DNA from: Streptomyces albus subsp. albus
GTDB taxonomy: Bacteria; Actinomycetota; Actinomycetes; Streptomycetales; Streptomycetaceae
Length of the DNA: 64,000 nt
Reading direction: 5' to 3'
Assembly (NCBI RefSeq): GCF_000725885.1
Contig: NZ_JODR01000022.1
Location: 122,077 to 186,076 of the forward strand
Part shown: positions 1 to 64,000 of the stretch, in pieces
How the letters are laid out: the number at the start of each line of letters is the position of its first letter
How positions within the stretch are numbered: the stretch's first letter is position 1
The notes under the pieces: generated by a model
Seen by the model: the letters and a program-made list of their open reading frames with translations, nothing else
The model's database searches: none
Told to the model about the DNA's origin: nothing
Translations under genes and position numbers: made by a program

Positions 1-186
1 CCTCAGCGCGGGCACGGTGCGCGTCGTCACACCGTCGTCACCAGGCAGGACGACCGTCAGTCCGCTGGGGCTGGCCGATGCCGGTGTCTCGGGCAGGGCA
101 CCGTCCGGGTGCCAGAAAGCGACCTGTGAGAGGCGTGGCGGGTCGGCCGGCAAGAACACGGCCACGCAGTGGGTGAGCTGGGACAT
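1..186 (-). CDS. N-terminus of a putative SNF2/DEAD-type helicase (runs off left edge)
   Basis: An open minus-strand frame starts at ATG 186-184 and stays open for 62 codons to the window edge. The peptide begins MSQLTHCVAVFLPADPPRLS and continues with QVAFWHPDG. From memory this resembles the N-terminus of actinobacterial SNF2-type helicases, which start with a similar AVFLPADP-AFW stretch. No helicase motif lies inside the visible part, so the assignment rests on that resemblance only. A second ATG lies four bases upstream (190-188) in another frame, and no clear Shine-Dalgarno is visible. The gene is divergent from the small membrane protein at 439. Confidence 0.4.
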   Translation of the reverse strand, partial: MSQLTHCVAVFLPADPPRLSQVAFWHPDGALPETPASASPSGLTVVLPGDDGVTTRTVPALR

Positions 187-438
187 CCATGAGGGGTTTG
201 CCAGGGTCTGTGCCACAGTTCCGCGCATTCCTCAAATTTGACTAGTGGGGAGGGGCGCTGAGGGTACAGCACAGCGGGACGGATGCGAAAACGCCGTGGC
301 GGAGCCCACCGGCACCGGACGTCCGAGAGCGGTGGAGGGAACCTGACGGGCCGGAACGGCGTTTTGAGGAAAGAAGAGGCGGAGCACCGTGCGGACGGCA
401 GCAGCGGGAGCACCGCCCCGCGTGGAGGAGGGCATGAG

Positions 439-621
439 ATGACGAACCGGGCCAAGGTCGCCGTGGGCGGAGTGGCGGTCGGTCTGCTCCTGTGGTGGCT
501 GACGTCGTTCTGGATCGCACTGCTGGTCATCGTCGGGGTTCCGGTGGCCGCGTATCTGGCGCTCGACCCCTCCCAGCGGCGGAGGCTGCGCCGGGTCAGC
601 CGCAAGGAGCTGGGACGCTGA
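439..621 (+). CDS. small one-helix membrane protein, hypothetical
   Basis: 60 residues. The start is ATG 439, six bases after a strong GGAGGAGGG Shine-Dalgarno (424-432); the frame is open further upstream but has no comparable site. Residues about 6-42 form one long hydrophobic stretch, or a tight hairpin of two helices, rich in V, G, L and W (VGLLLWWLTSFW). A basic tail RRRLRRVSRKELGR follows and should face the cytoplasm. I do not recognise a named family. Small conserved membrane proteins like this are common in Streptomyces. It is divergent from the partial helicase on the left. Confidence 0.65.
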   Translation: MTNRAKVAVGGVAVGLLLWWLTSFWIALLVIVGVPVAAYLALDPSQRRRLRRVSRKELGR

Positions 622-727
622 CGGTCGCCCTCCCCGGCTGACGGCCGCCTTCCGCTCGGGCGGCGCGCACGCCCGCGCACCGACGGCACTTGGGTGCGGC
701 AAGCCCCGCCCAGGGGCGATGCCTTTC

Positions 728-1513
728 TCAGGCAGCCGGCCGCACGGCGATGCTGTCGAGAGCCGCGAGAAGGCCCGGCAGTTCGCTGCCGCGCCCGACG
801 GGGCGTATCTCGCCGGGAGCCTCGTCCAGCAGCACGAAGGCGATGTCGTCCGTGCGCGCCACCACACTCCATCCCGGCCCGTCCGCGCGCAGCGTGCGCG
901 CGTTTCCCGAGGCGAAGGCGGACCGGATCCGGCCCGGTGGTGGCGGAGCGTCCAGATAGCCCCGGATCTCCTCCAGCACACGCCGCACCCCGGAATCGGG
1001 CCGGCCGCCCGATTCCACGAACTCCACCCCCTCCTCGACCTGCGCCCGCCACTGGGCCCACTGGAGGGCTATCTCGTCCGCCCCGAGCCGCCGTTGTGCC
1101 GGCCCCCACCGGGAGGTGTCGGGTGGCGAGAGCACCGGAGGAAGCCCGTTCGGTCCTTCTCCGACGACGGGATCGTGGGGCGCGGGCAGCCCCGGTGCCG
1201 ACACGGCCAGTGCGAGCGGCCAGCCGGGCAGCACCTGGACAACGGTTCGCTCGTCCGGCGACAGGTCGTACTCCATACCGCAGTCCCACGCCGCCACGGC
1301 ACAGGCCACCTGCGTCACATCCCCGGTCACCACCGTCCAGCGGGCGCCGCTGTGGTCCTGGCCCAGCACCAGCCCGTAGCCCTCGCTACGCGGTCCGAGC
1401 CCCAGCGCCCGGCAGACGGCTGGATAGTCGTCACCCAGCACGCTCGGGAACTGCGCGGGCGTCAACAGCACCGCAGTCAGCACATAGAGGGAATCTTCCC
1501 CGTCCGTGGTCAC
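728..1513 (-). CDS. hypothetical protein, conserved-looking, unknown function
   Basis: 261 residues from ATG or GTG 1513. It is a soluble acidic protein with no signal peptide or membrane segment. It contains a Trp-rich central section (DEIALQWAQWRAQVEEGVEFVESGG) and a C-terminal part ending in LLAALDSIAVRPAA. The codon bias is typical of the neighbours, so the frame is credible. I recognise no catalytic motif and assign no function. It is divergent from the MpaB-type gene at 1623, with about 110 bp between the two starts. Confidence 0.65.
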   Translation of the reverse strand: MTTDGEDSLYVLTAVLLTPAQFPSVLGDDYPAVCRALGLGPRSEGYGLVLGQDHSGARWTVVTGDVTQVACAVAAWDCGMEYDLSPDERTVVQVLPGWPLALAVSAPGLPAPHDPVVGEGPNGLPPVLSPPDTSRWGPAQRRLGADEIALQWAQWRAQVEEGVEFVESGGRPDSGVRRVLEEIRGYLDAPPPPGRIRSAFASGNARTLRADGPGWSVVARTDDIAFVLLDEAPGEIRPVGRGSELPGLLAALDSIAVRPAA

Positions 1514-1622
1514 CGATGGCCTCCCCTTTGCGGCGGATCTCGGTGACCATAGCCGTCAAGGGCGCGTGCGCGACAGACGTGAAAGGCCGCCGCTGCGCCA
1601 CCACTGCGGAGAGGGGCACGAT

Positions 1623-2537
1623 GTGGGGCGCTACGACCGGCTCAAGTACATCCTTCAGCTCGACCCGGAGCGCGACGCGCACACGATCTACCGGCTGATC
1701 GCTTCCTACGAGTTCCCGTGGGACATCGCCCGGGCCCTGGAACTGGCTCTGTACCGCACCTACGCCGTCCCCAGCATCGGCAAGCTGCTGGCCGAGACGG
1801 CGGAACTGACGGACCGCACACAGAAGCGCTACGACGACACGGCACTCCTGCTGGACGCCGTCGTCGAGCACGGCTTCGACAGCGTGGACGGACGTACCGC
1901 CATCCGCCGCATGAACCAGATGCACGGGGCATACGACATCACCAACGACGACATGCGCTACGTACTGTGCACCTTCGTCGTCGTGCCCAAACGGTGGCTC
2001 GACTCCTTCGGCTGGCGGCGGCTGACCCAGCACGAACTGCGTGCGGTCACCCACTACTACCGCACGCTGGGCCGCCACATGGGCATCAAGGACCTGCCGG
2101 GCAGCTACGAGGAGTTCGAGCGGTGCCTGGACGCCTACGAAGAGGCGCACTTCGGCTGGGACGAAGGAGGGCGGAGCGTCTCGGACGCCACGCTCGACCT
2201 TGTCGCCTCCTGGTACCCACGGCCGCTCGCCCCGCTGGTGCGGGGAGCCAGCCTGGCACTGCTGGACGAGTCGCTGCTGCGGGCCTTCCGCTACACCCCG
2301 CCCGGCCCGCTCGCCCGAGAACTCACCCGGAGCGCACTGCGGCTGCGGGCCCGGGGCGTACGGCTGCTTCCGCCGCGCCGTCGTCCCCACTACGCACGGC
2401 AGAACCGGGAGGTCAGGAGCTATCCCGGCTACCCCGCCGGCTATCGCGTCGCCGATCTCGGCACTTTCCCCGAACGCGGCGGCACGGGCCCCGGGACATG
2501 CCCGGTGTTCCGTACTTCGCGGCAGGAGCGCCGCTGA
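1623..2537 (+). CDS. oxygenase MpaB-family protein (DUF2236)
   Basis: 304 residues. GTG 1623 is preferred because GGAGAGGGG lies about seven bases upstream; the frame is open to 1506 without a comparable site. The segment RMNQMHGAYDITNDDMRYVL followed by a hydrophobic stretch (CTFVVVPKRWLDSFGWRRL) matches the pattern of the MpaB/DUF2236 family, whose members are predicted or shown to be haem-dependent oxygenases related to rubber oxygenase and mycophenolic-acid MpaB. The HG...Y...D arrangement includes the conserved histidine. An HYYRTLGRHMGI segment and a basic C-terminus follow. The substrate is unknown and neighbours give no clue. It is convergent with the methyltransferase at 2566. Confidence 0.8.
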   Translation: MGRYDRLKYILQLDPERDAHTIYRLIASYEFPWDIARALELALYRTYAVPSIGKLLAETAELTDRTQKRYDDTALLLDAVVEHGFDSVDGRTAIRRMNQMHGAYDITNDDMRYVLCTFVVVPKRWLDSFGWRRLTQHELRAVTHYYRTLGRHMGIKDLPGSYEEFERCLDAYEEAHFGWDEGGRSVSDATLDLVASWYPRPLAPLVRGASLALLDESLLRAFRYTPPGPLARELTRSALRLRARGVRLLPPRRRPHYARQNREVRSYPGYPAGYRVADLGTFPERGGTGPGTCPVFRTSRQERR

Positions 2538-2565
2538 ACCGCGAGCGCCCGGCCGTCGGCGGTGG

Positions 2566-3180
2566 TCAGCCCGCCTCGCGTGCGGCCAGTGCCAGATAGC
2601 GGTCGTCCTCGTCCACGTAGGAGAGCAACCGCCAGCCGGTCTCTGCCAGCAGATCGCGAAGCCGTGGCTCGGCACGGACGTCGTCAGGTGTGAGCTGCCG
2701 GCCCTGTCGCGCCGCGAGCGCCGCACGGCCCACCGGGTGGAAGAGCGCCAGCCGTCCCCCGGGACGGACGACACGGGCCAGTTCGCGCAGGCCGCTTGCG
2801 GGGCCGGGCAGGTGGGAGATGAGCCCGGCCCCGAAAACGGCGTCCAGACAGCCGTCCCGCAGCGGCAGCCGCGAGGCGTCGGCGAGCAGCAGAGTGGCGT
2901 ACGCGTCCCGTCCGGCGCGTGAGGCCTGATCCAGCATGGCGGGGGTCAGATCGGCGCCGAGTACCGTGCCCTGCGGGCCCACCGCCGCCCGGAGCGGCGG
3001 CAGGGCGCGGCCGGTGCCGCATCCCGCGTCCAGGACCGCGTCACCTGCCCGCAGGCCCACCTCCGCGACGGCCGCGGCATAGGCGGGACCGTCGTCGGGG
3101 AAGCGGGTGTCCCAGCGCGCGGCCCGTTCGGTGAAGAACTCACGGACCGCGGCCCGGTCGTCAGCCAAGTCGTGTGTCAT
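2566..3180 (-). CDS. class I SAM-dependent methyltransferase
   Basis: 204 residues from ATG 3180; the frame extends to 3225, but homologous proteins usually begin close to the MTHDLADDRAAVREFF segment. Motif I is VLDAGCGTGRALPPL (SAM-binding GxGxG loop). The acidic end of strand 2 is GADLTPAMLDQA, and motif post-I is LLLADASRLPLRDGCLDAVF. This is a Methyltransf_11-type Rossmann fold. The acceptor substrate cannot be read from sequence. It stands alone, convergent with the MpaB-like gene. Confidence 0.85.
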   Translation of the reverse strand: MTHDLADDRAAVREFFTERAARWDTRFPDDGPAYAAAVAEVGLRAGDAVLDAGCGTGRALPPLRAAVGPQGTVLGADLTPAMLDQASRAGRDAYATLLLADASRLPLRDGCLDAVFGAGLISHLPGPASGLRELARVVRPGGRLALFHPVGRAALAARQGRQLTPDDVRAEPRLRDLLAETGWRLLSYVDEDDRYLALAAREAG

Positions 3181-3522
3181 TCCCACATCCTCACCCTTCG
3201 TCTCGCCCTCCGCGATCTTCCGCATTCCTCAGCCGGTCCGCGTCTCTCCCGTCATGTCCCGTTACGTTCCGTGACGCCGGAATGTCTCGACTCGTCAGGG
3301 CATCCTCACACGTCGTCGCGCGTCTTCCCGTGCTGCGGTCGCGTCTGCCGCGGTACTGCCAAGCGTGAGGGGTGCGGGGGAGACATGTCCTGATTCGGCG
3401 TTGCAGTTGTGACAGGAGCGACAGGCGTGTAACTGTGCGCGACGAAATGAAACGCTGTGGTTGCTCACGGTGCGCTCGTGGGTAAGGGTGGCACGGCAGA
3501 TGCGAGGAAAAGGGGGCGAGCG
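3181..3522. other. 342-bp intergenic region, no gene seen
   Basis: Divergent intergenic region between the methyltransferase and the roadblock gene, so it should hold both promoters. I found no convincing coding frame, long inverted repeat or consensus promoter pair. The stretch before 3523 is locally more A/T-rich than average. Confidence 0.4.
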
Positions 3523-3915
3523 GTGGCACTGAACACAGGACTCGACTGGTTGCTGGACGACCTGACACAACGGATTTCGTCGGTCCGGCACGCGTTGGTC
3601 CTCTCCACCGACGGACTGGTGACCGGCAGCAGCCACGATCTCGACCGAGAGGACGCCGAACATCTGGCGGCGGTCTCCTCGGGGCTGCACAGTCTGGCCA
3701 AGGGGTCCGGGCAGCACTTCAAGGCGGGGCGGGTACGGCAGACGATGATCGAGTTCGATGAGGGGGTGCTGTTCGTGACCTCGGCGGGGGACGGCAGCTG
3801 CCTGTGCGTCCTCACCGGCGCCGAAGCCGACATCGGCCAGGTGGCCTACGAGATGACGCTGTTGGTCAACCGAGTGGGCGAACACCTCGGTGTGGCCGCG
3901 AGAAATGGTCATTGA
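3523..3915 (+). CDS. roadblock/LC7 domain protein (orphan)
   Basis: 130 residues from GTG 3523, behind an AGGGGGCG Shine-Dalgarno. The fold pattern is a roadblock/LC7 domain: an N-terminal helix (LDWLLDDLTQRISSVRHALVLS), then DGLVTGSS, the helix DAEHLAAVSSGLHSLA, and strands ending with GQVAYEMTLLVNRVGEHL. In Streptomyces such proteins usually sit in conservon operons with a sensor kinase, a DUF742 protein and a small GTPase, and act as GTPase regulators. Here none of those partners is adjacent, so this is an orphan copy. It is followed about 100 bp downstream by the DUF6397 gene. Confidence 0.85.
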   Translation: MALNTGLDWLLDDLTQRISSVRHALVLSTDGLVTGSSHDLDREDAEHLAAVSSGLHSLAKGSGQHFKAGRVRQTMIEFDEGVLFVTSAGDGSCLCVLTGAEADIGQVAYEMTLLVNRVGEHLGVAARNGH

Positions 3916-4016
3916 CCTGCACGAATCCGAGTTATCCACAGGCGCTCCGAGAATCCGCCCCGCGGGCTATCGTCGTTCTCACGCAGAGCAGTCGAGCACT
4001 GACGGGGGATGACGAG

Positions 4017-4994
4017 ATGCAGAAGAACACTGCCGGGAACCGGACGCCCGCGCCCACCGCGGCCGAGGTGACGCCACGCACGGCGGCAAGGGAACTGGGC
4101 CTGAGGCCGAAGGAACTGGAACTTGCTGTGCAACTGGGCCTGGTACGCAGCGTTCCGGGCGCCCCGAGCGGTCCGCGCAGGGTGCCACGTGCCGAGCTCG
4201 AACGGGTCAGGCGGACCCCTGACTTCCCCGGCGGGCTACGGGAACGGGTGCGGGTCATGGGGGCGGGCGAGGGTGCGGCGCTGCTGGATGTCAGCGCCTC
4301 ACGCTTCGCCCGCCTGGCGAGGCTGGGATGCTTCACACCGGTCAGCTTTTACGTGAACCGGTACCGCACCGTGGTATGGCTCTATCTCGCCCAAGAACTG
4401 CGGGACTTCGCGGAGAACGACCAGGCCTTGCGGACGGGGCACCTGCCGGAGGGCCTGCGGGCCGCTTTGGAAGCGGGCATGGACGAGCGGGCCCGCGGCT
4501 GGCGCAGCAGGCGCGTGCTGCAGCTGACCAGGCACGCCGCCACGCCCTGGGAGCGTGCCGCCGCACGGGCGAGCGTGCTGAGTGAGGTGGTGCTCGCCGA
4601 AGCGGTACCCGAGCCGGACGAGAGGGCGCGGTTGAGCGCACTGCGCCCCTGCCTGGTGGAGACGCGCAGCGAGTCGGAGCCCACGCGGCGGATCCTGGAG
4701 AAACTCTCCCACGCCGAGGGGGAGGACGAGATCCGCTGGCACCGGCTGGTCCTGGACGCCGAACTGGAGGCTGCCAGGGCCGCCGAGCCCTTCCGGGCCG
4801 CTTTTCCGGCGCCGTCCGCCCGGCAGATCAGCGGCCCGGCCGGCTCCGGGGCAGGCCCGGAAGGACACCGGCGGCCCGAGCCCGGCACGGCGCGGCCGGT
4901 CACCACGGAGGGCAGGAGGGGCAGGCCACGACGACGCTGGCTCGGCCTGGGGCGCCGCAGCCGGAAAGCCACGGCACGCCCGGCGACCGGCTGA
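4017..4994 (+). CDS. DUF6397-family protein
   Basis: 325 residues from ATG 4017, with GGGGGA at 4004-4009. The N-terminal half begins with a helix-turn-helix-like segment (TAARELGLRPKELELAVQLGLV, then RRVPRAELERVR), the sort of fold found in MerR/excisionase-like proteins. The middle is helical and rich in charged residues. The C-terminal 60 residues are low-complexity, Pro/Gly/Arg-rich and very basic (RRGRPRRRWLGLGRRSRK), which suggests nucleic-acid contact. From memory it corresponds to the Streptomyces DUF6397 family, of unknown function. It is convergent with tesB, only six bases apart. Confidence 0.7.
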   Translation: MQKNTAGNRTPAPTAAEVTPRTAARELGLRPKELELAVQLGLVRSVPGAPSGPRRVPRAELERVRRTPDFPGGLRERVRVMGAGEGAALLDVSASRFARLARLGCFTPVSFYVNRYRTVVWLYLAQELRDFAENDQALRTGHLPEGLRAALEAGMDERARGWRSRRVLQLTRHAATPWERAAARASVLSEVVLAEAVPEPDERARLSALRPCLVETRSESEPTRRILEKLSHAEGEDEIRWHRLVLDAELEAARAAEPFRAAFPAPSARQISGPAGSGAGPEGHRRPEPGTARPVTTEGRRGRPRRRWLGLGRRSRKATARPATG

Positions 4995-5000
4995 CCGGGA

Positions 5001-5897
5001 TCAGCGTGCCGGGGGAGCCTGCCGCTCGCCGGTGATCGGACGGAAGAGCCCTTCCTGCATCACCGAGACGATCAGCCTGCCCTCGCGGTCGTAGATCTGC
5101 CCACGGGCAAGCCCCCGCGCCCCGGTGGCGATGGGGGACTCCTGCTCGTAGAGGAACCACTCGTCGGCGCGGAACGGGCGGTGGAACCACATGGCGTGGT
5201 CCAGCGAGGCGGTGTCGAAGTTCCGCGCCCCCCACAGCGGTTCCACCGGCAGGCGTACGGCATCCAGCAGGGTCATGTCGCTGGCGTACGTCAGCGCGCA
5301 CGTGTGCACGAGCGGATCGTCACCGAGCGAGCCGATCGCGCGCATCCACACGGCGCTGCGCGGCTCCACCCCTTGGAGTTCGGAGGCATCCCAGCGCAGC
5401 CGCTCGACGTAGCGCAGGTCGAACGCCTGCCGGCGGGCCATGCGCTCCAACGGCACCGGAAGCGAGCCCAGATGCTCGCGGATCTCGTCCGCGAGTTTCG
5501 GCAGGCTCTCCGGCTCCGGCACCTGCGGCATCGGCATCTGGTGCTCGAAACCGGGCTCACGGATATGGAAGGAGGCGGTCAGATTGAAGATGACCCGGCC
5601 ACGCTGGATTGCGATCACCCGGCGCGTGGTGAACGAACGCCCGTCGCGCACGCGCTCCACCTCGTACACGATGGGGACGCCCGGAATGCCGGGTCGCAGG
5701 AAGTACGCGTGCAGCGAATGCACGGGGCGCTCGTCGTCCACGGTGCGGCCCGCCGCCACCAGCGCCTGCCCGGCGACCTGCCCGCCGAAGACCCGCTGGA
5801 GCGATTCGTGGGGGCTCTCGCCCCGGAAGATGTTGAGGTCGATCTCCTCCAGGTCCAGCAGGTCGACGAGGCGTTCCGCAGGGCTCGGCCCACTCAT
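5001..5897 (-). CDS. tesB: acyl-CoA thioesterase II
   Basis: 298 residues, the usual TesB length. It has two hotdog domains. The first carries FGGQVAGQALVAAGRTV and SLHAYFLRPG; the second carries SLDHAMWFHRPFRADEWFLY. The predicted active-site Asp (in SLDHAMWF), Ser/Thr (in EQESPIATGARG) and Gln (in VMQEGLFR) of the TesB family are all present. It hydrolyses acyl-CoA thioesters to free acid and CoA in the cytoplasm. It lies 34 bp downstream of the helicase gene on the same strand and may be co-transcribed with it. Confidence 0.95.
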   Translation of the reverse strand: MSGPSPAERLVDLLDLEEIDLNIFRGESPHESLQRVFGGQVAGQALVAAGRTVDDERPVHSLHAYFLRPGIPGVPIVYEVERVRDGRSFTTRRVIAIQRGRVIFNLTASFHIREPGFEHQMPMPQVPEPESLPKLADEIREHLGSLPVPLERMARRQAFDLRYVERLRWDASELQGVEPRSAVWMRAIGSLGDDPLVHTCALTYASDMTLLDAVRLPVEPLWGARNFDTASLDHAMWFHRPFRADEWFLYEQESPIATGARGLARGQIYDREGRLIVSVMQEGLFRPITGERQAPPAR

Positions 5898-5931
5898 CTC
5901 GCGCCTTCCTCTCTCCGGTCCGGGGCGGCGG

Positions 5932-8460
5932 TCACATCGGGCCCACGCCGGTCACCTTGACCACCGCACGCCCTTCCTCGTCCGAGGCGACGAGATCGAC
6001 CTCGGCCGAGATGCCCCAGTCATGATCCCCGCGCGGATCGGCGAATGTCTGCCGCACGCGCCACAGTCCGTCCTCGGGTACCTCCTCGATGTGCAGCAGG
6101 CGGGGTCCGCGCGCGTCGGGCCCGGTGCCCAACTCGTCGTACTCCTCCCAGTACGCGTCCATGGCGTCGGCCCACGCGTCCTCGTCCCAGCCGGACTCCG
6201 CGTCCAGCTCTCCCAGCTCGGCGAACTTGTCGAGCGCGGCCAGCTCCACCCTGCGGAACATCGCGTTGCGCACCAGCACCCGGAAGGCCCGCGGGTTCGC
6301 CGTGACGGGCTTGACCTGGTCGGCGCGCTCCTGCGCCTCCTCGGCGGTCTCGTCCTCCGGGTTGGCCAGCTGCTCCCACTCGTCCAGCAGGCTGGAGTCC
6401 ACCTGCCGCACCATCTCACCGAGCCATTCGATGATGTCCTGGAAGTCCTCCGACTTCAGATCGTCCGGGACGGTGTGTTCCAGAGCCTTGTACGCGCCGG
6501 CCAGATAGCGCAGCACGATGCCCTCGGTGCGGGCGAGCTCGTAGAAGGAGACGAACTCGCTGAAGGTCATGGCCCGTTCGTACATGTCACGGACCACCGA
6601 CTTGGGCGACAGCGGATGGTCGCCCACCCACGGGTGCGATTTGCGGTAGAGGCCGTAGGCGTGGAAGAGCAACTCCTCCAGCGGCTGGGGGTAGCTGATG
6701 TCCATCAGCCGTTCCATCCGCTCCTCGTACTCGATGCCGTCGGCCTTCATCTGGGCGACCGCCTCGCCCTTGGCCTTGTTCGTCTGCGCCGCCAGGATCT
6801 GCCGCGGGTCGTCCAGCGTGGACTCGACGACGGAGACCATGTCCAGCGCGTAGGAGGGCGACTCGGGGTCCAGGAGTTCGAACGCGGCGAGCGCGAACGT
6901 CGACAGCGGCTGGTTGAGGGCGAAGTCCTGCTGCAGGTCCACGGTCAGCCGGATGGTGCGGCCCTCGGCATCGGGTTCGGGCAACCGCTCCACGATGCCG
7001 CCGTCCAGCAGCGACCGGTAGATGGCGATGGCCCGCCTGATGTGCCGGAGCTGGGAGCGGCGGTCCTCGTGGTTGTCCTCCAGCAGCCGGCGCATCTGCG
7101 TGAACGCGTCACCGGGGCGTGCGATCACCGAGAGCAGCATCGCGTGTGTGACCCGGAAACGGGAGGTGAGCGGTTCCGGCTCGGAGGCGATCAGCTTCTC
7201 GAAGGTCTGCTGGCTCCAGTTGACGAAGCCTTCCGGAGCCTTCTTGCGGACTACCTTGCGGCGTTTCTTCGGGTCGTCACCGGCCTTGGCCAGAGCCTTC
7301 TCGTTCTCGATGACGTGTTCGGGCGCCTGCGCGACCACCAGACCGGACGTGTCGAAGCCCGCGCGCCCGGCGCGGCCGGCGATCTGGTGGAACTCGCGGG
7401 CGCGCAGGGTGCGCACCCGGTTGCCGTCGTACTTGGTGAGAGCGGTGAACAGCACGGTGCGGATGGGGACGTTGACGCCGACGCCGAGGGTGTCCGTGCC
7501 GCAGATGACCTTCAGCAGCCCGGCCTGCGCCAGCCGCTCCACCAGCCGCCGGTACTTGGGCAGCATGCCGGCGTGGTGCACACCGATTCCGTGCCGCACG
7601 TAGCGGGAGAGGTTGCGGCCGAACTTGGTGGTGAACCGGAAGTTGCCGATGACCTTCGCGATCTCGTCCTTCTCGGCGCGGGTGGCCATGTTGATGCTCA
7701 TGAGGGCCTGCGCCCGCTCCACGGCCTGCGCCTGGGTGAAGTGCACGATGTAGACCGGCGCCTGGTGGGTCTCCAGCAGCTCGGTCAGCGTCTCCGTCAG
7801 GGGGGTGGTGCGGTACTCGTAGCTGAGGGGCACCGGTCGGGTGGCGGACCGGACGACGGCGGTGGGACGTCCCGTGCGGCGGGTCAGATCCTTCTCGAAC
7901 CGGCTGACGTCGCCCAGGGTCGCCGACATCAGGATGAACTGTGCCTGCGGCAGCTCCAGCAGCGGAATCTGCCAGGCCCAGCCGCGGTCGGGTTCGGCGT
8001 AGAAGTGGAACTCGTCCATCACCACCTGGCCGATGTCGGCGTCCGCTCCGTCGCGCAACGCGATGGAGGCGAGCACCTCGGCGGTGCAGCAGATGACGGG
8101 GGCGTCCGCGTTGACGGAGGCGTCACCGGTGAGCATGCCGACGTTCTCGGTGCCGAACAGCTTGCACAGGTCGAAGAACTTCTCCGATACCAGCGCCTTG
8201 ATCGGCGCCGTGTAGAAGGTGACCTTGTCCTGGGCGAGAGCGGTGAAGTGGGCCCCCGCCGCGACCAGACTCTTACCGGACCCGGTCGGTGTCGACAGGA
8301 TCACGTTCGCCCCGGAAACCACCTCGATCAGCGCTTCCTCCTGGGCGGGATAGAGCGAGATGCCCCGCTCTTCCGCCCACCCGGAGAAGGACTCGAAGAG
8401 GGCATCGGGATCGGCGTCACTCGGCATCTGGTCGATAAGGGTGGCTGTCACGCCCCCCAT
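5932..8460 (-). CDS. Ski2-like DEAD/DEAH-box RNA helicase with DUF3516
   Basis: 842 residues (839 if GTG 8451 is used; both starts are possible). Helicase motifs in order: motif I TPTGSGKS near residue 58, motif II DEFH in VVMDEFHFY, motif III SATLGD, then the second RecA domain with GVGVNVPIRTV and motif VI QIAGRAGRAGFD. The C-terminal half matches the actinobacterial DUF3516 module. Members are ATP-dependent superfamily 2 enzymes thought to act on RNA, or in nucleic-acid repair in mycobacteria. It is divergent from the membrane hydrolase gene at 8636 and lies upstream of tesB on the same strand. Confidence 0.93.
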   Translation of the reverse strand: MGGVTATLIDQMPSDADPDALFESFSGWAEERGISLYPAQEEALIEVVSGANVILSTPTGSGKSLVAAGAHFTALAQDKVTFYTAPIKALVSEKFFDLCKLFGTENVGMLTGDASVNADAPVICCTAEVLASIALRDGADADIGQVVMDEFHFYAEPDRGWAWQIPLLELPQAQFILMSATLGDVSRFEKDLTRRTGRPTAVVRSATRPVPLSYEYRTTPLTETLTELLETHQAPVYIVHFTQAQAVERAQALMSINMATRAEKDEIAKVIGNFRFTTKFGRNLSRYVRHGIGVHHAGMLPKYRRLVERLAQAGLLKVICGTDTLGVGVNVPIRTVLFTALTKYDGNRVRTLRAREFHQIAGRAGRAGFDTSGLVVAQAPEHVIENEKALAKAGDDPKKRRKVVRKKAPEGFVNWSQQTFEKLIASEPEPLTSRFRVTHAMLLSVIARPGDAFTQMRRLLEDNHEDRRSQLRHIRRAIAIYRSLLDGGIVERLPEPDAEGRTIRLTVDLQQDFALNQPLSTFALAAFELLDPESPSYALDMVSVVESTLDDPRQILAAQTNKAKGEAVAQMKADGIEYEERMERLMDISYPQPLEELLFHAYGLYRKSHPWVGDHPLSPKSVVRDMYERAMTFSEFVSFYELARTEGIVLRYLAGAYKALEHTVPDDLKSEDFQDIIEWLGEMVRQVDSSLLDEWEQLANPEDETAEEAQERADQVKPVTANPRAFRVLVRNAMFRRVELAALDKFAELGELDAESGWDEDAWADAMDAYWEEYDELGTGPDARGPRLLHIEEVPEDGLWRVRQTFADPRGDHDWGISAEVDLVASDEEGRAVVKVTGVGPM

Positions 8461-8635
8461 ACTGCCTGCTGCCCCGGCCGATCACGGAACCGGTGGGCGC
8501 TTGAAGATCACCCGGCGCTACGCTGTGTTGCCGACCGGGTGTCAGATCCCGGAACGAGCAGCGCGGGGGCGCGGGGCCGAGGCCCGACAGCGGGGCCGCG
8601 GAACACGCGACGTAGAGGACAGGGCGGGGATACGC

Positions 8636-9433
8636 ATGATGGGACCGGCGCACTCGCTGTCGGGAGCCGCAGCCTGGCTCGGCCTGGGAGCCGCGGTGGC
8701 TGTGGCGGGCCACCCGATGCCCTGGCCCGTGGTGGTGGTCGGCACGCTGCTGTGCGCGGGCGCCGCGCTGGCACCGGACCTCGACCAGAAGTCCGCGACG
8801 ATCTCCCGCGCCTTCGGTCCCCTCTCCCACGCCCTCTGCGGAGTGATAGACAAGCTCTCCACCGTCGTCTACAACAGCACCCGTTCGCGGGGGGAGCGCC
8901 GCAGGTCGGGAGGGCACCGGACGCTCACCCACACCTGGCCCTGGGCGCTGTTCATAGGGGCCGGGTTCTCGACGGCAGCCGCCATCTGGGACCGCTGGGG
9001 CGTACTGGTGATCCTGTTCATCCACGTGGTGCTGGCCGTGGAGGGCCTGCTGTGGCGCATGGCGCGGGTGTCCAGCGATGTTCTGGTGTGGCTGCTGGGG
9101 GCCGCCTGCGCCTGGATCCTGGCCGGTGTGCTGGAGGAGCCCGGCAACGGCGCGGACTGGCTCTTCTCCGGTGCCGGCCAGGAGTACCTGTGGCTGGGCG
9201 TCCCCATCGCGCTCGGTGCCCTGGTGCACAACATCGGGGACGCGCTGACCATATCCGGGTGCCCGATACTGTGGCCCATCCCGATAGCCGGGAAGCGGTG
9301 GTATCCGCTGGGCACCCCCCGGTTCATGCGTTTCCGGGCGGGCGCCCGGGTGGAGAATGCGGTCCTGATGCCGGCCTTCATGGTCGTCGGAGGTGCGGGC
9401 AGCCTGGTCGCTCTCGGGCTCATAGGGGCCTGA
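8636..9433 (+). CDS. YdjM-type membrane-bound metal-dependent hydrolase
   Basis: 265 residues. ATG 8636 (or ATG 8639) follows GGCGGGGA. The N-terminus MGPAHSLSGAAAWLG and then APDLDQKSATISR and GGHRTLTHTWPW hold the conserved His/Asp residues (H in AHSLSG, DxD in PDLDQ, HRTLTH) of the YdjM/DUF457 predicted inner-membrane metal hydrolases. About six hydrophobic segments follow, with a last HNIGDALT motif typical of the family. The substrate is unknown. A 10-bp terminator hairpin overlaps its stop codon. Confidence 0.85.
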   Translation: MMGPAHSLSGAAAWLGLGAAVAVAGHPMPWPVVVVGTLLCAGAALAPDLDQKSATISRAFGPLSHALCGVIDKLSTVVYNSTRSRGERRRSGGHRTLTHTWPWALFIGAGFSTAAAIWDRWGVLVILFIHVVLAVEGLLWRMARVSSDVLVWLLGAACAWILAGVLEEPGNGADWLFSGAGQEYLWLGVPIALGALVHNIGDALTISGCPILWPIPIAGKRWYPLGTPRFMRFRAGARVENAVLMPAFMVVGGAGSLVALGLIGA

Positions 9434-9451
9434 CAGCTCTCGTCAGGCCCC
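9425..9451. terminator. hairpin terminator between convergent genes
   Basis: GGGGCCTGAC (9425-9434), a 7-base loop, then GTCAGGCCCC (9442-9451), a perfect 10-bp stem. It overlaps the stop codon of the hydrolase and faces the convergent ABC exporter gene ending at 9516. There is no T-run, as is usual in Streptomyces, so it could work in both directions. Confidence 0.75.
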
Positions 9452-9515
9452 CGAGGACGAGCGCGGAGTTCCGCCCCGCACCACGCCGTCGACCTCTCGG
9501 CCCGCCCGGCGTCCC

Positions 9516-11387
9516 TCAGCCGTGCCAGGAGCGCCACAGCGCCGCGTACGGACCGTCGGCCGCGACGAGCGCGTCATGGCTGCCCAGCTCGCTGATACGG
9601 CCGTTCTCCACCACGGCGATCACGTCGGCGTCGTGTGCCGTGTGCAGCCGGTGGGCGATGGCGATCACCGTGCGCCCTTCCAGCACCTGCGCCAGCGAAC
9701 GCTCCAGATGCCGTGCCGCGCGGGGATCCAGCAGGGAGGTGGCCTCGTCGAGCACGAGAGTGTGGGGGTCGGCCAGCACCAGACGGGCCAGCGCAATCTG
9801 CTGGGCCTGAGCGGGGGTGACCGTCAGTCCCCCCGAACCCACCTCGCTGTCCAGACCGTCCGGGAGCGAGGTGGCCCAGCCGTCCGCGTCCACGGCGCCC
9901 AGCGCGGCCCACAGCTCGGCGTCCTGGGCATCGGGGCGGGCCAGCCGCAGATTGTCGCGCAGGCTGCCGACGAACACGTGGTGTTCCTGGTTGACGAGGG
10001 CCACGTGGCGGCGTACCTCCTCCGTGGGCATCTCGCTCAAATGGGCGCCGCCCAGGGTGACCGCTCCCCGCCGCGGGCCGTAGATGCCCGCGAGCAGCCG
10101 CCCCAGCGTCGATTTGCTCGCCCCCGAGGGGCCGACCAGCGCCACCCTGCTGCCGGGCGCCACCTCCAGCGAGACGCCGTGCAGTACGTCCACATCGGCG
10201 TGGTAACCGAAGCGCACATCGCTGGCGCGCACGTCCTTCCCGTGCGGCGGCCGTCCGTCCGCCGTGCTGTCCGGCTCGATCTCCCGCACCCCGACCAGCC
10301 GGGCGAGGGAGACCTGGGCCACCTGGAGCTCGTCGTACCAGCGCAGGATCAGGCCCACCGGCTCGACCAGCATCTGCGCCAGCAGTGCGCCGGTCGTCAG
10401 CTGACCGACACTGATCCAGCCCTGGAGCACGAAGGCCCCGCCCAGCAGGAGCACCCCGCCCATGATCAGCATGTTGCTGAGGCTGACAGCGGGGAAGAGG
10501 ACGGTGCGCAGCCACATAGTGCGCCGCTCCCACGCCGTCCACTCGGCGATGCGCCGCTCGGAGAGGGCGATGCGGCGGGCACCCAGCCGGTGGGCCTCCA
10601 CCGTCCGGCCCGCGTCCACGGTCTCGGCCAGTGCGGCGGCGACGGCGGCGTAGCCGGCAGCCTCGGCCCGGTAGGCGTGCGGGGCGCGCCGGAAGTACCA
10701 CCGGCACCCGGTCAGCAGCACCGGCACGGCGATGAGTACCGCCAGCGCGAGCGGCGGTGCGGTGACGCACAGCGCGCCGATGAGGAGGACCGTCCACACC
10801 AGGCCGACCGCCAGCTGGGGCACGGCCTTGCGCATGGCGTCGGCCAGGCGGTCGATGTCGGTGGTGATCCGGGAGAGCAGATCGCCGGTGCCGGCCCGCT
10901 CCAGCACGCTGGGCGGCAATCCCACGGACCTGACGAGGAAGTCCTCACGCAGGTCGGCCAGTATCTCCTCGCCCAGTACGGCGCTGCGCAGCCGCACCTG
11001 CTGGGTGAAGACCGTCTGGACGAGCAGTGCCACGCCGAACAGCGCGACGATCCGCCCCAGATGCAGTTCGCGTGCACCGGCTGCCAGATCGTCGACGACA
11101 CCGCCCAGCAGCTGCGGACCGGCCATCGAGGCGATGACGGCGATGCTGTTGACGACGATCAGCAGCGCGAAGGTACGGCGGTGGCGCCGCAGCAGGGCCC
11201 TGACGTACGAGCGCACGGTCGCCGGGGAGCCCACCGGCAGGATGGTGACGTCCTCGGGGGCCGACGGGTCGTAGGCCGGCTCCGGTACGCCCAGACGGCG
11301 CGCTCGTGGCGCCTTCGGCGTGGGGAGGGCTTCTTCGCCTCCCGGCCGGTCCGCAGCGGGCTGCGGCAGCGTCTGCTGGGTGGTCAC
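9516..11387 (-). CDS. ABC exporter half-transporter, subunit with Walker A but degenerate signature
   Basis: 623 residues from GTG 11387, which overlaps the stop of the upstream partner by four bases (GTGA), implying translational coupling. An N-terminal six-helix exporter membrane domain (about 70-340) is followed by an ATPase domain. Walker A reads GPSGASKST, with Ala replacing the usual Gly before Lys. Q-loop VNQEHHVF and Walker B TLVLDEATS with H-loop AHR are present. The ABC signature is replaced by GGLTVTPAQAQQ instead of LSGGQ. With the partner it should form a heterodimeric type IV exporter with one consensus and one degenerate ATP site. The substrate is unknown. Confidence 0.92.
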   Translation of the reverse strand: MTTQQTLPQPAADRPGGEEALPTPKAPRARRLGVPEPAYDPSAPEDVTILPVGSPATVRSYVRALLRRHRRTFALLIVVNSIAVIASMAGPQLLGGVVDDLAAGARELHLGRIVALFGVALLVQTVFTQQVRLRSAVLGEEILADLREDFLVRSVGLPPSVLERAGTGDLLSRITTDIDRLADAMRKAVPQLAVGLVWTVLLIGALCVTAPPLALAVLIAVPVLLTGCRWYFRRAPHAYRAEAAGYAAVAAALAETVDAGRTVEAHRLGARRIALSERRIAEWTAWERRTMWLRTVLFPAVSLSNMLIMGGVLLLGGAFVLQGWISVGQLTTGALLAQMLVEPVGLILRWYDELQVAQVSLARLVGVREIEPDSTADGRPPHGKDVRASDVRFGYHADVDVLHGVSLEVAPGSRVALVGPSGASKSTLGRLLAGIYGPRRGAVTLGGAHLSEMPTEEVRRHVALVNQEHHVFVGSLRDNLRLARPDAQDAELWAALGAVDADGWATSLPDGLDSEVGSGGLTVTPAQAQQIALARLVLADPHTLVLDEATSLLDPRAARHLERSLAQVLEGRTVIAIAHRLHTAHDADVIAVVENGRISELGSHDALVAADGPYAALWRSWHG

Positions 11388-13432
11388 GCGGACTCGACCT
11401 CCTCGGTGTGCGGTCTGGCGGACCGCACGGTCGTGCGCGGGGGCGTGGCGGTTTGCGGTTCGCGGGTGACGACAGCCCGGTACACGGACTGGCTGCGGAG
11501 CAGTTCGCGGTGGGTGCCGGCTGCGACGGCGCGTTCCTCGTGGACGAAGACGACCCGGTCCGCCCGGTCGAGCAGCAGCGGACTGGAGGAGAAGACCACC
11601 GTCGTGCGGCCGGCCCTGAGCCGTGCCAGCTCGCGGGCGATACGGGCCTCAGTGTGGGAGTCGACGGCGGAGGTGGGCTCGTCGAGTACCAGCACGTCCG
11701 GGTCGGTCAACAGGGAGCGGGCCAGGGCCAGGCGCTGTCGCTGGCCGCCGGAGAGCGAACGTCCCCGCTCGGTGACGCGCGCCCGCATGGGGTCCCCTTC
11801 GGCATCGGGGCTGCCCTGCACCAAGGCGTCCAGCACATCACCGCACTGGGCCGCGGCCAGCGCCTCGTCGGTGCCGACCGCACCGGAGGAGGGTACGTCG
11901 AACAGATCCGCGAGGGTGCCCGACAGGAGGACCGGGTCCTTGTCCTGCACCAGTACGGCGGTGCGGGCCTCCTCCAGCGGCATACCGTCCAGGGGCGCAC
12001 CGTCGAGCAGGACGGACACCTGTGCGGGCCGCCCGTCCGCGTCTTCCGCCCCGGGGGACGCGCCGGTTGCCCTCCCGGGCTCGTGCTCAGTGCCGAGCAG
12101 CGGGTCGGGAGCGGAGGGGGGATGCCCGCCGAGCCGTTCCGCGAGGTGTCCGGCGGCGTCCGGGTCTCCGCAGACCACGGCGGTGAGCAACCCGGAGGGC
12201 GCGTGCAGCCCGGTGGCGGGGTCGTACAGGCCTGGCGGTGCGCCATGACGGCTGTCCGGCGACCGGAGGTCTCCGTCCCGGAACGCTTTCGCGGGACCGG
12301 CACCGGTCTGTGTGGTGCCCGGCCCCGGGCGGGTGCGGGAGGCCGCGCTGGCGGGTGCCGTGGGTCCGGCCCCGGCGAAAGCGGTGTTCGCGGGTTCCGC
12401 ACCGGGCGCGTTCTGCGCTGCGCCGTTCTGCTCGCCGCTCCGGCGCAGCGCCAGCACTCGTGCGGCGCGGGCGGCGGAGGGGCGGGAGAAGGAGTACGAC
12501 ATGGCGAACTCGCCGAAGAGCTGCAACGGGAGGAGCAGAAAGCTGATCGCGCCGTACACCGTGACCAGTTCGCCGACCGCGATGTGCCCGTCCAGCGCCA
12601 GCCGGGCGCCGTACCACACCACCGCGATCAGCAGCAGGCCCGGGAGAGCGACCTGGAGGGCTTCGATGAACGACCACATGCGGGCCGTCCGCACGGCAGC
12701 CCGCCGCACGTCCTGGGACGCTTTCCGGTACCGGTCGAGGAAGAGCTGCTCGCCGCCGATACCGCGCAGCACCCGCAGACCGGCGACCGTGTCGGCGGCC
12801 AGTTCCGTGGCGCGGCCCGCCTTCTCCCGCTGGGCGTCGGCGCGCCGGGTCGCCCTGGGCAGCAGCGGCAGCACCGTCAGCGCCAGGGCCACCATGCCCG
12901 CACAGGCCAGCAGACCCAGCCGGGGCTGGTAGACCGCCAGTGCCCCGCAGACACCGATCGTCGTCAGCAGCGCCGCGCTGAACCGGGACACCGCCTCGAC
13001 GCACCATCCGATGCGTTCGATGTCACCCGTCGAGACGGCGACCACCTCACCGGCCGCGACCCGGCGGGTGAGTGTGGCGCCCAGCGCGGCCGTCCGGCGG
13101 GCCAGCAACTGCTGGACGCGTGCCGCGGCGGTGATCCAGTTGGTGATCGCCACGCGGTGGAGCATCGTCTCCCCGAGGGTCACCGTCACGGTGACGGCGG
13201 CCATCGCCGCCCCGGCCCACGCCAGCCCGCGGCCCGAACGGTCGACCATGGCGTTCACGGCGAGCCCGGCGACGGCCGGGAACGAGGCGATCGAGGCCAG
13301 ATGCAGTATCCCCCAGGCCAGAGCCTTGAGCTGGCCGCCCAACTGCTTGCGCCCCAGCCACACGAGCAGCCGGAAGCCCGACCGGACATCCGGGTCGCCG
13401 GGATCGAGGTAGGGAAGGTCGCGAATCTGCAT
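11384..13432 (-). CDS. ABC exporter half-transporter, subunit with canonical signature but no Walker A
   Basis: 682 residues from ATG 13432 (MQIRDLPYLDPGDPDVRS); the frame is open to a GTG at 13507, so the start is not certain. Six membrane helices are followed by an ATPase domain. It has a perfect LSGGQRQR signature and Walker B VLVLDEPTS, but the Walker A position reads VVCGDPDAAGHL, lacking GKS/T. A low-complexity Ala/Gly/Pro linker of about 90 residues separates the membrane and nucleotide domains. The defects complement those of the partner at 9516: this half gives the signature and the other gives Walker A, so one composite ATP site is intact. It is first in a two-gene operon. Confidence 0.9.
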   Translation of the reverse strand: MQIRDLPYLDPGDPDVRSGFRLLVWLGRKQLGGQLKALAWGILHLASIASFPAVAGLAVNAMVDRSGRGLAWAGAAMAAVTVTVTLGETMLHRVAITNWITAAARVQQLLARRTAALGATLTRRVAAGEVVAVSTGDIERIGWCVEAVSRFSAALLTTIGVCGALAVYQPRLGLLACAGMVALALTVLPLLPRATRRADAQREKAGRATELAADTVAGLRVLRGIGGEQLFLDRYRKASQDVRRAAVRTARMWSFIEALQVALPGLLLIAVVWYGARLALDGHIAVGELVTVYGAISFLLLPLQLFGEFAMSYSFSRPSAARAARVLALRRSGEQNGAAQNAPGAEPANTAFAGAGPTAPASAASRTRPGPGTTQTGAGPAKAFRDGDLRSPDSRHGAPPGLYDPATGLHAPSGLLTAVVCGDPDAAGHLAERLGGHPPSAPDPLLGTEHEPGRATGASPGAEDADGRPAQVSVLLDGAPLDGMPLEEARTAVLVQDKDPVLLSGTLADLFDVPSSGAVGTDEALAAAQCGDVLDALVQGSPDAEGDPMRARVTERGRSLSGGQRQRLALARSLLTDPDVLVLDEPTSAVDSHTEARIARELARLRAGRTTVVFSSSPLLLDRADRVVFVHEERAVAAGTHRELLRSQSVYRAVVTREPQTATPPRTTVRSARPHTEEVESA

Positions 13433-13636
13433 GAGGTTCCAGAGAGGTTGCGGAGCGGAAACGGAGGGAGGCCGGGTACCGGCAAAGACGGGGGAGCGGA
13501 GGAGCACGGCGGGAGGGCAGGCGGCGAGGCAGGCGCAAGCCTGCGGGCATCCGTTGATCTCATCCCGTCAACGCGCTCATGGCAACGGGTTTTCCCCGGC
13601 TGCGGCACACTTCCGGCCAATGGGAGGATGGAGGAC

Positions 13637-14479
13637 ATGCGCAAACGAGGGGCAGGACGGACAGGCGGCAGGACGGTGACGCGCGGGACGGCCACTCGGC
13701 GGCCCCAGGACGTGGCGGCGGCGCGGGCCAGAGCGCGGGCCAAGGCCAAGGCGGCTCTGGTGGCGGCTGCGGGCGGCACGGTGCTGGCGGTCCTGCTCTC
13801 CGGCTGTGGTGGGGACGCCGGCCAGGACAAGCCGTCCGGAAGCGCGGAGGGGCGGCATGCGTCCGGCCCGTCCCCCCAGGCGGACCCGGCGAAGAACCCG
13901 ACCCGCATCCCGCGTGTCGGTGACCGCCTTCAGGCGAAGATCCCCGACGAGAGCACCCAGGTGGTCGCCGTCGAGGGGAAGGGAAAGAACTCACCGGACG
14001 CGACGGTGCGCCTCTACACGAGGCAAGGCGGCGCCTGGCACGAGGAGCACCGTTGGGCCGCGCACAACGGCAAGCGGGGCTGGACCCACGACCACCATCA
14101 GGGGGACAAGCGCAGCCCGGTGGGGGTCTTCTCCCTGTCGGACGCGGGCGGCGTCCTGCCCGAGCCGGACGCGAAGCTGCCCTACGCGCACACCGCGGCG
14201 TTCACTCCGCCGTCGTACTGGCCGAAGAAGACGCGGCACGACTTCGACCATGTGATCGCCATCGACTACAACCGCGTGAAGGGAACCTCCCCCCTCGACC
14301 CGACCCGGCCGCAGGGCCAGGCCAAGGGGGGAAGCATCTGGCTGCACATGGATCACGGCAGCGGGACCTCGGGGTGTGTGAGCCTGTCCAAGGCCGGTAT
14401 GGAGACGCTTTTGCGCACCCTCGACCCGAAGAAGCATCCAGTGGTCGTGATGGGGGACAGCGCCTCACTGCGGCACTGA
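13637..14479 (+). CDS. L,D-transpeptidase (YkuD) lipoprotein
   Basis: 280 residues from ATG 13637 (ATG 13628 is also in frame). A basic N-terminus precedes the hydrophobic AALVAAAGGTVLAVLLSGC, giving lipobox LSGC with the lipidated Cys at about residue 55. The C-terminal half is a YkuD-like domain with IWLHMDHGSGTSGCVSLS, holding the conserved His and the catalytic Cys in the SGCVS motif. Such enzymes make or edit 3-3 peptidoglycan cross-links, or anchor proteins, outside the membrane. The family usually has SHGC; here His is replaced by Ser-Gly, a variant also common in Streptomyces. It is convergent with the Gfo/Idh gene, nine bases apart. Confidence 0.85.
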   Translation: MRKRGAGRTGGRTVTRGTATRRPQDVAAARARARAKAKAALVAAAGGTVLAVLLSGCGGDAGQDKPSGSAEGRHASGPSPQADPAKNPTRIPRVGDRLQAKIPDESTQVVAVEGKGKNSPDATVRLYTRQGGAWHEEHRWAAHNGKRGWTHDHHQGDKRSPVGVFSLSDAGGVLPEPDAKLPYAHTAAFTPPSYWPKKTRHDFDHVIAIDYNRVKGTSPLDPTRPQGQAKGGSIWLHMDHGSGTSGCVSLSKAGMETLLRTLDPKKHPVVVMGDSASLRH

Positions 14480-14488
14480 GCGGACGGT

Positions 14489-15904
14489 CTACCCGGCGGG
14501 CTTCTCCGAGTCCACGCCCGGCCGCTCCTTGCGCCACAGCCCCCGGGTGAAGTCGGGGAACTCCTGCGGCCGGCCGTGTGCCTTGATGGAGGCGTGGCTG
14601 AGCGGTACGGGCGCGGTCCAGGTCGCGGCGTCGTAGACGTCGAAGTCCGGCACCAGACCCAGCCGCATGCACTGGATGAGGCGGAACAGCATGATGTAGT
14701 CCATGCCGCCGTGCCCGCCGGGCGGGTTGGCGTGTTCCTTCCACAGCCAGTGGTCGTGTTCCTTGTACTTGCCGAAGTCGCCCCACCGGTCACCGGACAT
14801 GTCCGGCTCCAGGTAGATACGCGGCGGGTAGTCCTCGAAGACGCCCTTGGTGCCGCCGAGGATGTTGAGGCGCGAGTACGGGTGCGGGTTGGAGACGTCC
14901 TGCTCCAGCCGGATGACCCGGCCCTTGGCGGTCTGCACGAGGCTGATCGCCATGTCACTCTTGACGTACGTCTCCTTCCAGCTTTCGTCGCCGGGCGGCA
15001 TGTGCTCCTTGCGGTACGCGGCCAGGCCGAGCGCCGGGGAGCCGAACGTGGTGATGCGGACGGCACGGTCACCACGGTTGACGTCCATGTAGTTGGCGAC
15101 GGGCCCGAAGCCGTGGTTCGGGTACAGGTCGCCCTTGAGCCGTGTGTGCCATTTGCGGCGCCACGGGCCCTCGTAGTAATCCGGGTCGAACATCAGACCG
15201 CGCAGGTCATGGAGGTAGGCGCCCGCGCCGTGCAGCAGCTCGCCGAAGAGACCGGCGTGCGCCATGCGCAGGACCCGCATCTCGTTCTGCCCGTACGCGC
15301 AGTTCTCCAGCTGCATACAGTGCTTGCGGGTCGTCTCGGAGAGGTCCACCAGCTCCCACAGCTGGTGCAGCTCCATCGCGATCGGGCACTCGACACCGAC
15401 GTGCTTGCCGCCCTTCATCGCGGCCTTGGCCATCTCGAAGTGCCAGTCCCACGGGGTGGCGACGTACACGAAGTCGAGGTCGCCGCGTCTGCACAGCTTC
15501 TCGAAGTCGTGATCGCCCTTGGTGTAGAGGGCCGGGGCCGGCTGCCCCGCGTCGGTGACCTTCTTCGCGGCGCGTTCGGCCTTCTCCCGGACCGGGTCGC
15601 ACAGCGCGACCACTCGCACGCCCTCCAGCGCCAGGAAGAGGTCGATCATGCTGCCGCCCCGCTGGCCGAGGCCGATGATGCCGACCCGGACGGTGCGGCG
15701 TTCCTCGAACGGCACCCCGATCATCGTCCGGCCCCGCCGGGGCGGTGTCGCCGCCGCCTGCTCGCCGGTGACCGCGGCGGGTGCGCCGCCGGGTGCCGCC
15801 GCTTCGGCCGGGGAGGTGCCGAGCGCGCCGATGCCCAGCCCGGCTCCGGCGGCTCCGGCCGTGCGAAGGACGGAACGGCGGCTGAATCCTTGGTCGTCAC
15901 TCAT
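14489..15904 (-). CDS. TAT-exported Gfo/Idh/MocA oxidoreductase (GH109-like)
   Basis: 471 residues from ATG 15904, preceded by GCGGGAGA. The N-terminus [20 protein letters not shown] carries a twin-arginine signal (SRRSVL), so export is expected. A Rossmann domain starts at [17 protein letters not shown] (NAD-binding GxGxxG), then [20 protein letters not shown] and GKHVGVECP, the classical Gfo/Idh/MocA sugar-oxidoreductase motifs. The overall layout resembles glycoside hydrolase family 109 (NAD-dependent alpha-N-acetylgalactosaminidase), which is also TAT-exported, but the exact sugar cannot be told. It sits alone between the L,D-transpeptidase and the D-lactate dehydrogenase-type gene. Confidence 0.88.
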
Positions 15905-16302
15905 CGGGTCTCCCGCAGGTGTCCGCATGTCGGGTGGGTGAGCTCGGCAAGGACCCTGATGGTTGAGACCAGTGGGGCGCAAGAGTGCGGGCTTGGACTC
16001 TCGTTGTTCGTGGATGGACTTTCGTGCGGAAGCGTTCGGCGGCAGGGCAGGGGAGCCGCCCACCTGTGGGCCGCCCGGACAAGGCCCCGCACGCGCCCGC
16101 GCGGCGACCACTCGCATCCGGGCGGCCCGCAGCGCGGAGGCCGGACCGGTGTCCGGCCGGCCGCGGGGCTGCCGGACCACCGGCCGTCCGGCTCCCGGGA
16201 GGAGACCGGGACGCATGCTGTGCCGGGAGCCTCCGAGGACGCGGCGCGCCGGGCCTGGGACAGCCCGGGCCCGGCCGCGCGCGGCATGCGCCGTGGGCCC
16301 CG
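15905..16302. other. 398-bp intergenic region, one hairpin
   Basis: Lies between the 3' end of the FAD/Fe-S dehydrogenase gene and the 5' end of the Gfo/Idh gene, both on the minus strand. It should carry the promoter of the latter and the terminator of the former. Apart from the hairpin at 16139-16158 I see no convincing gene. Confidence 0.4.
16139..16158 (-). terminator. candidate terminator hairpin of the FAD/Fe-S dehydrogenase gene
   Basis: GGCCGGAC, loop CGGT, GTCCGGCC: a perfect 8-bp stem about 145 bp past the stop codon at 16303. There is no T-tract, and it is some distance from the gene, so it is only a candidate. Confidence 0.4.
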
Positions 16303-19272
16303 TCAGCGCGGCCGGGTGGCCTTTTCCAGCTCCTGGATCGCCGAGTGGTACCCCCGGTTGCCCGTCGCGTGGTCCAGCCCGATCTCGCACGTGCGGTTCG
16401 CCGACAGATAGGTGTCGTATTCGCGCTCCGTCACCTGCGCTGCCTCCCGCGCCGTCGCCGAGGCGGTCAGCTCCTCGTGCAGCAGCCCGCGGTCGCCCGC
16501 GAAGGCGCAGCATCCGGCGTCGAGCGGCACCACGACTTCCTCCGCGCACGCCTCGGCGACCTGGCGCAGCTCGCCCTCGTCACCCAGGTGCCGCATCGAG
16601 CAGGTGGGGTGGAGAACGGCGGAGGCGACACGGTTCTCCACCGACAGCCGGGGCAGCAGCTCGTGTGCGGCCCAGACGAGGGAGTCGTGGATCGTCAGCC
16701 GCTCGTGGAGCTTGCGGTTGGCGGGGGTGAGGTAGGGCACGACATCCTCGGCGATGCCCAGGGTGCAGGAGGAGGCGTCCACCACGAGCGGCAGCTCACC
16801 GCCGTCGGTCCACCGCCAGGCGGCCTCCACCATCCGGTTGGCCATCAGCCTGTTGCCCGCCTCGTAGCCCTTGGAGTGCCAGATGGTGGCGCAGCAGGTG
16901 CCCGTCACGTCCTCGGGGATCCACACCGGGCGGCCGGCGCGGGCCGAGACGACGACCATGGCCTCCGGCAGCGACAGGCCCTGGTAGCCGTCCGGGTCGC
17001 CGAAGATGCGGTTGACACATGCCGGGTAGTACACGGCGGAGGCCGCCTGCCGGTTCGTGGCCGGGAGCCGTTTGGCGGCGGGGGCCGGGATCTCCGGCAG
17101 CCACTCGGGCACCAGATCCGGCCGGACGGCCTTGCGTGCCGTGCCGGTCACGGCGCCGAGCAGCCGGTCGCCCAGATCGCCGGTCCGGCCGCGGACACGC
17201 CGGCGCAACTGGTCGGCCGCGGCGACAGCCAGCCGTGCGGAGCGTTCCACCTGTGCGAAGTGGCGGGCGGCCCGTTCCGCGGTGCGCTCCTCCCGGGCGC
17301 TGTGCCGCGCGTGGCGGAAGGTCTTCATCAGCGCGCCGGTGTCGATGCCGACGGGGCAGTCCAGCTTGCAGGTGGAGTCACCCGCACAGGTGTCCACCGC
17401 GTCGTAGCCGTAGCTGGCGAGCAGGTTCTCACCCACCAGGGACCCGGGGGGCTGGCGCAGCATCTCCCGGCGCAGCACGATCCGCTGGCGCGGTGTGGTG
17501 GTCAGGTCCTCGCTCGGGCAGGTCGGCTCGCAGAAGCCGCACTCGATGCACGGGTCGGCGATCGCCTCGACACCCGGGATGGACTTGAGGCCGCGCAGGT
17601 GCGCGCGCGGGTCACGGTCCAGCAGGACGCGGGGGGCCAGCACGCCGGTCGGGTCCAGCAGCCGCTTGATGCGCCACATCAGGTCGGTGGCCCGGGTGCC
17701 CCACTCCAGTTCCAGGAAGGGCGCGATGTTCCGCCCGGTGGCGTGCTCGGCCTTGAGGGAGCCGTCGAAGCGTTCGACGGTCATCCGGCAGAACTCGTCC
17801 ATGAAGGCGGCGTAGCGTGACACGTCGTCCGTATCGGCCGCGTCGAAGGCCAGCAGGAAGTGCAGATTGCCGTGAGCGGCGTGACCCGCGACGGCGGCGT
17901 CGAAACCGTGCTTCTCCTGGAGCTCCAGCAGCGCCTCGCAGGCCTCCGCCAGACGCGAGGGCGGTACGGCGAAGTCCTCGGTGATCAGCGTCGTGCCCGA
18001 GGGGCGGGAACCGCCGACCGCCGTGACGAACGCCTTGCGCGCCTTCCAGTAGAAGGAGATGGTTTTGGCGTCCCGGGTCAGTTCGTTGGTGACGGACGGC
18101 ACGGGCGCGACCAGCTCCAGCCCGGCCAGCACCTCGCGCGCCGCGCGCTCGTGCTCCTCCTGGGCGGCCTCGTCGGGCGAACGGAACTCAACGAGCAGCG
18201 CCGTGGTCTCCTTCGGGAGATCCGCCCAGTCCTGCGGCACTCCGGCCACGCTCACCGAGGCCCGCAGGGTGTTGCCGTCCATGAGCTCGACGGACATCGC
18301 CCCGGCCTCGTTGAAGCGTGGCACGGCCGCGGCGGCGGCCGACAGCGTGGGGAAGAAGAACATCCCCGTGGAGGTGCGCCGGTGCAGCGGGAGGGTGTCG
18401 AAGACGACCTCGGCCAGGAAGCCGAGCGTCCCCTGGGAGCCGACCATCAGTCCGCGCAGGATCTCCACCGGCGTCGCGCCGTCCAAGAAGGCGTCCAGCC
18501 GGTAGCCGTTGGTGTTCTTCAGTTCGTACTTGGCCCGGATCCGCGCCACGAGTGCGGGATCGGCCTCGATCTCCGCCTTGAGGGCGAGCAGCCCCTCGCA
18601 CAGCGCGGGTTCGTCGCGGGCCAGCTTCTCATCGGCCGCCGGGTCCCCGGTGTCCACCACCGTGCCGCTCGGCAGGACGCAGGTGAGGGAGGCCACCGTG
18701 CGGTAGGAGTTCCGGGTGGTACCGGCCGTCATGCCGGAGGCGTTGTTGGCGACGACACCGCCGACCGTGCACGCGATGGCACTCGCCGGGTCGGGGCCCA
18801 GCAGACGCCCGTGCGGGGCCAGCGCCGCGTTCGCACGGAAGACGGTCGTGCCCGGCCGGATCCGTGCCCGCCTGCCCTCGTCGAGCACCTCGACGCCCGC
18901 CCAGTGGCGCCGTACGTCGACCAGGATGTCCTCGCCCTGTGCCTGTCCGTTCAGCGAGGTGCCGGCCGCACGGAAGACGACGTCGCGTCTCTTCTCGCGG
19001 GCGTAGCTAAGGACCGCGGCGACGTCTGACACGTCCTCCGCGAGCACCACGACCTTGGGGACGAAGCGGTAGGGGCTGGCGTCGGAGGCGTACCGCACCA
19101 GATCGGAGACCTTGGAGAGCACCTTGTCCGCACCCAGAAGGCGCTCCAGGTCGCTCCGCAGGGGCTGCGGGGTGCCCTGCGCGCGGTCCTCCGGAACCCG
19201 GTCGGCGGCGGGGGAGTGGCCGGCGCCGGTGCGGGGGCGCAGTGCTCCGGGCTTGGGTTCGAGCAGCGGCAT
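16303..19272 (-). CDS. FAD-linked oxidase / Fe-S fusion, D-lactate dehydrogenase type
   Basis: 989 residues from ATG 19272, with AGGAG five bases upstream. The N-terminal half is a PCMH-type FAD domain ([41 protein letters not shown]) with a FAD-linked oxidase C-terminal domain ([10 protein letters not shown]). The middle holds two 4Fe-4S clusters ([15 protein letters not shown] and [15 protein letters not shown]). The C-terminal part has GlpC/GlcF-type cysteine-rich CCG motifs ([38 protein letters not shown]). This GlcD-GlcF-like fusion is typical of respiratory D-lactate or D-2-hydroxyacid dehydrogenases, passing electrons to quinone. It complements the lutABC operon at 30.8-33.8 kb. Confidence 0.9.
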
Positions 19273-19444
19273 GGCATCTCCTGGGCGCAGAGACGGGTGG
19301 GGCGCGGATGTGCGATTCATGCTAGTTCCGGCCACCGACAGCCAAGGCGGGGGTCGTCCCGGCCCGGAAACGCTCGTCACACGCTCGCACCGGGTGCTGC
19401 GGCTCACCCCGTGCGTCGCCCCCGCGCTCGGTGCCGGTGCCGGA

Positions 19445-19978
19445 TCAGGAGCCGACGCCTGTGTCCGCGCCCGCGCCTGAGCCGGTGTCCGTCCGGGGGT
19501 TGTTCCCGGAGTGCCTCGTGGGACCGGGAGCGTGGTGGTTCGGGTGGTGGCCGTCCAGCAGCGCCAGCAGGCGGCTGAGCTCGTCGCGCTGCCCCGGTGT
19601 CAACGGGGCCAGCAGCTCCTCCGTCGCGCTCCTGCGGGCCTGCCGCAGCTCGGTGAGCGCCCGGACGCCGCCGTCCGTCAGCTCGATGCGGGTCACCCGG
19701 CGATTGGCGGCGTCGGGGGCACGGCGGACCAGCCCGCGCTCCTCCAGCGCGTCGACGAGGCTGGTGACCTGGCGGGGGACGACGCCGAGGCGTTCGGCGA
19801 GGTCCGCCATACGGGGCGGCCGGGCACTGTGGGCGACCGTACGCAGCATCCTGCCCTGGGCCGGTGTGACTCCCAGAGGGGCGAGGTTCTGCCGGTGGGC
19901 GTGGTTGATCCGTTTCGTCAGCCGCAGCAGCCGGTCGGCCAGGTCGGAGGCGGACTCGTCGACGGGGTGGTGGGCCAT
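19445..19978 (-). CDS. MarR-family transcriptional regulator
   Basis: 177 residues. The winged helix-turn-helix is visible as LGVTPAQGRMLRTVAHSA, RMADLAERLGVVPRQVTSLVDALEERGLVRR and the wing DAANRRVTRIELTDGG. The C-terminal 30 residues are His/Gly/Thr-rich and probably disordered. It is divergent from the ABC exporter gene, and a perfect 13-bp inverted repeat lies 19 bp upstream of its start. MarR proteins normally repress themselves and a neighbouring efflux gene and are released by a small-molecule ligand. The diketopiperazine operon downstream makes its product or an intermediate a plausible ligand, which is inference. Confidence 0.93.
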   Translation of the reverse strand: MAHHPVDESASDLADRLLRLTKRINHAHRQNLAPLGVTPAQGRMLRTVAHSARPPRMADLAERLGVVPRQVTSLVDALEERGLVRRAPDAANRRVTRIELTDGGVRALTELRQARRSATEELLAPLTPGQRDELSRLLALLDGHHPNHHAPGPTRHSGNNPRTDTGSGAGADTGVGS

Positions 19979-19996
19979 GGGTGCAGATTAGCAGGA

Positions 19997-20033
19997 CATA
20001 GTTCATTGTGAGTATAGGTAACAATGAACTATG
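19997..20033. promoter_or_regulatory. perfect inverted repeat, likely MarR operator
   Basis: CATAGTTCATTGT (19997-20009), 11-base spacer, ACAATGAACTATG (20021-20033). The arms are exact reverse complements. The site is A/T-rich in a very GC-rich context and lies between divergent marR and exporter genes, where both promoters must be. On the minus strand the spacer reads TATACT, a possible -10 element for marR. Confidence 0.8.
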
Positions 20034-20207
20034 CTCCGGGAGCCTGGGAGTCCGGAAGACGATCCGGAGGACCTGGCACAGGCTGCGCGCCTCGGCGAGG
20101 CCACGAGGATTCGCCCCTGTGGTACCGCCAGTGCTCCGCGCCAGGCCACCGCCAGGTCTTCCGTCCCACCCGGACTACACAGCCGCATCCGACCCCGAGG
20201 GAGCCCC

Positions 20208-22265
20208 TTGCACCATGCAGCGCCCGGCTGGACGCCGTCACCGAAGGACCCGCTGAGCCCCGAACAGCCCGCGCAGGTACGCCGCATCCTGCGCCTGTTC
20301 CGCCCCTACCGCGGGCGTCTGGCCCTGGTCGGGCTCTTGGTGGCCGCCTCCTCGCTGGTCTCCGTCGCCTCGCCCTTCCTGCTGCGCGAGATCCTCGATG
20401 TGGCCATTCCCCGGCAGCGCACCGGTCTGCTGTCCCTGCTCGCCCTGGGGATGATCGCCACCGCCGTCATGACCAGCGTCTTCGGCGTGCTCCAGACGCT
20501 GATCAGCACGACGGTCGGCCAGCGGGTCATGCACGACCTGCGCACCGGCGTGTACGCCAAGCTCCAGCGGATGCCGCTGGCCTTCTTCACCCGGACCAGG
20601 ACCGGCGAGGTCCAGTCCCGTATCGCCAACGACATCGGCGGCATGCAGGCCACCGTCACCTCGACGGCCACCTCGCTCGTCTCCAACCTCACCAGCGTCG
20701 TGGCGACCGTGGTGGCCATGCTGGCTCTCGACTGGCGGCTGACCCTCGCGTCGCTGGCGCTGCTGCCCTTCTTCGTGTGGGTGAGCCGCCGGGTGGGGCG
20801 CGAGCGCAAGCGCATCACCACCGAGCGGCAGAAGCAGATGGCCTCGATGTCCGCCCTCGTCACCGAGTCCCTGTCGGTCAGCGGCATCCTGCTCGGCCGC
20901 ACCATGGGCAGGTCCGACTCGCTCACCAGGAACTTCGCCGACGAGTCCGAACGGCTCGTCGGCCTCGAAGTGCGCTCCAGCATGGCCGGGCGCTGGCGCA
21001 TGGCCACCATCGGCATCGTCATGGCGGCCATCCCCGCGCTGCTCTACTGGACGGCCGGCATGCTCACGCAGTTCGGCGGCCCGGCCTTCTCCATCGGCAC
21101 CCTCGTCGCCTTCGTCACCCTCCAGCAGGGCCTGTTGCGGCCGACCGTCTCCCTGCTGACGACCGGTGTGGAGATGCAGACCTCCATGGCGCTCTTCCAG
21201 CGCATCTTCGAATACCTCGATCTGCCGGTCACCATCACCGAACCGCAGCGGCCCGTCACCCTGCAGACGGTGCGGGGGGAGGTCCGTTTCGAGAACGTCG
21301 ACTTCTCCTACGACCGGATCGACGGGCACGACCAGGGCGACGGACACGACCGGAGCGACGGAAGCGGCCGGACCGGCGCTCAGTCCGGCAGCGGCAGGGC
21401 CGAGGCCGCGGACCGGAACGGCCCGGCCGGAGAGCGCCGGCGGCTCACCCTGCGCGGTATCGACCTAAGCGTCCCGGCCGGCAGCAGCCTCGCCATCGTC
21501 GGCGCCACGGGTTCTGGCAAGAGCACCCTGAGCTATCTGGTGCCCCGCCTCTACGACGTGACCGGCGGCAGGGTCACCCTCGACGGTGTGGACGTGCGGG
21601 AACTCTCCTTCGCGACCCTCTCCCAGGCGGTGGGCGTGGTCTCCCAGGAGACGTATCTCTTCCACGCCACCGTCGCCGAGAACCTGCGCTTCGCCAAGCC
21701 GGACGCCACCGACGGTGAACTGCGCGCAGCGGCGCGGGCCGCGCAGATCCACGACCACATCGCCGCCCTGCCCGACGGTTACGACACGCTCGTGGGGGAG
21801 CGCGGCTACCGTTTCTCGGGAGGGGAGAAGCAGCGTCTGGCCCTGGCGCGCACCATCCTGCGGGACCCACCGGTGCTGATCCTGGACGAGGCCACCAGTG
21901 CGCTCGACACGCGCACCGAACGCGCCGTCCAGGAGGCCATCGACGCGCTGTCCGCCGGCCGCACGACCCTCACCATCGCGCACCGCCTCTCCACCATCCG
22001 GGACGCCGACCAGATCGTCGTCCTGGACGGCGGCCGGATCGCCGAACGCGGCACCCATGAGGAACTTCTGGCGGCCGGCGGGAAGTACGCCGCTCTGGTG
22101 CGGCGTGACAGCGAGACCGCGTCAGGCGGCGGCGCACTGGAGGTGGTCCGCACCGGCGCCGAGGACGGGGGAGCCGGCCGTGAGCCGATGCGTCCCGAGC
22201 ACAGGGCGAAGGGCGGCGCGGAACTCTCTCCCGGAGGCGGGACGGCCGACGTGGCGGTCGGCTGA
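20208..22265 (+). CDS. ABC exporter (membrane and ATPase domains fused)
   Basis: 685 residues from TTG 20208, chosen because GAGGGAG (20196-20202) lies five bases upstream. An ATG at 20031 in the same frame would add 59 atypical residues and falls inside the operator, so a leaderless longer form cannot be excluded. Six membrane helices occupy about residues 25-320. The ATPase domain has Walker A GATGSGKS, signature FSGGEKQR, Walker B VLILDEATS and H-loop AHR. An unusual hydrophilic Gly/Asp/Arg-rich insert of about 40 residues sits just after FENVDFSYD. It probably works as a homodimer. Divergent marR and the following diketopiperazine operon suggest product export or self-protection. Confidence 0.9.
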   Translation: MHHAAPGWTPSPKDPLSPEQPAQVRRILRLFRPYRGRLALVGLLVAASSLVSVASPFLLREILDVAIPRQRTGLLSLLALGMIATAVMTSVFGVLQTLISTTVGQRVMHDLRTGVYAKLQRMPLAFFTRTRTGEVQSRIANDIGGMQATVTSTATSLVSNLTSVVATVVAMLALDWRLTLASLALLPFFVWVSRRVGRERKRITTERQKQMASMSALVTESLSVSGILLGRTMGRSDSLTRNFADESERLVGLEVRSSMAGRWRMATIGIVMAAIPALLYWTAGMLTQFGGPAFSIGTLVAFVTLQQGLLRPTVSLLTTGVEMQTSMALFQRIFEYLDLPVTITEPQRPVTLQTVRGEVRFENVDFSYDRIDGHDQGDGHDRSDGSGRTGAQSGSGRAEAADRNGPAGERRRLTLRGIDLSVPAGSSLAIVGATGSGKSTLSYLVPRLYDVTGGRVTLDGVDVRELSFATLSQAVGVVSQETYLFHATVAENLRFAKPDATDGELRAAARAAQIHDHIAALPDGYDTLVGERGYRFSGGEKQRLALARTILRDPPVLILDEATSALDTRTERAVQEAIDALSAGRTTLTIAHRLSTIRDADQIVVLDGGRIAERGTHEELLAAGGKYAALVRRDSETASGGGALEVVRTGAEDGGAGREPMRPEHRAKGGAELSPGGGTADVAVG

Positions 22266-22390
22266 GGCCGCGCCGTTCCGCCGTCCGCCACGCGCTTTTC
22301 CCTGGTGGACGGACGCACCGGCATGCACGGACGGCGTGCCATTTGTGGTGCCTGAGCGACGGGAGAGGCCGCCGCCATGGTCCGAATACG

Positions 22391-22403
22391 GTAATCGCAT
22401 TAC
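22391..22403. promoter_or_regulatory. short palindrome upstream of the diketopiperazine operon
   Basis: GTAAT CGC ATTAC, perfect 5-bp arms, A/T-rich, 130 bp before the TTG start of the AlbA-like gene. It lies in the 267-bp gap that should hold the operon promoter. It may be an operator or chance. Confidence 0.35.
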
Positions 22404-22532
22404 TGAGAACCTACTGAGAGCGGGGGATCTGCGGCCGGGCGCTGGTGACTGTCATACAAGGGGACTGTCAGAGTTCCCTCTGGCGAAAGTCAGGACAGAA
22501 AAGAAGAAGCTCTCCGTTTTCAGGAGGTTCAC

Positions 22533-23087
22533 TTGACGTCCACCAGTCGTTCACCCGATTTTATTCGCACGATGCGCACGAGAAGCGTGGTCAGGGACTA
22601 CGCGGAACGTCCGGTCGCACGTGAATCGGTCGAAGAGTTACTGGATGCCATGCTGGCCGCTCCGACCGGCGGAAATCTCCAGGCGTGGGCATTCGTCGCC
22701 ATCCAGAACCCCCGCAATCTGAAACTCCTCCGGGCCTTCGCACCGGGCATCATTCAGCCACCGCCGCTGATCGTCGCGGCCTGTTTCGACCGTTCCCGCG
22801 CCGTCAAGAATGACGGAACGTTCTGGGACGAGGGACTGCTGTGTGTGGCAATGGCCGTGGAGAACCTTCTCCTCGCCGCACATTCCATGGGGCTCGGCGG
22901 TTGCCCGGTCGCCAGCTTCCGGCGGGAATCCGTGCAGGCGCTGCTGGAACTGCCCAAGCACGTGGAGCCGCTGCTCCTCGTACCCATCGGATATCCGGCG
23001 CGCCCCCTGGCGTCGCCGCCCCGCCGCGACCGAAGCGAGGTGATCAGCTATGAGTTCTGGGGAAACCACGACGCGACCCGTGGCTGA
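22533..23087 (+). CDS. AlbA-like cyclic dipeptide oxidase subunit (nitroreductase family)
   Basis: 184 residues from TTG 22533. This start is fixed by a perfect AGGAGG (22522-22527) five bases upstream. FMN-nitroreductase signatures are RTRSVVRDYAERPV and AAPTGGNLQAWAFV, with MGLGGCP further on. In the albonoursin pathway AlbA and AlbB together form the cyclic dipeptide oxidase that introduces alpha,beta-double bonds into cyclodipeptides. The neighbouring AlbB-like and cyclodipeptide synthase genes make the same role likely here. Codon 36 is TTA (22638-22640), the rare leucine codon read by bldA tRNA in Streptomyces, so expression may be developmentally timed. The 3' end overlaps the next gene by 38 bp. 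Confidence 0.9.
   Translation: MTSTSRSPDFIRTMRTRSVVRDYAERPVARESVEELLDAMLAAPTGGNLQAWAFVAIQNPRNLKLLRAFAPGIIQPPPLIVAACFDRSRAVKNDGTFWDEGLLCVAMAVENLLLAAHSMGLGGCPVASFRRESVQALLELPKHVEPLLLVPIGYPARPLASPPRRDRSEVISYEFWGNHDATRG
22638..22640 (+). promoter_or_regulatory. TTA codon in the albA-like gene (bldA-type control)
   Basis: In-frame TTA, residue 36 of the AlbA-like protein. In Streptomyces TTA is decoded only by the bldA tRNA, which matures late in growth, so such codons delay translation of secondary-metabolism genes. Confidence 0.8.
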
Positions 23088-23385
23088 GGAGTTGGTGCTC
23101 CTGGCGGCCTACCTGCTCAGCTGCGGCAGGGGCCTTCTGGAGGAGCCGCAGGCCTACGGACCGCTGCGCTGCCTGGACGCGGGACGCAGGGTCCTCACGC
23201 TGGTCGAGCAGGCGGGACTCCATGACGAGCGGCTCTCCGCCGTCCGCGCCCGCCTGGACGACTGCATGTGCGGCCCGATGGAATACCGGGACCTTCCGGG
23301 ATTCCTCGACGAGGTGTGCGGGAGCCTGATCACCGCGCTGAAGGATTCGGAGCTGATCTCCGCTTCCACGGGCCACCAGGAGTGA
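23050..23385 (+). CDS. AlbB-like cyclic dipeptide oxidase partner (DUF6092-like)
   Basis: 111 residues from ATG 23050, inside the end of the albA-like gene (38-bp overlap). This is a small helical protein with LVLLAAYLLSCGRGLLEEP, AYGPLRCLDAGRRVLTL and LITALKDSELIS. The length and YGPLRxLDA pattern fit AlbB/DUF6092 proteins, which co-assemble with AlbA into the active cyclic dipeptide oxidase. The overlap with albA and the following synthase start (GTGA overlap) imply coupled translation in a fixed ratio. Confidence 0.85.
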   Translation: MSSGETTTRPVAEELVLLAAYLLSCGRGLLEEPQAYGPLRCLDAGRRVLTLVEQAGLHDERLSAVRARLDDCMCGPMEYRDLPGFLDEVCGSLITALKDSELISASTGHQE

Positions 23386-24218
23386 ACCGCCGCTGTTCCT
23401 TCGGCGACGCGGGGCAGGAGCAGGGGCCCGGGCGTCCGGAGGGCGAAGCGGCCCGCGCCCCCGATGGCCGTCTCTTCCTCGAAGAGGATTCCGCGGAGCC
23501 TTTCGAGGTGCATCCCGTCACCCGGTCCTGCCGGCGCATCTTCGAGCACGGCGACCATCTGCTGATCGGGGTCAGCGCGGGGAACTCCTATTTCAGCGCC
23601 GAGCGCATGAGTACGCTCCTCCACTGGGCTCAGTCGCGGTTCGACCGTGTCGATGTCCTCTACGTCGATACGCACATCGACACCATGCTCGAAGCGCAAG
23701 GCAGCTCACCGGCTCAGGCGGCGAAACACGCCAGGTCCCGGCTGAAAGATCTGCGCCGGAGAATACGCCGGGCCGTGGAGAACGCGGCAGGTTCCTCTGC
23801 CGCCATCACGGTCCGCTCGTTATCCGAATGCACTTCGCTGGCCGGTTACACCGCGGTCCAGCCGGCGATCGACCGGCTGCTGGCGCAGGACACCTACCTC
23901 ATGCAGGCGTGCCGGGAACAGGTGGCCGCCCTTCTGGGGGAAGGCGCCGGAAAACCCGAGGATCTGGACGCCGATTCGGCGGTGTTCAAAGCAGGAATGG
24001 CGTACATCCGCGCCGAATTCCCCTTTCTCTTGAACACCCCTCAGATCGTGGGCGCCCGCTCCTCGGTGACCTGCTACCACAAGCTGATGCCGGTCGTGGA
24101 AGCGGTCTACCGGGGCCGGGAAGAAGCCACCAGGCACCCTCAGCAAGGCTTCATCGTCGTGCGGCCCACCGACCGGAACCCCCGAGAGCGGGAGATGACC
24201 AGTGCCCCAGGAGCATGA
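23382..24218 (+). CDS. tRNA-dependent cyclodipeptide synthase (NYH type)
   Basis: 278 residues from GTG 23382, overlapping the albB-like stop by four bases. It condenses two aminoacyl-tRNAs into a 2,5-diketopiperazine. The family core starts at HLLIGVSAGNSYFS, with the nucleophile Ser65 and Asn68 (AlbC Ser37 and Asn40). Tyr208 and Glu212 lie in AYIRAEFPF (AlbC Tyr178, Glu182), and Tyr232-His233 in VTCYHKL (AlbC Tyr202-His203). This places it in the NYH subfamily. The first pocket keeps Leu and Gly as in AlbC (LIGVS), while the AlbC Leu185 position appears to be Phe, so a hydrophobic or aromatic first residue is likely. It has an N-terminal extension of about 28 residues. Codon 147 is TTA (23820-23822). 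Confidence 0.93.
   Translation: MNRRCSFGDAGQEQGPGRPEGEAARAPDGRLFLEEDSAEPFEVHPVTRSCRRIFEHGDHLLIGVSAGNSYFSAERMSTLLHWAQSRFDRVDVLYVDTHIDTMLEAQGSSPAQAAKHARSRLKDLRRRIRRAVENAAGSSAAITVRSLSECTSLAGYTAVQPAIDRLLAQDTYLMQACREQVAALLGEGAGKPEDLDADSAVFKAGMAYIRAEFPFLLNTPQIVGARSSVTCYHKLMPVVEAVYRGREEATRHPQQGFIVVRPTDRNPREREMTSAPGA
23820..23822 (+). promoter_or_regulatory. TTA codon in the cyclodipeptide synthase gene
   Basis: In-frame TTA, residue 147 (in VRSLSEC). This is the second rare bldA-type codon of the operon, giving two checkpoints for late expression. Confidence 0.8.
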
Positions 24219-24219
24219 C

Positions 24220-24918
24220 GTGATCGAGTACGACAGGATCGCGGAGAGCTATCTCGCAGTCGAACGCGTCTTCAGCACCTATCGCCACCTGGTGGAACTT
24301 CCCTCGTTCCTGGAGGCGCTCGGTCCGGCCGAGGGACTTTCGGTGCTCGACGCCGGCTGCGGCACGGGGGCGTACGCCCGTCTGCTCAGGCAGCGGGGCG
24401 CCGGCCGGACGCTGGGCGTGGACTCCTCACCGGCCATGATCGAGGTGGCGCGGGAATTGGAGAGAAAGGATCCCGTGGGCGCCGAATACGCGGTGCACGA
24501 CATCGCGGAAATGCCGGTGCTCGGTTCTTTCGATGTCGTCGTGGCCGTCGCCGTGCTCCACTACGCGGACAGTACGGCCACTCTCGCCCGGATGTGCGAG
24601 CGCACGTACGCCAACCTCAAGAGTGGAGGACGGCTTCTGGCCTACGTCGCCAACCCCGCACTCCCTCCGGGAAGCGCGCAGATGAACGGACTCGTGGTCT
24701 CGCGCCCCGACGACCCGGCCGACGGCGACACCTACCATCTGACCATTCCGACCACCCCGCCGACCACGCTGCCGGCCCGGTACTGGCGTCGGGGGACCCT
24801 TGAGGAGGCGCTCACGGCCTCCGGCTTCCAGGACGTGTCCTGGGAGCCCCTCCGCGGCATCCCGGACGGCGGCATCCATCCGCCGATCAACCTGCTGCTC
24901 AGCGCGCGGAGGAACTGA
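24220..24918 (+). CDS. SAM methyltransferase of the diketopiperazine operon
   Basis: 232 residues from GTG 24220, six bases after AGGAG. GTG 24202 (238 residues), with GGGAG upstream, is the alternative. Motif I is VLDAGCGTGAYARLL, then GVDSSPAMIEVAREL, VHDIAEMP and VVVAVAVLHY, a Methyltransf_11/25 fold. It is the last gene of the operon, starting directly at the synthase stop. In Nocardiopsis-type pathways such enzymes N- or O-methylate the dehydrogenated cyclodipeptide; whether N or O is methylated here cannot be told. A strong hairpin follows. Confidence 0.85.
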   Translation: MIEYDRIAESYLAVERVFSTYRHLVELPSFLEALGPAEGLSVLDAGCGTGAYARLLRQRGAGRTLGVDSSPAMIEVARELERKDPVGAEYAVHDIAEMPVLGSFDVVVAVAVLHYADSTATLARMCERTYANLKSGGRLLAYVANPALPPGSAQMNGLVVSRPDDPADGDTYHLTIPTTPPTTLPARYWRRGTLEEALTASGFQDVSWEPLRGIPDGGIHPPINLLLSARRN

Positions 24919-24936
24919 CGAGGAAGGCGCACCCAC

Positions 24937-24975
24937 GCCGTGCCCGACCGCGGATCCGCCGCGGCCGGGCACGGC
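24937..24975 (+). terminator. strong terminator hairpin of the diketopiperazine operon
   Basis: GCCGTGCCCG (24937-24946) pairs exactly with CGGGCACGGC (24966-24975), and inner CCGCGG repeats (24948-24953, 24959-24964) can extend the structure. It lies 18 bp after the methyltransferase stop and before the convergent VOC gene. Confidence 0.8.
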
Positions 24976-25010
24976 ACGGTTGTGTCCGGAACCGACCGGG
25001 CGGAGGGCGT

Positions 25011-25394
25011 CTAGCGGCGCGTCGGCTGGGGCTTGGGTTTCGGCGGGACGAACACGCAGAACTCGTTGCCCTCGGGATCGCTGAGGACATCCCACTCGAT
25101 CTCCTCGTCGCGGGAACGCACCAGTGTGGCGCCCATCGACACCAGCTCCCGGGCGTCCCCATAGACATCCAGATGCATCCGGTTCTTGCTTCTTTTGGGC
25201 TCGTCTACCGGGTTGATCCAGATGAGCGGACCCGATCCGTTCGGGTCGTAGATGGGCACCGGCCAGGTGCGGGGCCGTTCCGGGGAGCCGGCCGGGGGCT
25301 GGCGCCGGGCGTAGCCCAGTGCCCGGCACCACCAGTCGGCGAGTGCCTGATGATCGACGGCGTCGAGCGCGAGGTCCTTGAAACGTGCGGGCAT
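25011..25394 (-). CDS. VOC-family (glyoxalase-like) protein
   Basis: 127 residues from ATG 25394 (MPARFKDLALDAVDHQALAD). The betaalphabetabetabeta pattern of the vicinal oxygen chelate fold is visible: FKDLALDAVDHQALADWW, PLIWINPVDE, NRMHLDVYGD, and DPEGNEFCVF at the end with the usual metal Glu. Such proteins range from glyoxalases to bleomycin-type resistance proteins and dioxygenases; this one resembles the uncharacterised Glyoxalase_6 subtype. It is convergent with the diketopiperazine operon and separated from it by the terminator, so a shared role is not implied. Confidence 0.8.
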   Translation of the reverse strand: MPARFKDLALDAVDHQALADWWCRALGYARRQPPAGSPERPRTWPVPIYDPNGSGPLIWINPVDEPKRSKNRMHLDVYGDARELVSMGATLVRSRDEEIEWDVLSDPEGNEFCVFVPPKPKPQPTRR

Positions 25395-25506
25395 GAGGGG
25401 AGCGTACGGCCGCAGCCGCCCGGTTGGCGGCACGGAACGCGCGGTGTCACCACCGGGCCGCCCGACGGACCGAACCGGCCGGCCGGACGGCTGCGGGGAC
25501 GCCCCG

Positions 25507-26826
25507 TCACCGGTAGAGCAGGTACTGCCTCCGGGTGCGTTCGAAGGCGCGTACCTCATCGCGCCAGGCGTCGGTGATCTCCCGCAGCGCGGCACCCGCG
25601 TCGAGCATCTCCCGCAGCCGGGGGGAGCCCGACAGCTTGTCGATCCAGTACGGCCGTTCGGTGTCCGCGTCCTTCCGCCAGGCGAAGCCCTCGTACCGCA
25701 TGGCCTCCCGCAGCATGGCCACCGCCGTCGGCACCGCCTCGTAGCGCCTCGGATCGGTCACCAGCAGCTGGACGCCGGCGCAGGTCTTGCCCTGGTGCTT
25801 GCTGAAGGTCGGGACGAAATAGCCCTCACGGAAGCGGACGCCGGGCAGCCGCAGGGCGTTGAGCCGGTCGCTGTAGTGGTGGTCGAGGAAGGGCGCCCCG
25901 ACGAACTGGAACGGCTGGGTGGTGCCCCGCCCCTCCGACAGGTTCGTCCCCTCGAAGTACCCGGTGCCCGCGTAGACGGTGGCCGTGTCGGGCGTCGGCA
26001 TGTTGGGGGACGGCGGCACCCAGGGGAGTCCCGTCTGCTGGGCCGTCGCGTCCGGGGACCAGCCGCGTACCCGTACGACCTCCAGATCCACCCTTCCGCC
26101 GGCGCCCTCGCCCGGCAGCAGTTCTCCGTTGAAGTACCGGGCCAGCTCCCCGACCGTCATGCCGTGCTGCTGGATGATCGGTTTGAGGCCGACTCCGGAG
26201 GCGAACTCGGGCGTCAGCAGCGGCCCGTCGGCTCTGCGTCCGATCGGGTTGGGGCGGTCCAGCACGATGAACGAGGCCTTCACATCCCGCGCCGCCACCA
26301 TGGCGTGGTACATCGTCCAGATGTACGTGTAGAAGCGCACCCCGACGTCCTGGATGTCGAAGACGACGGTGTCCACGCCTGCCTTGCGGAAGAGGGAGGC
26401 CATTTTCGCGGCGTCCGCCCCATAGGCGTCGTACACGGTGAGGCCCGTGCGCGGGTCCTGGAACTCGGGTTCGGACTCGCCCGCCTGCGCGCTGCCCCGG
26501 AAACCGTGCTCTGGGCCGAAGACGCCCACGATCTCCAGGCCCTTCTGCGCGGCCATCGAATCGACCACATGGCGGGCGTCGCGCAGTACGCCCGTGGGGT
26601 TGCTGACGACGCCGGCCTTCCGGCCCCGCAGGAGGCGCCAGCCGTCCGCAGCGGCGGCATCGGCCCCCGGCGTCACTCCGCGTCCCACCGCACGGGCGTC
26701 GGCGGGAGCGGGACCCGGGGGCGGTGCCGTCGGCGCCGCGGCGGCGGACCGGCCGAGCAGTGGGGAGGCGAGGGCGGCGGCGGTACCACCGGCCATCAGC
26801 GAACGGCGAGAGGGCATGGCGGCCAT
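25507..26826 (-). CDS. NamZ-type exo-beta-N-acetylmuramidase (DUF1343), TAT-exported
   Basis: 439 residues from ATG 26826 (ATG 26817 also possible). The signal MPSRRSLMAGGTAAALASPL is of twin-arginine type. The DUF1343 domain has GRKAGVVSNPTGV, GVFGPEHGFRG (conserved Glu-His of the active site), DIQDVGVRFYTYIWTM, LDRPNPIGG-like RPNPIGR and SEGRGTTQPF. NamZ proteins (family GH171) remove terminal N-acetylmuramic acid from peptidoglycan fragments during cell-wall recycling. A Pro/Ala-rich linker follows the signal. It is divergent from the macrodomain gene. Confidence 0.88.
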   Translation of the reverse strand: MAAMPSRRSLMAGGTAAALASPLLGRSAAAAPTAPPPGPAPADARAVGRGVTPGADAAAADGWRLLRGRKAGVVSNPTGVLRDARHVVDSMAAQKGLEIVGVFGPEHGFRGSAQAGESEPEFQDPRTGLTVYDAYGADAAKMASLFRKAGVDTVVFDIQDVGVRFYTYIWTMYHAMVAARDVKASFIVLDRPNPIGRRADGPLLTPEFASGVGLKPIIQQHGMTVGELARYFNGELLPGEGAGGRVDLEVVRVRGWSPDATAQQTGLPWVPPSPNMPTPDTATVYAGTGYFEGTNLSEGRGTTQPFQFVGAPFLDHHYSDRLNALRLPGVRFREGYFVPTFSKHQGKTCAGVQLLVTDPRRYEAVPTAVAMLREAMRYEGFAWRKDADTERPYWIDKLSGSPRLREMLDAGAALREITDAWRDEVRAFERTRRQYLLYR

Positions 26827-27006
26827 GAGGAACCGTCCTTCCAGCGTCCGGGCACGGCGCGAGGCGGGCGAGGCGGTACGTCAAGCCGAGCGGTACGACA
26901 AGCCGCGCGGTGGGGCAAGCTAATACGAACCCGCCGGTGCCCACCAGGGGGCACGCGGCGGGCATCTCGTGTGCACACCGGTGCGGGGCGCGTCAGGATG
27001 GGGCGC

Positions 27007-27519
27007 ATGCCGACGAACATCACCTTGGTGCAGGGCGACATCACCGAACAGGACGTCGACGCTGTTGTGAACGCGGCCAATTCCTCGCTGCTGGGCGGCG
27101 GAGGCGTGGACGGTGCCATCCACCGCAAGGGCGGCCCCGACATCCTCGCCGAGTGCCGCGAGCTGCGCGCCACGCAGTACGGACGCGGGCTCCCCACCGG
27201 CCAGGCCGTCGCCACCACGGCGGGACGGCTGCCGGCCCGCTGGGTCATCCACACCGTGGGTCCGGTCCACCAGGGCGCCGGCAGCGACCCGGCACCACTC
27301 GCGTCCTGCTACCGCGAGTCCCTGCGCGTCGCCGACCGGTTGGGTGCCCGGACAGTGGCCTTCCCGGCCATCTCCACAGGCGCCTACCGCTGGCCGCTGG
27401 AGGAGGCGGCCCGAGTGGCCGTCGAGACGGTACGCGCGGCGGACACCGAGGTCGAAGAGGCCAGGTTCGTACTCTTCGATCAAAGGGCCTACGCGGCGTT
27501 CGCCGCACAGATCGGCTGA
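27007..27519 (+). CDS. macrodomain protein, O-acetyl-ADP-ribose deacetylase type
   Basis: 170 residues from ATG 27007; ATG 26998 is also in frame. The MacroD/YmdB signature is complete: ITLVQGDITEQDVDAVVNAA, NSSLLGGGGVDGAIHRKGG and AFPAISTGAYRWP. It binds ADP-ribose and probably hydrolyses O-acetyl-ADP-ribose or removes mono-ADP-ribose from proteins, in the cytoplasm. There is no ADP-ribosyltransferase nearby. It is convergent with the questin-oxidase-like gene. Confidence 0.92.
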   Translation: MPTNITLVQGDITEQDVDAVVNAANSSLLGGGGVDGAIHRKGGPDILAECRELRATQYGRGLPTGQAVATTAGRLPARWVIHTVGPVHQGAGSDPAPLASCYRESLRVADRLGARTVAFPAISTGAYRWPLEEAARVAVETVRAADTEVEEARFVLFDQRAYAAFAAQIG

Positions 27520-27619
27520 CGGGGGCCGCCGGACCGCTCGGTACGGTGGCACCGCGCTCCGGAGCCGGTGGAACCGCCGGCGCACAAACCCACTCCCCGG
27601 GCGGGCCGGTGTCACCGAG

Positions 27620-28714
27620 TCACATACCGGGCTCGATCAGTTCGGTCGCCCGGAGGACCGCCGCCACGGCCTGCGGGTCCTCACCGCCCTGCCGGGCGGC
27701 CACGTCCAGGGCCGTGTCCGCGAACTTGATCGCGTGTTCGTCCCCGTGCGCCGCCGCACGGGCGAAGACTTCCTGCGGGGCGAGTCCGCCGCCGGAGGCA
27801 ACGGGACGGGCCAGCCGGGGAGCGTAGACGGCCGTGACGGCGGCGCTCGCCGCCCAGGCCGCGTCCGCACTGGCGGCCCACAGCTCGCGCGGCAGCGCCG
27901 GCAGGACGCGCAGGACGGCGTTGGGCGCCGTCGCCGCGTGCACCAGCATCACCGGCTCGCCATGCGCATGGGTGGCGTACCGGTGGGTGGCCACCCGTAC
28001 GATCTCCGCCAGGTCGGCGCGGGCCTGCTCCGGGTCGTGTGTGCCGCTTCCGTTCTGTGTACCGGCGGCTGTGGTGCGGGGCCTGCGGGGGAGCGCGGTG
28101 ATGCGGCCCAGGCGCTCGCGGATGCCGCCGCTCTGCTCGGCGATGAGCGGCACGCTCTCGTACCCGTCCGTCGCGGAGGCGGCCCCGGGCAGCGGTTCGA
28201 GGCCGTCCGGCAGCGTGCTGTGCCGCGCCGCCCAGTAGCCCAGCGCGTGGGCCAGCTCCGCGCGGCGCGCCTCGGTCTCGCCGCCGTCGACGAGCAGGGC
28301 GCGCACGGCATGGCCGGTGCGGATCACCGGATGGGTGGCCGCACCGGAGATCCCCGGCAGCAGACGCGGCCACCACAGGGCCAGGACATCCCGCCAGGGA
28401 CGTTCGGTCATCTGCCGGGTGAAGTAGTGCGTCCAGTCCGCCAGCCGCCCAGGATCGCCCAGCGCCGTCCGCCAGTCCTCGTCGGTGAGGGGCGAGTCCG
28501 GGCGGGGCATGTCCTCCAGTTTGTCGGAATAGCCGTCGATCCAGCGGTGCACGGCTGCGGCCTGACCGTGCCGCACGAGTGCTTCGACGGCCATCGGCGC
28601 GTGATTGGAGAGCCAGCCCTCACGCTCGGGGCCGCTGGCGTGGAGACGCTCCAGCGCCTCGTCCAGCGTCCCGGACGTGTCGGGGCTGCCCGCGTCCTTC
28701 GTCGTGGTGTCCAT
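27620..28714 (-). CDS. questin oxidase-like protein (DUF4243)
   Basis: 364 residues. The N-terminal pattern LDEALERLHASGPE, then WLSNHAPMAVEALVRHGQ, RWIDGYSDKL and DWTHYFTRQM matches questin oxidase-like proteins, named for the fungal Baeyer-Villiger-type enzyme. Later HPVIRTGHAVRALL and HAATAPNAVLRVLPAL keep the conserved histidines (NHxPM, HxVIRTGHAVRA, HAATAP) that are thought to form the active site. The bacterial substrate is unknown. It is convergent with the macrodomain gene and upstream of nothing obviously related. Confidence 0.8.
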   Translation of the reverse strand: MDTTTKDAGSPDTSGTLDEALERLHASGPEREGWLSNHAPMAVEALVRHGQAAAVHRWIDGYSDKLEDMPRPDSPLTDEDWRTALGDPGRLADWTHYFTRQMTERPWRDVLALWWPRLLPGISGAATHPVIRTGHAVRALLVDGGETEARRAELAHALGYWAARHSTLPDGLEPLPGAASATDGYESVPLIAEQSGGIRERLGRITALPRRPRTTAAGTQNGSGTHDPEQARADLAEIVRVATHRYATHAHGEPVMLVHAATAPNAVLRVLPALPRELWAASADAAWAASAAVTAVYAPRLARPVASGGGLAPQEVFARAAAHGDEHAIKFADTALDVAARQGGEDPQAVAAVLRATELIEPGM

Positions 28715-28924
28715 ACCGGGACGCTACGAGGGGGCGCCACGGGCGGAAACAGGCCCAGGACCGAGTTACGGCTGCCGCGGGACTTAGGACCGGCGCACGG
28801 GCCGACCTGTACGCGGGCTGACCTGTGCGCGCGGGCCGCCTGCCGTGCGGGGCGACGGTCGCACGGGTCGACGGGCGTGCGGGCCGACCGGCGTGCGCCC
28901 CGGTGGCGGACCTGGCTGCGTGCG

Positions 28925-28966
28925 CCGGGCCGTACGCCACGCTGCCCGGCGCGGCGTACGGCCCGG
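28925..28966 (-). terminator. terminator hairpin of the ABC ATPase gene
   Basis: CCGGGCCGTACGCC (28925-28938), 14-base loop, GGCGTACGGCCCGG (28953-28966): a perfect 14-bp stem, starting 11 bp past the stop of the minus-strand ATPase gene at 28977. Confidence 0.8.
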
Positions 28967-28976
28967 TGGGCGGAGG

Positions 28977-29783
28977 TCAGCGCCGGGTGCCCGAGCGGGC
29001 CAGCCAGCGGCCGTCCTGCCGGCTCACCTCGATGGGGCGGCCGAAGCACTGCGTCATCAGCTCGCCGGTGAGCACGTCGGAGACGGGCCCCTGCGCCCCG
29101 ACACGGCCCTCGCGCAGCAGCAGGGCATGACTGGTGGTCGGCGGCAGCTCCTCCAGGTGGTGGGTCACCGTCACGGTCGCCAGCGTGGGACGGTCCGCGG
29201 CCAGCCGGCGCAGCGCGTCGATCAGGTCCTCGCGGGAGGGCAGGTCCAGGGCGTTGAAGGGCTCGTCCAGCAGGAGCAGGGAAGGGGACGGCATCAGGGC
29301 GCGGGCGATCAGGATGCGGGCACGCTGGCCGCCGGAGCAGACCCCGAAGGGCCGGTCGGCCAGCTCCTTGCACCCCAGCTCGGACAGCAGCTCGCTCGCC
29401 AACTGCCGTGTCGCATCGTCGTACTTGCGCCACAGCGGCTGGACCGTACCCGTCGCACCGGTCAGGACGACCGTGTGCGCCGTCGCGTCCTGCGGCACCC
29501 GCTGCGAGGTGGAGACGTGACCGATGTGGGCGCGCAGCTCCCGCACGTCCACCCGGCCCAGCCGGTTGCCGAGCACCTCCACGCTGCCGGTGGTGGGGTG
29601 CATCACGGCGCCGATCAGTTTCAGCAGTGTCGTCTTGCCCGCCCCGTTGGCCCCCAGGAGAGCCCAGTGCTCGCCGGCCCGCACCGACCAGTCGATGCCG
29701 TCGAGGATGAGCTGGTCCGAGGTCGTGCGGCGGACGCTGACCCCCTCCAGCGCGGCGACGTGGCGGGGCGACGAGTTGTTCAT
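28977..29783 (-). CDS. ABC transporter ATP-binding protein (ModF/YlmA-like)
   Basis: 268 residues with all ATPase motifs: Walker A GANGAGKTT, Q-loop HVSTSQRV, signature CSGGQRAR (LSGGQ-like), Walker B LLLLDEPFNALD and H-loop THHLEELP. The region between Walker A and signature is typical of the ModF/YlmA subgroup, which usually lacks a dedicated permease gene. No permease lies beside it, so it is an orphan ATPase whose partner or target is unknown. A strong terminator follows its 3' end. Confidence 0.88.
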   Translation of the reverse strand: MNNSSPRHVAALEGVSVRRTTSDQLILDGIDWSVRAGEHWALLGANGAGKTTLLKLIGAVMHPTTGSVEVLGNRLGRVDVRELRAHIGHVSTSQRVPQDATAHTVVLTGATGTVQPLWRKYDDATRQLASELLSELGCKELADRPFGVCSGGQRARILIARALMPSPSLLLLDEPFNALDLPSREDLIDALRRLAADRPTLATVTVTHHLEELPPTTSHALLLREGRVGAQGPVSDVLTGELMTQCFGRPIEVSRQDGRWLARSGTRR

Positions 29784-29997
29784 GGCGGGGCCTCCCGGAC
29801 CTGCGGCGGAATGCGGCGGGCGGGCCGGGCGGCTCCGCGCGCCGAGCGGGCGCCCAGACTAGCTGTAACAGGCAGCGGTCCGCGTCGGCGTCTCACCACC
29901 GGAGACGGCCGGCGACTCCCAGGTGCCGAGGCGGACGGTCACCACCTCACCCGGGGCTCCGGTGCCCACACGGCGGACGCCCGCCAGACGCGAGGCT

Positions 29998-30588
29998 TCA
30001 CCAGTCGGTGGGCGTTTCGGCGTACCGTCCCACCGACGGCAGCCAGCACAGGACGACCGCAGCTACGGCCAGCACGGCAGCGCACAGGCTGGTCGCGTGC
30101 AAGGTGACCGGTGCGGCGTCGCGCAGGATGAACACGTGCGGGACGGCGGCGGCCGTCAGCGCCACGAGCGTCAGCGCCAGGCGGGCCCACCGGTTTCCGG
30201 TACGGGCGGACAAGGCGCACAGCAGCAGGGCGACGGCGAGTACGGCGGCCAGAAGGGCGCGGGCCGACATGGTGCCCTGCCAGTCGGTGACGACGCTGTC
30301 CCAGGCGGTGCCTGCCATCCGTGCGATGTCGGCGGGGCGCGTACCCGAGGGGAGCCCCACGGCGGACGGGTCACTCGCGACGGCGTTGCGGACATTTTCG
30401 TCCGCGAGATCCTTGCCGCCCAGGTACACCATCAGCGCCCCCAGTGCGCTGGAGAGCGCGGACAGCACGGCGGTGCACAGCATGGCGACCAGTGGGACGG
30501 GTCTGCGTGTCGGCGCTCCCGGTGGTCCTCCGGCGTCCGGGAGGCCGGACGGGGAGCCGGTGGCGGTGGTGGTCGGGGAGTGGCTCAC
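29998..30588 (-). CDS. four-helix membrane protein, hypothetical
   Basis: 196 residues. Four hydrophobic segments are visible: PLVAMLCTAVLSALSSALGA, RALLAAVLAVALLLCALSA, LALTLVALTAAAVPHVFIL and SLCAAVLAVAAVVLCWLP. A disordered Gly/Pro/Thr-rich N-terminus precedes them. Between helices 1 and 2 is an extracellular-looking loop of about 50 residues. I recognise no family. It lies alone between the ABC ATPase and lutC. Confidence 0.65.
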   Translation of the reverse strand: MSHSPTTTATGSPSGLPDAGGPPGAPTRRPVPLVAMLCTAVLSALSSALGALMVYLGGKDLADENVRNAVASDPSAVGLPSGTRPADIARMAGTAWDSVVTDWQGTMSARALLAAVLAVALLLCALSARTGNRWARLALTLVALTAAAVPHVFILRDAAPVTLHATSLCAAVLAVAAVVLCWLPSVGRYAETPTDW

Positions 30589-30759
30589 GGGCGGGTGTCT
30601 CCTTGTACGACACGTGAGGGGCAGGTTGATCGACTCGACCCTTCCACGGTGCCGCCCGGTGAACCACCCGTTCCGGTCAGTAACTTGAAGAACACATTCC
30701 TCAACGCCCCCAAGTGCGGGGAGCGTCGGTAAGCCGTCGGCACACGGGCCCGCGGCCGG

Positions 30760-31425
30760 TCAGAGAAGGAACCCCTCCTCGGAGACCAGGATCACGTCCA
30801 GGGTGCGCGGCCCGTGGACGCCCTCCACCCGGTTCAGCTCGATGTCGCTGGTCGCCGAAGGGCCCGAGATCCACGTCTGGGGCCGGGCCGGATCCAGCCG
30901 TTCCAGCGCCTGCGGCACCGACCCGACGACCTGCTCGGGAACCCGCACCACACAGAGGTGATGATCCGGCACCAGCGTGATCCGGCGGCGCCCCTGGTCC
31001 CGGGATGCGTCCAGCACCAGCGTGCCCGTCTCCGCCACGGCGACGGCGCACCCGGTCACCACGCTGCCCACGGCGTCCAGGGCGTGCGAAGGCAGCTCCG
31101 CCGAATCGTGGACCCGCTCGACGCCCGCGGGCAGCCAGGAGTCCGGCAGCCCGGCGGGCACCACCACGCTGCGCGAGCCCTGCCGGGCCAGCAGCCGTGC
31201 GATCGTCTCCGGCAGCGCCGAGGGCACACAGTGGTGCACCCGGGCCCGGTAGTCGGCCAGGTTCTCCGCCAGCAGACGTGCCGTCTCGCGAGGGTCGCGG
31301 TCGCCGTGCACCCGCAGATAGTCGCGGGGGACCGGCACGTCCTCGGGCCGCTCGGTGCGCGGGACGTCCGCCAGGGCACGGCGCACCCGGCCCAGCACCG
31401 TCTCACGGCTGCTCGGGCTGCTCAT
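30760..31425 (-). CDS. lutC: lactate utilization protein C (LUD domain)
   Basis: 221 residues from ATG 31425, with a perfect GGAAGGAGG upstream. The LUD domain is seen in the start SSRETVLGRVRRALADV, the middle VVVPAGLPDSWLP and GCAVAVAETGTLVLDASRDQ, and the end TWISGPSATSDIELNRVEGVHGP, the family signature. LutC works with LutA and LutB in the oxidation of L-lactate to pyruvate. The start lies 23 bp inside the end of lutB, so translation is coupled. It is the last gene of the operon. Confidence 0.93.
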   Translation of the reverse strand: MSSPSSRETVLGRVRRALADVPRTERPEDVPVPRDYLRVHGDRDPRETARLLAENLADYRARVHHCVPSALPETIARLLARQGSRSVVVPAGLPDSWLPAGVERVHDSAELPSHALDAVGSVVTGCAVAVAETGTLVLDASRDQGRRRITLVPDHHLCVVRVPEQVVGSVPQALERLDPARPQTWISGPSATSDIELNRVEGVHGPRTLDVILVSEEGFLL

Positions 31426-33094
31426 CTCCGCCTCCTTCCGTCCGGCTGCCACCGGCCCGACCGCCCGGCCGCCGCCCGCCTCCGTCCGGGCCGCCCCCGC
31501 TGTGCCGCCCGTCCGCTCCGGTGCGACCGCTCTGCTCTCGCGGGACGGTGCCGCCGCTCCGCGCTCCTCGGCCGGTGCCGCGCTCCCGCTGGTCCGGGCC
31601 GGTGCCCGTGGCGCCGCCTCGGGTGCGGCGCCACCAGTCCCGGAAGGACTCCGGCGGCACGCGCGGCACATCCCTGGTGTCCGTCCAGGCGCTGCCCGGG
31701 CCCGGGAGCCGGCGCGGCACCAGCCGCCGGGCCCGGGAGGCCAGCCGCTCACCGGCCCGCAGCGCACCGGGATGGTCGAACGCCCACGTGGCCGCCCGCA
31801 TGGCGGCCCGTTCCGCGGCGTGGCCTTTGGCGGGCTGCACCGTCGTGCGCTGCCCCCGCACCGTCGCGGTACCGCCCTGCACCACGCGCTCCCTCAGGTG
31901 CACCAGCACCTCCGGAATGTCGATCGCCACCGGGCACACCTCGTAGCAGGCTCCGCACAGCGACGACGCGTACGGCAAGGACGCGTCCAGACCCGTCTCC
32001 AGACTGTCCAGCTGCGGGGTGAGGATGGCGCCGATCGGCCCCGGATAGGGCGAGCCGTAGGCATGACCGCCCGCCCGCTCGTAGACCGGGCACACATTGA
32101 GACAGGCGGAGCAGCGGATGCAGCGCAGCGTCTGCCGGCCCACCTGGTCGGCCAGCGTGTCGGTACGGCCGTTGTCCAGCAGCACCAGATGGAAGGCGCT
32201 CGGGCCGTCCCCGTCGGTGGTGCCCGTCCACGTCGAGGTGTACGGATTCATCCGCTCCGCCGTGGACGAACGCGGCAGCAACTGGAGGAACACCTCGAGG
32301 TCCCGCCACGTCGGCACGACCTTCTCGATGCCGACGACCGAGATCAGCGTCTCCGGGAGCGTCAGACACATCCGGCCGTTGCCCTCGGACTCCACGACGA
32401 CCAGCGTGCCGCTCTCGGCGACCATGAAGTTCGCCCCCGAGATGCCCACTTTCGCGCGGAGGAACTTCTCGCGCAGATGCAGCCGGGCGGCTTCCGCCAG
32501 CTCAGCCGGGTCGTCCGACAGCCCCTCCGGCGCGGCACGCCCCCACCGTCCCATCCGGTCCTGGAAAATCTCCTGGATCTCGCCCCTGTTGCGGTGGATG
32601 GCGGGCACCAGGATGTGCGACGGGCGGTCGTCGCCCAGCTGCACGATCAGCTCCGCCAGGTCGGTCTCGTACGCGGCGATCCCGGCGCGCTCCAGCGCCT
32701 CGTTGAGACCGATCTCCTGGGTGGCCATCGACTTGACCTTGACCACCTCACGCTCGCCGGTCTCCCGCACCAGTCGCGTGACGATGTCGTTGGCCTCCTG
32801 GGCGTCCGCCGCCCAGTGCACGATTCCGCCGGCATCGGTCACCGACTGTTCCAACTGCTCCAAATAGTGGTCGAGATGGCGCAGCGTACGGTCCTTGATG
32901 TGTGCTCCTGCCTCGCGCAGCGCCGCCCAGTCCGGCAGTTCGGCCACCGCACCCGCCCGCTTGTCGCGGATGGTGTGGGTCGCGTGCCGCAGATTGCGGC
33001 GCAGCCGTGCGTCCCGTGTGGAGGCTTCGGCCGCCTCCGGAAACGTCGGCATCCCCACGTACGTGACACTCGAGGCGTTCGTCCGTCCGTTCAC
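31403..33094 (-). CDS. lutB: lactate utilization iron-sulfur protein B
   Basis: 563 residues from GTG 33094, with GGGAGG six bases upstream; it overlaps the lutA stop by four bases (GTGA). The N-terminal LUD domain (VKVKSMATQEIGLNEALE, AKVGISGANFMVAESGTLVV) is followed by two 4Fe-4S motifs (CIRCSACLNVCPVY and CGACYEVCPVAID). The C-terminal tail of about 60 residues is Gly/Arg/Thr-rich and longer than in Bacillus LutB. It transfers electrons in the LutABC L-lactate dehydrogenase complex. Confidence 0.94.
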   Translation of the reverse strand: MNGRTNASSVTYVGMPTFPEAAEASTRDARLRRNLRHATHTIRDKRAGAVAELPDWAALREAGAHIKDRTLRHLDHYLEQLEQSVTDAGGIVHWAADAQEANDIVTRLVRETGEREVVKVKSMATQEIGLNEALERAGIAAYETDLAELIVQLGDDRPSHILVPAIHRNRGEIQEIFQDRMGRWGRAAPEGLSDDPAELAEAARLHLREKFLRAKVGISGANFMVAESGTLVVVESEGNGRMCLTLPETLISVVGIEKVVPTWRDLEVFLQLLPRSSTAERMNPYTSTWTGTTDGDGPSAFHLVLLDNGRTDTLADQVGRQTLRCIRCSACLNVCPVYERAGGHAYGSPYPGPIGAILTPQLDSLETGLDASLPYASSLCGACYEVCPVAIDIPEVLVHLRERVVQGGTATVRGQRTTVQPAKGHAAERAAMRAATWAFDHPGALRAGERLASRARRLVPRRLPGPGSAWTDTRDVPRVPPESFRDWWRRTRGGATGTGPDQRERGTGRGARSGGTVPREQSGRTGADGRHSGGGPDGGGRRPGGRAGGSRTEGGGDEQPEQP

Positions 33095-33843
33095 AGGGGG
33101 GCCTCCCTCGTGCTCGCCAGGATCTCCGCCAGATGCACGGGCCGCACCCGCGAGCCGGCACGGGACAGCGTGCCCCCGATGTGCATCAGACAGGAGTTGT
33201 CCACCGTGCACACCGACGACGCTCCCGTCTTCTCGATGTGCCGCACCTTGTCGGCGCCCATGGCCGACGAGACGGCCGCGTTCTTGACGGCGAACGTGCC
33301 GCCGAAACCGCAGCACTCCTCGGCGCCCCCCAGCTCCCGCAGCTCCAGCCCCTCCACCTGCTCCAGCAGCTTCCTGGGGCGCTCACCCAGGCCGAGCATG
33401 CGCAGGCCGTGGCAGGTCGGGTGGTAGGTGACCGTGTGGGGGTAGTAGGCCCCGACATCGGTGACCCCCAGGACGTCGACCAAGAACTCCGTCAGCTCCC
33501 AGGTGCGGGGCACCAGGCGCTCCGCAGCCCGGGCCAGAGCCTGGCCCCGGCCCTCGGCGGCGGCCTTCGCCCCGATCCGTGGATAGTTCTCCCGCACCAT
33601 GGCCGCACACGACCCGGACGGTACGACGATGTGGTCGTAGCCCTCGAAAGCGGCGGCACAGCGGTGCACCAAGGGCTCGGTGGCGTGCCGGTAACCGGTG
33701 TTGAACTGCGGCTGGCCGCAGCACGACTGCTCCTGGGGGAAGTCGACCTCCACGCCCAGGCGCTCCAGCAGCGTCACCACGGCCTGACCCGTGCGCGGAT
33801 ACAGCGCGTCGTTGATACAGGTGACGAAGAGCGCTACGCGCAC
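33091..33843 (-). CDS. lutA: lactate utilization protein A (CCG domains)
   Basis: 250 residues from GTG 33843, with AAGGAGG upstream. Two cysteine-rich CCG domains are clear: SCCGQPQFNTGYRHA and ECCGFGGTFAVKNA, plus HPTCHGLRMLG. LutA carries Fe-S or haem-type redox ligands and forms the first subunit of the L-lactate oxidation complex. It is first in lutABC, all genes coupled by short overlaps. The upstream 320-bp gap must hold the promoter; I saw no clear LldR-type operator there. Confidence 0.93.
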   Translation of the reverse strand: MRVALFVTCINDALYPRTGQAVVTLLERLGVEVDFPQEQSCCGQPQFNTGYRHATEPLVHRCAAAFEGYDHIVVPSGSCAAMVRENYPRIGAKAAAEGRGQALARAAERLVPRTWELTEFLVDVLGVTDVGAYYPHTVTYHPTCHGLRMLGLGERPRKLLEQVEGLELRELGGAEECCGFGGTFAVKNAAVSSAMGADKVRHIEKTGASSVCTVDNSCLMHIGGTLSRAGSRVRPVHLAEILASTREAPL

Positions 33844-34163
33844 GGCGCCTCCTTCCGTCCCGGCTCTCGCGTCCTGGTCCAGTCGGCCCTCGCGGGGACC
33901 CCGTCGGGGTGCGGACTGTGCGGTCCGCTCCCGCGACGGATGATCATCTCGGGAACATACTCTCGCAGCCGCACACCGTCGGCACCAAGAGCGCCCCGTA
34001 CGGAGCCCCCGGGCACACCCGCTCGCGCGGCGCGGTGCGGCACGAAGCGGGGGTGACGCTGCTGTCGGCCCCCAGAGAACGCACTGGATGGGACCGGAAG
34101 TCGCACCGGACGGGTGCCGCCGTGGCACATCAGTCCCGCGGAGGGGCACCGCGTTACTCAGGA
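33844..34163. other. 320-bp intergenic region upstream of lutABC
   Basis: It lies between the lutA start and the 3' end of the monooxygenase gene. It must hold the lut promoter. The only symmetric element I see is GATGATCATC at 33939-33948, a perfect 10-bp palindrome about 100 bp upstream of lutA. No gene is supported. Confidence 0.35.
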
Positions 34164-35279
34164 TCAGGCTGCCGGGTTCCTCGTCAGACCGGTGCCGGTG
34201 TCGGCCGTGACCTCATGGCCGCCTGCCAGCAGCGCCCGGATGTCCCGCACGGCGGCGCGGCCGGCCCGGTTGGCGCCGATGGTGCTGGCGGAGGGGCCGT
34301 ACCCGACCAGATGGACGCGCTCGTCGCGGACCGCGCGGGTGCCCTCCAGCCGGATGCCGCCGCCGGGCTCGCGCAGCCGCAGCGGAGCCAGATGGTCGAT
34401 GGCGGGCCGGAAGCCGGTCGCCCACAGGATGGTGTCCGCCGCAGCCTGGCTGCCGTCGTCCCAGGCCACGCCGTCCTCGGTGACGCGGCTGAACATCGGC
34501 ACCCGCTCCAGCACCCCCCGCTCCCGCGCGCGCCGCATCTCCTCCGTCATCGGCAGCCCTGTCACGGAGACCACACTCTGCGGCGGCAGCCCCTGCCGTA
34601 CCCGCTGCTCGACCAGCGCGACGGCGGCGCGGCCCTCCTCGGGCCCGAAAGGGCCGGCACGGAACAGCGGCGGGCGGCGCGTCACCCATACCGTCTCCCG
34701 CGCCACCTCTGAGATCTCCAGCAGATGCTGCACGGCCGAGGTCCCGCCCCCTACGACGACCACCCGCTTGCCCACGAACGCGTCCGTGTCCGGCCCCCGG
34801 TATCCGGAGGTGTGCAGCTGCCGGCCCCGGAACAGCTCCTGTCCCGGAACCCGGGGCCAGAACGGCCGGTCCCAGGTCCCCGTCGCGTTGATCACGGCAC
34901 GTGCGGCCCAGTCACCCTCCGAAGTCCGCACCAGCAGCCGGCCTCCCCAGCCGGCGTCCCGCACCTCCCGGACGTCCACCGGCCGCCGCACCGACAATCC
35001 GAACCGGTGTTCGTAGTGGGTGAAGTACTCGCCGATCACCTCGGAGGACGGCCGCCCGGGATCGGCGCCGGTCAGCTGCATACCGGGCAGCGCGTGCATC
35101 CCGTGGACCCGGCCGTAGGTGAGGGTCGGCCACCGGAACTGCCACGCCCCACCGGGTGCCGGCGCATGGTCGAGCACCACGAAGTCCTCACCGGGCGTCA
35201 AACCCGTACGCCGCAGGTGGTACGCGCTGGACAGCCCCGCCTGACCGGCGCCGATGACCACGACCTCCACGTTCTCCAT
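34164..35279 (-). CDS. flavin-containing monooxygenase-type NAD(P)/FAD oxidoreductase
   Basis: 371 residues from ATG 35279 (MENVEVVVIGAGQAGLSSA); the frame is open to 35363. The FAD-binding Rossmann motif GAGQAGLS is at residues 10-17, GGAWQFRWPTLTYGRVHGM follows, and the second NADPH-binding motif VVVVGGGTSAVQ is near residue 175. ATGFRPAIDHL near the C-terminus is the FMO/CzcO-type ATG motif. It probably oxygenates a small organic substrate or acts as a pyridine-nucleotide oxidoreductase. It is divergent from yjbQ, 71 bp apart. Confidence 0.87.
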   Translation of the reverse strand: MENVEVVVIGAGQAGLSSAYHLRRTGLTPGEDFVVLDHAPAPGGAWQFRWPTLTYGRVHGMHALPGMQLTGADPGRPSSEVIGEYFTHYEHRFGLSVRRPVDVREVRDAGWGGRLLVRTSEGDWAARAVINATGTWDRPFWPRVPGQELFRGRQLHTSGYRGPDTDAFVGKRVVVVGGGTSAVQHLLEISEVARETVWVTRRPPLFRAGPFGPEEGRAAVALVEQRVRQGLPPQSVVSVTGLPMTEEMRRARERGVLERVPMFSRVTEDGVAWDDGSQAAADTILWATGFRPAIDHLAPLRLREPGGGIRLEGTRAVRDERVHLVGYGPSASTIGANRAGRAAVRDIRALLAGGHEVTADTGTGLTRNPAA

Positions 35280-35350
35280 GCCCGTACGAACCACACACGG
35301 CCCCGGAACCTTCCCGCGTCCCGTGACCACCCGGCCCCCAGAATGGAGGC

Positions 35351-35773
35351 ATGACCGACGCACTGCGCACCCATGTCCTGCGGATCACGACCGGCTCCAG
35401 CGAGACGGTCCACGACCTCACCCGGGACTGCGAGACCTTCCTCGCCGACGCGGCCCAGGGCCGGGACGGACTGCTCAACGTCTTCGTCCCGCACGCCACC
35501 GCGGGCATCGCCATCCTGGAGACCGGCGCCGGCAGCGACGACGATCTCCTCTCCGCCCTGCGCGACCTTCTTCCCCCGGACGACCGCTGGCGCCACCGGC
35601 ACGGCAGCCCCGGCCACGGCCGCGACCACGTCCTGCCCGCCCTCGTCCCCCCGCACGCCACCCTCCCCGTCCTCGGCGGCTCCCTCGCCCTCGGCACCTG
35701 GCAGTCCGTCTGCCTGGTGGACACCAACGTCGACAACCCGGAGCGGAAGGTGCGGTTGAGTTTCCTGGGCTGA
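35351..35773 (+). CDS. yjbQ: YjbQ/UPF0047-family protein
   Basis: 140 residues, close to the family norm. The signature LLNVFVPHATAGIAILETGAG (His and Glu) and GTWQSVCLVDTNVDNPERKV near the end are typical of UPF0047, a small trimeric protein with thiamine-phosphate-synthase activity in E. coli YjbQ. The gene is intact. Its last ~55 bp are repeated twice further right (42051-42104 and 44800-44855), so its 3' end appears to be the integration target of the island that follows. Confidence 0.9.
   Translation: MTDALRTHVLRITTGSSETVHDLTRDCETFLADAAQGRDGLLNVFVPHATAGIAILETGAGSDDDLLSALRDLLPPDDRWRHRHGSPGHGRDHVLPALVPPHATLPVLGGSLALGTWQSVCLVDTNVDNPERKVRLSFLG
35716..35773 (+). repeat. att-like direct repeat, copy A (yjbQ 3' end)
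   Basis: The copy inside intact yjbQ, beginning GGTGGACACCAACGTCGAC and ending at the TGA stop. It is repeated with few changes at 42051-42104 and 44800-44855, all in the same orientation. It is proposed as the chromosome-side junction (attL) of the island. Confidence 0.7.
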
Positions 35774-35774
35774 T

Positions 35775-35790
35775 CCAAGGTCGTCCTTGG
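35775..35790 (+). terminator. short hairpin after yjbQ
   Basis: CCAAGG TCGT CCTTGG, a perfect 6-bp stem directly after the yjbQ stop. It is not repeated after the other att copies, so it belongs to the element or is a terminator. Confidence 0.4.
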
Positions 35791-35879
35791 TGTGGCCGCC
35801 ATGTCGCCGTGCTCTGCCCGGCCGCAACGGAGCGGCGGTGCGTGGTGTGGGCATGGATGTGGCGGAACGTCCCCGGGAC

Positions 35880-36777
35880 GGCTGCGGAAAGTGTCTGGTC
35901 GGCGTGCGGCGGCTGTCCCGCATGAGGGCGGCCACGACTTCGCCGGAACGGCAGCGGCAGGACGTGCTGACAGCCGCCGCGTCGATCGGCGGGCACATCA
36001 TCGGCTGGGGCCGATGACGGGGAAGTCTCCGGTGCCACCGATCCGGTGACCAGGCCGCAGCTGGGGCCCTGGCTGCGGGACGAGATGGGCTCCTACGACG
36101 GCTTGGTCGCCGCGGCGGTGGACCGGCTCGGGCGGAACGTCGTCGACTGCCTGAACACCGGCTGCAAAATGCGTGACGAGGGCAAGCTCCTCCTCACCCG
36201 TGGCCACGACGGTCCCTGGAACCTCGATGATCCGGCCGACGAGAACAGCTTCACGATCGAGGCGTGGGGCGCGCAGATGGAGCTGCGCTCCATTCAGCGC
36301 CGTAACCGTGACGCCACGGTCAAGGCGCGCACGGCGGGCCGTCCCAAGCATCAGCCGTCCTACGGGTTCCGGAACGTGCGGAAGGTGATGAACGGCAGGG
36401 TCGACAGCGTGGAGCTGCACCCGCACGCGGCCGTTGTCATCAGGAACGTGGCGCAGCGCATCCTCGCCGATCCAATGAATGTGACTCCCAGCAGCGAGGC
36501 GGCGCGGTTGAACCGCATCGGCGAACTCGCGCCTGCCGACCACACCGATGCGATGTACGGCAAGCCCGCGCGGGGGCGGCGGTGGTATCCGACGAGTTTG
36601 AAGAACATCCTCCTTTCGGAGGCCGTTCTGGGCTACCTCATGCACCGCGGCAAGCCGGTCATCGACCAGGAGGGCAATCCGGTACGGCTCTGCGAGGGGC
36701 TGTGGGACCGGATGACGCACGACGCGCTGAACGTGGTCGGAGGCTGGTTCGAAGCCGTCGATGCGGTAGTCGGGGCT
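35880..36777 (+). pseudogene. large serine recombinase, frameshifted and truncated
   Basis: The N-terminal catalytic part is in one frame (VGVRRLSRMRAATTSPERQR, with the nucleophile Ser in RLS, followed by GHIIGWG). The rest of the catalytic domain and the recombinase domain are in another frame from 36046 (VDRLGRNVVD, MELRSIQRRNRD, PSYGFRNVRK, YPTSLKNILLSEAVLGYL, GLWDRMTHDAL). A frameshift near 36020-36045 separates them, and the C-terminal zinc/coiled-coil part is missing after about 36770. It is therefore a dead integrase. It lies directly beside the att-like copy A, as an element integrase would. Confidence 0.8.
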
Positions 36778-36778
36778 G

Positions 36779-37450
36779 TCATGCCACCTCCCCTTCGGAC
36801 GCGGGTGCGGGGGAGGCCAGCAGCCGGTGGTGGGCGGGCGGGGCTGGCGGTGCAGGCACCGAAGGCACCTTCCGCCGCGCGCAGCTGGAGCAGGGCAGGG
36901 TCGAGGTGGTCGCGGCGCCGCAGGGTCCGGCCAGGCCGGCTTCGGCGTCGGTGTACTGCTGCCAGGCCAGCCACAGGGCGTGGAGCCGCGCGACGGCCTC
37001 GGGATGATGGGCCCACTGCTGGCACCACGGGCTGCTGGAGGTGACCTCCCGCCCGTAGACCGGGCAGCAGCAGGTCATGCACCCATGTCGAGCGCGGCCA
37101 ATTGCTGCTCGTAGGCGTGGCCCTCCAGCGTGAGGATGAACGGCGAAGACGGCCCCTCGGAGCCCTCCTCCGCGCCTGCTGGGGAAGTGGCTTCCCGGCC
37201 GGGCCCGTTTTGTTCGCACCCTCTTCCCGGATGGGCTGTTCCTCGGTGAGCCGGGCCAGGGCGTCGGCCTGCTGCTGGCCTTGGGCCACCAGCGCGGTGA
37301 CGGTGGCCACCAGGTCGTCCCAAAGCGCCCTAACCCGCGTTGCTTGTGTGCACCAGCAGCCATTCGGTAGTCGCGAAGACGCAGCAGGTGGGATGCTGCT
37401 CCAGGGCCGACTGGTTGTCTCCCGCTCCTGCGGGTCTTCGTGCGGAGGCA
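36779..37450 (-). pseudogene. DUF4913-like mobile-element gene pair, frameshifted
   Basis: Two small minus-strand genes joined by an ATGA overlap at 37075-37078. The upstream one shows a heptad helix (RVRALWDDLVATVTALVAQG) and, in another frame, its end (PFILTLEGHAYEQQLAALDM). The downstream one starts MTCCCPVYGREV and has CQQWAHHPEAVARLHALWLA, then changes frame to DHLDPALLQLRAAEGAFGAC. This WxxHPEAVxRLxALWxAW pattern is typical of DUF4913-type proteins of actinobacterial mobile elements. Frame changes indicate decay. Confidence 0.55.
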
Positions 37451-37507
37451 CGGGCCTCCCCGAAGCGGTGGGAGATGCGGTGCGGGGCTGAGACGGCAGG
37501 AGGCGAG

Positions 37508-39490
37508 ATGGGACCAGGGCAACTTCTCGGTGGCCGCTACCGGTTGGTACGCCTCATCGGCGAGGGCGGAATGGGACAGGTGTGGGAGGCCCAGGACGAG
37601 ACCCTGAGAAGACCCGTCGCGGTCAAGGTCATTTCCCCGCTCGCCGGTAGCGGAACCGGCATGCACCAGGCACGCGCCAGGTTTCTGCGGGAGACACAAC
37701 TCACCGCGCGGCTACAGCACCCGAACATTGTGACCATCCACGATTTCGGTCAGACCGAAGCCCTCTCCGAGACCGAAGCCGGAAGTGGGTCCGAAGCCGG
37801 CACGGTGCCGTATCTGGTGATGGAGCTGCTCCTAGGCGAGGGCCTGAACACAATCCTGCGCCGGGGTCCAGTCGCTCTGCCGGAGACCGCCCGATGGGGC
37901 GCACAGATTTGCGACGCGCTGGCAGCCGTGCACGAGGCCGGGATTCTCCATCGGGACATCAAGCCGTCGAACATCCTGATCACGCAGGCCGGTAGCGTGA
38001 AGGTTCTGGACTTCGGCGTCGCACGGGCGGTCGGAGCGGGGACGACAGCCGAACGGCTCACGCAGACCGGCTCTCCCGTGGGTACCCCCGCGTACATGGC
38101 CCCGGAACAGGCTAAGGGGCACCCCGTACCCAGCAGCGATCTGTACGCGGTCGGTTGTCTCCTGTTCGAAATGCTCACAGGGCATTTGCCGTTCCGAGCT
38201 CCGGACGCCGTAGGCCAGCTTGCGGCACACCTCTTCCAAGATCCGCCTCCGCCCAGCTCGGTCTCCGGCCACGTCCCGCCCGCATGGGACCGGCTCGTAC
38301 TGACCCTGCTCCACAAGGAGCCCGGCCAACGGCGCTGGGACGCAAGGCATCTCGCCCATGCCTTGCGGCGGCTCGACCATCCATCCGAACCGACGGTGTC
38401 CTACACCAGAGAGGACGCAGACCTGTCCCGAACCACGGTCCTCCCACCGGAGGAATCAGGCGCAGGGCACGGTGAGTACTTCGTCACCACCACAGATGGC
38501 GAAGTGACCGGCTCGTTTCACAGAGGGATCAGACCCGGGGAATACGTGGTCGCCACTACAGGCGGAGAGCAGACGTTGCCGGCGAGCAGCTCCGAGGTGC
38601 GCCTATGGGACCCGATGACCGGGCGACCGATCGGGCAACCGTTGACCGGGCACACCGCCGCCGTCTGGGACCTGAAGTTCTCCTTCGACGGCAGCTTTCT
38701 GGCCACCGGCAGCGGCGACAGCTCCGTCCGGCTTTGGGACACAGTCACCGGCAAGCCCCTTCTCCCGCCGCTCACCGGCCACGTGCATGCTGTGGTGGGC
38801 GTGGCCGTCTCACCGGACGGCCGCCTGATCGCCTCAGGTGGCCGGGACTGCGCGGTCCGGCTGTGGGACACGACTACCGGCCGTCTCGTCGGCAAACCCC
38901 TCACCGGTCACAACGACACCGTGGTCAGGATGGCCTTCTCTCCCGACGGCCGCTTGCTCGCCACAACCACCCGGGACAGAACAGTGCGACTGTGGAACCC
39001 GGTTCGGGGAAAGCGCGTGGGCAGGCCCTTGACCGGCCACACTGCCGACTCGGAGGGGGTGGCGTTCTCGCCCGACAGTCGCCTGCTGGCCACGACCAGC
39101 CGGGACTGGACAGTGCGGCTGTGGGACACGGCCACCAGGAAGCCTGTCGGCAGACCCTTGACCGGCCACTCTGACACGGTCTGGGCGGTCGCATTTTCCC
39201 CTGACGGACAAATCCTGGCCACCAGCAGCGGGGACGGCACGGTTCGGCTTTGGGACACAACCACCGGCCGGCTCCTCGACCAGCCCCTTACCGCTCCCGA
39301 TGGTGGGGGAGTGACCGTCGTGAGTTGTTCCGGCGGCCTTCTCCTGGCCGCTCGCACCGATCGGCATGGGGCGACACAATTGACGGACCTCATCACCGGA
39401 CGACCATTCGGCACTCCCGTGGAAACCGGCATCGGCATTCCGGTCTGGGTCGCCTGTACCCCCCGGTTGGTCCGATCGCATCCAGGTTGA
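37508..39490 (+). CDS. soluble Ser/Thr protein kinase with WD40 propeller
   Basis: 660 residues from ATG 37508, five bases after GGAGG. The kinase domain (about 10-280) has GEGGMGQVW, catalytic Lys40, HRDIKPSNI with Asp150, DFG 168-170 and APEQ. A linker of about 80 residues follows (VTTTDGEVTGSFHRG), then about six WD40 repeats, each with a LTGH start, FSPDGRLLA core and VRLWDT end. There is no transmembrane segment, unlike the common PASTA kinases, so it should be cytosolic. WD40 repeats usually bind partner proteins. It sits alone in the island between decayed genes; no substrate is apparent. Confidence 0.9.
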   Translation: MGPGQLLGGRYRLVRLIGEGGMGQVWEAQDETLRRPVAVKVISPLAGSGTGMHQARARFLRETQLTARLQHPNIVTIHDFGQTEALSETEAGSGSEAGTVPYLVMELLLGEGLNTILRRGPVALPETARWGAQICDALAAVHEAGILHRDIKPSNILITQAGSVKVLDFGVARAVGAGTTAERLTQTGSPVGTPAYMAPEQAKGHPVPSSDLYAVGCLLFEMLTGHLPFRAPDAVGQLAAHLFQDPPPPSSVSGHVPPAWDRLVLTLLHKEPGQRRWDARHLAHALRRLDHPSEPTVSYTREDADLSRTTVLPPEESGAGHGEYFVTTTDGEVTGSFHRGIRPGEYVVATTGGEQTLPASSSEVRLWDPMTGRPIGQPLTGHTAAVWDLKFSFDGSFLATGSGDSSVRLWDTVTGKPLLPPLTGHVHAVVGVAVSPDGRLIASGGRDCAVRLWDTTTGRLVGKPLTGHNDTVVRMAFSPDGRLLATTTRDRTVRLWNPVRGKRVGRPLTGHTADSEGVAFSPDSRLLATTSRDWTVRLWDTATRKPVGRPLTGHSDTVWAVAFSPDGQILATSSGDGTVRLWDTTTGRLLDQPLTAPDGGGVTVVSCSGGLLLAARTDRHGATQLTDLITGRPFGTPVETGIGIPVWVACTPRLVRSHPG

Positions 39491-39643
39491 GGCTGGGCAG
39501 GTCATGTCCGGGAACGGGTGTCCGGCCGACAAACAGGCCGCATACGGTACCGGCCGTGCGAGAGCGGCACCACTGTCCAGCGCCATCAGCAGGCTCAAGG
39601 AGCGGCGCGGCGTGGCCACCTGCTGTGACAAGACCACAACCAT
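39491..39643. other. short non-coding stretch after the kinase gene
   Basis: No supported gene or clear hairpin. The stretch is less GC-rich than the surroundings. Confidence 0.3.
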
Positions 39644-39729
39644 CTATCTGTCTCGCACCGTGATCCGAACGAAACGCGACAGGCGAAGGCTGATAGGACG
39701 TAGGTTCGGCGGCGCTATGGGCCCGATTT

Positions 39730-40122
39730 GTTGCCGAGCGAGGGTGCGGGCGCGGGCAGCAGGCTGCGCACGCGGAGGGCCAGTCGTGGCCATCTGCCCT
39801 GACGTGGAGTCTCCAGCGGTGCCTCGGCGTCGGCGCAGCTCATCGAGTGGGACGAGAGCAGTGGCGGCCTGGGCGATGAGTCGGCCGGGCGCGAGGGACG
39901 CATCGTTGGCCAGGTCACGGATATGCCGGGCGGAGGCCGCAGCCGTGCGCGGCAGGGAGGCTTCGAGGACTTGTTCCGCGAAGTAGCTGCCGAGCCTTCT
40001 GCGCACTCCCGCACACCTGGCGGACGCGGTCGGCCTCCAGCGTGCCGTCGGCTAGCGCTCCTCTGCAGGTCCAGCATGGATGCGACCCGCGGGGCGCGAC
40101 TCATCTCCAACGGCAGCTTCAT
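39730..40122 (-). pseudogene. decayed unknown gene
   Basis: A good start exists at ATG 40122 with GGGAGG five bases upstream, giving MKLPLEMSRAPRVASMLDLQ. After about 25 codons the coding signal moves to another frame (ADGTLEADRVRQVCGSAQK) and then to a third (YFAEQVLEASLPRTAAASAR, HIRDLANDASLAPGRLIAQA, LDELRRR). At least two frameshifts are implied. I do not recognise the family. Confidence 0.45.
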
Positions 40123-40194
40123 GGTCGCCTCCCGCGCGCGGCAGGGGCGTCGGACCGGCCCCCGGCGAGGGCACGCTCGCCTGGCCACGCTGAC

Positions 40195-40353
40195 GGGCGG
40201 GGCGTGCGGTTCAAGGCCGTCGTGGAGTGCGCCCACCTGGCTGTCACCCTCTGGGTGTCCCTCGGCTTCGAGGTCGTCGGCACGGTGCTCGGGAGCTTCC
40301 ACCACCCGAGCGAGCGGTGCGTTGGGCCGCACGTCAGGTATCAGCAGCTCTGA
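40195..40353 (+). pseudogene. GNAT acetyltransferase C-terminal remnant
   Basis: The peptide VRFKAVVECAHLAVTLWVSL, continuing GFEVVGTVLGSFHHPSER and ending HVRYQQL, matches the C-terminal part of GNAT N-acetyltransferases (N-x-A-V-x-LW-x-SLGFEVVGTVPGAF-x-HP...HVMYR). The acetyl-CoA binding loop region upstream is absent, so this is only a fragment of about 50 codons. Confidence 0.6.
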
Positions 40354-40371
40354 CGGTCCTGAGTGGTCTTC

Positions 40372-41166
40372 TCAGGGCCGGTAGATCTTCCCGGGCTCCG
40401 GGACCGCGGGTGCGAGGAGATCGGGGACCGTGACGAACGTGTAGCCCCTCTTCTTCAGCGCCTTGATGATCCCCGGAACGGCGGGGACCGTCCCCTTGTA
40501 GATGTCGTGCAGCAGGATGATGCCGTCCCGGTCGGTCTGCTCCAGGACGCGCTTCTTGATGAGCGTCGAGTCGGTGGTCTGGTAGTCCTTCGCGGTGACG
40601 CTCCACAGCACCTGGGAGACGCCGAGGTCCTCGCAGATTTTGGTGATGTTCTCGTCCGTACGTCCCTGGGGCGGGCGCATCAGTGAGGGCTCGGTGCCGG
40701 TGAGCTTCTTGACCGAGCGCTGCACCCGGGAGATCTCCTCGCGCACCTCGTCGTCTGTGAGGTCGGTCAGAATGCCGTGCGACCAAGTGTGGTTGGCGAC
40801 TTCGTGTCCCTCGTCCGCGATGCGGCGCACCAGGTCGGGGTGCTTGGTGATGTGCTTCTTGCCGAGCAGGAAGAAGGTCGCGGAGACCTTTTCTTTCTTG
40901 AGGATGTCCAGCAGCCGGGGCGTGTTCCCGCTCGGACCGGCGTCGAACGTGAGGGCGACGCACTTGGCCTTCCGGCAGTCCGGGTGGCCCGAGGCCACGG
41001 CGGCTTTCCCCTTGCCCTCGCCTGCTGCCTGCGGGGCGGGATGGTTGCGAGCGTCCGCCGGGGACGTCGTGTCGACCTTGGCACAGCCGCTTAGCGCCAG
41101 CGTGGCCGCCACGGCGGTGAGCAGGGACAGGGACGGCGTCGCTTTCGTTCGTATGACTTCGATCAT
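40372..41166 (-). CDS. polysaccharide deacetylase (NodB) lipoprotein
   Basis: 264 residues from ATG 41166. The N-terminus MIEVIRTKATPSLSLLTAVA runs into lipobox LALSGC, so it is lipid-anchored outside the cell. The NodB domain has CVALTFDAGPSGNT (catalytic Asp in TFDxG; Ala for the usual second Asp), HEVANHTWSH (metal His residues in HTxxH), RPPQGRTDE and IILLHDI. The usual motif 1 is TFDDG; here it reads TFDAG, which keeps the catalytic base but loses the metal Asp, a change found in some family members. Likely substrates are peptidoglycan or other N-acetylated glycans. A 35-bp inverted repeat lies 14 bp upstream of the start. Confidence 0.88.
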   Translation of the reverse strand: MIEVIRTKATPSLSLLTAVAATLALSGCAKVDTTSPADARNHPAPQAAGEGKGKAAVASGHPDCRKAKCVALTFDAGPSGNTPRLLDILKKEKVSATFFLLGKKHITKHPDLVRRIADEGHEVANHTWSHGILTDLTDDEVREEISRVQRSVKKLTGTEPSLMRPPQGRTDENITKICEDLGVSQVLWSVTAKDYQTTDSTLIKKRVLEQTDRDGIILLHDIYKGTVPAVPGIIKALKKRGYTFVTVPDLLAPAVPEPGKIYRP

Positions 41167-41179
41167 GACGGCCACTATA

Positions 41180-41214
41180 CACACCCTGTATACACCGAGT
41201 TTATACAGGGTGTG
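41180..41214. promoter_or_regulatory. 13-bp perfect inverted repeat, likely operator of the deacetylase gene
   Basis: CACACCCTGTATA (41180-41192), 9-base spacer, TATACAGGGTGTG (41202-41214). The arms are exact reverse complements. It starts 14 bp upstream of the minus-strand ATG at 41166 and covers the expected promoter core, with A/T-rich TATA steps that could form -10 elements. Confidence 0.75.
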
Positions 41215-41429
41215 CATACGAAGAAAGGCGAATATGGGTCGGGGGTTGCGCTACGGCGGGCTCCGTAAACATGCTGGTCAAGGAGGCGGAGAGTCGAGGC
41301 TGGACGTCAGTCGCAACTCAGGGCGACCGTGCCGGACGAGCGGAACCAGCACCCGAGCCGACTGCGGGCGTGGGCGACGTCCCGTCCCGCCGGACGACCT
41401 GACGGCCCTCGCCCACCTCGTCCCGTAGC

Positions 41430-42035
41430 TGCCGGGACACCCCAACGAGCAGGAATCGAGCGGGGCGGGGGCGTTGTGCTCCCCGCGCCCGTGGGGGATG
41501 GTCCGTGTCGAGACTGTCTTCGTGCCGGGGAAGGCGTGCTCGATGCGAGCGCGGGTTTTGCGGTGGGAGGCATGGTGTTCCTCTCGCCCAGCCGGTAGTT
41601 CGGTCTGGCCGTGCTCTCGTCGGTGTGGGATGACCAGGTTGGTGCCCCGGTAGCCACCGTTCGCGATCGCCGTGGTCTTGCTGCCGGCGGCCTTGGCGCC
41701 CGACAACTCCCATCCGTGCAGTCGTTGCGGTTGCCGGACACCGGTCGGCCGACGGCGACGACCCGGCGCGTGTCGGCGTCGATGACGACCTGACGGTTGG
41801 TCGAGTGCTGGTAGTTCTTCCACTCCTCGGCGACGGTGTGATCGCAGGTGGGGACCGGAGTACCGGCCATGATCGACACGGTGTTCCTGCGGAATCGCTG
41901 GCGGGGCTGGAGCACGAGCAACGGGCCGAGGCGGTTGATGAAGGCGGCCGGCTTCGAGGCCCGAGCAGCGGTGTGAGTTGCCGGAGGGCCAGGTTCGTGG
42001 TGATACAGGCCGATCCTCAGTAGCGTGGGTGGGTT
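41430..42035 (-). pseudogene. IS5-family transposase, multiply frameshifted
   Basis: In one frame VPTCDHTVAEEWKNYQHSTN and RQVVIDADTRRVVAVGRPV are clear, the DDE transposase core of IS5-type elements. In another frame WELSGAKAAGSKTTAIANGG, YRGTNLVIPHRRE and HNASHRKTRARIEHAFP follow. The two frames overlap in order, so several indels have destroyed one gene. N-terminal remains extend to about 42035, next to att-like copy B. Confidence 0.75.
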
Positions 42036-42050
42036 GTATCAACAGAGGTT

Positions 42051-42104
42051 GGTGGACACGTCGACAACCCGGAGCGGAAGGTGCGGCTGAGTTTCCTGTG
42101 CTGA
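42051..42104 (+). repeat. att-like direct repeat, copy B
   Basis: Copy of the yjbQ 3' end lacking four bases (CAAC) near its start, with a few substitutions. The upstream flank from 42031 (GGGTTGT, 13 bases, GGTGGACAC) is shared with copy C but not with copy A, as expected for element-derived arms. Confidence 0.7.
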
Positions 42105-42312
42105 TGGTGGTCAACTCCCAGGGCAGTGCCACCGTTTCTCCGTGCCCTGCACTTCCGGGATGAAGAGAGCGTGCACGGTGCTACGGACCTGGGAGGGTCG
42201 GACGGCCTGATGGCGGAGGCGGCGAGTGCCTGCTCGGCGTGCGCGCGTCCCGTCGCTGTCTTCCAGCGTGTGCTGATGTGTCCTTCGCTGCGGGCCGGAT
42301 GGGAGCTTTCCG

Positions 42313-43194
42313 CTACGCGATGCCGCGTCGTGCGAGGTCGGCGGCGATGCCGTCCAGGACACCGGCGAGACCCGAGAAGAAGAGTGCGTCGAGATCCCAA
42401 GGATCGGCACCCGCACGCATCGCGGGCCCGAGCCGCGGGTAGGCGCCGGGCTGGTAGAGCGAACGGCGCGCGTCGTCCGTGCCGTTCGCCGTGCTCCGGC
42501 CGGCACGCCGGGCTTGCCGTTCCGCTTCCACGTCGCTGACGTGGGTCAGGGCCACCCCCTGGACGTAGGAAGCGAACATGAACATGTAGCGGAAGGCATC
42601 GGCAGGGTCGAGGCCGAGTCCGTCGAATGCGGAGAAGGCGTGCTCGCTGTCCGCGGCGAGTGCCGGGCTGGAGTGCGTGCGGGTCGTCACGAGGACCTTC
42701 GACAGGATCCACGGATGACGGTGGTACAGGTCCCAGTCGCGCCGGGCGGCCCGCTCCAGGCCGTGCCGCCAGTCCCTGGGTGGGGTGTCGGGCAGTGGGA
42801 CCTCGGTCAGCGCGGCTTCCACCATCAGGGCCACCAGGTCTTCCTTGGACGCGACGTGCCGGTACAGGGCCATCGTGCTCGCGCCGAGTTCCGCGGCGAC
42901 CCGCCGCATGGACAGTGCCTCGAGCCCCTCCGCGTCCGCGAGAGCGATGCCGGCCCACGCGATGCGCTCGGCGGTGAGATGGGGTGTGCCGGACCGGTCC
43001 GCGTCCTCCGGCACGCGATTTCCCGTGCTGCTCCGTGTGCCGCTCCCCGTGCTGCTCGCTTCCGTTGTCTTCTCCGACAGCCGCGACCGATAGGCCCGAG
43101 TCCGGCAGGCGTGGCTGCAGAACCGTCGCGGCCGTCCCCGTTCCGCAGTGTGCAGATCCTTTCCGCACACCTCGCAGACCGTCTGATCCGGCAT
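42313..43194 (-). CDS. TetR-family regulator with N-terminal zinc ribbon
   Basis: 293 residues from ATG 43194, with GGAG about seven bases upstream. Residues 1-40 hold a treble-clef-like zinc module (CEVCGKDLHTAERGRPRRFC, then SHACRTRAYR). After a Ser/Thr-rich linker the TetR helix-turn-helix follows: IALADAEGLEALSMRRVAAE, then LGASTMALYRHVASKEDLVA. The C-terminal domain resembles the TetR_C type of the TetR/TcmR efflux regulators. It is divergent from a broken MFS gene, with a 17-bp palindrome between them. The zinc ribbon may tune DNA binding or sense a metal; that is inference. Confidence 0.87.
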   Translation of the reverse strand: MPDQTVCEVCGKDLHTAERGRPRRFCSHACRTRAYRSRLSEKTTEASSTGSGTRSSTGNRVPEDADRSGTPHLTAERIAWAGIALADAEGLEALSMRRVAAELGASTMALYRHVASKEDLVALMVEAALTEVPLPDTPPRDWRHGLERAARRDWDLYHRHPWILSKVLVTTRTHSSPALAADSEHAFSAFDGLGLDPADAFRYMFMFASYVQGVALTHVSDVEAERQARRAGRSTANGTDDARRSLYQPGAYPRLGPAMRAGADPWDLDALFFSGLAGVLDGIAADLARRGIA

Positions 43195-43337
43195 CCCCGT
43201 ACTCCATTTCGTCACACCCTGAACGTGTGACGAAATTCTAGCTCGTCGGTGCGGCTGGTGGCCCGGCGTGGTGGCTCGTCGCTTGTGCAATGCATTTGCC
43301 GTCGGGGGTGCCCCCATGCGTATGCTGCACACTGTGA

Positions 43338-43354
43338 TGCGTACTAAGTACGCA
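43338..43354. promoter_or_regulatory. 17-bp palindrome, likely TetR operator
   Basis: TGCGTACT A AGTACGCA, perfect 8-bp arms, 34 bp before the MFS start at 43389 and 144 bp from the tetR start. Palindromes of this size between tetR and an efflux gene are typical TetR operators. Confidence 0.75.
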
Positions 43355-43388
43355 CGAGTGACGTAACCGAGTCTGGCTGGAGCACCAG

Positions 43389-43671
43389 ATGGCGCAAGGA
43401 ACAGGCGAGAGAGCCAGTACCCGACAGTGGATGGGGCTCGCGGTCCTGGTCTTGCCGTGTGTCTTGGCCTCCATGGACATGTCTGTGGATCATGGACTCG
43501 TACGGGTTCCTGCTGGCCGGCCTGCTTGTCACGATGGGCACCCTCGGGGACCGGGTCGGGCGGCGGCGGGTGCTGCTGACCGGCGCCGCCGCGTTCGGCC
43601 TCGCCTCGGCCCTGGCGGCCTTCTCGACCGGCCCCGAATACGACAGGCCACGGTGGCCGACCCTCCGATGA
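43389..43671 (+). pseudogene. MFS drug-efflux gene, 5' fragment with internal deletion
   Basis: The start MAQGTGERASTRQWMGLAVL and LPCVLASMDMSV resembles DHA2-type efflux pumps. After codon 33 about 60 bp are missing and the reading frame changes. The frame then shows WIMDSYGFLLAGLLVTMGTL and GDRVGRRRVLLTGAAAFG, the conserved motif A loop between helices 2 and 3. The sequence stops matching after about 43650. Only two to three helices of 14 remain, so it cannot function. Confidence 0.7.
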
Positions 43672-44030
43672 CCTGCCCGCCAAGGCGCCCGCGTCGTAGG
43701 CGTGCAGCAGCAAGGGCGCCGCGATTCGACCGCACGCTCACCGCATGGCCCACGGGGAAGCGTCGTCCGCCGAAAGCCGACCTCGACCGGATCGACGCCG
43801 CCTGCTGGGCCGTGCGAGGCCGGGGCGTCGCCAGCGTCCCGGCCAGGGTGGTGCAGCGAGGTCCCCGCGGGTCTCGGACCCCGACGGGGGACGCGCACCG
43901 GGGCCCACCAGCAGATCCCCGCCGACGCCCTGAGCACTGCCCGTACCCGGAGCCCCCACCTCGCTGCGTCGTGTGACAGAGCACCGACGCCTCCTCGTCC
44001 ACGCTTCCTTCAGCCTCGTCAGGAGAAGCA
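43672..44030. other. 359-bp stretch with no supported gene
   Basis: It follows the broken MFS gene. Open frames exist on both strands, but none has a recognisable family or start site. It probably contains the scar of the deletion that truncated the efflux gene, plus the promoter of the FBP gene. Confidence 0.3.
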
Positions 44031-44552
44031 ATGCGCCCCATGACCAGGGAAGAGGTTCGCGGTGCGTTCGTGAACCCGGACCCCACCACGAAGAAGATCC
44101 GACTTCCTGCCTGGTTGGACGACGTCCCGTGGCGTCAGATCGACTATCTCGGGTGGCGGGACCTCCGGGCTCCGCAACTCGCGTACCTCGTCACCGAGGC
44201 CGACGACCAGGCATTGGGAGTGCTGCTGCGGCAGGCGCCGAACAGAGCCGAACTCGAATCGCGAGCGGTGATGTGCGACCTGTGCAGGTCCTCCCGTCGG
44301 TTCAACGAGGTTTCGCGGTTCACCGCTCGACGCCCCTCGCGCGACAAGCGCGAACGCCTCAACGTGCTCGGTCTTCTCCTGTGCACCGATCTCGACTGTG
44401 CGGTCAAGGTGAGCGCCAAGCCGATCCGCCAAGGCTTCGGTCTTGAGGACGGCGACCGTGTCGAGGAACGCCGGGAAGGCTTGCGTGCACGCACGGTCGC
44501 CTTCATCCGGTCGGTGGCCGACACCGAACGGACCACGCGGCACAGAGGGTGA
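44031..44552 (+). CDS. FBP/FusB-type treble-clef zinc-finger protein
   Basis: 173 residues from ATG 44031, six bases after AGGAG. The N-terminal half is helical (PWRQIDYLGWRDLRAPQLAY). The C-terminal half has the four-cysteine zinc site CDLC...CTDLDC (VMCDLCRSSRR, LGLLLCTDLDCAVKV) of the FBP C-terminal domain. That domain is shared with FusB/FusC proteins, which bind elongation factor G and release it from fusidic-acid-stalled ribosomes. Many actinobacteria carry such a gene; a role in protecting or recycling EF-G is inferred, not shown. It lies in the second island segment. Confidence 0.82.
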   Translation: MRPMTREEVRGAFVNPDPTTKKIRLPAWLDDVPWRQIDYLGWRDLRAPQLAYLVTEADDQALGVLLRQAPNRAELESRAVMCDLCRSSRRFNEVSRFTARRPSRDKRERLNVLGLLLCTDLDCAVKVSAKPIRQGFGLEDGDRVEERREGLRARTVAFIRSVADTERTTRHRG

Positions 44553-44799
44553 GCATCGGCCTTCGGCATTGGGGAGCGGCCGGTAGCGAGTTGGCGACGA
44601 CAACTGCCGTATGCGCCTCCCCAGCGTCAGCATTCACACCGACCGGGCGGCCGATGGGCTGCACTGGGCGATCCCAATCATCAACGGTGAGACGGGCAGC
44701 CCGGTAATCGGCCGCACTCCAGTGGTTGCGCGGCCGATGCCAGCGAGATCGCGCGACTGCACGTCGAGGGCCTCAGCCCGGGTTGTCCCAGCGGAATTC

Positions 44800-44855
44800 G
44801 GTGGACACGAACGTCGACAACCGCGCGGAAGATCCGGCTGAGCTTCCTGGGCTGA
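44800..44855 (+). repeat. att-like direct repeat, copy C
   Basis: Third copy of the yjbQ 3' end. It keeps the AACGTCGACAAC core and CGGCTGAGCTTCCTGGGCTGA end with several substitutions. The upstream flank from 44780 matches that of copy B. It marks the right end of the island. Confidence 0.65.
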
Positions 44856-45236
44856 CGGAGATCAGTTCCCGGGCGGTGCGCCACTTGACCGCACGGAGGG
44901 CAAGCCGGCCCTGGGCGCTCGCGAGGCGCGGTCACCGTAAGGAACAGAGCCGACCCAACGCCAAACCAGGTGGGAAGACGTGAGCCGTGCGCCGACGGCC
45001 CGCGACCGTCCGCCGTCTCGTGCCGGCCCGTGACCGTCGCCGCCTCGTGCCGGCCCGTGACCGTCCGCCGCCTCCTGTCGGCCCGCGACCGGTCGCCGTC
45101 TCGTGCCGGGCCGTGCCATCCGGCGAGTCCGGCAAAGGGGGCTCGTGGAGGGGGACCGGCACCTAGTCTGGCGGGTGGATCACAGTGTGGTGGCTGGCGT
45201 GCTGCGCCATCGCGTCTGTTGGGAGGGGGTGGGGCA
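44856..45236. other. non-coding stretch with tandem repeats, 5' of the PLD operon
   Basis: Contains four GC-rich tandem units (see repeat entry) and probably the promoter of the operon at 45237. I support no gene here. Confidence 0.4.
44997..45107. repeat. four tandem 27-28-bp repeats
   Basis: Four adjacent units of the form GGCCCGTGACCGTCCGCCGC followed by CTCGTGCC: 44997-45024, 45025-45051, 45052-45079 and 45080-45107, each differing by one to three bases, with a partial fifth. They lie 130-240 bp upstream of the coupled DUF6361-like/PLD genes. Confidence 0.75.
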
Positions 45237-46778
45237 GTGACCACGCGTGTTCAGGGGCCGGCATGGGCGGTGGAAGGGCTCGGAGTGCGGGCCGGGAAGT
45301 ACCCGTTGGCCGTGGAGGGCCCGGTGATGCGGGCGGTCGACCGCTTGGTGCCGGGTGTTTCCACCGTGACCCGCTACATCCGTTATCACTCGCTGTACGC
45401 GGCGATCGCCGCACATGCCGAGCGGAAAGCTCTGGACCTGGTCGCCTGCCGTCGGCTGGTCCGTCGCTGCGAGGTGTTGATGGCCGCGCTCCATCGTGAT
45501 GCCGAGACCGCCGAGGACACGTGGTTCCCGCACGGCGTCGATCGGGTGCGGCGGTTCCGTACGCAGGAGCTGGACCTGGCCCGGGCGGCCGACGAAGAGA
45601 ATCTGAACCAGTCCTATTCGCCGCGTCGTTGGGGTTTCTGGGACCAGTACGGAGGCTCGGCCACGGTTCTCCGGACCGTGGAGGTCCGGGACGGAGCGCT
45701 TCGGCCGGGTCGGCATCCCTGCCCTGCGGCCCTGCGCGAACTGTTCGCCCCGCTGCTCTCGCTCGCCGAGCGGGACGTGGTGCCCCTCGACGAGCTGGAC
45801 CGGGCAGGTCAGGCCGCGCTCGGCGTACCGTCCCCGGCCGAGCAGGACTGGCTGACGCGGGTGCTGACAGCCACGGACAGCGGCGGCAGGCACGCACCTC
45901 GGGACTGGGAAGCGTCCGACCGCACCCGCAGGGCCGCCTTCCGGATCCTCGCCCGGGCGATCGTCCTGCACGGCCGGGACGGGCAGGACCACCAGGAGAC
46001 GCTGCGCTCGGCCGTCGCCTTCGGCCAGGAGGTCACCACCGATCCGGTCCTGTCCGCCATTCCGGAGACGGCGGGCTGGCGAGGACTGCTGCTGCGTCAC
46101 TACTCCGTGGGTGCCTGGCGCAGACTGTGGTCCGCTCTGGTTTCCAGCATCGGGTCCAAGGAGGGTGAGGCGGACCGGACGGCGCAGGAACTGCGTGACT
46201 GGCTGGCGGAGCAGGCCCCGGCGGGAGACGTACGGGGCGTCCTGCGCGATCTGCCGCCGCTCCAGGGTCCGGGCGGGGTGCTCCTGCCGGCCGAGCAGCG
46301 GCTTCTCGAGACGGGCGACGGCGGGCCCATGACCGATGTGAGGCTGCTGCTGGTGGGCGCTCTGCGGTCCAGGGAGGGGCACCTGCCCGACGACGTACGC
46401 GCCGTCTTCCTCGGCCGGCAGCGTCGTTCGGCGGAGTTCCTCGACCCGACGTGGGTCGACGGCCTCATCCATGACTACGGGGACCGGCCGGTCCGCGACC
46501 TGGCGGCCCGGCTGGTGGACGACATGCTGGCCCAGTCGCGCCGGGTGGCGCTCGCCAAGCTGCGCACCGACCCCGCGACAGGCGGGCTGAAGATCTTCTC
46601 GCGGCTGCACGTACGCAACGAGCGTTACTTCAAGACCGGGGACGAGGGTGATGCCGACATCGGCACGCGCATTCCCCAACTGGGTTTCTTCGGTCGGCAG
46701 CTCGGGCTCTTCGTCGTCCGGGACGGCTGTCACATCGTCACGGAACGCGGCCTCGGGATCCTGGAGGCGGGGCGGTGA
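45237..46778 (+). CDS. putative defence-system protein, DUF6361-like N-terminus
   Basis: 513 residues from GTG 45237, behind GGAGGGGG. Residues 20-60 (KYPLAVEGPVMRAVDRLVPG, then VSTVTRYIRYHSLYAAI) resemble the LxPGxxxVTxxxRYYxxY pattern at the start of DUF6361-type proteins, which are found beside helicases and PLD nucleases in defence islands. The rest is helical, ending with HVRNERYFKTGDEGDADIGT and an acidic tail. No enzyme motif is evident. The stop overlaps the start of the PLD gene by four bases, so both are made together. The DUF6361 link is from memory and tentative. Confidence 0.6.
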   Translation: MTTRVQGPAWAVEGLGVRAGKYPLAVEGPVMRAVDRLVPGVSTVTRYIRYHSLYAAIAAHAERKALDLVACRRLVRRCEVLMAALHRDAETAEDTWFPHGVDRVRRFRTQELDLARAADEENLNQSYSPRRWGFWDQYGGSATVLRTVEVRDGALRPGRHPCPAALRELFAPLLSLAERDVVPLDELDRAGQAALGVPSPAEQDWLTRVLTATDSGGRHAPRDWEASDRTRRAAFRILARAIVLHGRDGQDHQETLRSAVAFGQEVTTDPVLSAIPETAGWRGLLLRHYSVGAWRRLWSALVSSIGSKEGEADRTAQELRDWLAEQAPAGDVRGVLRDLPPLQGPGGVLLPAEQRLLETGDGGPMTDVRLLLVGALRSREGHLPDDVRAVFLGRQRRSAEFLDPTWVDGLIHDYGDRPVRDLAARLVDDMLAQSRRVALAKLRTDPATGGLKIFSRLHVRNERYFKTGDEGDADIGTRIPQLGFFGRQLGLFVVRDGCHIVTERGLGILEAGR

Positions 46779-49489
46779 GCGCGGCGCGGCACACCCGGTT
46801 CGCGTCCCCGTACAGCCTGCTGAGCGAGTGGGCCGTGCGGGCCGACAAACAGGCACTGCACGAAGTGCTCCTCCTCGGGTACACCGTCGACCTCCCCTTC
46901 CTGGAACGGTTCGCGATCCCGGCAGCACGTGGCCTGGGTGCCCGCACGGCGGTGATCGGCGATGCCGCCCAAGGGCTGTACGACCCGGTCGATGTGCGCA
47001 TGGCGGGCCGCGACTATCTGCACGGCCTCGCCCGCTGCCGGGGGGCCTTCCACCCCAAGGTCGTCCTGCTGCTCGGGGAACACGCCTGCCGGCTGGCCGT
47101 CGGGTCGGGGAATCCGACACTGTCCGGCTGGGGGGCCAACGACGAGCTGTGGACCGTGGTCGAGACCGAGGACGGCGCCTCACATCCCCTGCTCGCCGAC
47201 CTCGCGCACTGGTTGGAAAAGTTGCCCGACGTCGTGGGGATGGCCCGCTGGACGGCGGATCACCTGAGAGAACTCGCGAAACTGCTGTGCGAGCGGCACG
47301 CTCACGCCTCCGCCTGCCAGGGCTCCGGCCCACGGCTCGTGCACAACCTCCACCGGAGTCTGCTGGACCAGTTGCCGTCGGGCCCCGTCGACGAGGTCCG
47401 GGCGTACGCTCCGTTCATCGATCCCGAGGCCCGCGCGCTGCGCGCACTCGTCGACCGCATGTCCCCGGGGAAGGTCACGCTCGGCCTCCAGCCGCGCTGG
47501 TCGAGCTACGACGCCGAGACGGTCCAAAACGCGCTCGACGGCCGCGCTGTGGGCATCCGGCTCCTGGAGGAGACGCGGATGCGGCACGGCAAGTTCATCG
47601 AGTGGCGCACCGGTGAGCGCCGGCACGCACTCACCGGAAGCCCCAACCTCACCCGTGCCGCCCTGTGCGAGAGCACCGAGGGTGGGGGCAACTGCGAACT
47701 CGCCGTACTCTCCGCCGACACCCTGCCCCTGCTGCCGGAAGAAGGCCCCTCCACCGCGCTCGCCGACCTGAAGGGCCGCACCCTTCGGCCGCACCCCGCC
47801 GGTGACGGCCGCGCGCTCGTCCTGCTGGGTGCCAAGACGGACAGCGAGGGGCTCCACGTCCTACTGGCCTGCGGCGAACCGGCCCCCGTCCTGATCAGCA
47901 CCTCCCCGGAGGGGGCGCCGGGCTCCTGGACCGAAGTGGGGCCCATCCCTCCCGGAAGGACGGAGTTCTCCTTCCCGACGCCGGACGTGCCCGGTGCTGC
48001 CGTGCGCGCCACGTGCGTCCGCCCCGACGGCAGCAGCGTCGAGTCGTCCGTGGTCTTCGTCTACAGCCCCGTTCAGTGCGCGCGTCGCTCCATCCACGAC
48101 AGCGGGCCCCGGCTTAGGTACGACTACACCGCCCAGGCGCTCTTCACCGACGAACATGCCGCACGGCGCTTCGAGGCGGACCTCCTGCGGCTGCGCGAGT
48201 TCGCGGCCGACAGGTCCGTATCCCGGCCGAGTCCGGCGACGGAGGGTGCGGCGCACGCCGTGGTCACGAGCGATGTCGACCGCTGGGACGCCTACCTCGC
48301 CGACTGCCGCCGGATGCTCGGGCTGCCACTGACCGAGCTGGCGTTGGGCTCCGTGCAGATGGATCTGCCCCAGGCACCGGCCCCGGGGTGGACCGTCTCG
48401 GCGGTGACCTCCACCGCGACCGCAGGGGAGGACGAGGACGACGCCGCGGAAGCGGAGGGCGAGGACCCCGTCGAGGCCGAGGCACCGCGCGTCCCCAGCG
48501 TTCCCCCTGACCAGCGCCCCCGCTGCCGCAGTTGGGCGCGGCGCTGGGCCGACACGCTCGTCGAACCCGAGAGGCTCGTGGAACCGGGCACGCGCGACGG
48601 CTCCGGCACCGCTGCGGCGCCGCGACGGGCGCAACCGCTTCCGATACGGCTGCTGGTGGCGGGTCTGTACATCCAGCTCCTGGCCGCAAGGGTCTGGGAC
48701 GACGACGATCACAGCTGGCGCGAGGATCTGAGCGGCCTTCTCGACGCCCTCGCGTTCGGGGACGGGCCGGGGGACGGTACGGCCGGACGGGAGGCGCCAC
48801 CCGAGACCGGACGGCGTGTGGACGCGGTGGCGGCCGTCCTGATGACCCTGCTCAGCCAGGACGCCACCTTCACCGGTGGCGGCGAGCACGACGTGCTGGC
48901 CGCCCGCGCGTGGCGGAAGCACAAGCACATGATCGCCCGTGCCGACCCCGCCGAGGCAAAGGATCTGATGCTGCCACCGGAGCAGGCGCTCGCTCGCGTG
49001 GCGTCGTGGAGCGAGGTGGAACGGCTCGTGGCCCTTGCCGAGGAGGACGATCCGCACGCCGAGGCGATCGAGGAACTCTCCAAGGCGGGGTGGTCCGTCA
49101 GCTACGAGGACGGGATCTGGGAAGTCACCGGCTCTTTCGGAAACCCGGTCCCGGTCGTGGCCAGAGCCGCCGACCGACTCGGCCGCCACCACACCGGGAG
49201 CGTGCTCGTCCGTGCCACCGGAAGAAAGCGGTGGGCGTTCGCGGCCTGGGCCGGGTCCGGGCTAATCCTGCTCAATTCCCCGGCACGCGCGTGGCGCACG
49301 TACGAGGTGCGTGCCCCGGCCACTCCGGAGTCGCGGTTCGCCGGCGGCGACTTGTCCGCCGTCCCCGGCCTGGTGGGCGCACCGTCCCCGCTCCGCTCGG
49401 GCCCGCCCGATGCCTTGAGGACGGTCCTGGCCGAAGCGGGTTTGACGTACCCGGAGTTGATACGGCGACTGTTCGAGGACGTTCCGTGA
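46775..49489 (+). CDS. phospholipase D-like nuclease-type protein
   Basis: 904 residues from GTG 46775, coupled to the upstream gene through a GTGA overlap. Two PLD-type motifs are present: FHPKVVLLL with GSGNPT (His93, Lys95, Asn113) and HGKFIEW with GSPNLT (His271, Lys273, Asn291). The Asp that normally follows HxKx4 is not conserved in either. The spacing fits one complete two-motif active site. The C-terminal 600 residues have an acidic region (about 545-575, EDEDDAAEAEGEDPVEAEA), and a final domain with KAGWSVSYEDGIWEVTG. PLD proteins of this kind act as nucleases in several defence systems. No helicase gene follows. Confidence 0.8.
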   Translation: MSAARHTRFASPYSLLSEWAVRADKQALHEVLLLGYTVDLPFLERFAIPAARGLGARTAVIGDAAQGLYDPVDVRMAGRDYLHGLARCRGAFHPKVVLLLGEHACRLAVGSGNPTLSGWGANDELWTVVETEDGASHPLLADLAHWLEKLPDVVGMARWTADHLRELAKLLCERHAHASACQGSGPRLVHNLHRSLLDQLPSGPVDEVRAYAPFIDPEARALRALVDRMSPGKVTLGLQPRWSSYDAETVQNALDGRAVGIRLLEETRMRHGKFIEWRTGERRHALTGSPNLTRAALCESTEGGGNCELAVLSADTLPLLPEEGPSTALADLKGRTLRPHPAGDGRALVLLGAKTDSEGLHVLLACGEPAPVLISTSPEGAPGSWTEVGPIPPGRTEFSFPTPDVPGAAVRATCVRPDGSSVESSVVFVYSPVQCARRSIHDSGPRLRYDYTAQALFTDEHAARRFEADLLRLREFAADRSVSRPSPATEGAAHAVVTSDVDRWDAYLADCRRMLGLPLTELALGSVQMDLPQAPAPGWTVSAVTSTATAGEDEDDAAEAEGEDPVEAEAPRVPSVPPDQRPRCRSWARRWADTLVEPERLVEPGTRDGSGTAAAPRRAQPLPIRLLVAGLYIQLLAARVWDDDDHSWREDLSGLLDALAFGDGPGDGTAGREAPPETGRRVDAVAAVLMTLLSQDATFTGGGEHDVLAARAWRKHKHMIARADPAEAKDLMLPPEQALARVASWSEVERLVALAEEDDPHAEAIEELSKAGWSVSYEDGIWEVTGSFGNPVPVVARAADRLGRHHTGSVLVRATGRKRWAFAAWAGSGLILLNSPARAWRTYEVRAPATPESRFAGGDLSAVPGLVGAPSPLRSGPPDALRTVLAEAGLTYPELIRRLFEDVP

Positions 49490-49716
49490 GGACGTTCTCT
49501 GAGGCTCTGTGCTGCACGGAGTTGGATCGGCCCTGTCCGAAGCCGCCTCGCCGTACCCTCGGCCACGGCGGGCGTCACGAGTGGCGGCGGAACCGGCGTC
49601 GAAGAGGGCGGTGTCGTGGCCGACGGCAAACAGGCGGAGCGGGACCGGTCGCTTGCCGTTGTCCCGGTTCGGTGACGGGCGTGAGCGGTTGGCTGAGGGG
49701 GCCGTACGTTGACGGC

Positions 49717-50870
49717 ATGAGAACCCGTATCGCCGTGGTCGGCAGCGGCCCTGCCGGCCTCACCTTCGCCCGCGTCCTGCACCGTCACGGCCACCCTGTC
49801 ACCGTCCTCGAACGTGATGCCGCCCCCGACGCCCGGCCGCCCGGCGGCACGCTGGACCTGCACGAGGGGATGGGCCAACTGGCGCTGGAGAAGGCGGGAC
49901 TGTCGGCCGAGTTCCAGGCGCTGTCCCGTCCCGAGGGCCAGGCCATGCGCATCCTGGACCCGGACGGGACCGTCCTCCGTGACTGGCGGCCCCGCCCGGG
50001 CGAACTGGCCAATCCGGAGATCGACCGGGGGCAGCTCCGCGACATGCTGCTCGGCCCTGTTGAGGTGCGGTGGGGGCGGCGCGTGACGGAAGTGGTGCCG
50101 AAGGGGCGGGACGGCGTGCTGGTCCGTTTCGCGGACGGGCAGGAGGAGACGTTCGACCTGGTGATCGGCGCGGACGGCGCCTGGTCCCGGGTCCGGCCGG
50201 CGGTTTCGTCCGCGACGCCGCAGTACACGGGCGTCACCTTCGTCGAGACCTCCCTGGACGACATCGACAGCCGCCACCCCCGCCTCGCCCGGCTGGTCGG
50301 CGACGGTTCCGTGGCCGTGTACGGCGTGAACCGCTCGCTCGTCGCCCAGCGCAACAGCGGTGGCCACGTCAAGGTGTACGCCCAGTTCCGGGTGCCGCTG
50401 GGCCGGCAGGCGCACCCTGACCGGGAGCCGGCCCCGGACCACCGCCCGGACCCGGACGATGCCGAGGCTGTGCGCTCACGCCTGCTGGCTCTTTTCGACG
50501 GCTGGGACGCTTCCGTCCTCGATCTCCTCCGCCAGGGCACGGCTTTCGTCCACCGTCCCTCCACGCCCTGCCCGCTCCGCACACCTGGGAGCACGTCCCC
50601 GGGGTGACGCTGCTGGGCGACGCCGCCCATCTGATGCCTCCGCTGGGGGTGGGCGCGAACCTCGCGATGCTGGAAGGCGCCGAACTCGCCGAGTCCCTCG
50701 TCGCGGCCGACGGCTCCGGGGAACCGGACGAGGTGGTGCGCACCTTCGAGGAACGGATGTGGGCGCGGGCCGGCAGGTGGGCGAGGATGACGATGGCCGG
50801 TCTGGAGCGGCTCGTGGGCCCGGACCCCTCCGAAGCCCTCGCCCTCTTCGACGAGGTTCAGCCGTCCTGA
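49717..50870 (+). pseudogene. TetX-like FAD monooxygenase, single-base frameshift
   Basis: It starts at ATG 49717 (MRTRIAVVGSGPAGLTFARV), with the GxGxxG FAD motif, then VTVLERD, GGTLDLHEGMGQLALEK, and IGADGAWSRVRPAV (second FAD motif). This frame ends at a stop near 50607. The remaining part (ALPAPHTWEHVPGVTLLGDA, AHLMPPLGVGANLAMLEGAE) continues in the next frame to 50870. A one-base deletion near 50555-50561 explains it; restoring the base gives about 384 residues, the TetX/PgaE size. It may be a real loss or a sequencing error. Confidence 0.85.
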
Positions 50871-50905
50871 CCGCCGGGCCCCGCACCGCCTGCCGCCCGG
50901 CGGTC
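50869..50905 (+). terminator. terminator hairpin
   Basis: GACCGCCGGG (50869-50878), 17-base loop, CCCGGCGGTC (50896-50905), a perfect 10-bp stem overlapping the stop of the monooxygenase frame, before the convergent gene ending at 51073. Confidence 0.75.
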
Positions 50906-51072
50906 CCGGCCCATGTGACCCCGGCCCGATGGCCCCGGGGTGCGGGGCTCCGGCCCGTGTGGGGCCGGTCCGTGTGCGTCCGGCCTGTGTGGGGCCGGCC
51001 CGCGCGGGGCCGGAACGTGGAGGGCCGGGGCGGCGGTGCGCCCCGGCCCATGGCACCGTGTGCGCGGTTCCG

Positions 51073-51912
51073 TCAGGCGCCCGGCGGTATCCGGGACGGC
51101 CGTGCCGGGCCGCGGGCGAGGCGGTAGCCGCCGAGGCCGAAGAGGAGGGTGAGAACCCCTCCCGCGACCGTCCAGACCCAGCGGTCGGACCACCAGCCGG
51201 AGGACCAGCCGTCCTCCGGCTCGACGGTCGCGGAGGCCGTCTGCCGGGTGGCGCTCGGACTCGGCTCGCCGTCGTCCTTCTCGTTCTGTCCGTCCTCGAC
51301 GGAAGCACCGGGGACCAGGGGAGTGGACAGGGCGCCGTCGACCGCGTGCGCGCCGCCGGCGTTCTTGGTGGTGGCCTCGACCTGCGCCCGGACCGGGAGG
51401 CCGAGGTCCTTCTCAGGGGCGTCGGTGACGGTCAGCCGCAGGTAGTAGCTGCCCGGCAGCGGGTGGTCGGACCACGGGTCGGCCAGGGAGTGCACCGTGC
51501 GCACAGTGCAGGACAGCTCGACCGATTCCGCATCCTGGGCGGCGACCCGGCTCTGCATGCCGTACATGCACGGCTGTCGGCGGCGCAGACCGTCGTACAC
51601 GTCGATGCGCCAGGTCGCCTCGCCGTGCCGGGCGGACGACTCCGGCAGTGTGACCTTGGCCTTCATCGTGGCGCGCTGCCCGGCGTCGACGGGGAACGCC
51701 CAGTACAGGTAGTCGCCGCTGGACGCGCTCGCAGTGGCCGACTGTCCGGGCGGAACGGCTGGTGCGTCACGGAAGCCGGTGCCGGCCCGGGTCGGCCCGG
51801 CCGAGCTGTCCCCGGCGTCGGGCGAGGGGGTGTCCGCGACCGCGGTGCCGGTGAAGGTGAGAGCGGCTGCGCAGGAGAGCACCGCGATCGCCATCATGCG
51901 GGTGAGTCGCAT
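51073..51912 (-). CDS. secreted, C-terminally anchored protein paired with VWA gene
   Basis: 279 residues from ATG 51912, seven bases after GGAGGA. It starts one base into the stop of the VWA gene (TGATG). A Sec signal (MAIAVLSCAAALTFTGTAVA) is followed by an extracellular domain with SGDYLYWAFPVDAGQRATM, two cysteines (CMYGM, LSCTVRT) and a Ser/Thr-rich stalk, then one transmembrane helix (VWTVAGGVLTLLFGLGGYRL) and a basic tail. The domain pattern (YxxFPVxxGQ) resembles the bacterial pre-peptidase-like domain also found in the partner. It probably forms a surface complex with the VWA protein. Confidence 0.75.
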   Translation of the reverse strand: MRLTRMMAIAVLSCAAALTFTGTAVADTPSPDAGDSSAGPTRAGTGFRDAPAVPPGQSATASASSGDYLYWAFPVDAGQRATMKAKVTLPESSARHGEATWRIDVYDGLRRRQPCMYGMQSRVAAQDAESVELSCTVRTVHSLADPWSDHPLPGSYYLRLTVTDAPEKDLGLPVRAQVEATTKNAGGAHAVDGALSTPLVPGASVEDGQNEKDDGEPSPSATRQTASATVEPEDGWSSGWWSDRWVWTVAGGVLTLLFGLGGYRLARGPARPSRIPPGA

Positions 51913-53198
51913 CAGTTGGTCCTCCTGGCGGCGTCGTTCCAGCGCGAGAGCCAGCCCCACAGCAGACCGGCCAGCAGGCCGGTGAGGGCCAGCACGCCCA
52001 GCAGCCACCAGCCGCGGCCCAGGCCGAAGGAGGCCACGTCGGACGCCTCGTCCGGGCCGTCCACCAGGTCGATGGTCAGCTCGACGGGCAGGCCGGGTTC
52101 CCTCTTGACGGAGGCGGGCGCGGAGAAGGAGTTGCTGACCTGGAGGCAGACGGTCTCCTTGGCCGACTCGCCGTCCTCGTCCTCATCCTCGTCGTCGTCG
52201 GCCTGTGCCTTCGGGTAGCGCAAGCCGGTGGAGATCAGGTCGGTGCGTCCGTCGCCCGCCTCGGAGCCGCGGACGATCTCCCGGCCGTGAACGGTGACGG
52301 CACGCAGGAGGACGCCGTAGTCGTTGTCCACGGCGCGGTCGGCGCCGATGCTCACGGAGGCGCGCAGCTCCTGGCCGGGGGCGACGTCCACCCGGTAGAA
52401 GCGGTGCTGGCCGAACTTCTCCCGGTCGGTGTAGAGGCCGGGGCGCAGCCGGGGGGCTTCCGAGCACTGCTGCGCGCCTTCGGTCGCCACCGGAACGGCG
52501 ATCGGGTCGGCCGTACGGTCGACCAACTGACTCACCCGGTCGGACAGTTCGTCGGTGCGCCTGACCGAGGTGTACGTACCACCGGTGGCCTCCGCGATAC
52601 AGCTGAGCTGCTCACGGGTCTTGGCGTCGGGGACCAGGCCGAGCGTGTCGACGGTGAGGTTGATGCCCTTGGCGGCGATCTCGCGCGCCACCTCGCACGG
52701 GTCGAGCGGTGCGCAGGTGTCCTCTCCGTCGGTGATGAGGACGATGCGGCGGGAGCCCTCGCCACCCTCCAGATCGTCCGCCGCGGCCATGAGGGCCGGG
52801 CCGATGGGGGTCCAGCCGGTGGGTGCGAGCGTCGCCACGGCCGTCTTCGCCTCGGTGCGGTCCAGCGGGCCGACCGGGTAGATCTGCCGGGTGTCCTTGC
52901 AGCCGACCTGACGGTCCTCGCCGGGGTAATGGGCGCCCAGGGTCCGGATGCCGAGCTGTACCTCGTCCGGCACCGCGTCGATGACTTCGTTGAACGCCTG
53001 CTTCGCCGCGGCCATCCGGGACTTGCCGTCGATGTCGCGTTTCCGCATGGAACCGCTGACGTCGAGTGTCAGTTCCACTTTGGGGGCGTCCTTGTCCGAC
53101 GTGGGCTCGGCGGTTGCGACGCCGGTCGGCACAAGCCCGAGAGTCAAGGCCGCGAGCAGGGTACAGGCCCCGGTCACCAGCCGTCTTCTGAAGATCAT
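51912..53198 (-). CDS. VWA-domain surface protein
   Basis: 428 residues from ATG 53198 (MIFRRRLVTGACTLLAALTL), a Sec signal. The von Willebrand A domain (about 48-230) has the MIDAS motif DVSGSM (Asp-x-Ser-x-Ser), GWTPIGPAL (the Thr), and ITDGEDTC. A second extracellular domain (HRFYRVDVAPGQELRASVSI) and an acidic linker (DDDEDEDEDGE) lead to a transmembrane helix (GWWLLGVLALTGLLAGLLWG). VWA proteins bind protein ligands through a metal ion. It is coupled to the neighbouring gene at 51073; together they look like a two-component cell-surface unit of unknown role. Confidence 0.85.
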   Translation of the reverse strand: MIFRRRLVTGACTLLAALTLGLVPTGVATAEPTSDKDAPKVELTLDVSGSMRKRDIDGKSRMAAAKQAFNEVIDAVPDEVQLGIRTLGAHYPGEDRQVGCKDTRQIYPVGPLDRTEAKTAVATLAPTGWTPIGPALMAAADDLEGGEGSRRIVLITDGEDTCAPLDPCEVAREIAAKGINLTVDTLGLVPDAKTREQLSCIAEATGGTYTSVRRTDELSDRVSQLVDRTADPIAVPVATEGAQQCSEAPRLRPGLYTDREKFGQHRFYRVDVAPGQELRASVSIGADRAVDNDYGVLLRAVTVHGREIVRGSEAGDGRTDLISTGLRYPKAQADDDEDEDEDGESAKETVCLQVSNSFSAPASVKREPGLPVELTIDLVDGPDEASDVASFGLGRGWWLLGVLALTGLLAGLLWGWLSRWNDAARRTN

Positions 53199-53366
53199 CA
53201 ACAGATCGTATTGAGGATTCAGCAATGATCCAAAACGGTGGCGACCAGGGGGTATTGGGCATCCAGCCCGGCCGTCGCCGGCGTCGCAGCGAGGCGGGGA
53301 CGGCCTTGCGGCCGGCTCGCCCGGCCGGCCCGTGACCGTTACGTGTTCCCGGCTACTTGCCCACCG

Positions 53367-53951
53367 CTACTTGTCCACGGCGAACCGCATCAGGGACTGT
53401 TCGTTGCCCTGCTTGATCTTCCCGGTCTCGTTGATCACCTTGAGCTTCCAGCCGCCGCCGGTACGCGTGGCCTTCGCGATGGCACAGCCGTTGTCGCTGG
53501 TGAGCAGGCTCGGCCAGATGTCGGCGACCTGCTGGCTGCTGCCGCCCGTCGCGTCGTACACCTTGAAGCTGATGTTGCGCGCCTTGTTGAAGGCGCTGCC
53601 CTTCTTGTAAGCGGCGGCGACGAACACGATGGAGGTGATGTTGGACGGGAGCTTGTCGAACTCGACGGTCACCGTCTCGTCGTCGCCGTCCCCGTGGCCG
53701 GTCTGGTTGTCACCGCTGTGCACCAGCGAGCGATTCCCCATCGGGTCGAGGGAGTCAAGACCGGCCAGCCGCACCGGGTCGGGCCCCTGCATCGCGATCG
53801 CGATCAGGTCGAGGTCGGTGCCGGCCTTCCGGCGGAGCTTTCCCAGTACACCACCGCTGCTGCCGGCGGTCGGGTCCCAGGAGACCCCGATGGAAAGATG
53901 GGTCACCCCGTCCAGGTCGGCCGGCTCGTCTTCCTTCGTCAGCGTAATCAT
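53367..53951 (-). CDS. TerD-family stress protein
   Basis: 194 residues from ATG 53951, seven bases after GGAGG. The TerD fold is clear: MITLTKED, LSIGVSWDPTA, DLDLIAIAM, NQTGHGDGDDETVTVEF (calcium-binding acidic loop), and ITSIVFVAAAYKKGSAF. Members bind calcium and are linked to tellurite resistance, stress and development; Streptomyces carries many copies. No other ter gene is next to it. It lies alone between the VWA operon and a decayed trpS. Confidence 0.93.
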   Translation of the reverse strand: MITLTKEDEPADLDGVTHLSIGVSWDPTAGSSGGVLGKLRRKAGTDLDLIAIAMQGPDPVRLAGLDSLDPMGNRSLVHSGDNQTGHGDGDDETVTVEFDKLPSNITSIVFVAAAYKKGSAFNKARNISFKVYDATGGSSQQVADIWPSLLTSDNGCAIAKATRTGGGWKLKVINETGKIKQGNEQSLMRFAVDK

Positions 53952-54252
53952 GGGTAATCCTCCAGGTCGGATATGTGCCAACAGTGTGCCTGGTGCCGTT
54001 CCGCTCCGACCCACCGGGTTTGAGGTGCGCAACCGTCCTGGCGCGGTACGCCACCGCCCGCCCGGCTGTCGTAGCGGGAAGCGCGTCCGGTCTCCTCGCG
54101 GTGGGCGGGGCACCCCGGTGCCGTGGTGGTGACGTACTGGCCTCCGGGCACGGCCCCGCACGAGTTGCCGGGCGACTGCACCAGAGCGGTACCGGCCCCG
54201 GACCTCTGGTGACCACCCGTCACCCGGCTGTGCGCAGGACAGGACCGGAGGC
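53952..54252. other. 301-bp stretch without a gene
   Basis: Promoter region of terD on the left, then sequence before the trpS remnant. I see no supported gene or clear inverted repeat. Confidence 0.3.
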
Positions 54253-54963
54253 AGCGACGTACCCGGCGCCATGGCTCGTCGCCGTCGCCGAGCTCGGCCG
54301 CAATCCCCCGGTCAAGGACGAGACCGCCCACTCGCGCCAGTCCTCCGTCAGCGGGCTGATGTTCACCTATCCCGTCCACCAGGCCGCGGACATCCTCTTC
54401 TGCAAGGCCAACCTCGTCCCGGTCGACCAGGACCAGCTCCCTCATCTCGAGACCACGCGGACCGCCGCCCGCCGCTTCGACGACCGGTACGGCGCCGGCG
54501 CCGCCGTGTTCCCCCAGCCCGACGCCCTGCTGTCGAGCGCGCCTCCTGCTCGGTACGGACGGCACCAAGATCAAGAGTCGGGGGAACGCCATCACGCTGG
54601 CCGCCGACGCCGACGAGACCACCCGTCTGATCAAGGGTGCCAAGACGGACGCCGACCGACACATCACCTACGACCCCGCCGCCCGGCCAGAGGTGTCGTC
54701 CCTGCTCCTCCTGGCGGCGCTCTGTCAGAACCTCGCCCCCGAACGGGTCGCCGCCGACATCGGTTCCGCGGGGTCCGCCGCGCTGAAGAGGACGGTGACC
54801 GAGGCGGTCAACGAACACCTGGCGCCGGTCAGGGCTCCCCGGAGGGAGTTCGCGCAGGATCGCGCCCGCCTCCGCCGCACGCTGCGCGAAGGCAAAGCGG
54901 GCCGGAGAGATCGCCGACACCACCCTCGCCGAGGTGCGTACCGCCATGGAAAGCCGTTACTGA
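54253..54963 (+). pseudogene. trpS: tryptophanyl-tRNA synthetase remnant
   Basis: The first frame shows GRNPPVKDETAHSRQSSVSG, LMFTYPVHQAADILFCKANL and VPVDQDQLPHLETTRTAARR, unmistakable TrpRS. A frameshift near 54540 is followed in the next frame by LLGTDGTKIKSRGNAITLAA, DADETTRLIKGAKTDADRHI and ALKRTVTEAVNEHLAPVRA; a third frame ends AGEIADTTLAEVRTAMESRY. The N-terminal HIGH half is missing, and the KMSKS loop has become KIKS. It is a degraded second copy, since trpS is essential and an intact gene must be elsewhere. Confidence 0.85.
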
Positions 54964-55431
54964 CAGCCGGCCGCCGGCCCCGCCCTTCCGGAGCGGCCGG
55001 CGGCTGTGCCGGCCCGGTGGAAAGCGGGGGCGGCGGCTGATTGTCGTCGATGCCCGGGCGGGTATCGCCGTCCCTCTGCCTGGAGTCCGGCACTCTCTCC
55101 TGCGGTGTGCGGATCTACGGCAGGACGGGCCCCACCAACGGCGCCCTGTCCGGGATGGCCGCCACCGGGGACGGCACCCACCGGATGGCCTTCAACATCA
55201 ACGGGGACTGGTCCGAGGACGCCTCCACCTACGTCGGCGTCGTCGAGGCGGAGTTCTGCGACAGCCCCGGGCCGGTGGGGGAGCCAGGCAGGGCAAGGGG
55301 CCGGCCCGGGCGTCCTCCGGCCGCCGCCCGCCCCGGGTGTTGCCCGGCTCCCGGCCGCCGAGCGGGTCGGGTACGGCCGGGGGCGGCGCGTGCGGGCTGC
55401 CGTCCCCCTCGGGGAGGGCTAGACAGGGACC
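54964..55431. other. 468-bp stretch with a possible gene remnant
   Basis: On the plus strand about 55080-55275 reads GVRIYGRTGPTNGALSGMAA, then GDGTHRMAFNINGDWSEDAS and TYVGVVEAEFCDSPGP. This looks like real protein, with low Arg content for this genome, but it has no start and I do not recognise it. It is possibly the end of a secreted protein gene. The rest holds no visible gene. Confidence 0.3.
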
Positions 55432-55890
55432 ATGCAGACCTTTCTTCCCTTTCCGGACTTCGCCGCTTGTGCCGCGGTACTGGACGTGCGGCGGCTGGGC
55501 AAGCAGCGGGTGGAGACCATCCAGGTGCTGCGCGGACTGACGGTGCCGGGGTACGGCTGGCGGCACCATCCGGCCGTGCGGATGTGGACCGGGTACGAGG
55601 AGGCCCTGGTCCGCTACGGGCTGGAGATGTGCCGCACCTGGAGCGCCGGAGGCAGGGCCGACACCTGCGCCGCGACCCTGGCCCAGGACTTCGCAGGCCG
55701 GCCCCGCGCGTACGCCGAACTGGAGGCGGCCGGCGAGCTGCCCAACTGGCTCGGCGACACCGGCTTCCACCGCAGCCACCAGTCCGCCCTCGTCACCAAG
55801 GACCCGGCGTTCTACCGGCCGCTCTTCCCCGACATCCCGCAGGGGCTCCCGTACGTCTGGCCCGTGTCGGACCGGGCGCGCGACGGGTGA
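55432..55890 (+). CDS. MSMEG_6728-family protein (pyrimidine-dimer glycosylase-like)
   Basis: 152 residues from ATG 55432. The N-terminus MQTFLPFPDFAACAAVLDVR, then RLGKQRVETIQVLRGL and GYGWRHHPAVRMWTGYEEAL follow the MSMEG_6728 family, distantly similar to T4 endonuclease V-type pyrimidine-dimer DNA glycosylases (conserved RLGKQRVE with Lys and Glu). A DNA repair role is suggested but unproven. FHRSHQSALVTKDPAFYRPL near the end matches the family too. It lies between remnant sequence and the ATPase operon. Confidence 0.85.
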   Translation: MQTFLPFPDFAACAAVLDVRRLGKQRVETIQVLRGLTVPGYGWRHHPAVRMWTGYEEALVRYGLEMCRTWSAGGRADTCAATLAQDFAGRPRAYAELEAAGELPNWLGDTGFHRSHQSALVTKDPAFYRPLFPDIPQGLPYVWPVSDRARDG

Positions 55891-56204
55891 CGGCGGACGG
55901 ACGGTGGGCCACCGTGCGGGGTGGGGGCGGCGCGTGCACCGTCCGGTGCGCCCGCCTTCCGTTGTGTCCGCCGTCCGGTGCGCCCTTCCCGGATGCCGGT
56001 CCTTCCGGCGGGTACGTCCGTACGTCCCCGCGCGATGTGCGGGCCCTGCGCGGCGGAATGCCGGCTTCCTCGTCCGTAACCGGCCGGTTGTGCTCAACTC
56101 CCGTACCGTACGGGCCATTTCGGCGCACGGCGTCCCGTGCTGGACTAGTCTTCTGCGTCACATCGATCACCCGTCACCGGGCGGATGCGTTCCATGGGGG
56201 AGCC
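55891..56204. other. 314-bp intergenic region before the ATPase operon
   Basis: It should hold the promoter of the operon at 56205. It contains two imperfect copies of GTCCGGTGCGCCC (near 55939 and 55973) but no convincing gene. Confidence 0.35.
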
Positions 56205-58364
56205 GTGTGTGAAGAGGTGTTCGAGAAGATGCTCGTCGAGCGGGGATTCTTCGCCGGCCTTCTCGCGCGGTCACCGTCCGGCAGAGGGTGCGAGCCGCTG
56301 TACGGGCCCGATCTGCCGGTCGTGTTGCTCACCGGCGGCCCCGGTATGGGCAAGAGCCGGCTGCTGCGCGAGGTACGGGACCGGTTCGCCGCCAAGGTCC
56401 CGGTGATCCACCTCGACTGCCGTTCGACGGTGTACGAGGACCGGGCCGGCCCGGAACCGGGCGCCCGCTCGGACACGACGGAAGTCCTGGTCGAGGTGGC
56501 CCGGCGGCTGTCCACCTGGCAGGGCGCGGGCGGCTCCTTCGCCTTCCCCCGGCTCTTCACCGGGCTCGTGGTGCTCGCCACCGGAGCGGCGGCCGGCACC
56601 ACGGAGGCGGTCGCGACGGAGGCCGAACGGTACGAGGAGCTGCCGCAGAAACGGCGCCTGCGCGGCCTGGCCGGCGGCGACTTCTGGCACGGTGTCGTCA
56701 GAGGCTCGATCCGCAATCTGCTGACCACCCTGACCGGGGCCGCTTTCGACCCGTTCTCCGCGGCGGTGATGAACGGGGTAGTGGACGCCGTCTTCGAACG
56801 CCTCGCCCCGCGCGGACGGGCCGAACTGGAGCGGATCTACGGCACCTATCCGGGCGCGGCCGGCCAGCCCAAGCACGGGCTGCGCAACCTCGCCGCCGAC
56901 TTCCAGGCGGGCGGGGAGGCGCGGGAGCTGGCCGAAGGGTTCCTCTTCCGGGCGCTGCGCGAGGACATCGAGGCCGGCTACACCTCGCCGTCCGGCTGGT
57001 TGCGCCGGGTGGGGCGCCCCGGGCTCCTGCTGGACCACGCGGAATGGCCGCTGGGGGAGCGGCTGCTGCGCGCGGTGCTGGCCGACCGGCGGGGCGGGCA
57101 GCGGGACCGGACGGTGATCGTGGGCACCGCGCGCCGAGCCGACGGCGGTGCCTTCCTCTACGGAGGGCTCACCTCGCAGGAGGCCGGACACGCGGCGGAG
57201 TTCCGGCCCGGTGAGGGGAAGCCGCCGCCGTGGACCCGGGACGAGGACGGGGCGCCCGAGCGGACACCGCTCGCACGCGGTGTGCTGCTGCTGCGCATGC
57301 CGTTCCTCACCGGGGACCAACTGCGCCGGGTGACCGAGCGCATGCAGACCCGTACCCAGCCGGAGGGCAGCGCCAACCGCCGCCGTATCGATGCGGCCGT
57401 GGCCCGGCTCAGCGGCGGACGCCCGCACACCGTGGCGCGGCTGGCCGCCGCGGCTGCCTCGTTCCGGATGCCGGCCGACGCCAACGACCGCGACCTGCTG
57501 GCCGCCCCGCTGCGGATGCCCGCCGACAGCGCGTCGGAACAGCCGGTGGCCGAGGTGCTGGTGCGGGAACTGCTGCTGGACCAGCCCCCGGTGCGGCTCC
57601 CGAGCGAGCACCGCGACCACTGGCTGGACCTGCTCACCCACCTGTCCGTGGCGCACGACGAGGAGTGCGCCGAAGTGCTGCTGCGCCACCACCAGGCCGG
57701 CCGTCTGCACCAGTTGACGGCCCGCCGGGTCGCGGAACTGCTCACCGACACCGGCTGGCCGAGCTGCGAGCGGCACTTCATCGGCGACTTCGGGCTGCGC
57801 CAGCTGTTGCTGTACCGGCTCTACGGTCTGCGTCCCGACGGCGCGGCCTGGTACGCGGACCACCATCTGCTGCGTGACCACTACGCGGACCGCGAGGGAG
57901 GACCGGTGGCGGCCGGGCCGTTCCGTTCGGCGACGGCGCACCGGATGAACCACCACCTGGTCTCCGGCGGCGCCCAGGACGTGGTCAGCCACCTGGCGGA
58001 CACGCTGCCCGGTCGCCCCGAGGAGTGGTGCGCCGAACTGCTGGAGATCGCGCAGGCGCCGTACCCGGGCGGGGCGGACGCCCGGCGGGAGCGGGCGCAG
58101 GGTCTGGTCGCGGCGGACGGCCCGGCGCTGCGCCGCACGGTGGACCAGCTGCTGCACGCGGTCTGGCTGTGCCAGGAGCGGACCAGACCGACCGGACCGG
58201 AGATGGCCCGCACGCTCTCCCGGCTGCTGGGACTGCTGTCGATCATGGAATTCGACGGCGCCGGCCGGCTCAGCGACACCGCCACCGTGTGGAGCGACAA
58301 GGCCGTGCACGAGCAGCCGCTGCTGCCTTGCACCTGTACCGGTCAACTCGGGCGAAGGGGATGA
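56205..58364 (+). CDS. large P-loop ATPase (STAND/AAA-like), partner of membrane receptor
   Basis: 719 residues. GTG 56205 is the best start, but its Shine-Dalgarno (GGGGGAG) is only three bases away; ATG 56229 is an alternative. Walker A is VVLLTGGPGMGKSRLLREV near residue 45, and a hydrophobic strand GRPGLLLDHAEWP may hold Walker B. The middle (FVRGSIRNLL-like, GGDFWHGVVRGS) and the C-terminal half are helical. No HTH, TIR or TPR domain is visible. The stop overlaps the start of the receptor gene (ATGA), so they form one unit. It is probably a signalling ATPase; I cannot assign a known family. Confidence 0.7.
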   Translation: MCEEVFEKMLVERGFFAGLLARSPSGRGCEPLYGPDLPVVLLTGGPGMGKSRLLREVRDRFAAKVPVIHLDCRSTVYEDRAGPEPGARSDTTEVLVEVARRLSTWQGAGGSFAFPRLFTGLVVLATGAAAGTTEAVATEAERYEELPQKRRLRGLAGGDFWHGVVRGSIRNLLTTLTGAAFDPFSAAVMNGVVDAVFERLAPRGRAELERIYGTYPGAAGQPKHGLRNLAADFQAGGEARELAEGFLFRALREDIEAGYTSPSGWLRRVGRPGLLLDHAEWPLGERLLRAVLADRRGGQRDRTVIVGTARRADGGAFLYGGLTSQEAGHAAEFRPGEGKPPPWTRDEDGAPERTPLARGVLLLRMPFLTGDQLRRVTERMQTRTQPEGSANRRRIDAAVARLSGGRPHTVARLAAAAASFRMPADANDRDLLAAPLRMPADSASEQPVAEVLVRELLLDQPPVRLPSEHRDHWLDLLTHLSVAHDEECAEVLLRHHQAGRLHQLTARRVAELLTDTGWPSCERHFIGDFGLRQLLLYRLYGLRPDGAAWYADHHLLRDHYADREGGPVAAGPFRSATAHRMNHHLVSGGAQDVVSHLADTLPGRPEEWCAELLEIAQAPYPGGADARRERAQGLVAADGPALRRTVDQLLHAVWLCQERTRPTGPEMARTLSRLLGLLSIMEFDGAGRLSDTATVWSDKAVHEQPLLPCTCTGQLGRRG

Positions 58365-60055
58365 CGGGGATGCCCATGCGGCAGCGAATACGGCACGTCT
58401 GGCGGCCTCTGTGGCGAAGAGCGGTGCTGACGGGCAGACCCATGTGGCAGCGCATTCTGTGTGCGCTGCTGGTGGCGGGGGCGGTGACGGTGTTCTTCTG
58501 GAAGGTGTGGCCGGTCATCCGCGCGCCGGAAACCTGTGCCTCCGGTGTCGAGCGCAGCGGTGGCGAGTGCATCGGCGTCAACGCGGACGGCTACGACTTC
58601 GGCACGGCCGAGATCACGGACGTGGCCCGGGCCATCGCCGACGAGAACGCCAGGATCCGCGACGAACCGCACGTCACGGTGGCGATGGTGCTGCCCCTCC
58701 AGTCGGACGACGCGGCGACGCGCCGGCAGATGCGCAGTGATCTGCAAGGCGCCTACCTGGGGCAGCGGCAGGCCAACCGGGGCAAGGGGGAGCCGCCGAA
58801 GATCCGGCTGGTGCTGGCCAACCCCGGCCGCGGCTACGGGCAGCACGAGAAGGTCGTGACGAGGCTGCTGGAGATGGCCGACTCGTCCGAGGACCGGCTC
58901 CGCGCCGCGACCGGTTTCAACCTCAGCCTCCACGAGACGCGGGACGCCATCGCACGGCTGACCCGGCACAAGGTCCCGGTACTGGCCTCCCGCATCAGCA
59001 GCGACACGATCACCAATGTGGACTCGCCGGACGGCACCGTGAAGCCGCTCTTCCCGGGGCTGGCCCGGATCCTCCCGACCAACCACGACGCGGCCGACGC
59101 GCTGGCCGACTTCCACGGCGGCCGGCAGGACGAGAAGACGGTGCTGGTCTTCGACAAGCGCTCCGGTGACTCCTACAACCAGTCGTTGGCCAAGGCGTTC
59201 AGCGGGATCGAGGAGGAGGGGCCGCCCGGGCCCCGCGCCATGTCCTTCGAGTCGCCCGGCATCGACCGGAAGGGCGGCACCGGCAACCAGTTCACCGACC
59301 TCGCGCACAACATCTGCGACTCCGCGGCCGAGACGGTCTACTTCGCGGGCCGCTCACTGCATCTGCGGATGTTCGCGCTGAAACTGGCCCAGACGCCGTG
59401 CAAGGACCGTCACTACACCGTGGTCAGCGGCTCCGACGCCGCCTCGCTGCGGCAGGCCATGAGCGCCGACGACTGGGAGCAGCTGCGCGGTCGCGGGGGC
59501 ATGCCCAAGGTGACGGTACGGTACGCCGCCCCGGCGCACCCGGACGCCTGGCGCCGGACTCTGGCCGAGTGGGACGCGAAGTGGAAGGCCAGGCACCACA
59601 GGACGCCCACCGACGAGGACCGCCCCGCGTATCTGACCGAACCCCGCGACGCGCTGAGAACTCTCGAGGAGCGTATCGAGGACGTCCGCCGCGACGGTGT
59701 GCGCCTCGGTGGCCGCCCCGATCTGGAGGACTCCCGCACGATCCTCGTCTACGACGGCCTGGTCACCATCGGGGAGGCCCTGCACCAGGCCCAGGGCGGG
59801 GCTTCCGCCGTGCCCGGCCGTGAGCGGGTCGGTCAGCAGTGGGCGCTGCTCCAGTCCCGCCACCGGGTGCGGGGCGCCAGCGGCTGGATCTGTCTGACCA
59901 ACGGCGGCAACCCGTACGACAAGCCGGTTTCCGTCGTGGAACTGGACCCGGCTCCCGGGCGGAACACCGGCGGCAGGCTGAAGTTCGTCGGCCTGGGCTG
60001 GCCCACGGGACGGGAACAGCCGGAGAACTGCGTGATCCCCGGCGACCCCCGTTAG
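58361..60055 (+). CDS. membrane-anchored periplasmic-binding-like receptor
   Basis: 564 residues from ATG 58361 (ATG 58370 is also possible), coupled to the ATPase gene. A basic N-terminus is followed by one transmembrane helix (ILCALLVAGAVTVFFWKVW, about 32-50). The rest is a type I periplasmic-binding (Leu/Ile/Val-like receptor) domain outside the membrane: VTVAMVLPLQSDDAATRRQM, VLANPGRGYGQHEKVVTRLL, VPVLASRISSDTIT, KTVLVFDKRSGDSYNQSLA, and TVYFAGRSLHLRMFAL. There is no permease nearby. This suggests an extracellular ligand sensor rather than a transporter subunit. A terminator hairpin follows. Confidence 0.75.
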   Translation: MTGMPMRQRIRHVWRPLWRRAVLTGRPMWQRILCALLVAGAVTVFFWKVWPVIRAPETCASGVERSGGECIGVNADGYDFGTAEITDVARAIADENARIRDEPHVTVAMVLPLQSDDAATRRQMRSDLQGAYLGQRQANRGKGEPPKIRLVLANPGRGYGQHEKVVTRLLEMADSSEDRLRAATGFNLSLHETRDAIARLTRHKVPVLASRISSDTITNVDSPDGTVKPLFPGLARILPTNHDAADALADFHGGRQDEKTVLVFDKRSGDSYNQSLAKAFSGIEEEGPPGPRAMSFESPGIDRKGGTGNQFTDLAHNICDSAAETVYFAGRSLHLRMFALKLAQTPCKDRHYTVVSGSDAASLRQAMSADDWEQLRGRGGMPKVTVRYAAPAHPDAWRRTLAEWDAKWKARHHRTPTDEDRPAYLTEPRDALRTLEERIEDVRRDGVRLGGRPDLEDSRTILVYDGLVTIGEALHQAQGGASAVPGRERVGQQWALLQSRHRVRGASGWICLTNGGNPYDKPVSVVELDPAPGRNTGGRLKFVGLGWPTGREQPENCVIPGDPR

Positions 60056-60057
60056 CC

Positions 60058-60077
60058 GGCCGCGGCTGCCCGCGGCC
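60058..60077 (+). terminator. terminator hairpin of the ATPase-receptor operon
   Basis: GGCCGCGG, loop CTGC, CCGCGGCC: a perfect 8-bp stem directly after the receptor stop codon. Confidence 0.7.
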
Positions 60078-60185
60078 CGGCTCTGCGGGCGGCGGCGAGG
60101 CATCCCTCCGCCCGGACGCGGCCTTTGTCGGAAAGCCCTGGTGGAGAGCGGCGAGGGAAAAGCGAGAAATCTGTGGGTTGCTCCT

Positions 60186-60209
60186 GTTTGAGCCTCGCGC
60201 ATCGGGTAC
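60186..60209 (+). promoter_or_regulatory. SigB-type stress promoter of the KGG gene
   Basis: GTTT (60186-60189), 14-base spacer, GGGTAC (60204-60209). This fits the Streptomyces SigB consensus GNNT-N14-16-GGGTAC/T and would place transcription start near 60216, giving a leader of about 45 bases before the KGG start codon. Confidence 0.65.
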
Positions 60210-60261
60210 CCGCCGCCCCAGACAGAGATCGCATCCCACACCAATCGAGGAGGGATTCGTC

Positions 60262-60627
60262 ATGGCCGAGAACCAGGGCAACTTCGCGAACGACCCGCAG
60301 CGCGCTTCCGAGGCCGGTCAGAAGGGCGGCCACCAGAGCGGTGGGAACTTCGCCAATGACCCGCAGCGCGCTTCGGAGGCGGGCCAGAAGGGCGGTCACG
60401 AGAGTGGCGGCAACTTCGCGAACGACCCGCAGCGCGCTTCGGAGGCGGGCCAGAAGGGCGGTCACGAGAGCGGCGGCAACTTCGCCAACGACCCGCAGCG
60501 TGCCTCGGAGGCCGGTCAGAAGGGCGGCCACCAGAGCGGTGGGAACTTCGCCAACGACCCGCAGCGCGCCGCCGAGGCGGGCCAGAAGGGTGGCCGCAAC
60601 AGCGGAGGCGGCCAGACCGGGCGCTGA
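60262..60627 (+). CDS. stress-induced KGG-repeat protein
   Basis: 121 residues from ATG 60262, with GAGGAGGG seven bases upstream. Five nearly identical units of the form GNFANDPQRASEAGQKGG with HQSG/HESG ends, then GRNSGGGQTGR. The KGG motif occurs in bacterial stress-induced and conidiation-like proteins (GsiB/con-10 type), small hydrophilic proteins that protect cells from desiccation or osmotic stress. A SigB-like promoter lies upstream and a 15-bp terminator hairpin downstream, so it is probably a single stress-regulated gene. The DNA repeats (about 66-69 bp) are also nearly identical, so unit number may vary between strains. Confidence 0.92.
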   Translation: MAENQGNFANDPQRASEAGQKGGHQSGGNFANDPQRASEAGQKGGHESGGNFANDPQRASEAGQKGGHESGGNFANDPQRASEAGQKGGHQSGGNFANDPQRAAEAGQKGGRNSGGGQTGR

Positions 60628-60673
60628 TTCGTCGGGAGACGAGCAGGGCCAACCACTCCGCCGTGTCTCCTGG

Positions 60674-60714
60674 GACCGGTGGGCCGGGTGTCATCACGCC
60701 CCGGCCCACCGGTC
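60674..60714 (+). terminator. strong terminator of the KGG gene
   Basis: GACCGGTGGGCCGGG (60674-60688), 11-base loop, CCCGGCCCACCGGTC (60700-60714): a perfect 15-bp stem, 46 bp after the KGG stop, ending with TT. Confidence 0.85.
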
Positions 60715-60872
60715 TTCCCGTGTGTCCGCCGGGGCCGCACCCTCCGCCGCCGGCCGCAGCACGAGAGCGGCCCGGCCACGTCGCCCCGCCACGGCTCCCA
60801 CGGCGGAATCGTGGCGGGCCGCTGCCCGTGCCCCCTGCCGGGGCCGACGGACCGCCGTGGGACGATCGGCCC

Positions 60873-61679
60873 ATGGGCCAAGGCGACGGATATCTCCTGG
60901 ACAACCGGCAGACCGAGGCGGGCACACGCTTCGACGCGCTGTCGGAACTCTTCGACGCCTCCACCTTCCGGCACTTCGAGGCGCTGGGGATCGAAGAGGG
61001 ATGGCGTTGCTGGGAGGTCGGTGCCGGCGGCCCCAGTGTCCCCGCCTGGCTCGCCGCGCGGGTCGGTCCCCGCGGGCGTGTCCTCGCCACCGACATCGAC
61101 GTGTCCTGGACGGGCGCCGCAGCTGGGGCAGGGGCCGAGGTACGCCGTCACGACGTGGCCGTCGACCCGCCCCCGCCAGGCCCGTTCGACCTGGTGCACG
61201 CCCGTCTCGTCCTCGTCCACGTCGAGGACGGCGACGCCGCGCTGCGCTCCATGGTCCAGGCGCTGCGCCCCGGCGGGACGCTGCTGATCGAGGACGCCGA
61301 TCCCGCCCTCCAGCCGTTGATCTGCCCCGACGAGTACGGCCCCGAGCAGCGGCTGGCCAACCGGCTGCGCAACGGATTCCGGGAACTGCTCCGGCAGCGT
61401 GGCGCCGACCTGGCGTACGGGCGCAGGCTGCCGCGACTGCTGCGCCAGGCCGGTCTGGAGGACGTCCGGGCCGACGCCTACTTCCCGGTCACCTCGCCCG
61501 CTTGCGACGCCCTGGAGGCGGCGACCGTCCAGCAGGTGCGGGGCAGGCTCGTCGCGGCGGGCCTGGCCACCGACGAGGAGATCGACCGGCACCTCGCCCA
61601 TGTCGCGGCGGGACGCCTCGATCTGGCGACCTCCCCGATGATCTCCGCCTGGGGCCGCCGGCCCGCCTCGCGCCCCTGA
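60873..61679 (+). CDS. class I SAM-dependent methyltransferase
   Basis: 268 residues from ATG 60873 (MGQGDGYLLDNRQTEAGTRF); the upstream site is weak. Motif I is CWEVGAGGPSVPAWLA, followed by GRVLATDIDVSW, VRRHDVAVDPPPPGPFDLVH, and LRPGGTLLIEDADPAL. The opening (YLLDNRQ, RFDALSELFD, HFEALGIEEGWRCWEVGAG) is shared by many uncharacterised actinobacterial methyltransferases. The substrate is unknown. It is convergent with the HAD gene. Confidence 0.85.
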   Translation: MGQGDGYLLDNRQTEAGTRFDALSELFDASTFRHFEALGIEEGWRCWEVGAGGPSVPAWLAARVGPRGRVLATDIDVSWTGAAAGAGAEVRRHDVAVDPPPPGPFDLVHARLVLVHVEDGDAALRSMVQALRPGGTLLIEDADPALQPLICPDEYGPEQRLANRLRNGFRELLRQRGADLAYGRRLPRLLRQAGLEDVRADAYFPVTSPACDALEAATVQQVRGRLVAAGLATDEEIDRHLAHVAAGRLDLATSPMISAWGRRPASRP

Positions 61680-61731
61680 CGTGGCGCGTGCTGCCTGCCG
61701 GCCGTCACCGACCGCCGTCGTCCGGCGGCGC

Positions 61732-62448
61732 TCACCGCTGTGACGGCGGCCCCGGCGCGACCGGTGAGCCGGTGATCCAGTCGTAGACCTTCTGCGCGTC
61801 GATGTCGCGCTGCCCGCCGGGGAAGAACAGCCCCGCGTGGGCGAAGGCCGGATCGGTGGCTGTGTCCGGCACGTACGGAACGGCGACGCAGCGCATCCCC
61901 GCCCGCCGGGCGGCCTCCGCACCGGGCGGGGCGTCCTCCAGGACGACGCACGTACTCGCGGGGACCCCGAGCCGGCGGGCCGCCTCCAGGAAGACGTCCG
62001 GTTCCGGTTTGCCATGTGCAACCTCTTCCGCCGACACCCGCAGCGGCAGCAGCGCATCCAGACTCGTGGCGCCCAGCACCGCGTCGATGGCGGCGCGGGA
62101 CGATCCGGATGCCACCGCCATGGGGAGCCCCGCGGCGTGCAGCAGCTCGACCAGCTTCCGCATCTCGGGGAATACCTCGGTGCCGGAGCGCGCTAGCTCC
62201 AGATACAGCCGGTTCTTCTCCGCGAGCAGCGTGTCCAAGGACGCGTCCAGCCCGTGTTCGCGGCGGAGGATCTCCAGGGTCTCCCGGGTGCCGATCCCGA
62301 TGAAGCGCGTGTGCTGTTCCCAGGTGAATCCGGGCACACCGTGTGCGGCGAGCAGACGTCTGCCCGCCTCGTAGTAGTTCGGCTCACTGTCGACGAGGGT
62401 GCCGTCCAGGTCGAAGACGACCGCGGGCCCGGCCGGGAGACTGTTCAT
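61732..62448 (-). CDS. HAD-family phosphatase / beta-phosphoglucomutase-like
   Basis: 238 residues from ATG 62448 (MNSLPAGPAVVFDLDGTLVD); ATG 62460 is also in frame. HAD motifs: I FDLDGTLVDSE with nucleophile Asp, II MAVASGSSRAAID, III HGKPEPDVFLEAA with the Lys, IV VVLEDAPPGAEAARRAGM. A helical cap lies between I and II, typical of the beta-phosphoglucomutase/GPH-like subgroup, which acts on small sugar phosphates. The exact substrate is not readable. It is divergent from the FUSC gene. Confidence 0.92.
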   Translation of the reverse strand: MNSLPAGPAVVFDLDGTLVDSEPNYYEAGRRLLAAHGVPGFTWEQHTRFIGIGTRETLEILRREHGLDASLDTLLAEKNRLYLELARSGTEVFPEMRKLVELLHAAGLPMAVASGSSRAAIDAVLGATSLDALLPLRVSAEEVAHGKPEPDVFLEAARRLGVPASTCVVLEDAPPGAEAARRAGMRCVAVPYVPDTATDPAFAHAGLFFPGGQRDIDAQKVYDWITGSPVAPGPPSQR

Positions 62449-62561
62449 GCGTTCCAGCATGCCAAAGACATGCGATTTGGTTGCAGGTGGGAAGGGGTGC
62501 TTTCCTCTTCGTACCAGCATGTGGACAGTGGCCGGGCCGACCGGCCGGAAGAGGAGGGGTT

Positions 62562-63914
62562 TTGGAGAAGTCGCTTCGGCAGCCCGGGGGATGGACCCCA
62601 GCAACACCTCTCCTCCGTCGCACCGTCGCGGCACTCGGCCCCGAGCCCTCCCGCAGGGCGCGCGTGTCCGCACGCGCTGTCCTCGGCATCGGACTGGCGG
62701 TCACCCTCTGCGCGCTCGTCGGCCTGCCGCTGCCCGCAACGGTCGCCGGCGGCCTCGTCGCACTCCTGGCGCTGTTCAACGTGGCGGACAGCACGGTACG
62801 GCAGCAGGCAGTCACCACACTGCTGCTGCCCGCAGCCGGGTTTCCGGTCCTGGCGCTGGCCGCCGTGCTGCACGGGCTGCCGGTGGCCCGGGACGCGGCC
62901 TTCCTCGCCGTCGTCTTCGCCGGGGTCTACGCACGCCGCTGGGGGCCGCGCGGCAACGCGGTCGGGATCTTCGCCTTCATGCAGTTCTTCGCCGCGCAGT
63001 TCCTGCACACCGGTCCGGCACAGCTGCCGCTGACCCTCGCCGCGGGGACGCTCGCGCTGGCCGTCGCCGCGCTGACCCGCTTCGTCCTGTGGCCACTGGA
63101 ACGCGGCACCGCACCGCAGCCCGCCCTCGCCCCGGTCGGCGGCCGGGGTCTCGCACGGCCCACCACCCGCCTCGCCTTCCAGGCGCTCGTCGCCTGCGCC
63201 CTCGCCCTCGTCGCCGGGCAGCTCCTCTCCCTCGACCGCTGGTACTGGGCGGTCGGCGCCGCCTGGTGGATCTTCGTGAACACCGCATCCCGCGGCGAGA
63301 CCCTGGTGCGCGGTTTCCGCCGCGTGCTGGGTACGGCCACCGGGCTCGCCGCGGGACTGCTGATCGCCCTGCCCGTGCACGGGGCCGTCGCCCCCACCGC
63401 GGTCGTGGTGGCCGTCTGCGTCTTCGGGATCTTCTTCAGCGCACCGCTGTCCTACTCCTGGATGATGTTCTTCGTGACGCTGATGGTGGGCATGCTCTAC
63501 GGCCTGCTCGGCGTCCTCCACCCCGGGCTGCTCGCCCTGCGGCTGGAGGAGACCGCCGTCGGCGCGCTGTCGGCCGCGCTCGCCGTCGCGCTGGTGCTGC
63601 CCGTCACCACGCACGCCGCCACCGAGGTGTGGATACGGCGCGCCGTGCACTGCGTCCACGAGTGCGCCCTCGATGCGGCCCGCCGTCTCGCGGGCGAGCC
63701 GGGCCGGAGCCCGCAAGCGCGCATCGCCGAGCTGGAACAGCTCCTGGGGCGCGTACGGCTGTCCGTGGCACCCCTCGTCCATCCCCTCAGCCCATTGCGC
63801 GCCCGCAAGGCGCGCGCCCGCCGGGTGCTCGCCCTGCTCGACGACTGCGCCCGCCAGGTACGGGGCCTGGCGGAAGCCGCCGCCGACCCGGTGGCCTCGC
63901 ACGACGCTTCCTAA
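62562..63914 (+). CDS. FUSC-family aromatic acid/drug exporter
   Basis: 450 residues from TTG 62562, with GAGGAGGGG directly upstream. About ten hydrophobic helices in two blocks: VLGIGLAVTLCALVGLPLP, GGLVALLALFNV, AVTTLLLPAAGFPVLALAAV and others, then LVACALALVAGQLLSLDRWY with WAVGAAWWIFVNTASRGETL, the FUSC core signature. The C-terminal 100 residues are cytosolic and helical. FUSC proteins export fusaric-acid-like or aromatic compounds. It is followed at once by the end of an IS110-type transposase on the other strand. Confidence 0.87.
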   Translation: MEKSLRQPGGWTPATPLLRRTVAALGPEPSRRARVSARAVLGIGLAVTLCALVGLPLPATVAGGLVALLALFNVADSTVRQQAVTTLLLPAAGFPVLALAAVLHGLPVARDAAFLAVVFAGVYARRWGPRGNAVGIFAFMQFFAAQFLHTGPAQLPLTLAAGTLALAVAALTRFVLWPLERGTAPQPALAPVGGRGLARPTTRLAFQALVACALALVAGQLLSLDRWYWAVGAAWWIFVNTASRGETLVRGFRRVLGTATGLAAGLLIALPVHGAVAPTAVVVAVCVFGIFFSAPLSYSWMMFFVTLMVGMLYGLLGVLHPGLLALRLEETAVGALSAALAVALVLPVTTHAATEVWIRRAVHCVHECALDAARRLAGEPGRSPQARIAELEQLLGRVRLSVAPLVHPLSPLRARKARARRVLALLDDCARQVRGLAEAAADPVASHDAS

Positions 63915-63922
63915 TGCTGTTG

Positions 63923-64000
63923 TCAAGCGGCCGTAGTCACTGGAGGCATGACTTGATAGCGCCGTCGGTCACGGATCAGGGCCCACAGGACGTTGACGCG
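63923..64000 (-). mobile_element. IS110-family transposase, C-terminus (runs off right edge)
   Basis: The minus-strand frame at the window edge encodes RVNVLWALIRDRRRYQVMPP, then VTTAA and a stop (TGA 63925-63923). From memory this (R)RVNVLWAL-RD-R-Y ending is typical of Streptomyces IS110-type transposases. Only the last 25 residues are visible, so the family is tentative. The stop lies nine bases from the FUSC stop. Confidence 0.5.

Follow-up and report, generated by a model that had tools for sequence, protein, structure and literature searches.

The window analysed here, a 64,000-nt stretch of Streptomyces albus DNA, includes an operon of four overlapping or tightly spaced genes that encode the two subunits of a cyclodipeptide oxidase (CDO-A and CDO-B), a cyclodipeptide synthase (CDPS) and a SAM methyltransferase (MT) (Table 1). 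The genes for CDO-A and CDO-B overlap by 38 bp, the CDO-B and CDPS genes meet in a GTGA overlap, and the MT gene starts 1 base past the CDPS stop codon, with AGGAG 6 bases upstream. All four reading frames are open. The position and overlaps of the operon, as described in an earlier note on this DNA, agree with the ORF coordinates, and the family profiles match well beyond chance level.

Table 1. Features of the operon in the window.
Feature	Position	Strand	Basis
Operon of CDO-A, CDO-B, CDPS and MT	22533-24918	+	confirmed where stated
Ribosome-binding site AGGAGG of CDO-A	22522..22527	+	read from sequence
CDO-A, FMN-binding cyclodipeptide oxidase subunit, 184 aa, TTG start	22533..23087	+	PF00881
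TTA leucine codon 36 of CDO-A	22638..22640	+	sequence
Codon of CDO-A Gly47 (AlbA Ser54, NdasCDO Ser58)	22671..22673	+	alignments
CDO-B, second cyclodipeptide oxidase subunit, 111 aa	23050..23385	+	PF19585
Codon of CDO-B Glu78 (AlbB Gly79)	23281..23283	+	alignments
CDPS, NYH-class cyclodipeptide synthase, 278 aa	23382..24218	+	PF16715, TIGR04539
TTA leucine codon 147 of CDPS	23820..23822	+	sequence
MT, SAM methyltransferase, 232 aa, GTG start	24220..24918	+	PF13649

The rare TTA codon occurs once each in the CDO-A and CDPS genes. TTA codons can place genes under strict developmental control through bldA, and their presence in two genes suggests such control of the operon. The parts of the Nocardiopsis potens and S. 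uncialis operons that aligned showed no TTA codon; hence, this is not a conserved feature. A promoter and terminator scan was uninformative, with 0 promoter-like sites and 2 terminator-like sites versus 1.3 expected, and no relative was found in viral contigs.

The operon sits within a low-GC stretch, which is absent from the corresponding place in ten relatives, and the flanking genes include those for an ABC exporter, a glyoxalase-like protein and NamZ. The upstream ABC exporter gene (20031-22265) was rejected as a pathway-specific component. Its matches (72–78% identity) adjoin a MarR-like gene in 24/24 relatives' loci (L065–L088, a few kb each), and no CDO-A, CDPS or MT was seen in any of the 24. 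At the loci of CDPS relatives, most with about 1.5 kb of flank, an ABC match above 100 bits was found only at L007 and L008, which are copies of the window itself.

CDPS matches PF16715 (E 3e-68, 230 bits, profile positions 1–220 of 220), TIGR04539 (E 4e-78, 262 bits) and the solved structure of AlbC (3oqv; E 2e-44), with which it shares 41% identity over 215 aligned residues. A CDPS cluster with 97% identity to it is named from S. albus. The catalytic pattern SNYEYH is found at CDPS positions 65, 68, 208, 212, 232 and 233, which correspond to S37, N40, Y178, E182, Y202 and H203 of AlbC, and the alignment thus upholds the intact catalytic residues and NYH class reported earlier.

The pocket residues were mapped using a list of AlbC positions that we take to be the correct one, and are LGLVLFLT for P1 and QALEKMP for P2. 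Mapped in the same way, the pocket of the N. potens synthase (CDPS 62; P1 LGVVLFFT, P2 QDFDKMP) differs from that of the window and matches a different published row, which is consistent with its own published products (mainly cFM and cFF, not cFL) and serves as a check on the position list. All 15 mapped residues of the window CDPS (15/15), including Phe at the AlbC-185 position (Phe215), are identical to one row of Table 2 in Gondry 2018, which is given there as taking Phe and Leu. As the sole enzyme with cFL as the main product in Table 1 of that paper is CDPS 103 from Streptomyces sp. HPH0547 (91% cFL, 7% cFM and traces of others), we infer that the row belongs to CDPS 103. Comparison of the pockets predicts that the window CDPS produces cyclo(L-Phe-L-Leu) (cFL), as does AlbC. 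The earlier note had correctly read Phe at AlbC-185, but a new product arising from this residue was rejected because the complete pocket has already been published for Phe and Leu.

CDO-A belongs to the nitroreductase-fold family PF00881 (E 7e-25), and the closest solved structure is NdasCDO-A (9exv; E 1e-70, 64% identity over the aligned part), with AlbA (8uc3; E 6e-55) 51% identical. CDO-B matches PF19585 (DUF6092; E 4e-29), and its only solved matches are NdasCDO-B (57% identity) and AlbB (50% identity). The AlbA/AlbB-type oxidase proposed previously is therefore borne out by both profiles and by the chains of 9exv and 8uc3. In the alignments, CDO-A retains the FMN-attachment residue Cys104 as well as Arg17, Arg21 and Asn48, and CDO-B retains the base Tyr36. 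Oxidases of the AlbAB/NdasCDO kind assemble into filaments and dehydrogenate cyclodipeptides.

CDO-A and its nearest relatives have Gly where AlbA has Ser54, a highly conserved residue that assists the catalytic Tyr and whose replacement in the S54A mutant reduces activity about 62-fold. Among 106 relatives, this site is Ser in 65, Ala in 21, Gly in 18 and a gap in 2. However, the N. potens CDO works without Ser54, so this serine is not required for CDO activity. The site of AlbB Gly79 is Glu in both the window and N. potens. In a side test of the two sites covering AlbAB, NdasCDO, the window and related loci (identical loci counted once; L063, with a gap, left out), Gly was found at AlbB-79 in 8/11 cases with Ser at AlbA-54, one of the eight (L062) having stops in CDO-A, and in 0/4 with Gly or Ala at AlbA-54. 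The loci are few and related, and this possible pairing is a lead only. S. uncialis combines Gly at AlbA-54 with Ala at AlbB-79; hence, Glu at AlbB-79 is not obligatory.

MT matches PF13649 (E 3e-19) and the solved structures of ToxA from the toxoflavin pathway (5jdz; E 8e-31) and XrdM from the xenorhabdin pathway (8rdl; E 6e-27). The first 11 fold matches of its AlphaFold model are ToxA or XrdM, with TM 0.77–0.85 on model length. ToxA and XrdM act as N-methyltransferases. CDPS-MT fusion proteins exist, linking this MT type to CDPSs. The sequence and model matches predict that MT is a diketopiperazine ring N-methyltransferase. The methyltransferase of the earlier note thus stands, and its choice of an N- or O-methylated product is narrowed to N, given that cFL has no tyrosine hydroxyl and that MT is nearest to ToxA and XrdM.

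The four genes probably represent a complete pathway to 1-N-methylalbonoursin, of which we infer the methylation site, the order of steps and the end product. CDPS would take Phe-tRNA in pocket P1 and Leu-tRNA in P2 to form cFL. CDO-A/CDO-B, with FMN on Cys104 of CDO-A and Tyr36 of CDO-B as the base, would remove hydrogens from Cα-Cβ in two steps, one for each of the Phe and Leu sides. The ToxA/XrdM-like MT would methylate the ring nitrogen of the Leu side, perhaps after one dehydrogenation and before the other. This order would explain the E configuration of the Leu double bond in known 1-N-methylalbonoursin, and other authors have proposed that N-methylation precedes the second dehydrogenation. 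The title of a 1984 reference names 1-N-methylalbonoursin as a Streptomyces albus metabolite, and the compound was later isolated from other Streptomyces, once with antibacterial activity. Open-access searches gave no paper linking it to genes. The albonoursin-type CDPS/CDO pathway with a methyltransferase in the earlier note is supported by the families and catalytic residues, but the product that it called possibly novel would be one already cited from S. albus.

A point that counts against 1-N-methylalbonoursin is the absence from CDO-A of the serine corresponding to AlbA Ser54. Another is that the second cFL dehydrogenation is weak in N. potens, the synthase of which does not mainly produce cFL. 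The oxidase might then be largely inactive, or the operon silent as the TTA codons in two genes would allow, and only cFL or N-methyl-cFL would build up. This outcome is very improbable, as the N. potens CDO has the same Gly and showed broad-spectrum activity in E. coli, Gly or Ala occupies the site in 39/106 relatives, and no frame of the operon is interrupted. Equally improbable is a different, perhaps new, methylated cyclodipeptide, e.g. from cFM or a Tyr-containing one, in line with the possibly novel product of the earlier note. CDPS 103 does release some cFM, and promiscuity is known for such CDOs and MTs, but the pocket coincides with the row that we ascribe to an enzyme yielding 91% cFL.

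The nature of one MT relative also counts against 1-N-methylalbonoursin. P0041, which is 61% identical to MT and the sole N. dassonvillei protein in the list of 22 MT relatives, is probably Ndas_1145, which has been described as methylating a diketopiperazine carbonyl oxygen, and likely ring N too. The N. dassonvillei cluster was not located among 6 genomes from the genus of genome G392, or 250 and then 341 genomes from its family. If MT likewise formed a lactim ether, the product would be a neihumicin-type O-methyl albonoursin. This is unlikely, given that the nearest solved relatives of MT are the N-methylating ToxA and XrdM, that the S. albus compound carries an N-methyl group in the title that names it, and that P0041 is only probably Ndas_1145.

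An extension of the pathway to 1-N-methylalbonoursin, which we consider doubtful, is that the oxidase represents a CDO subclass with a rebuilt Ser-Tyr pair (Gly at AlbA-54, with Glu at AlbB-79 in both the window and N. potens). The second dehydrogenation would be slow, allowing MT to act on the ring nitrogen between oxidations and fix the E geometry of the second double bond, making MT a stereochemical switch, and CDPS-MT fusions would channel the intermediate.

If 1-N-methylalbonoursin is the product, genes would be assigned to the compound that the 1984 title attributes to S. albus, and a cluster type whose product was given as unknown in 2018 would gain a proposed one. Four small genes would also make testable which ring atom this MT type modifies, and how a CDO functions without a serine thought to assist catalysis. 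The enzymes all belong to established families, and what is of use is the testable compound-to-gene link.

Though nearest in fold, ToxA and XrdM are only 28–33% identical to MT, and their substrates and pathways differ. The nocazine cluster of Nocardiopsis dassonvillei (Ndas_1145-1149) includes CDO, CDPS and diketopiperazine methyltransferase genes, as here, but is described with two methyltransferases and Phe/Tyr products, whereas the window operon has one MT and predicted Phe/Leu specificity. A second, tyrosine-directed O-methyltransferase of the Ndas_1149 type was not found in the operon or among its flanking genes, and the operon is therefore not classed as nocazine-type.

The albA-albB-albC genes of S. 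noursei share with the window operon the CDO-A/CDO-B gene overlap, an NYH CDPS and conserved catalytic residues, and their first product is cyclo(Phe-Leu), as predicted here. However, identity is only 41–51%, AlbA has Ser54 in place of Gly, and the window operon has an MT gene after CDPS. To our knowledge, the S. noursei cluster has no corresponding MT gene. The row that we assign to CDPS 103 (Streptomyces sp. HPH0547) is the same as the window pocket at 15/15 positions, and the cluster of CDPS 103 is reported to have nitroreductase and methyltransferase genes beside the CDPS, the product being called unknown. The nearest operon of the same order with published tests is that of N. potens DSM 45234 (CDPS 62, CDO-Npot45234), in which the four gene products, in the same order as here, are 73/61/58/69% identical to those of the window and CDO-A likewise has Gly at AlbA-54. 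Co-expression of its CDPS and CDO gave delta-cFL and some delta-delta-cFL by LC-HRMS, with peak areas of about 1.1E5 for the second dehydrogenation of cFL versus 7.9E5 for the first.

The four genes listed below form a tight operon, in which CDO-A and CDO-B, encoding the cyclodipeptide oxidase (CDO) subunits, overlap by 38 bp, CDO-B and the cyclodipeptide synthase (CDPS) gene by 4 bp, and the SAM methyltransferase (MT) gene starts 1 base past the CDPS stop. The residues and coordinates proposed for it in an earlier note were recovered by gene calls and alignment with AlbC, one of the albonoursin enzymes (AlbA, AlbB and AlbC) of Streptomyces noursei. The operon is real and intact, and known families explain most of its content.

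Genes of the operon and the matches that identify them
Gene	Coordinates	Strand	Basis
CDO-A	22533-23087	+	family match; match to solved enzymes of pathway type
CDO-B	23050-23385	+	family match; match to solved enzymes of pathway type
CDPS	23382-24218	+	family match; match to solved enzymes of pathway type
MT	24220-24918	+	clear family match

The CDPS pocket was read by alignment with AlbC at 15 positions, which we take to be residues 33, 35, 65, 67, 119, 185, 186 and 200 (P1, eight) and 152, 155, 156, 159, 204, 206 and 207 (P2, seven). This gave LGLVLFLT for P1 and QALEKMP for P2, a pair printed in Gondry et al. 2018 with Phe for P1 and Leu for P2 (PMC5816076). We infer that this row belongs to CDPS 103 of Streptomyces sp. 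HPH0547, since that is the sole enzyme in Table 1 of that paper with cyclo(Phe-Leu) (cFL) as main product (cFL 91%, cyclo(Phe-Met) (cFM) 7%). The position list was checked with the Nocardiopsis potens CDPS, which reads LGVVLFFT/QDFDKMP, another published row (Phe; Phe/Met; PMC5816076) that fits its published products cFM and cyclo(Phe-Phe). Phe at AlbC position 185 had been put forward as a sign of a possibly new product; since the whole pocket is a published Phe/Leu row, it carries no such implication. Among the 37 CDPS homologs found (the fragment P0002 was left out of pocket scoring), only P0001 matches at all 15 positions; this entry, named from S. albus, stands for 17 member sequences and is 97% identical to the window CDPS. 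As a first product of the window CDPS, cFL is a well-supported prediction.

The genome encodes a second CDPS at locus L049 (contig C33 10000-29900, about 7452-10825), with P1 VGIPMFFC and P2 ATVARLP. Its neighbours are a squalene/phytoene-synthase-like gene and a methyltransferase. The CDPS frame enters a methyltransferase start and then stops, the remainder of a methyltransferase domain lying in another frame.

Over the aligned parts, CDO-A is 64% identical to NdasCDO-A of Nocardiopsis dassonvillei and 51% to AlbA, and CDO-B is 57% identical to NdasCDO-B and 50% to AlbB. The alignment retains the FMN-carrying Cys, two Arg and one Asn at the flavin, and the base Tyr of the B subunit, whose roles are described in PMC11760959 and PMC11055893; assignment as a cyclodipeptide oxidase is a well-supported prediction. 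Gly47 of CDO-A (codon 22671-22673) aligns with AlbA Ser54 and NdasCDO Ser58, and an AlbA Ser54Ala mutant is reported to lose activity ~62-fold. The CDO-B Glu78 codon (23281-23283) was flagged alongside Gly47. Across 106 CDO-A relatives, Ser is the commonest residue at the site (65), followed by Ala (21) and Gly (18; Gly or Ala, 39/106), with two gaps, and all 13 nearest relatives (P0060-P0072, with P0060 the window's own cluster) have Gly. The N. potens DSM 45234 CDO has Gly as well and is reported to be active in E. coli with a broad substrate spectrum (PMC7487605); because that enzyme works with Gly, Ser is dispensable for activity. Together with its own CDPS, the N. potens CDO gave peak areas of 2.17E5 and 5.70E5 for mono-dehydrogenated cFL and smaller ones, 1.59E4 and 9.23E4, for the doubly dehydrogenated form (PMC7487605). 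From this lower yield, a slow second dehydrogenation is also possible for the window CDO. CDO-A sequences labelled S. rimosus and S. aidingensis have Ala; the CDOs of these species, compared by species name, are classed as narrow-spectrum (PMC7487605). Residue 54 may serve to adjust the substrate range or the second oxidation.

The closest solved relative of the MT (METHYLTRANSFERASE) is Burkholderia glumae ToxA (5jdz, E 8e-31), followed by 8rdl (E 6e-27), deposited as 'ToxA protein' with a title naming the xenorhabdin methyltransferase XrdM. A Foldseek search with the AlphaFold model (pLDDT 90.7, pTM 0.89; 22 sequences) placed ToxA or XrdM in each of the top 11 positions, with general N- and C-methyltransferases scoring lower. 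ToxA methylates ring nitrogens, and an N-methyl lactam is possible in xenorhabdins. As cFL lacks a hydroxyl, methylation would plausibly fall on a ring nitrogen or a carbonyl oxygen. Modification of the diketopiperazine carbonyl oxygen would follow Ndas_1145 of N. dassonvillei, described as methylating that oxygen and likely N too (PMC4519757, PMC4159871). The MT is 61% identical to the N. dassonvillei protein P0041, probably Ndas_1145 itself, because Skinnider 2018 describes relatives of Ndas_1149 in Nocardiopsis only and those of Ndas_1145 more widely in Actinobacteria. Nevertheless, O-methylation seems unlikely; the ring N is favoured as the target, and its methylation by the MT is predicted as probable.

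The operon would quite likely lead to 1-N-methylalbonoursin. This known compound has a 1984 reference as an S. albus metabolite in the reference list of PMC6471054. Further reported sources are Streptomyces sp. SMS636, where it was antibacterial (PMC6471054), and Streptomyces sp. FXJ7.328 (PMC3705386). From its E double bond, the FXJ7.328 authors propose N-methylation ahead of the second dehydrogenation (PMC3705386). No gene assignment for it was found in the part of the open-access PubMed Central literature searched. Strain HPH0547 is presumably a member of S. albus, and the 97% identity of P0001 suggests S. albus or a near relative as the source of the window. The HPH0547 cluster with CDPS, nitroreductase and methyltransferase appears in a 2018 list with its product given as unknown (PMC5767969).

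The GC content of the operon is 66.9%, third lowest among 309 overlapping 2386-bp windows (mean 71.1%, sd 2.1). Among 11 genes checked, TTA codons occur only in CDO-A (22638-22640) and CDPS (23820-23822), one in each. Such codons in Streptomyces usually mean dependence on the bldA tRNA; none were seen in the aligned stretches of the nearest relatives' operons. The upstream ABC exporter has 72-78% matches adjoining a MarR-like gene in 24/24 relatives' loci examined. In ten relatives hand-picked among those with a match, CDO-A, CDPS and MT are absent from the ~11 kb covered downstream of this exporter. A homolog of the window gene 34164-35363 lies 0.4-1.6 kb from the exporter in six of the ten, one of 31403-33316 at 1.9-7.4 kb in three others, and neither in one. 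In the window, gene 34164 is 11.9 kb from the exporter. The operon is therefore inside a block missing at this site in the ten relatives. The stretch 22266-34163, with the low-GC operon inside, interrupts the neighbourhood found in the six. A NamZ-type exo-beta-N-acetylmuramidase gene (PF07075, PF20732; 25507-26826) faces the operon.

The 392 Streptomyces genomes sampled, one of them the window's own, gave matches for CDPS in 105 (E 1e-30), CDO-A in seven (E 1e-30) and MT in three (E 1e-45); at these thresholds all three are co-located in the window's own genome only. One genome (G219) has CDO and CDPS on one contig and MT on another, and a second (G271) has MT near a distant CDPS (32%) and is absent from the CDO matches. 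Elsewhere, S. uncialis combines CDO-A and CDO-B with a CDPS-MT fusion. The homologs P0007-P0010 are such fusions by Pfam lists and length. The fusions are ~480-505 aa long (5992-7509 in the S. uncialis locus L002), and the pocket motifs of P0007-P0010 are close to the window's. In Goodfellowiella, MT lies upstream of CDO, on the opposite strand from the CDPS. Genome G696 carries all four gene types within one 9-kb contig, and N. potens has them in the same order as the window operon.
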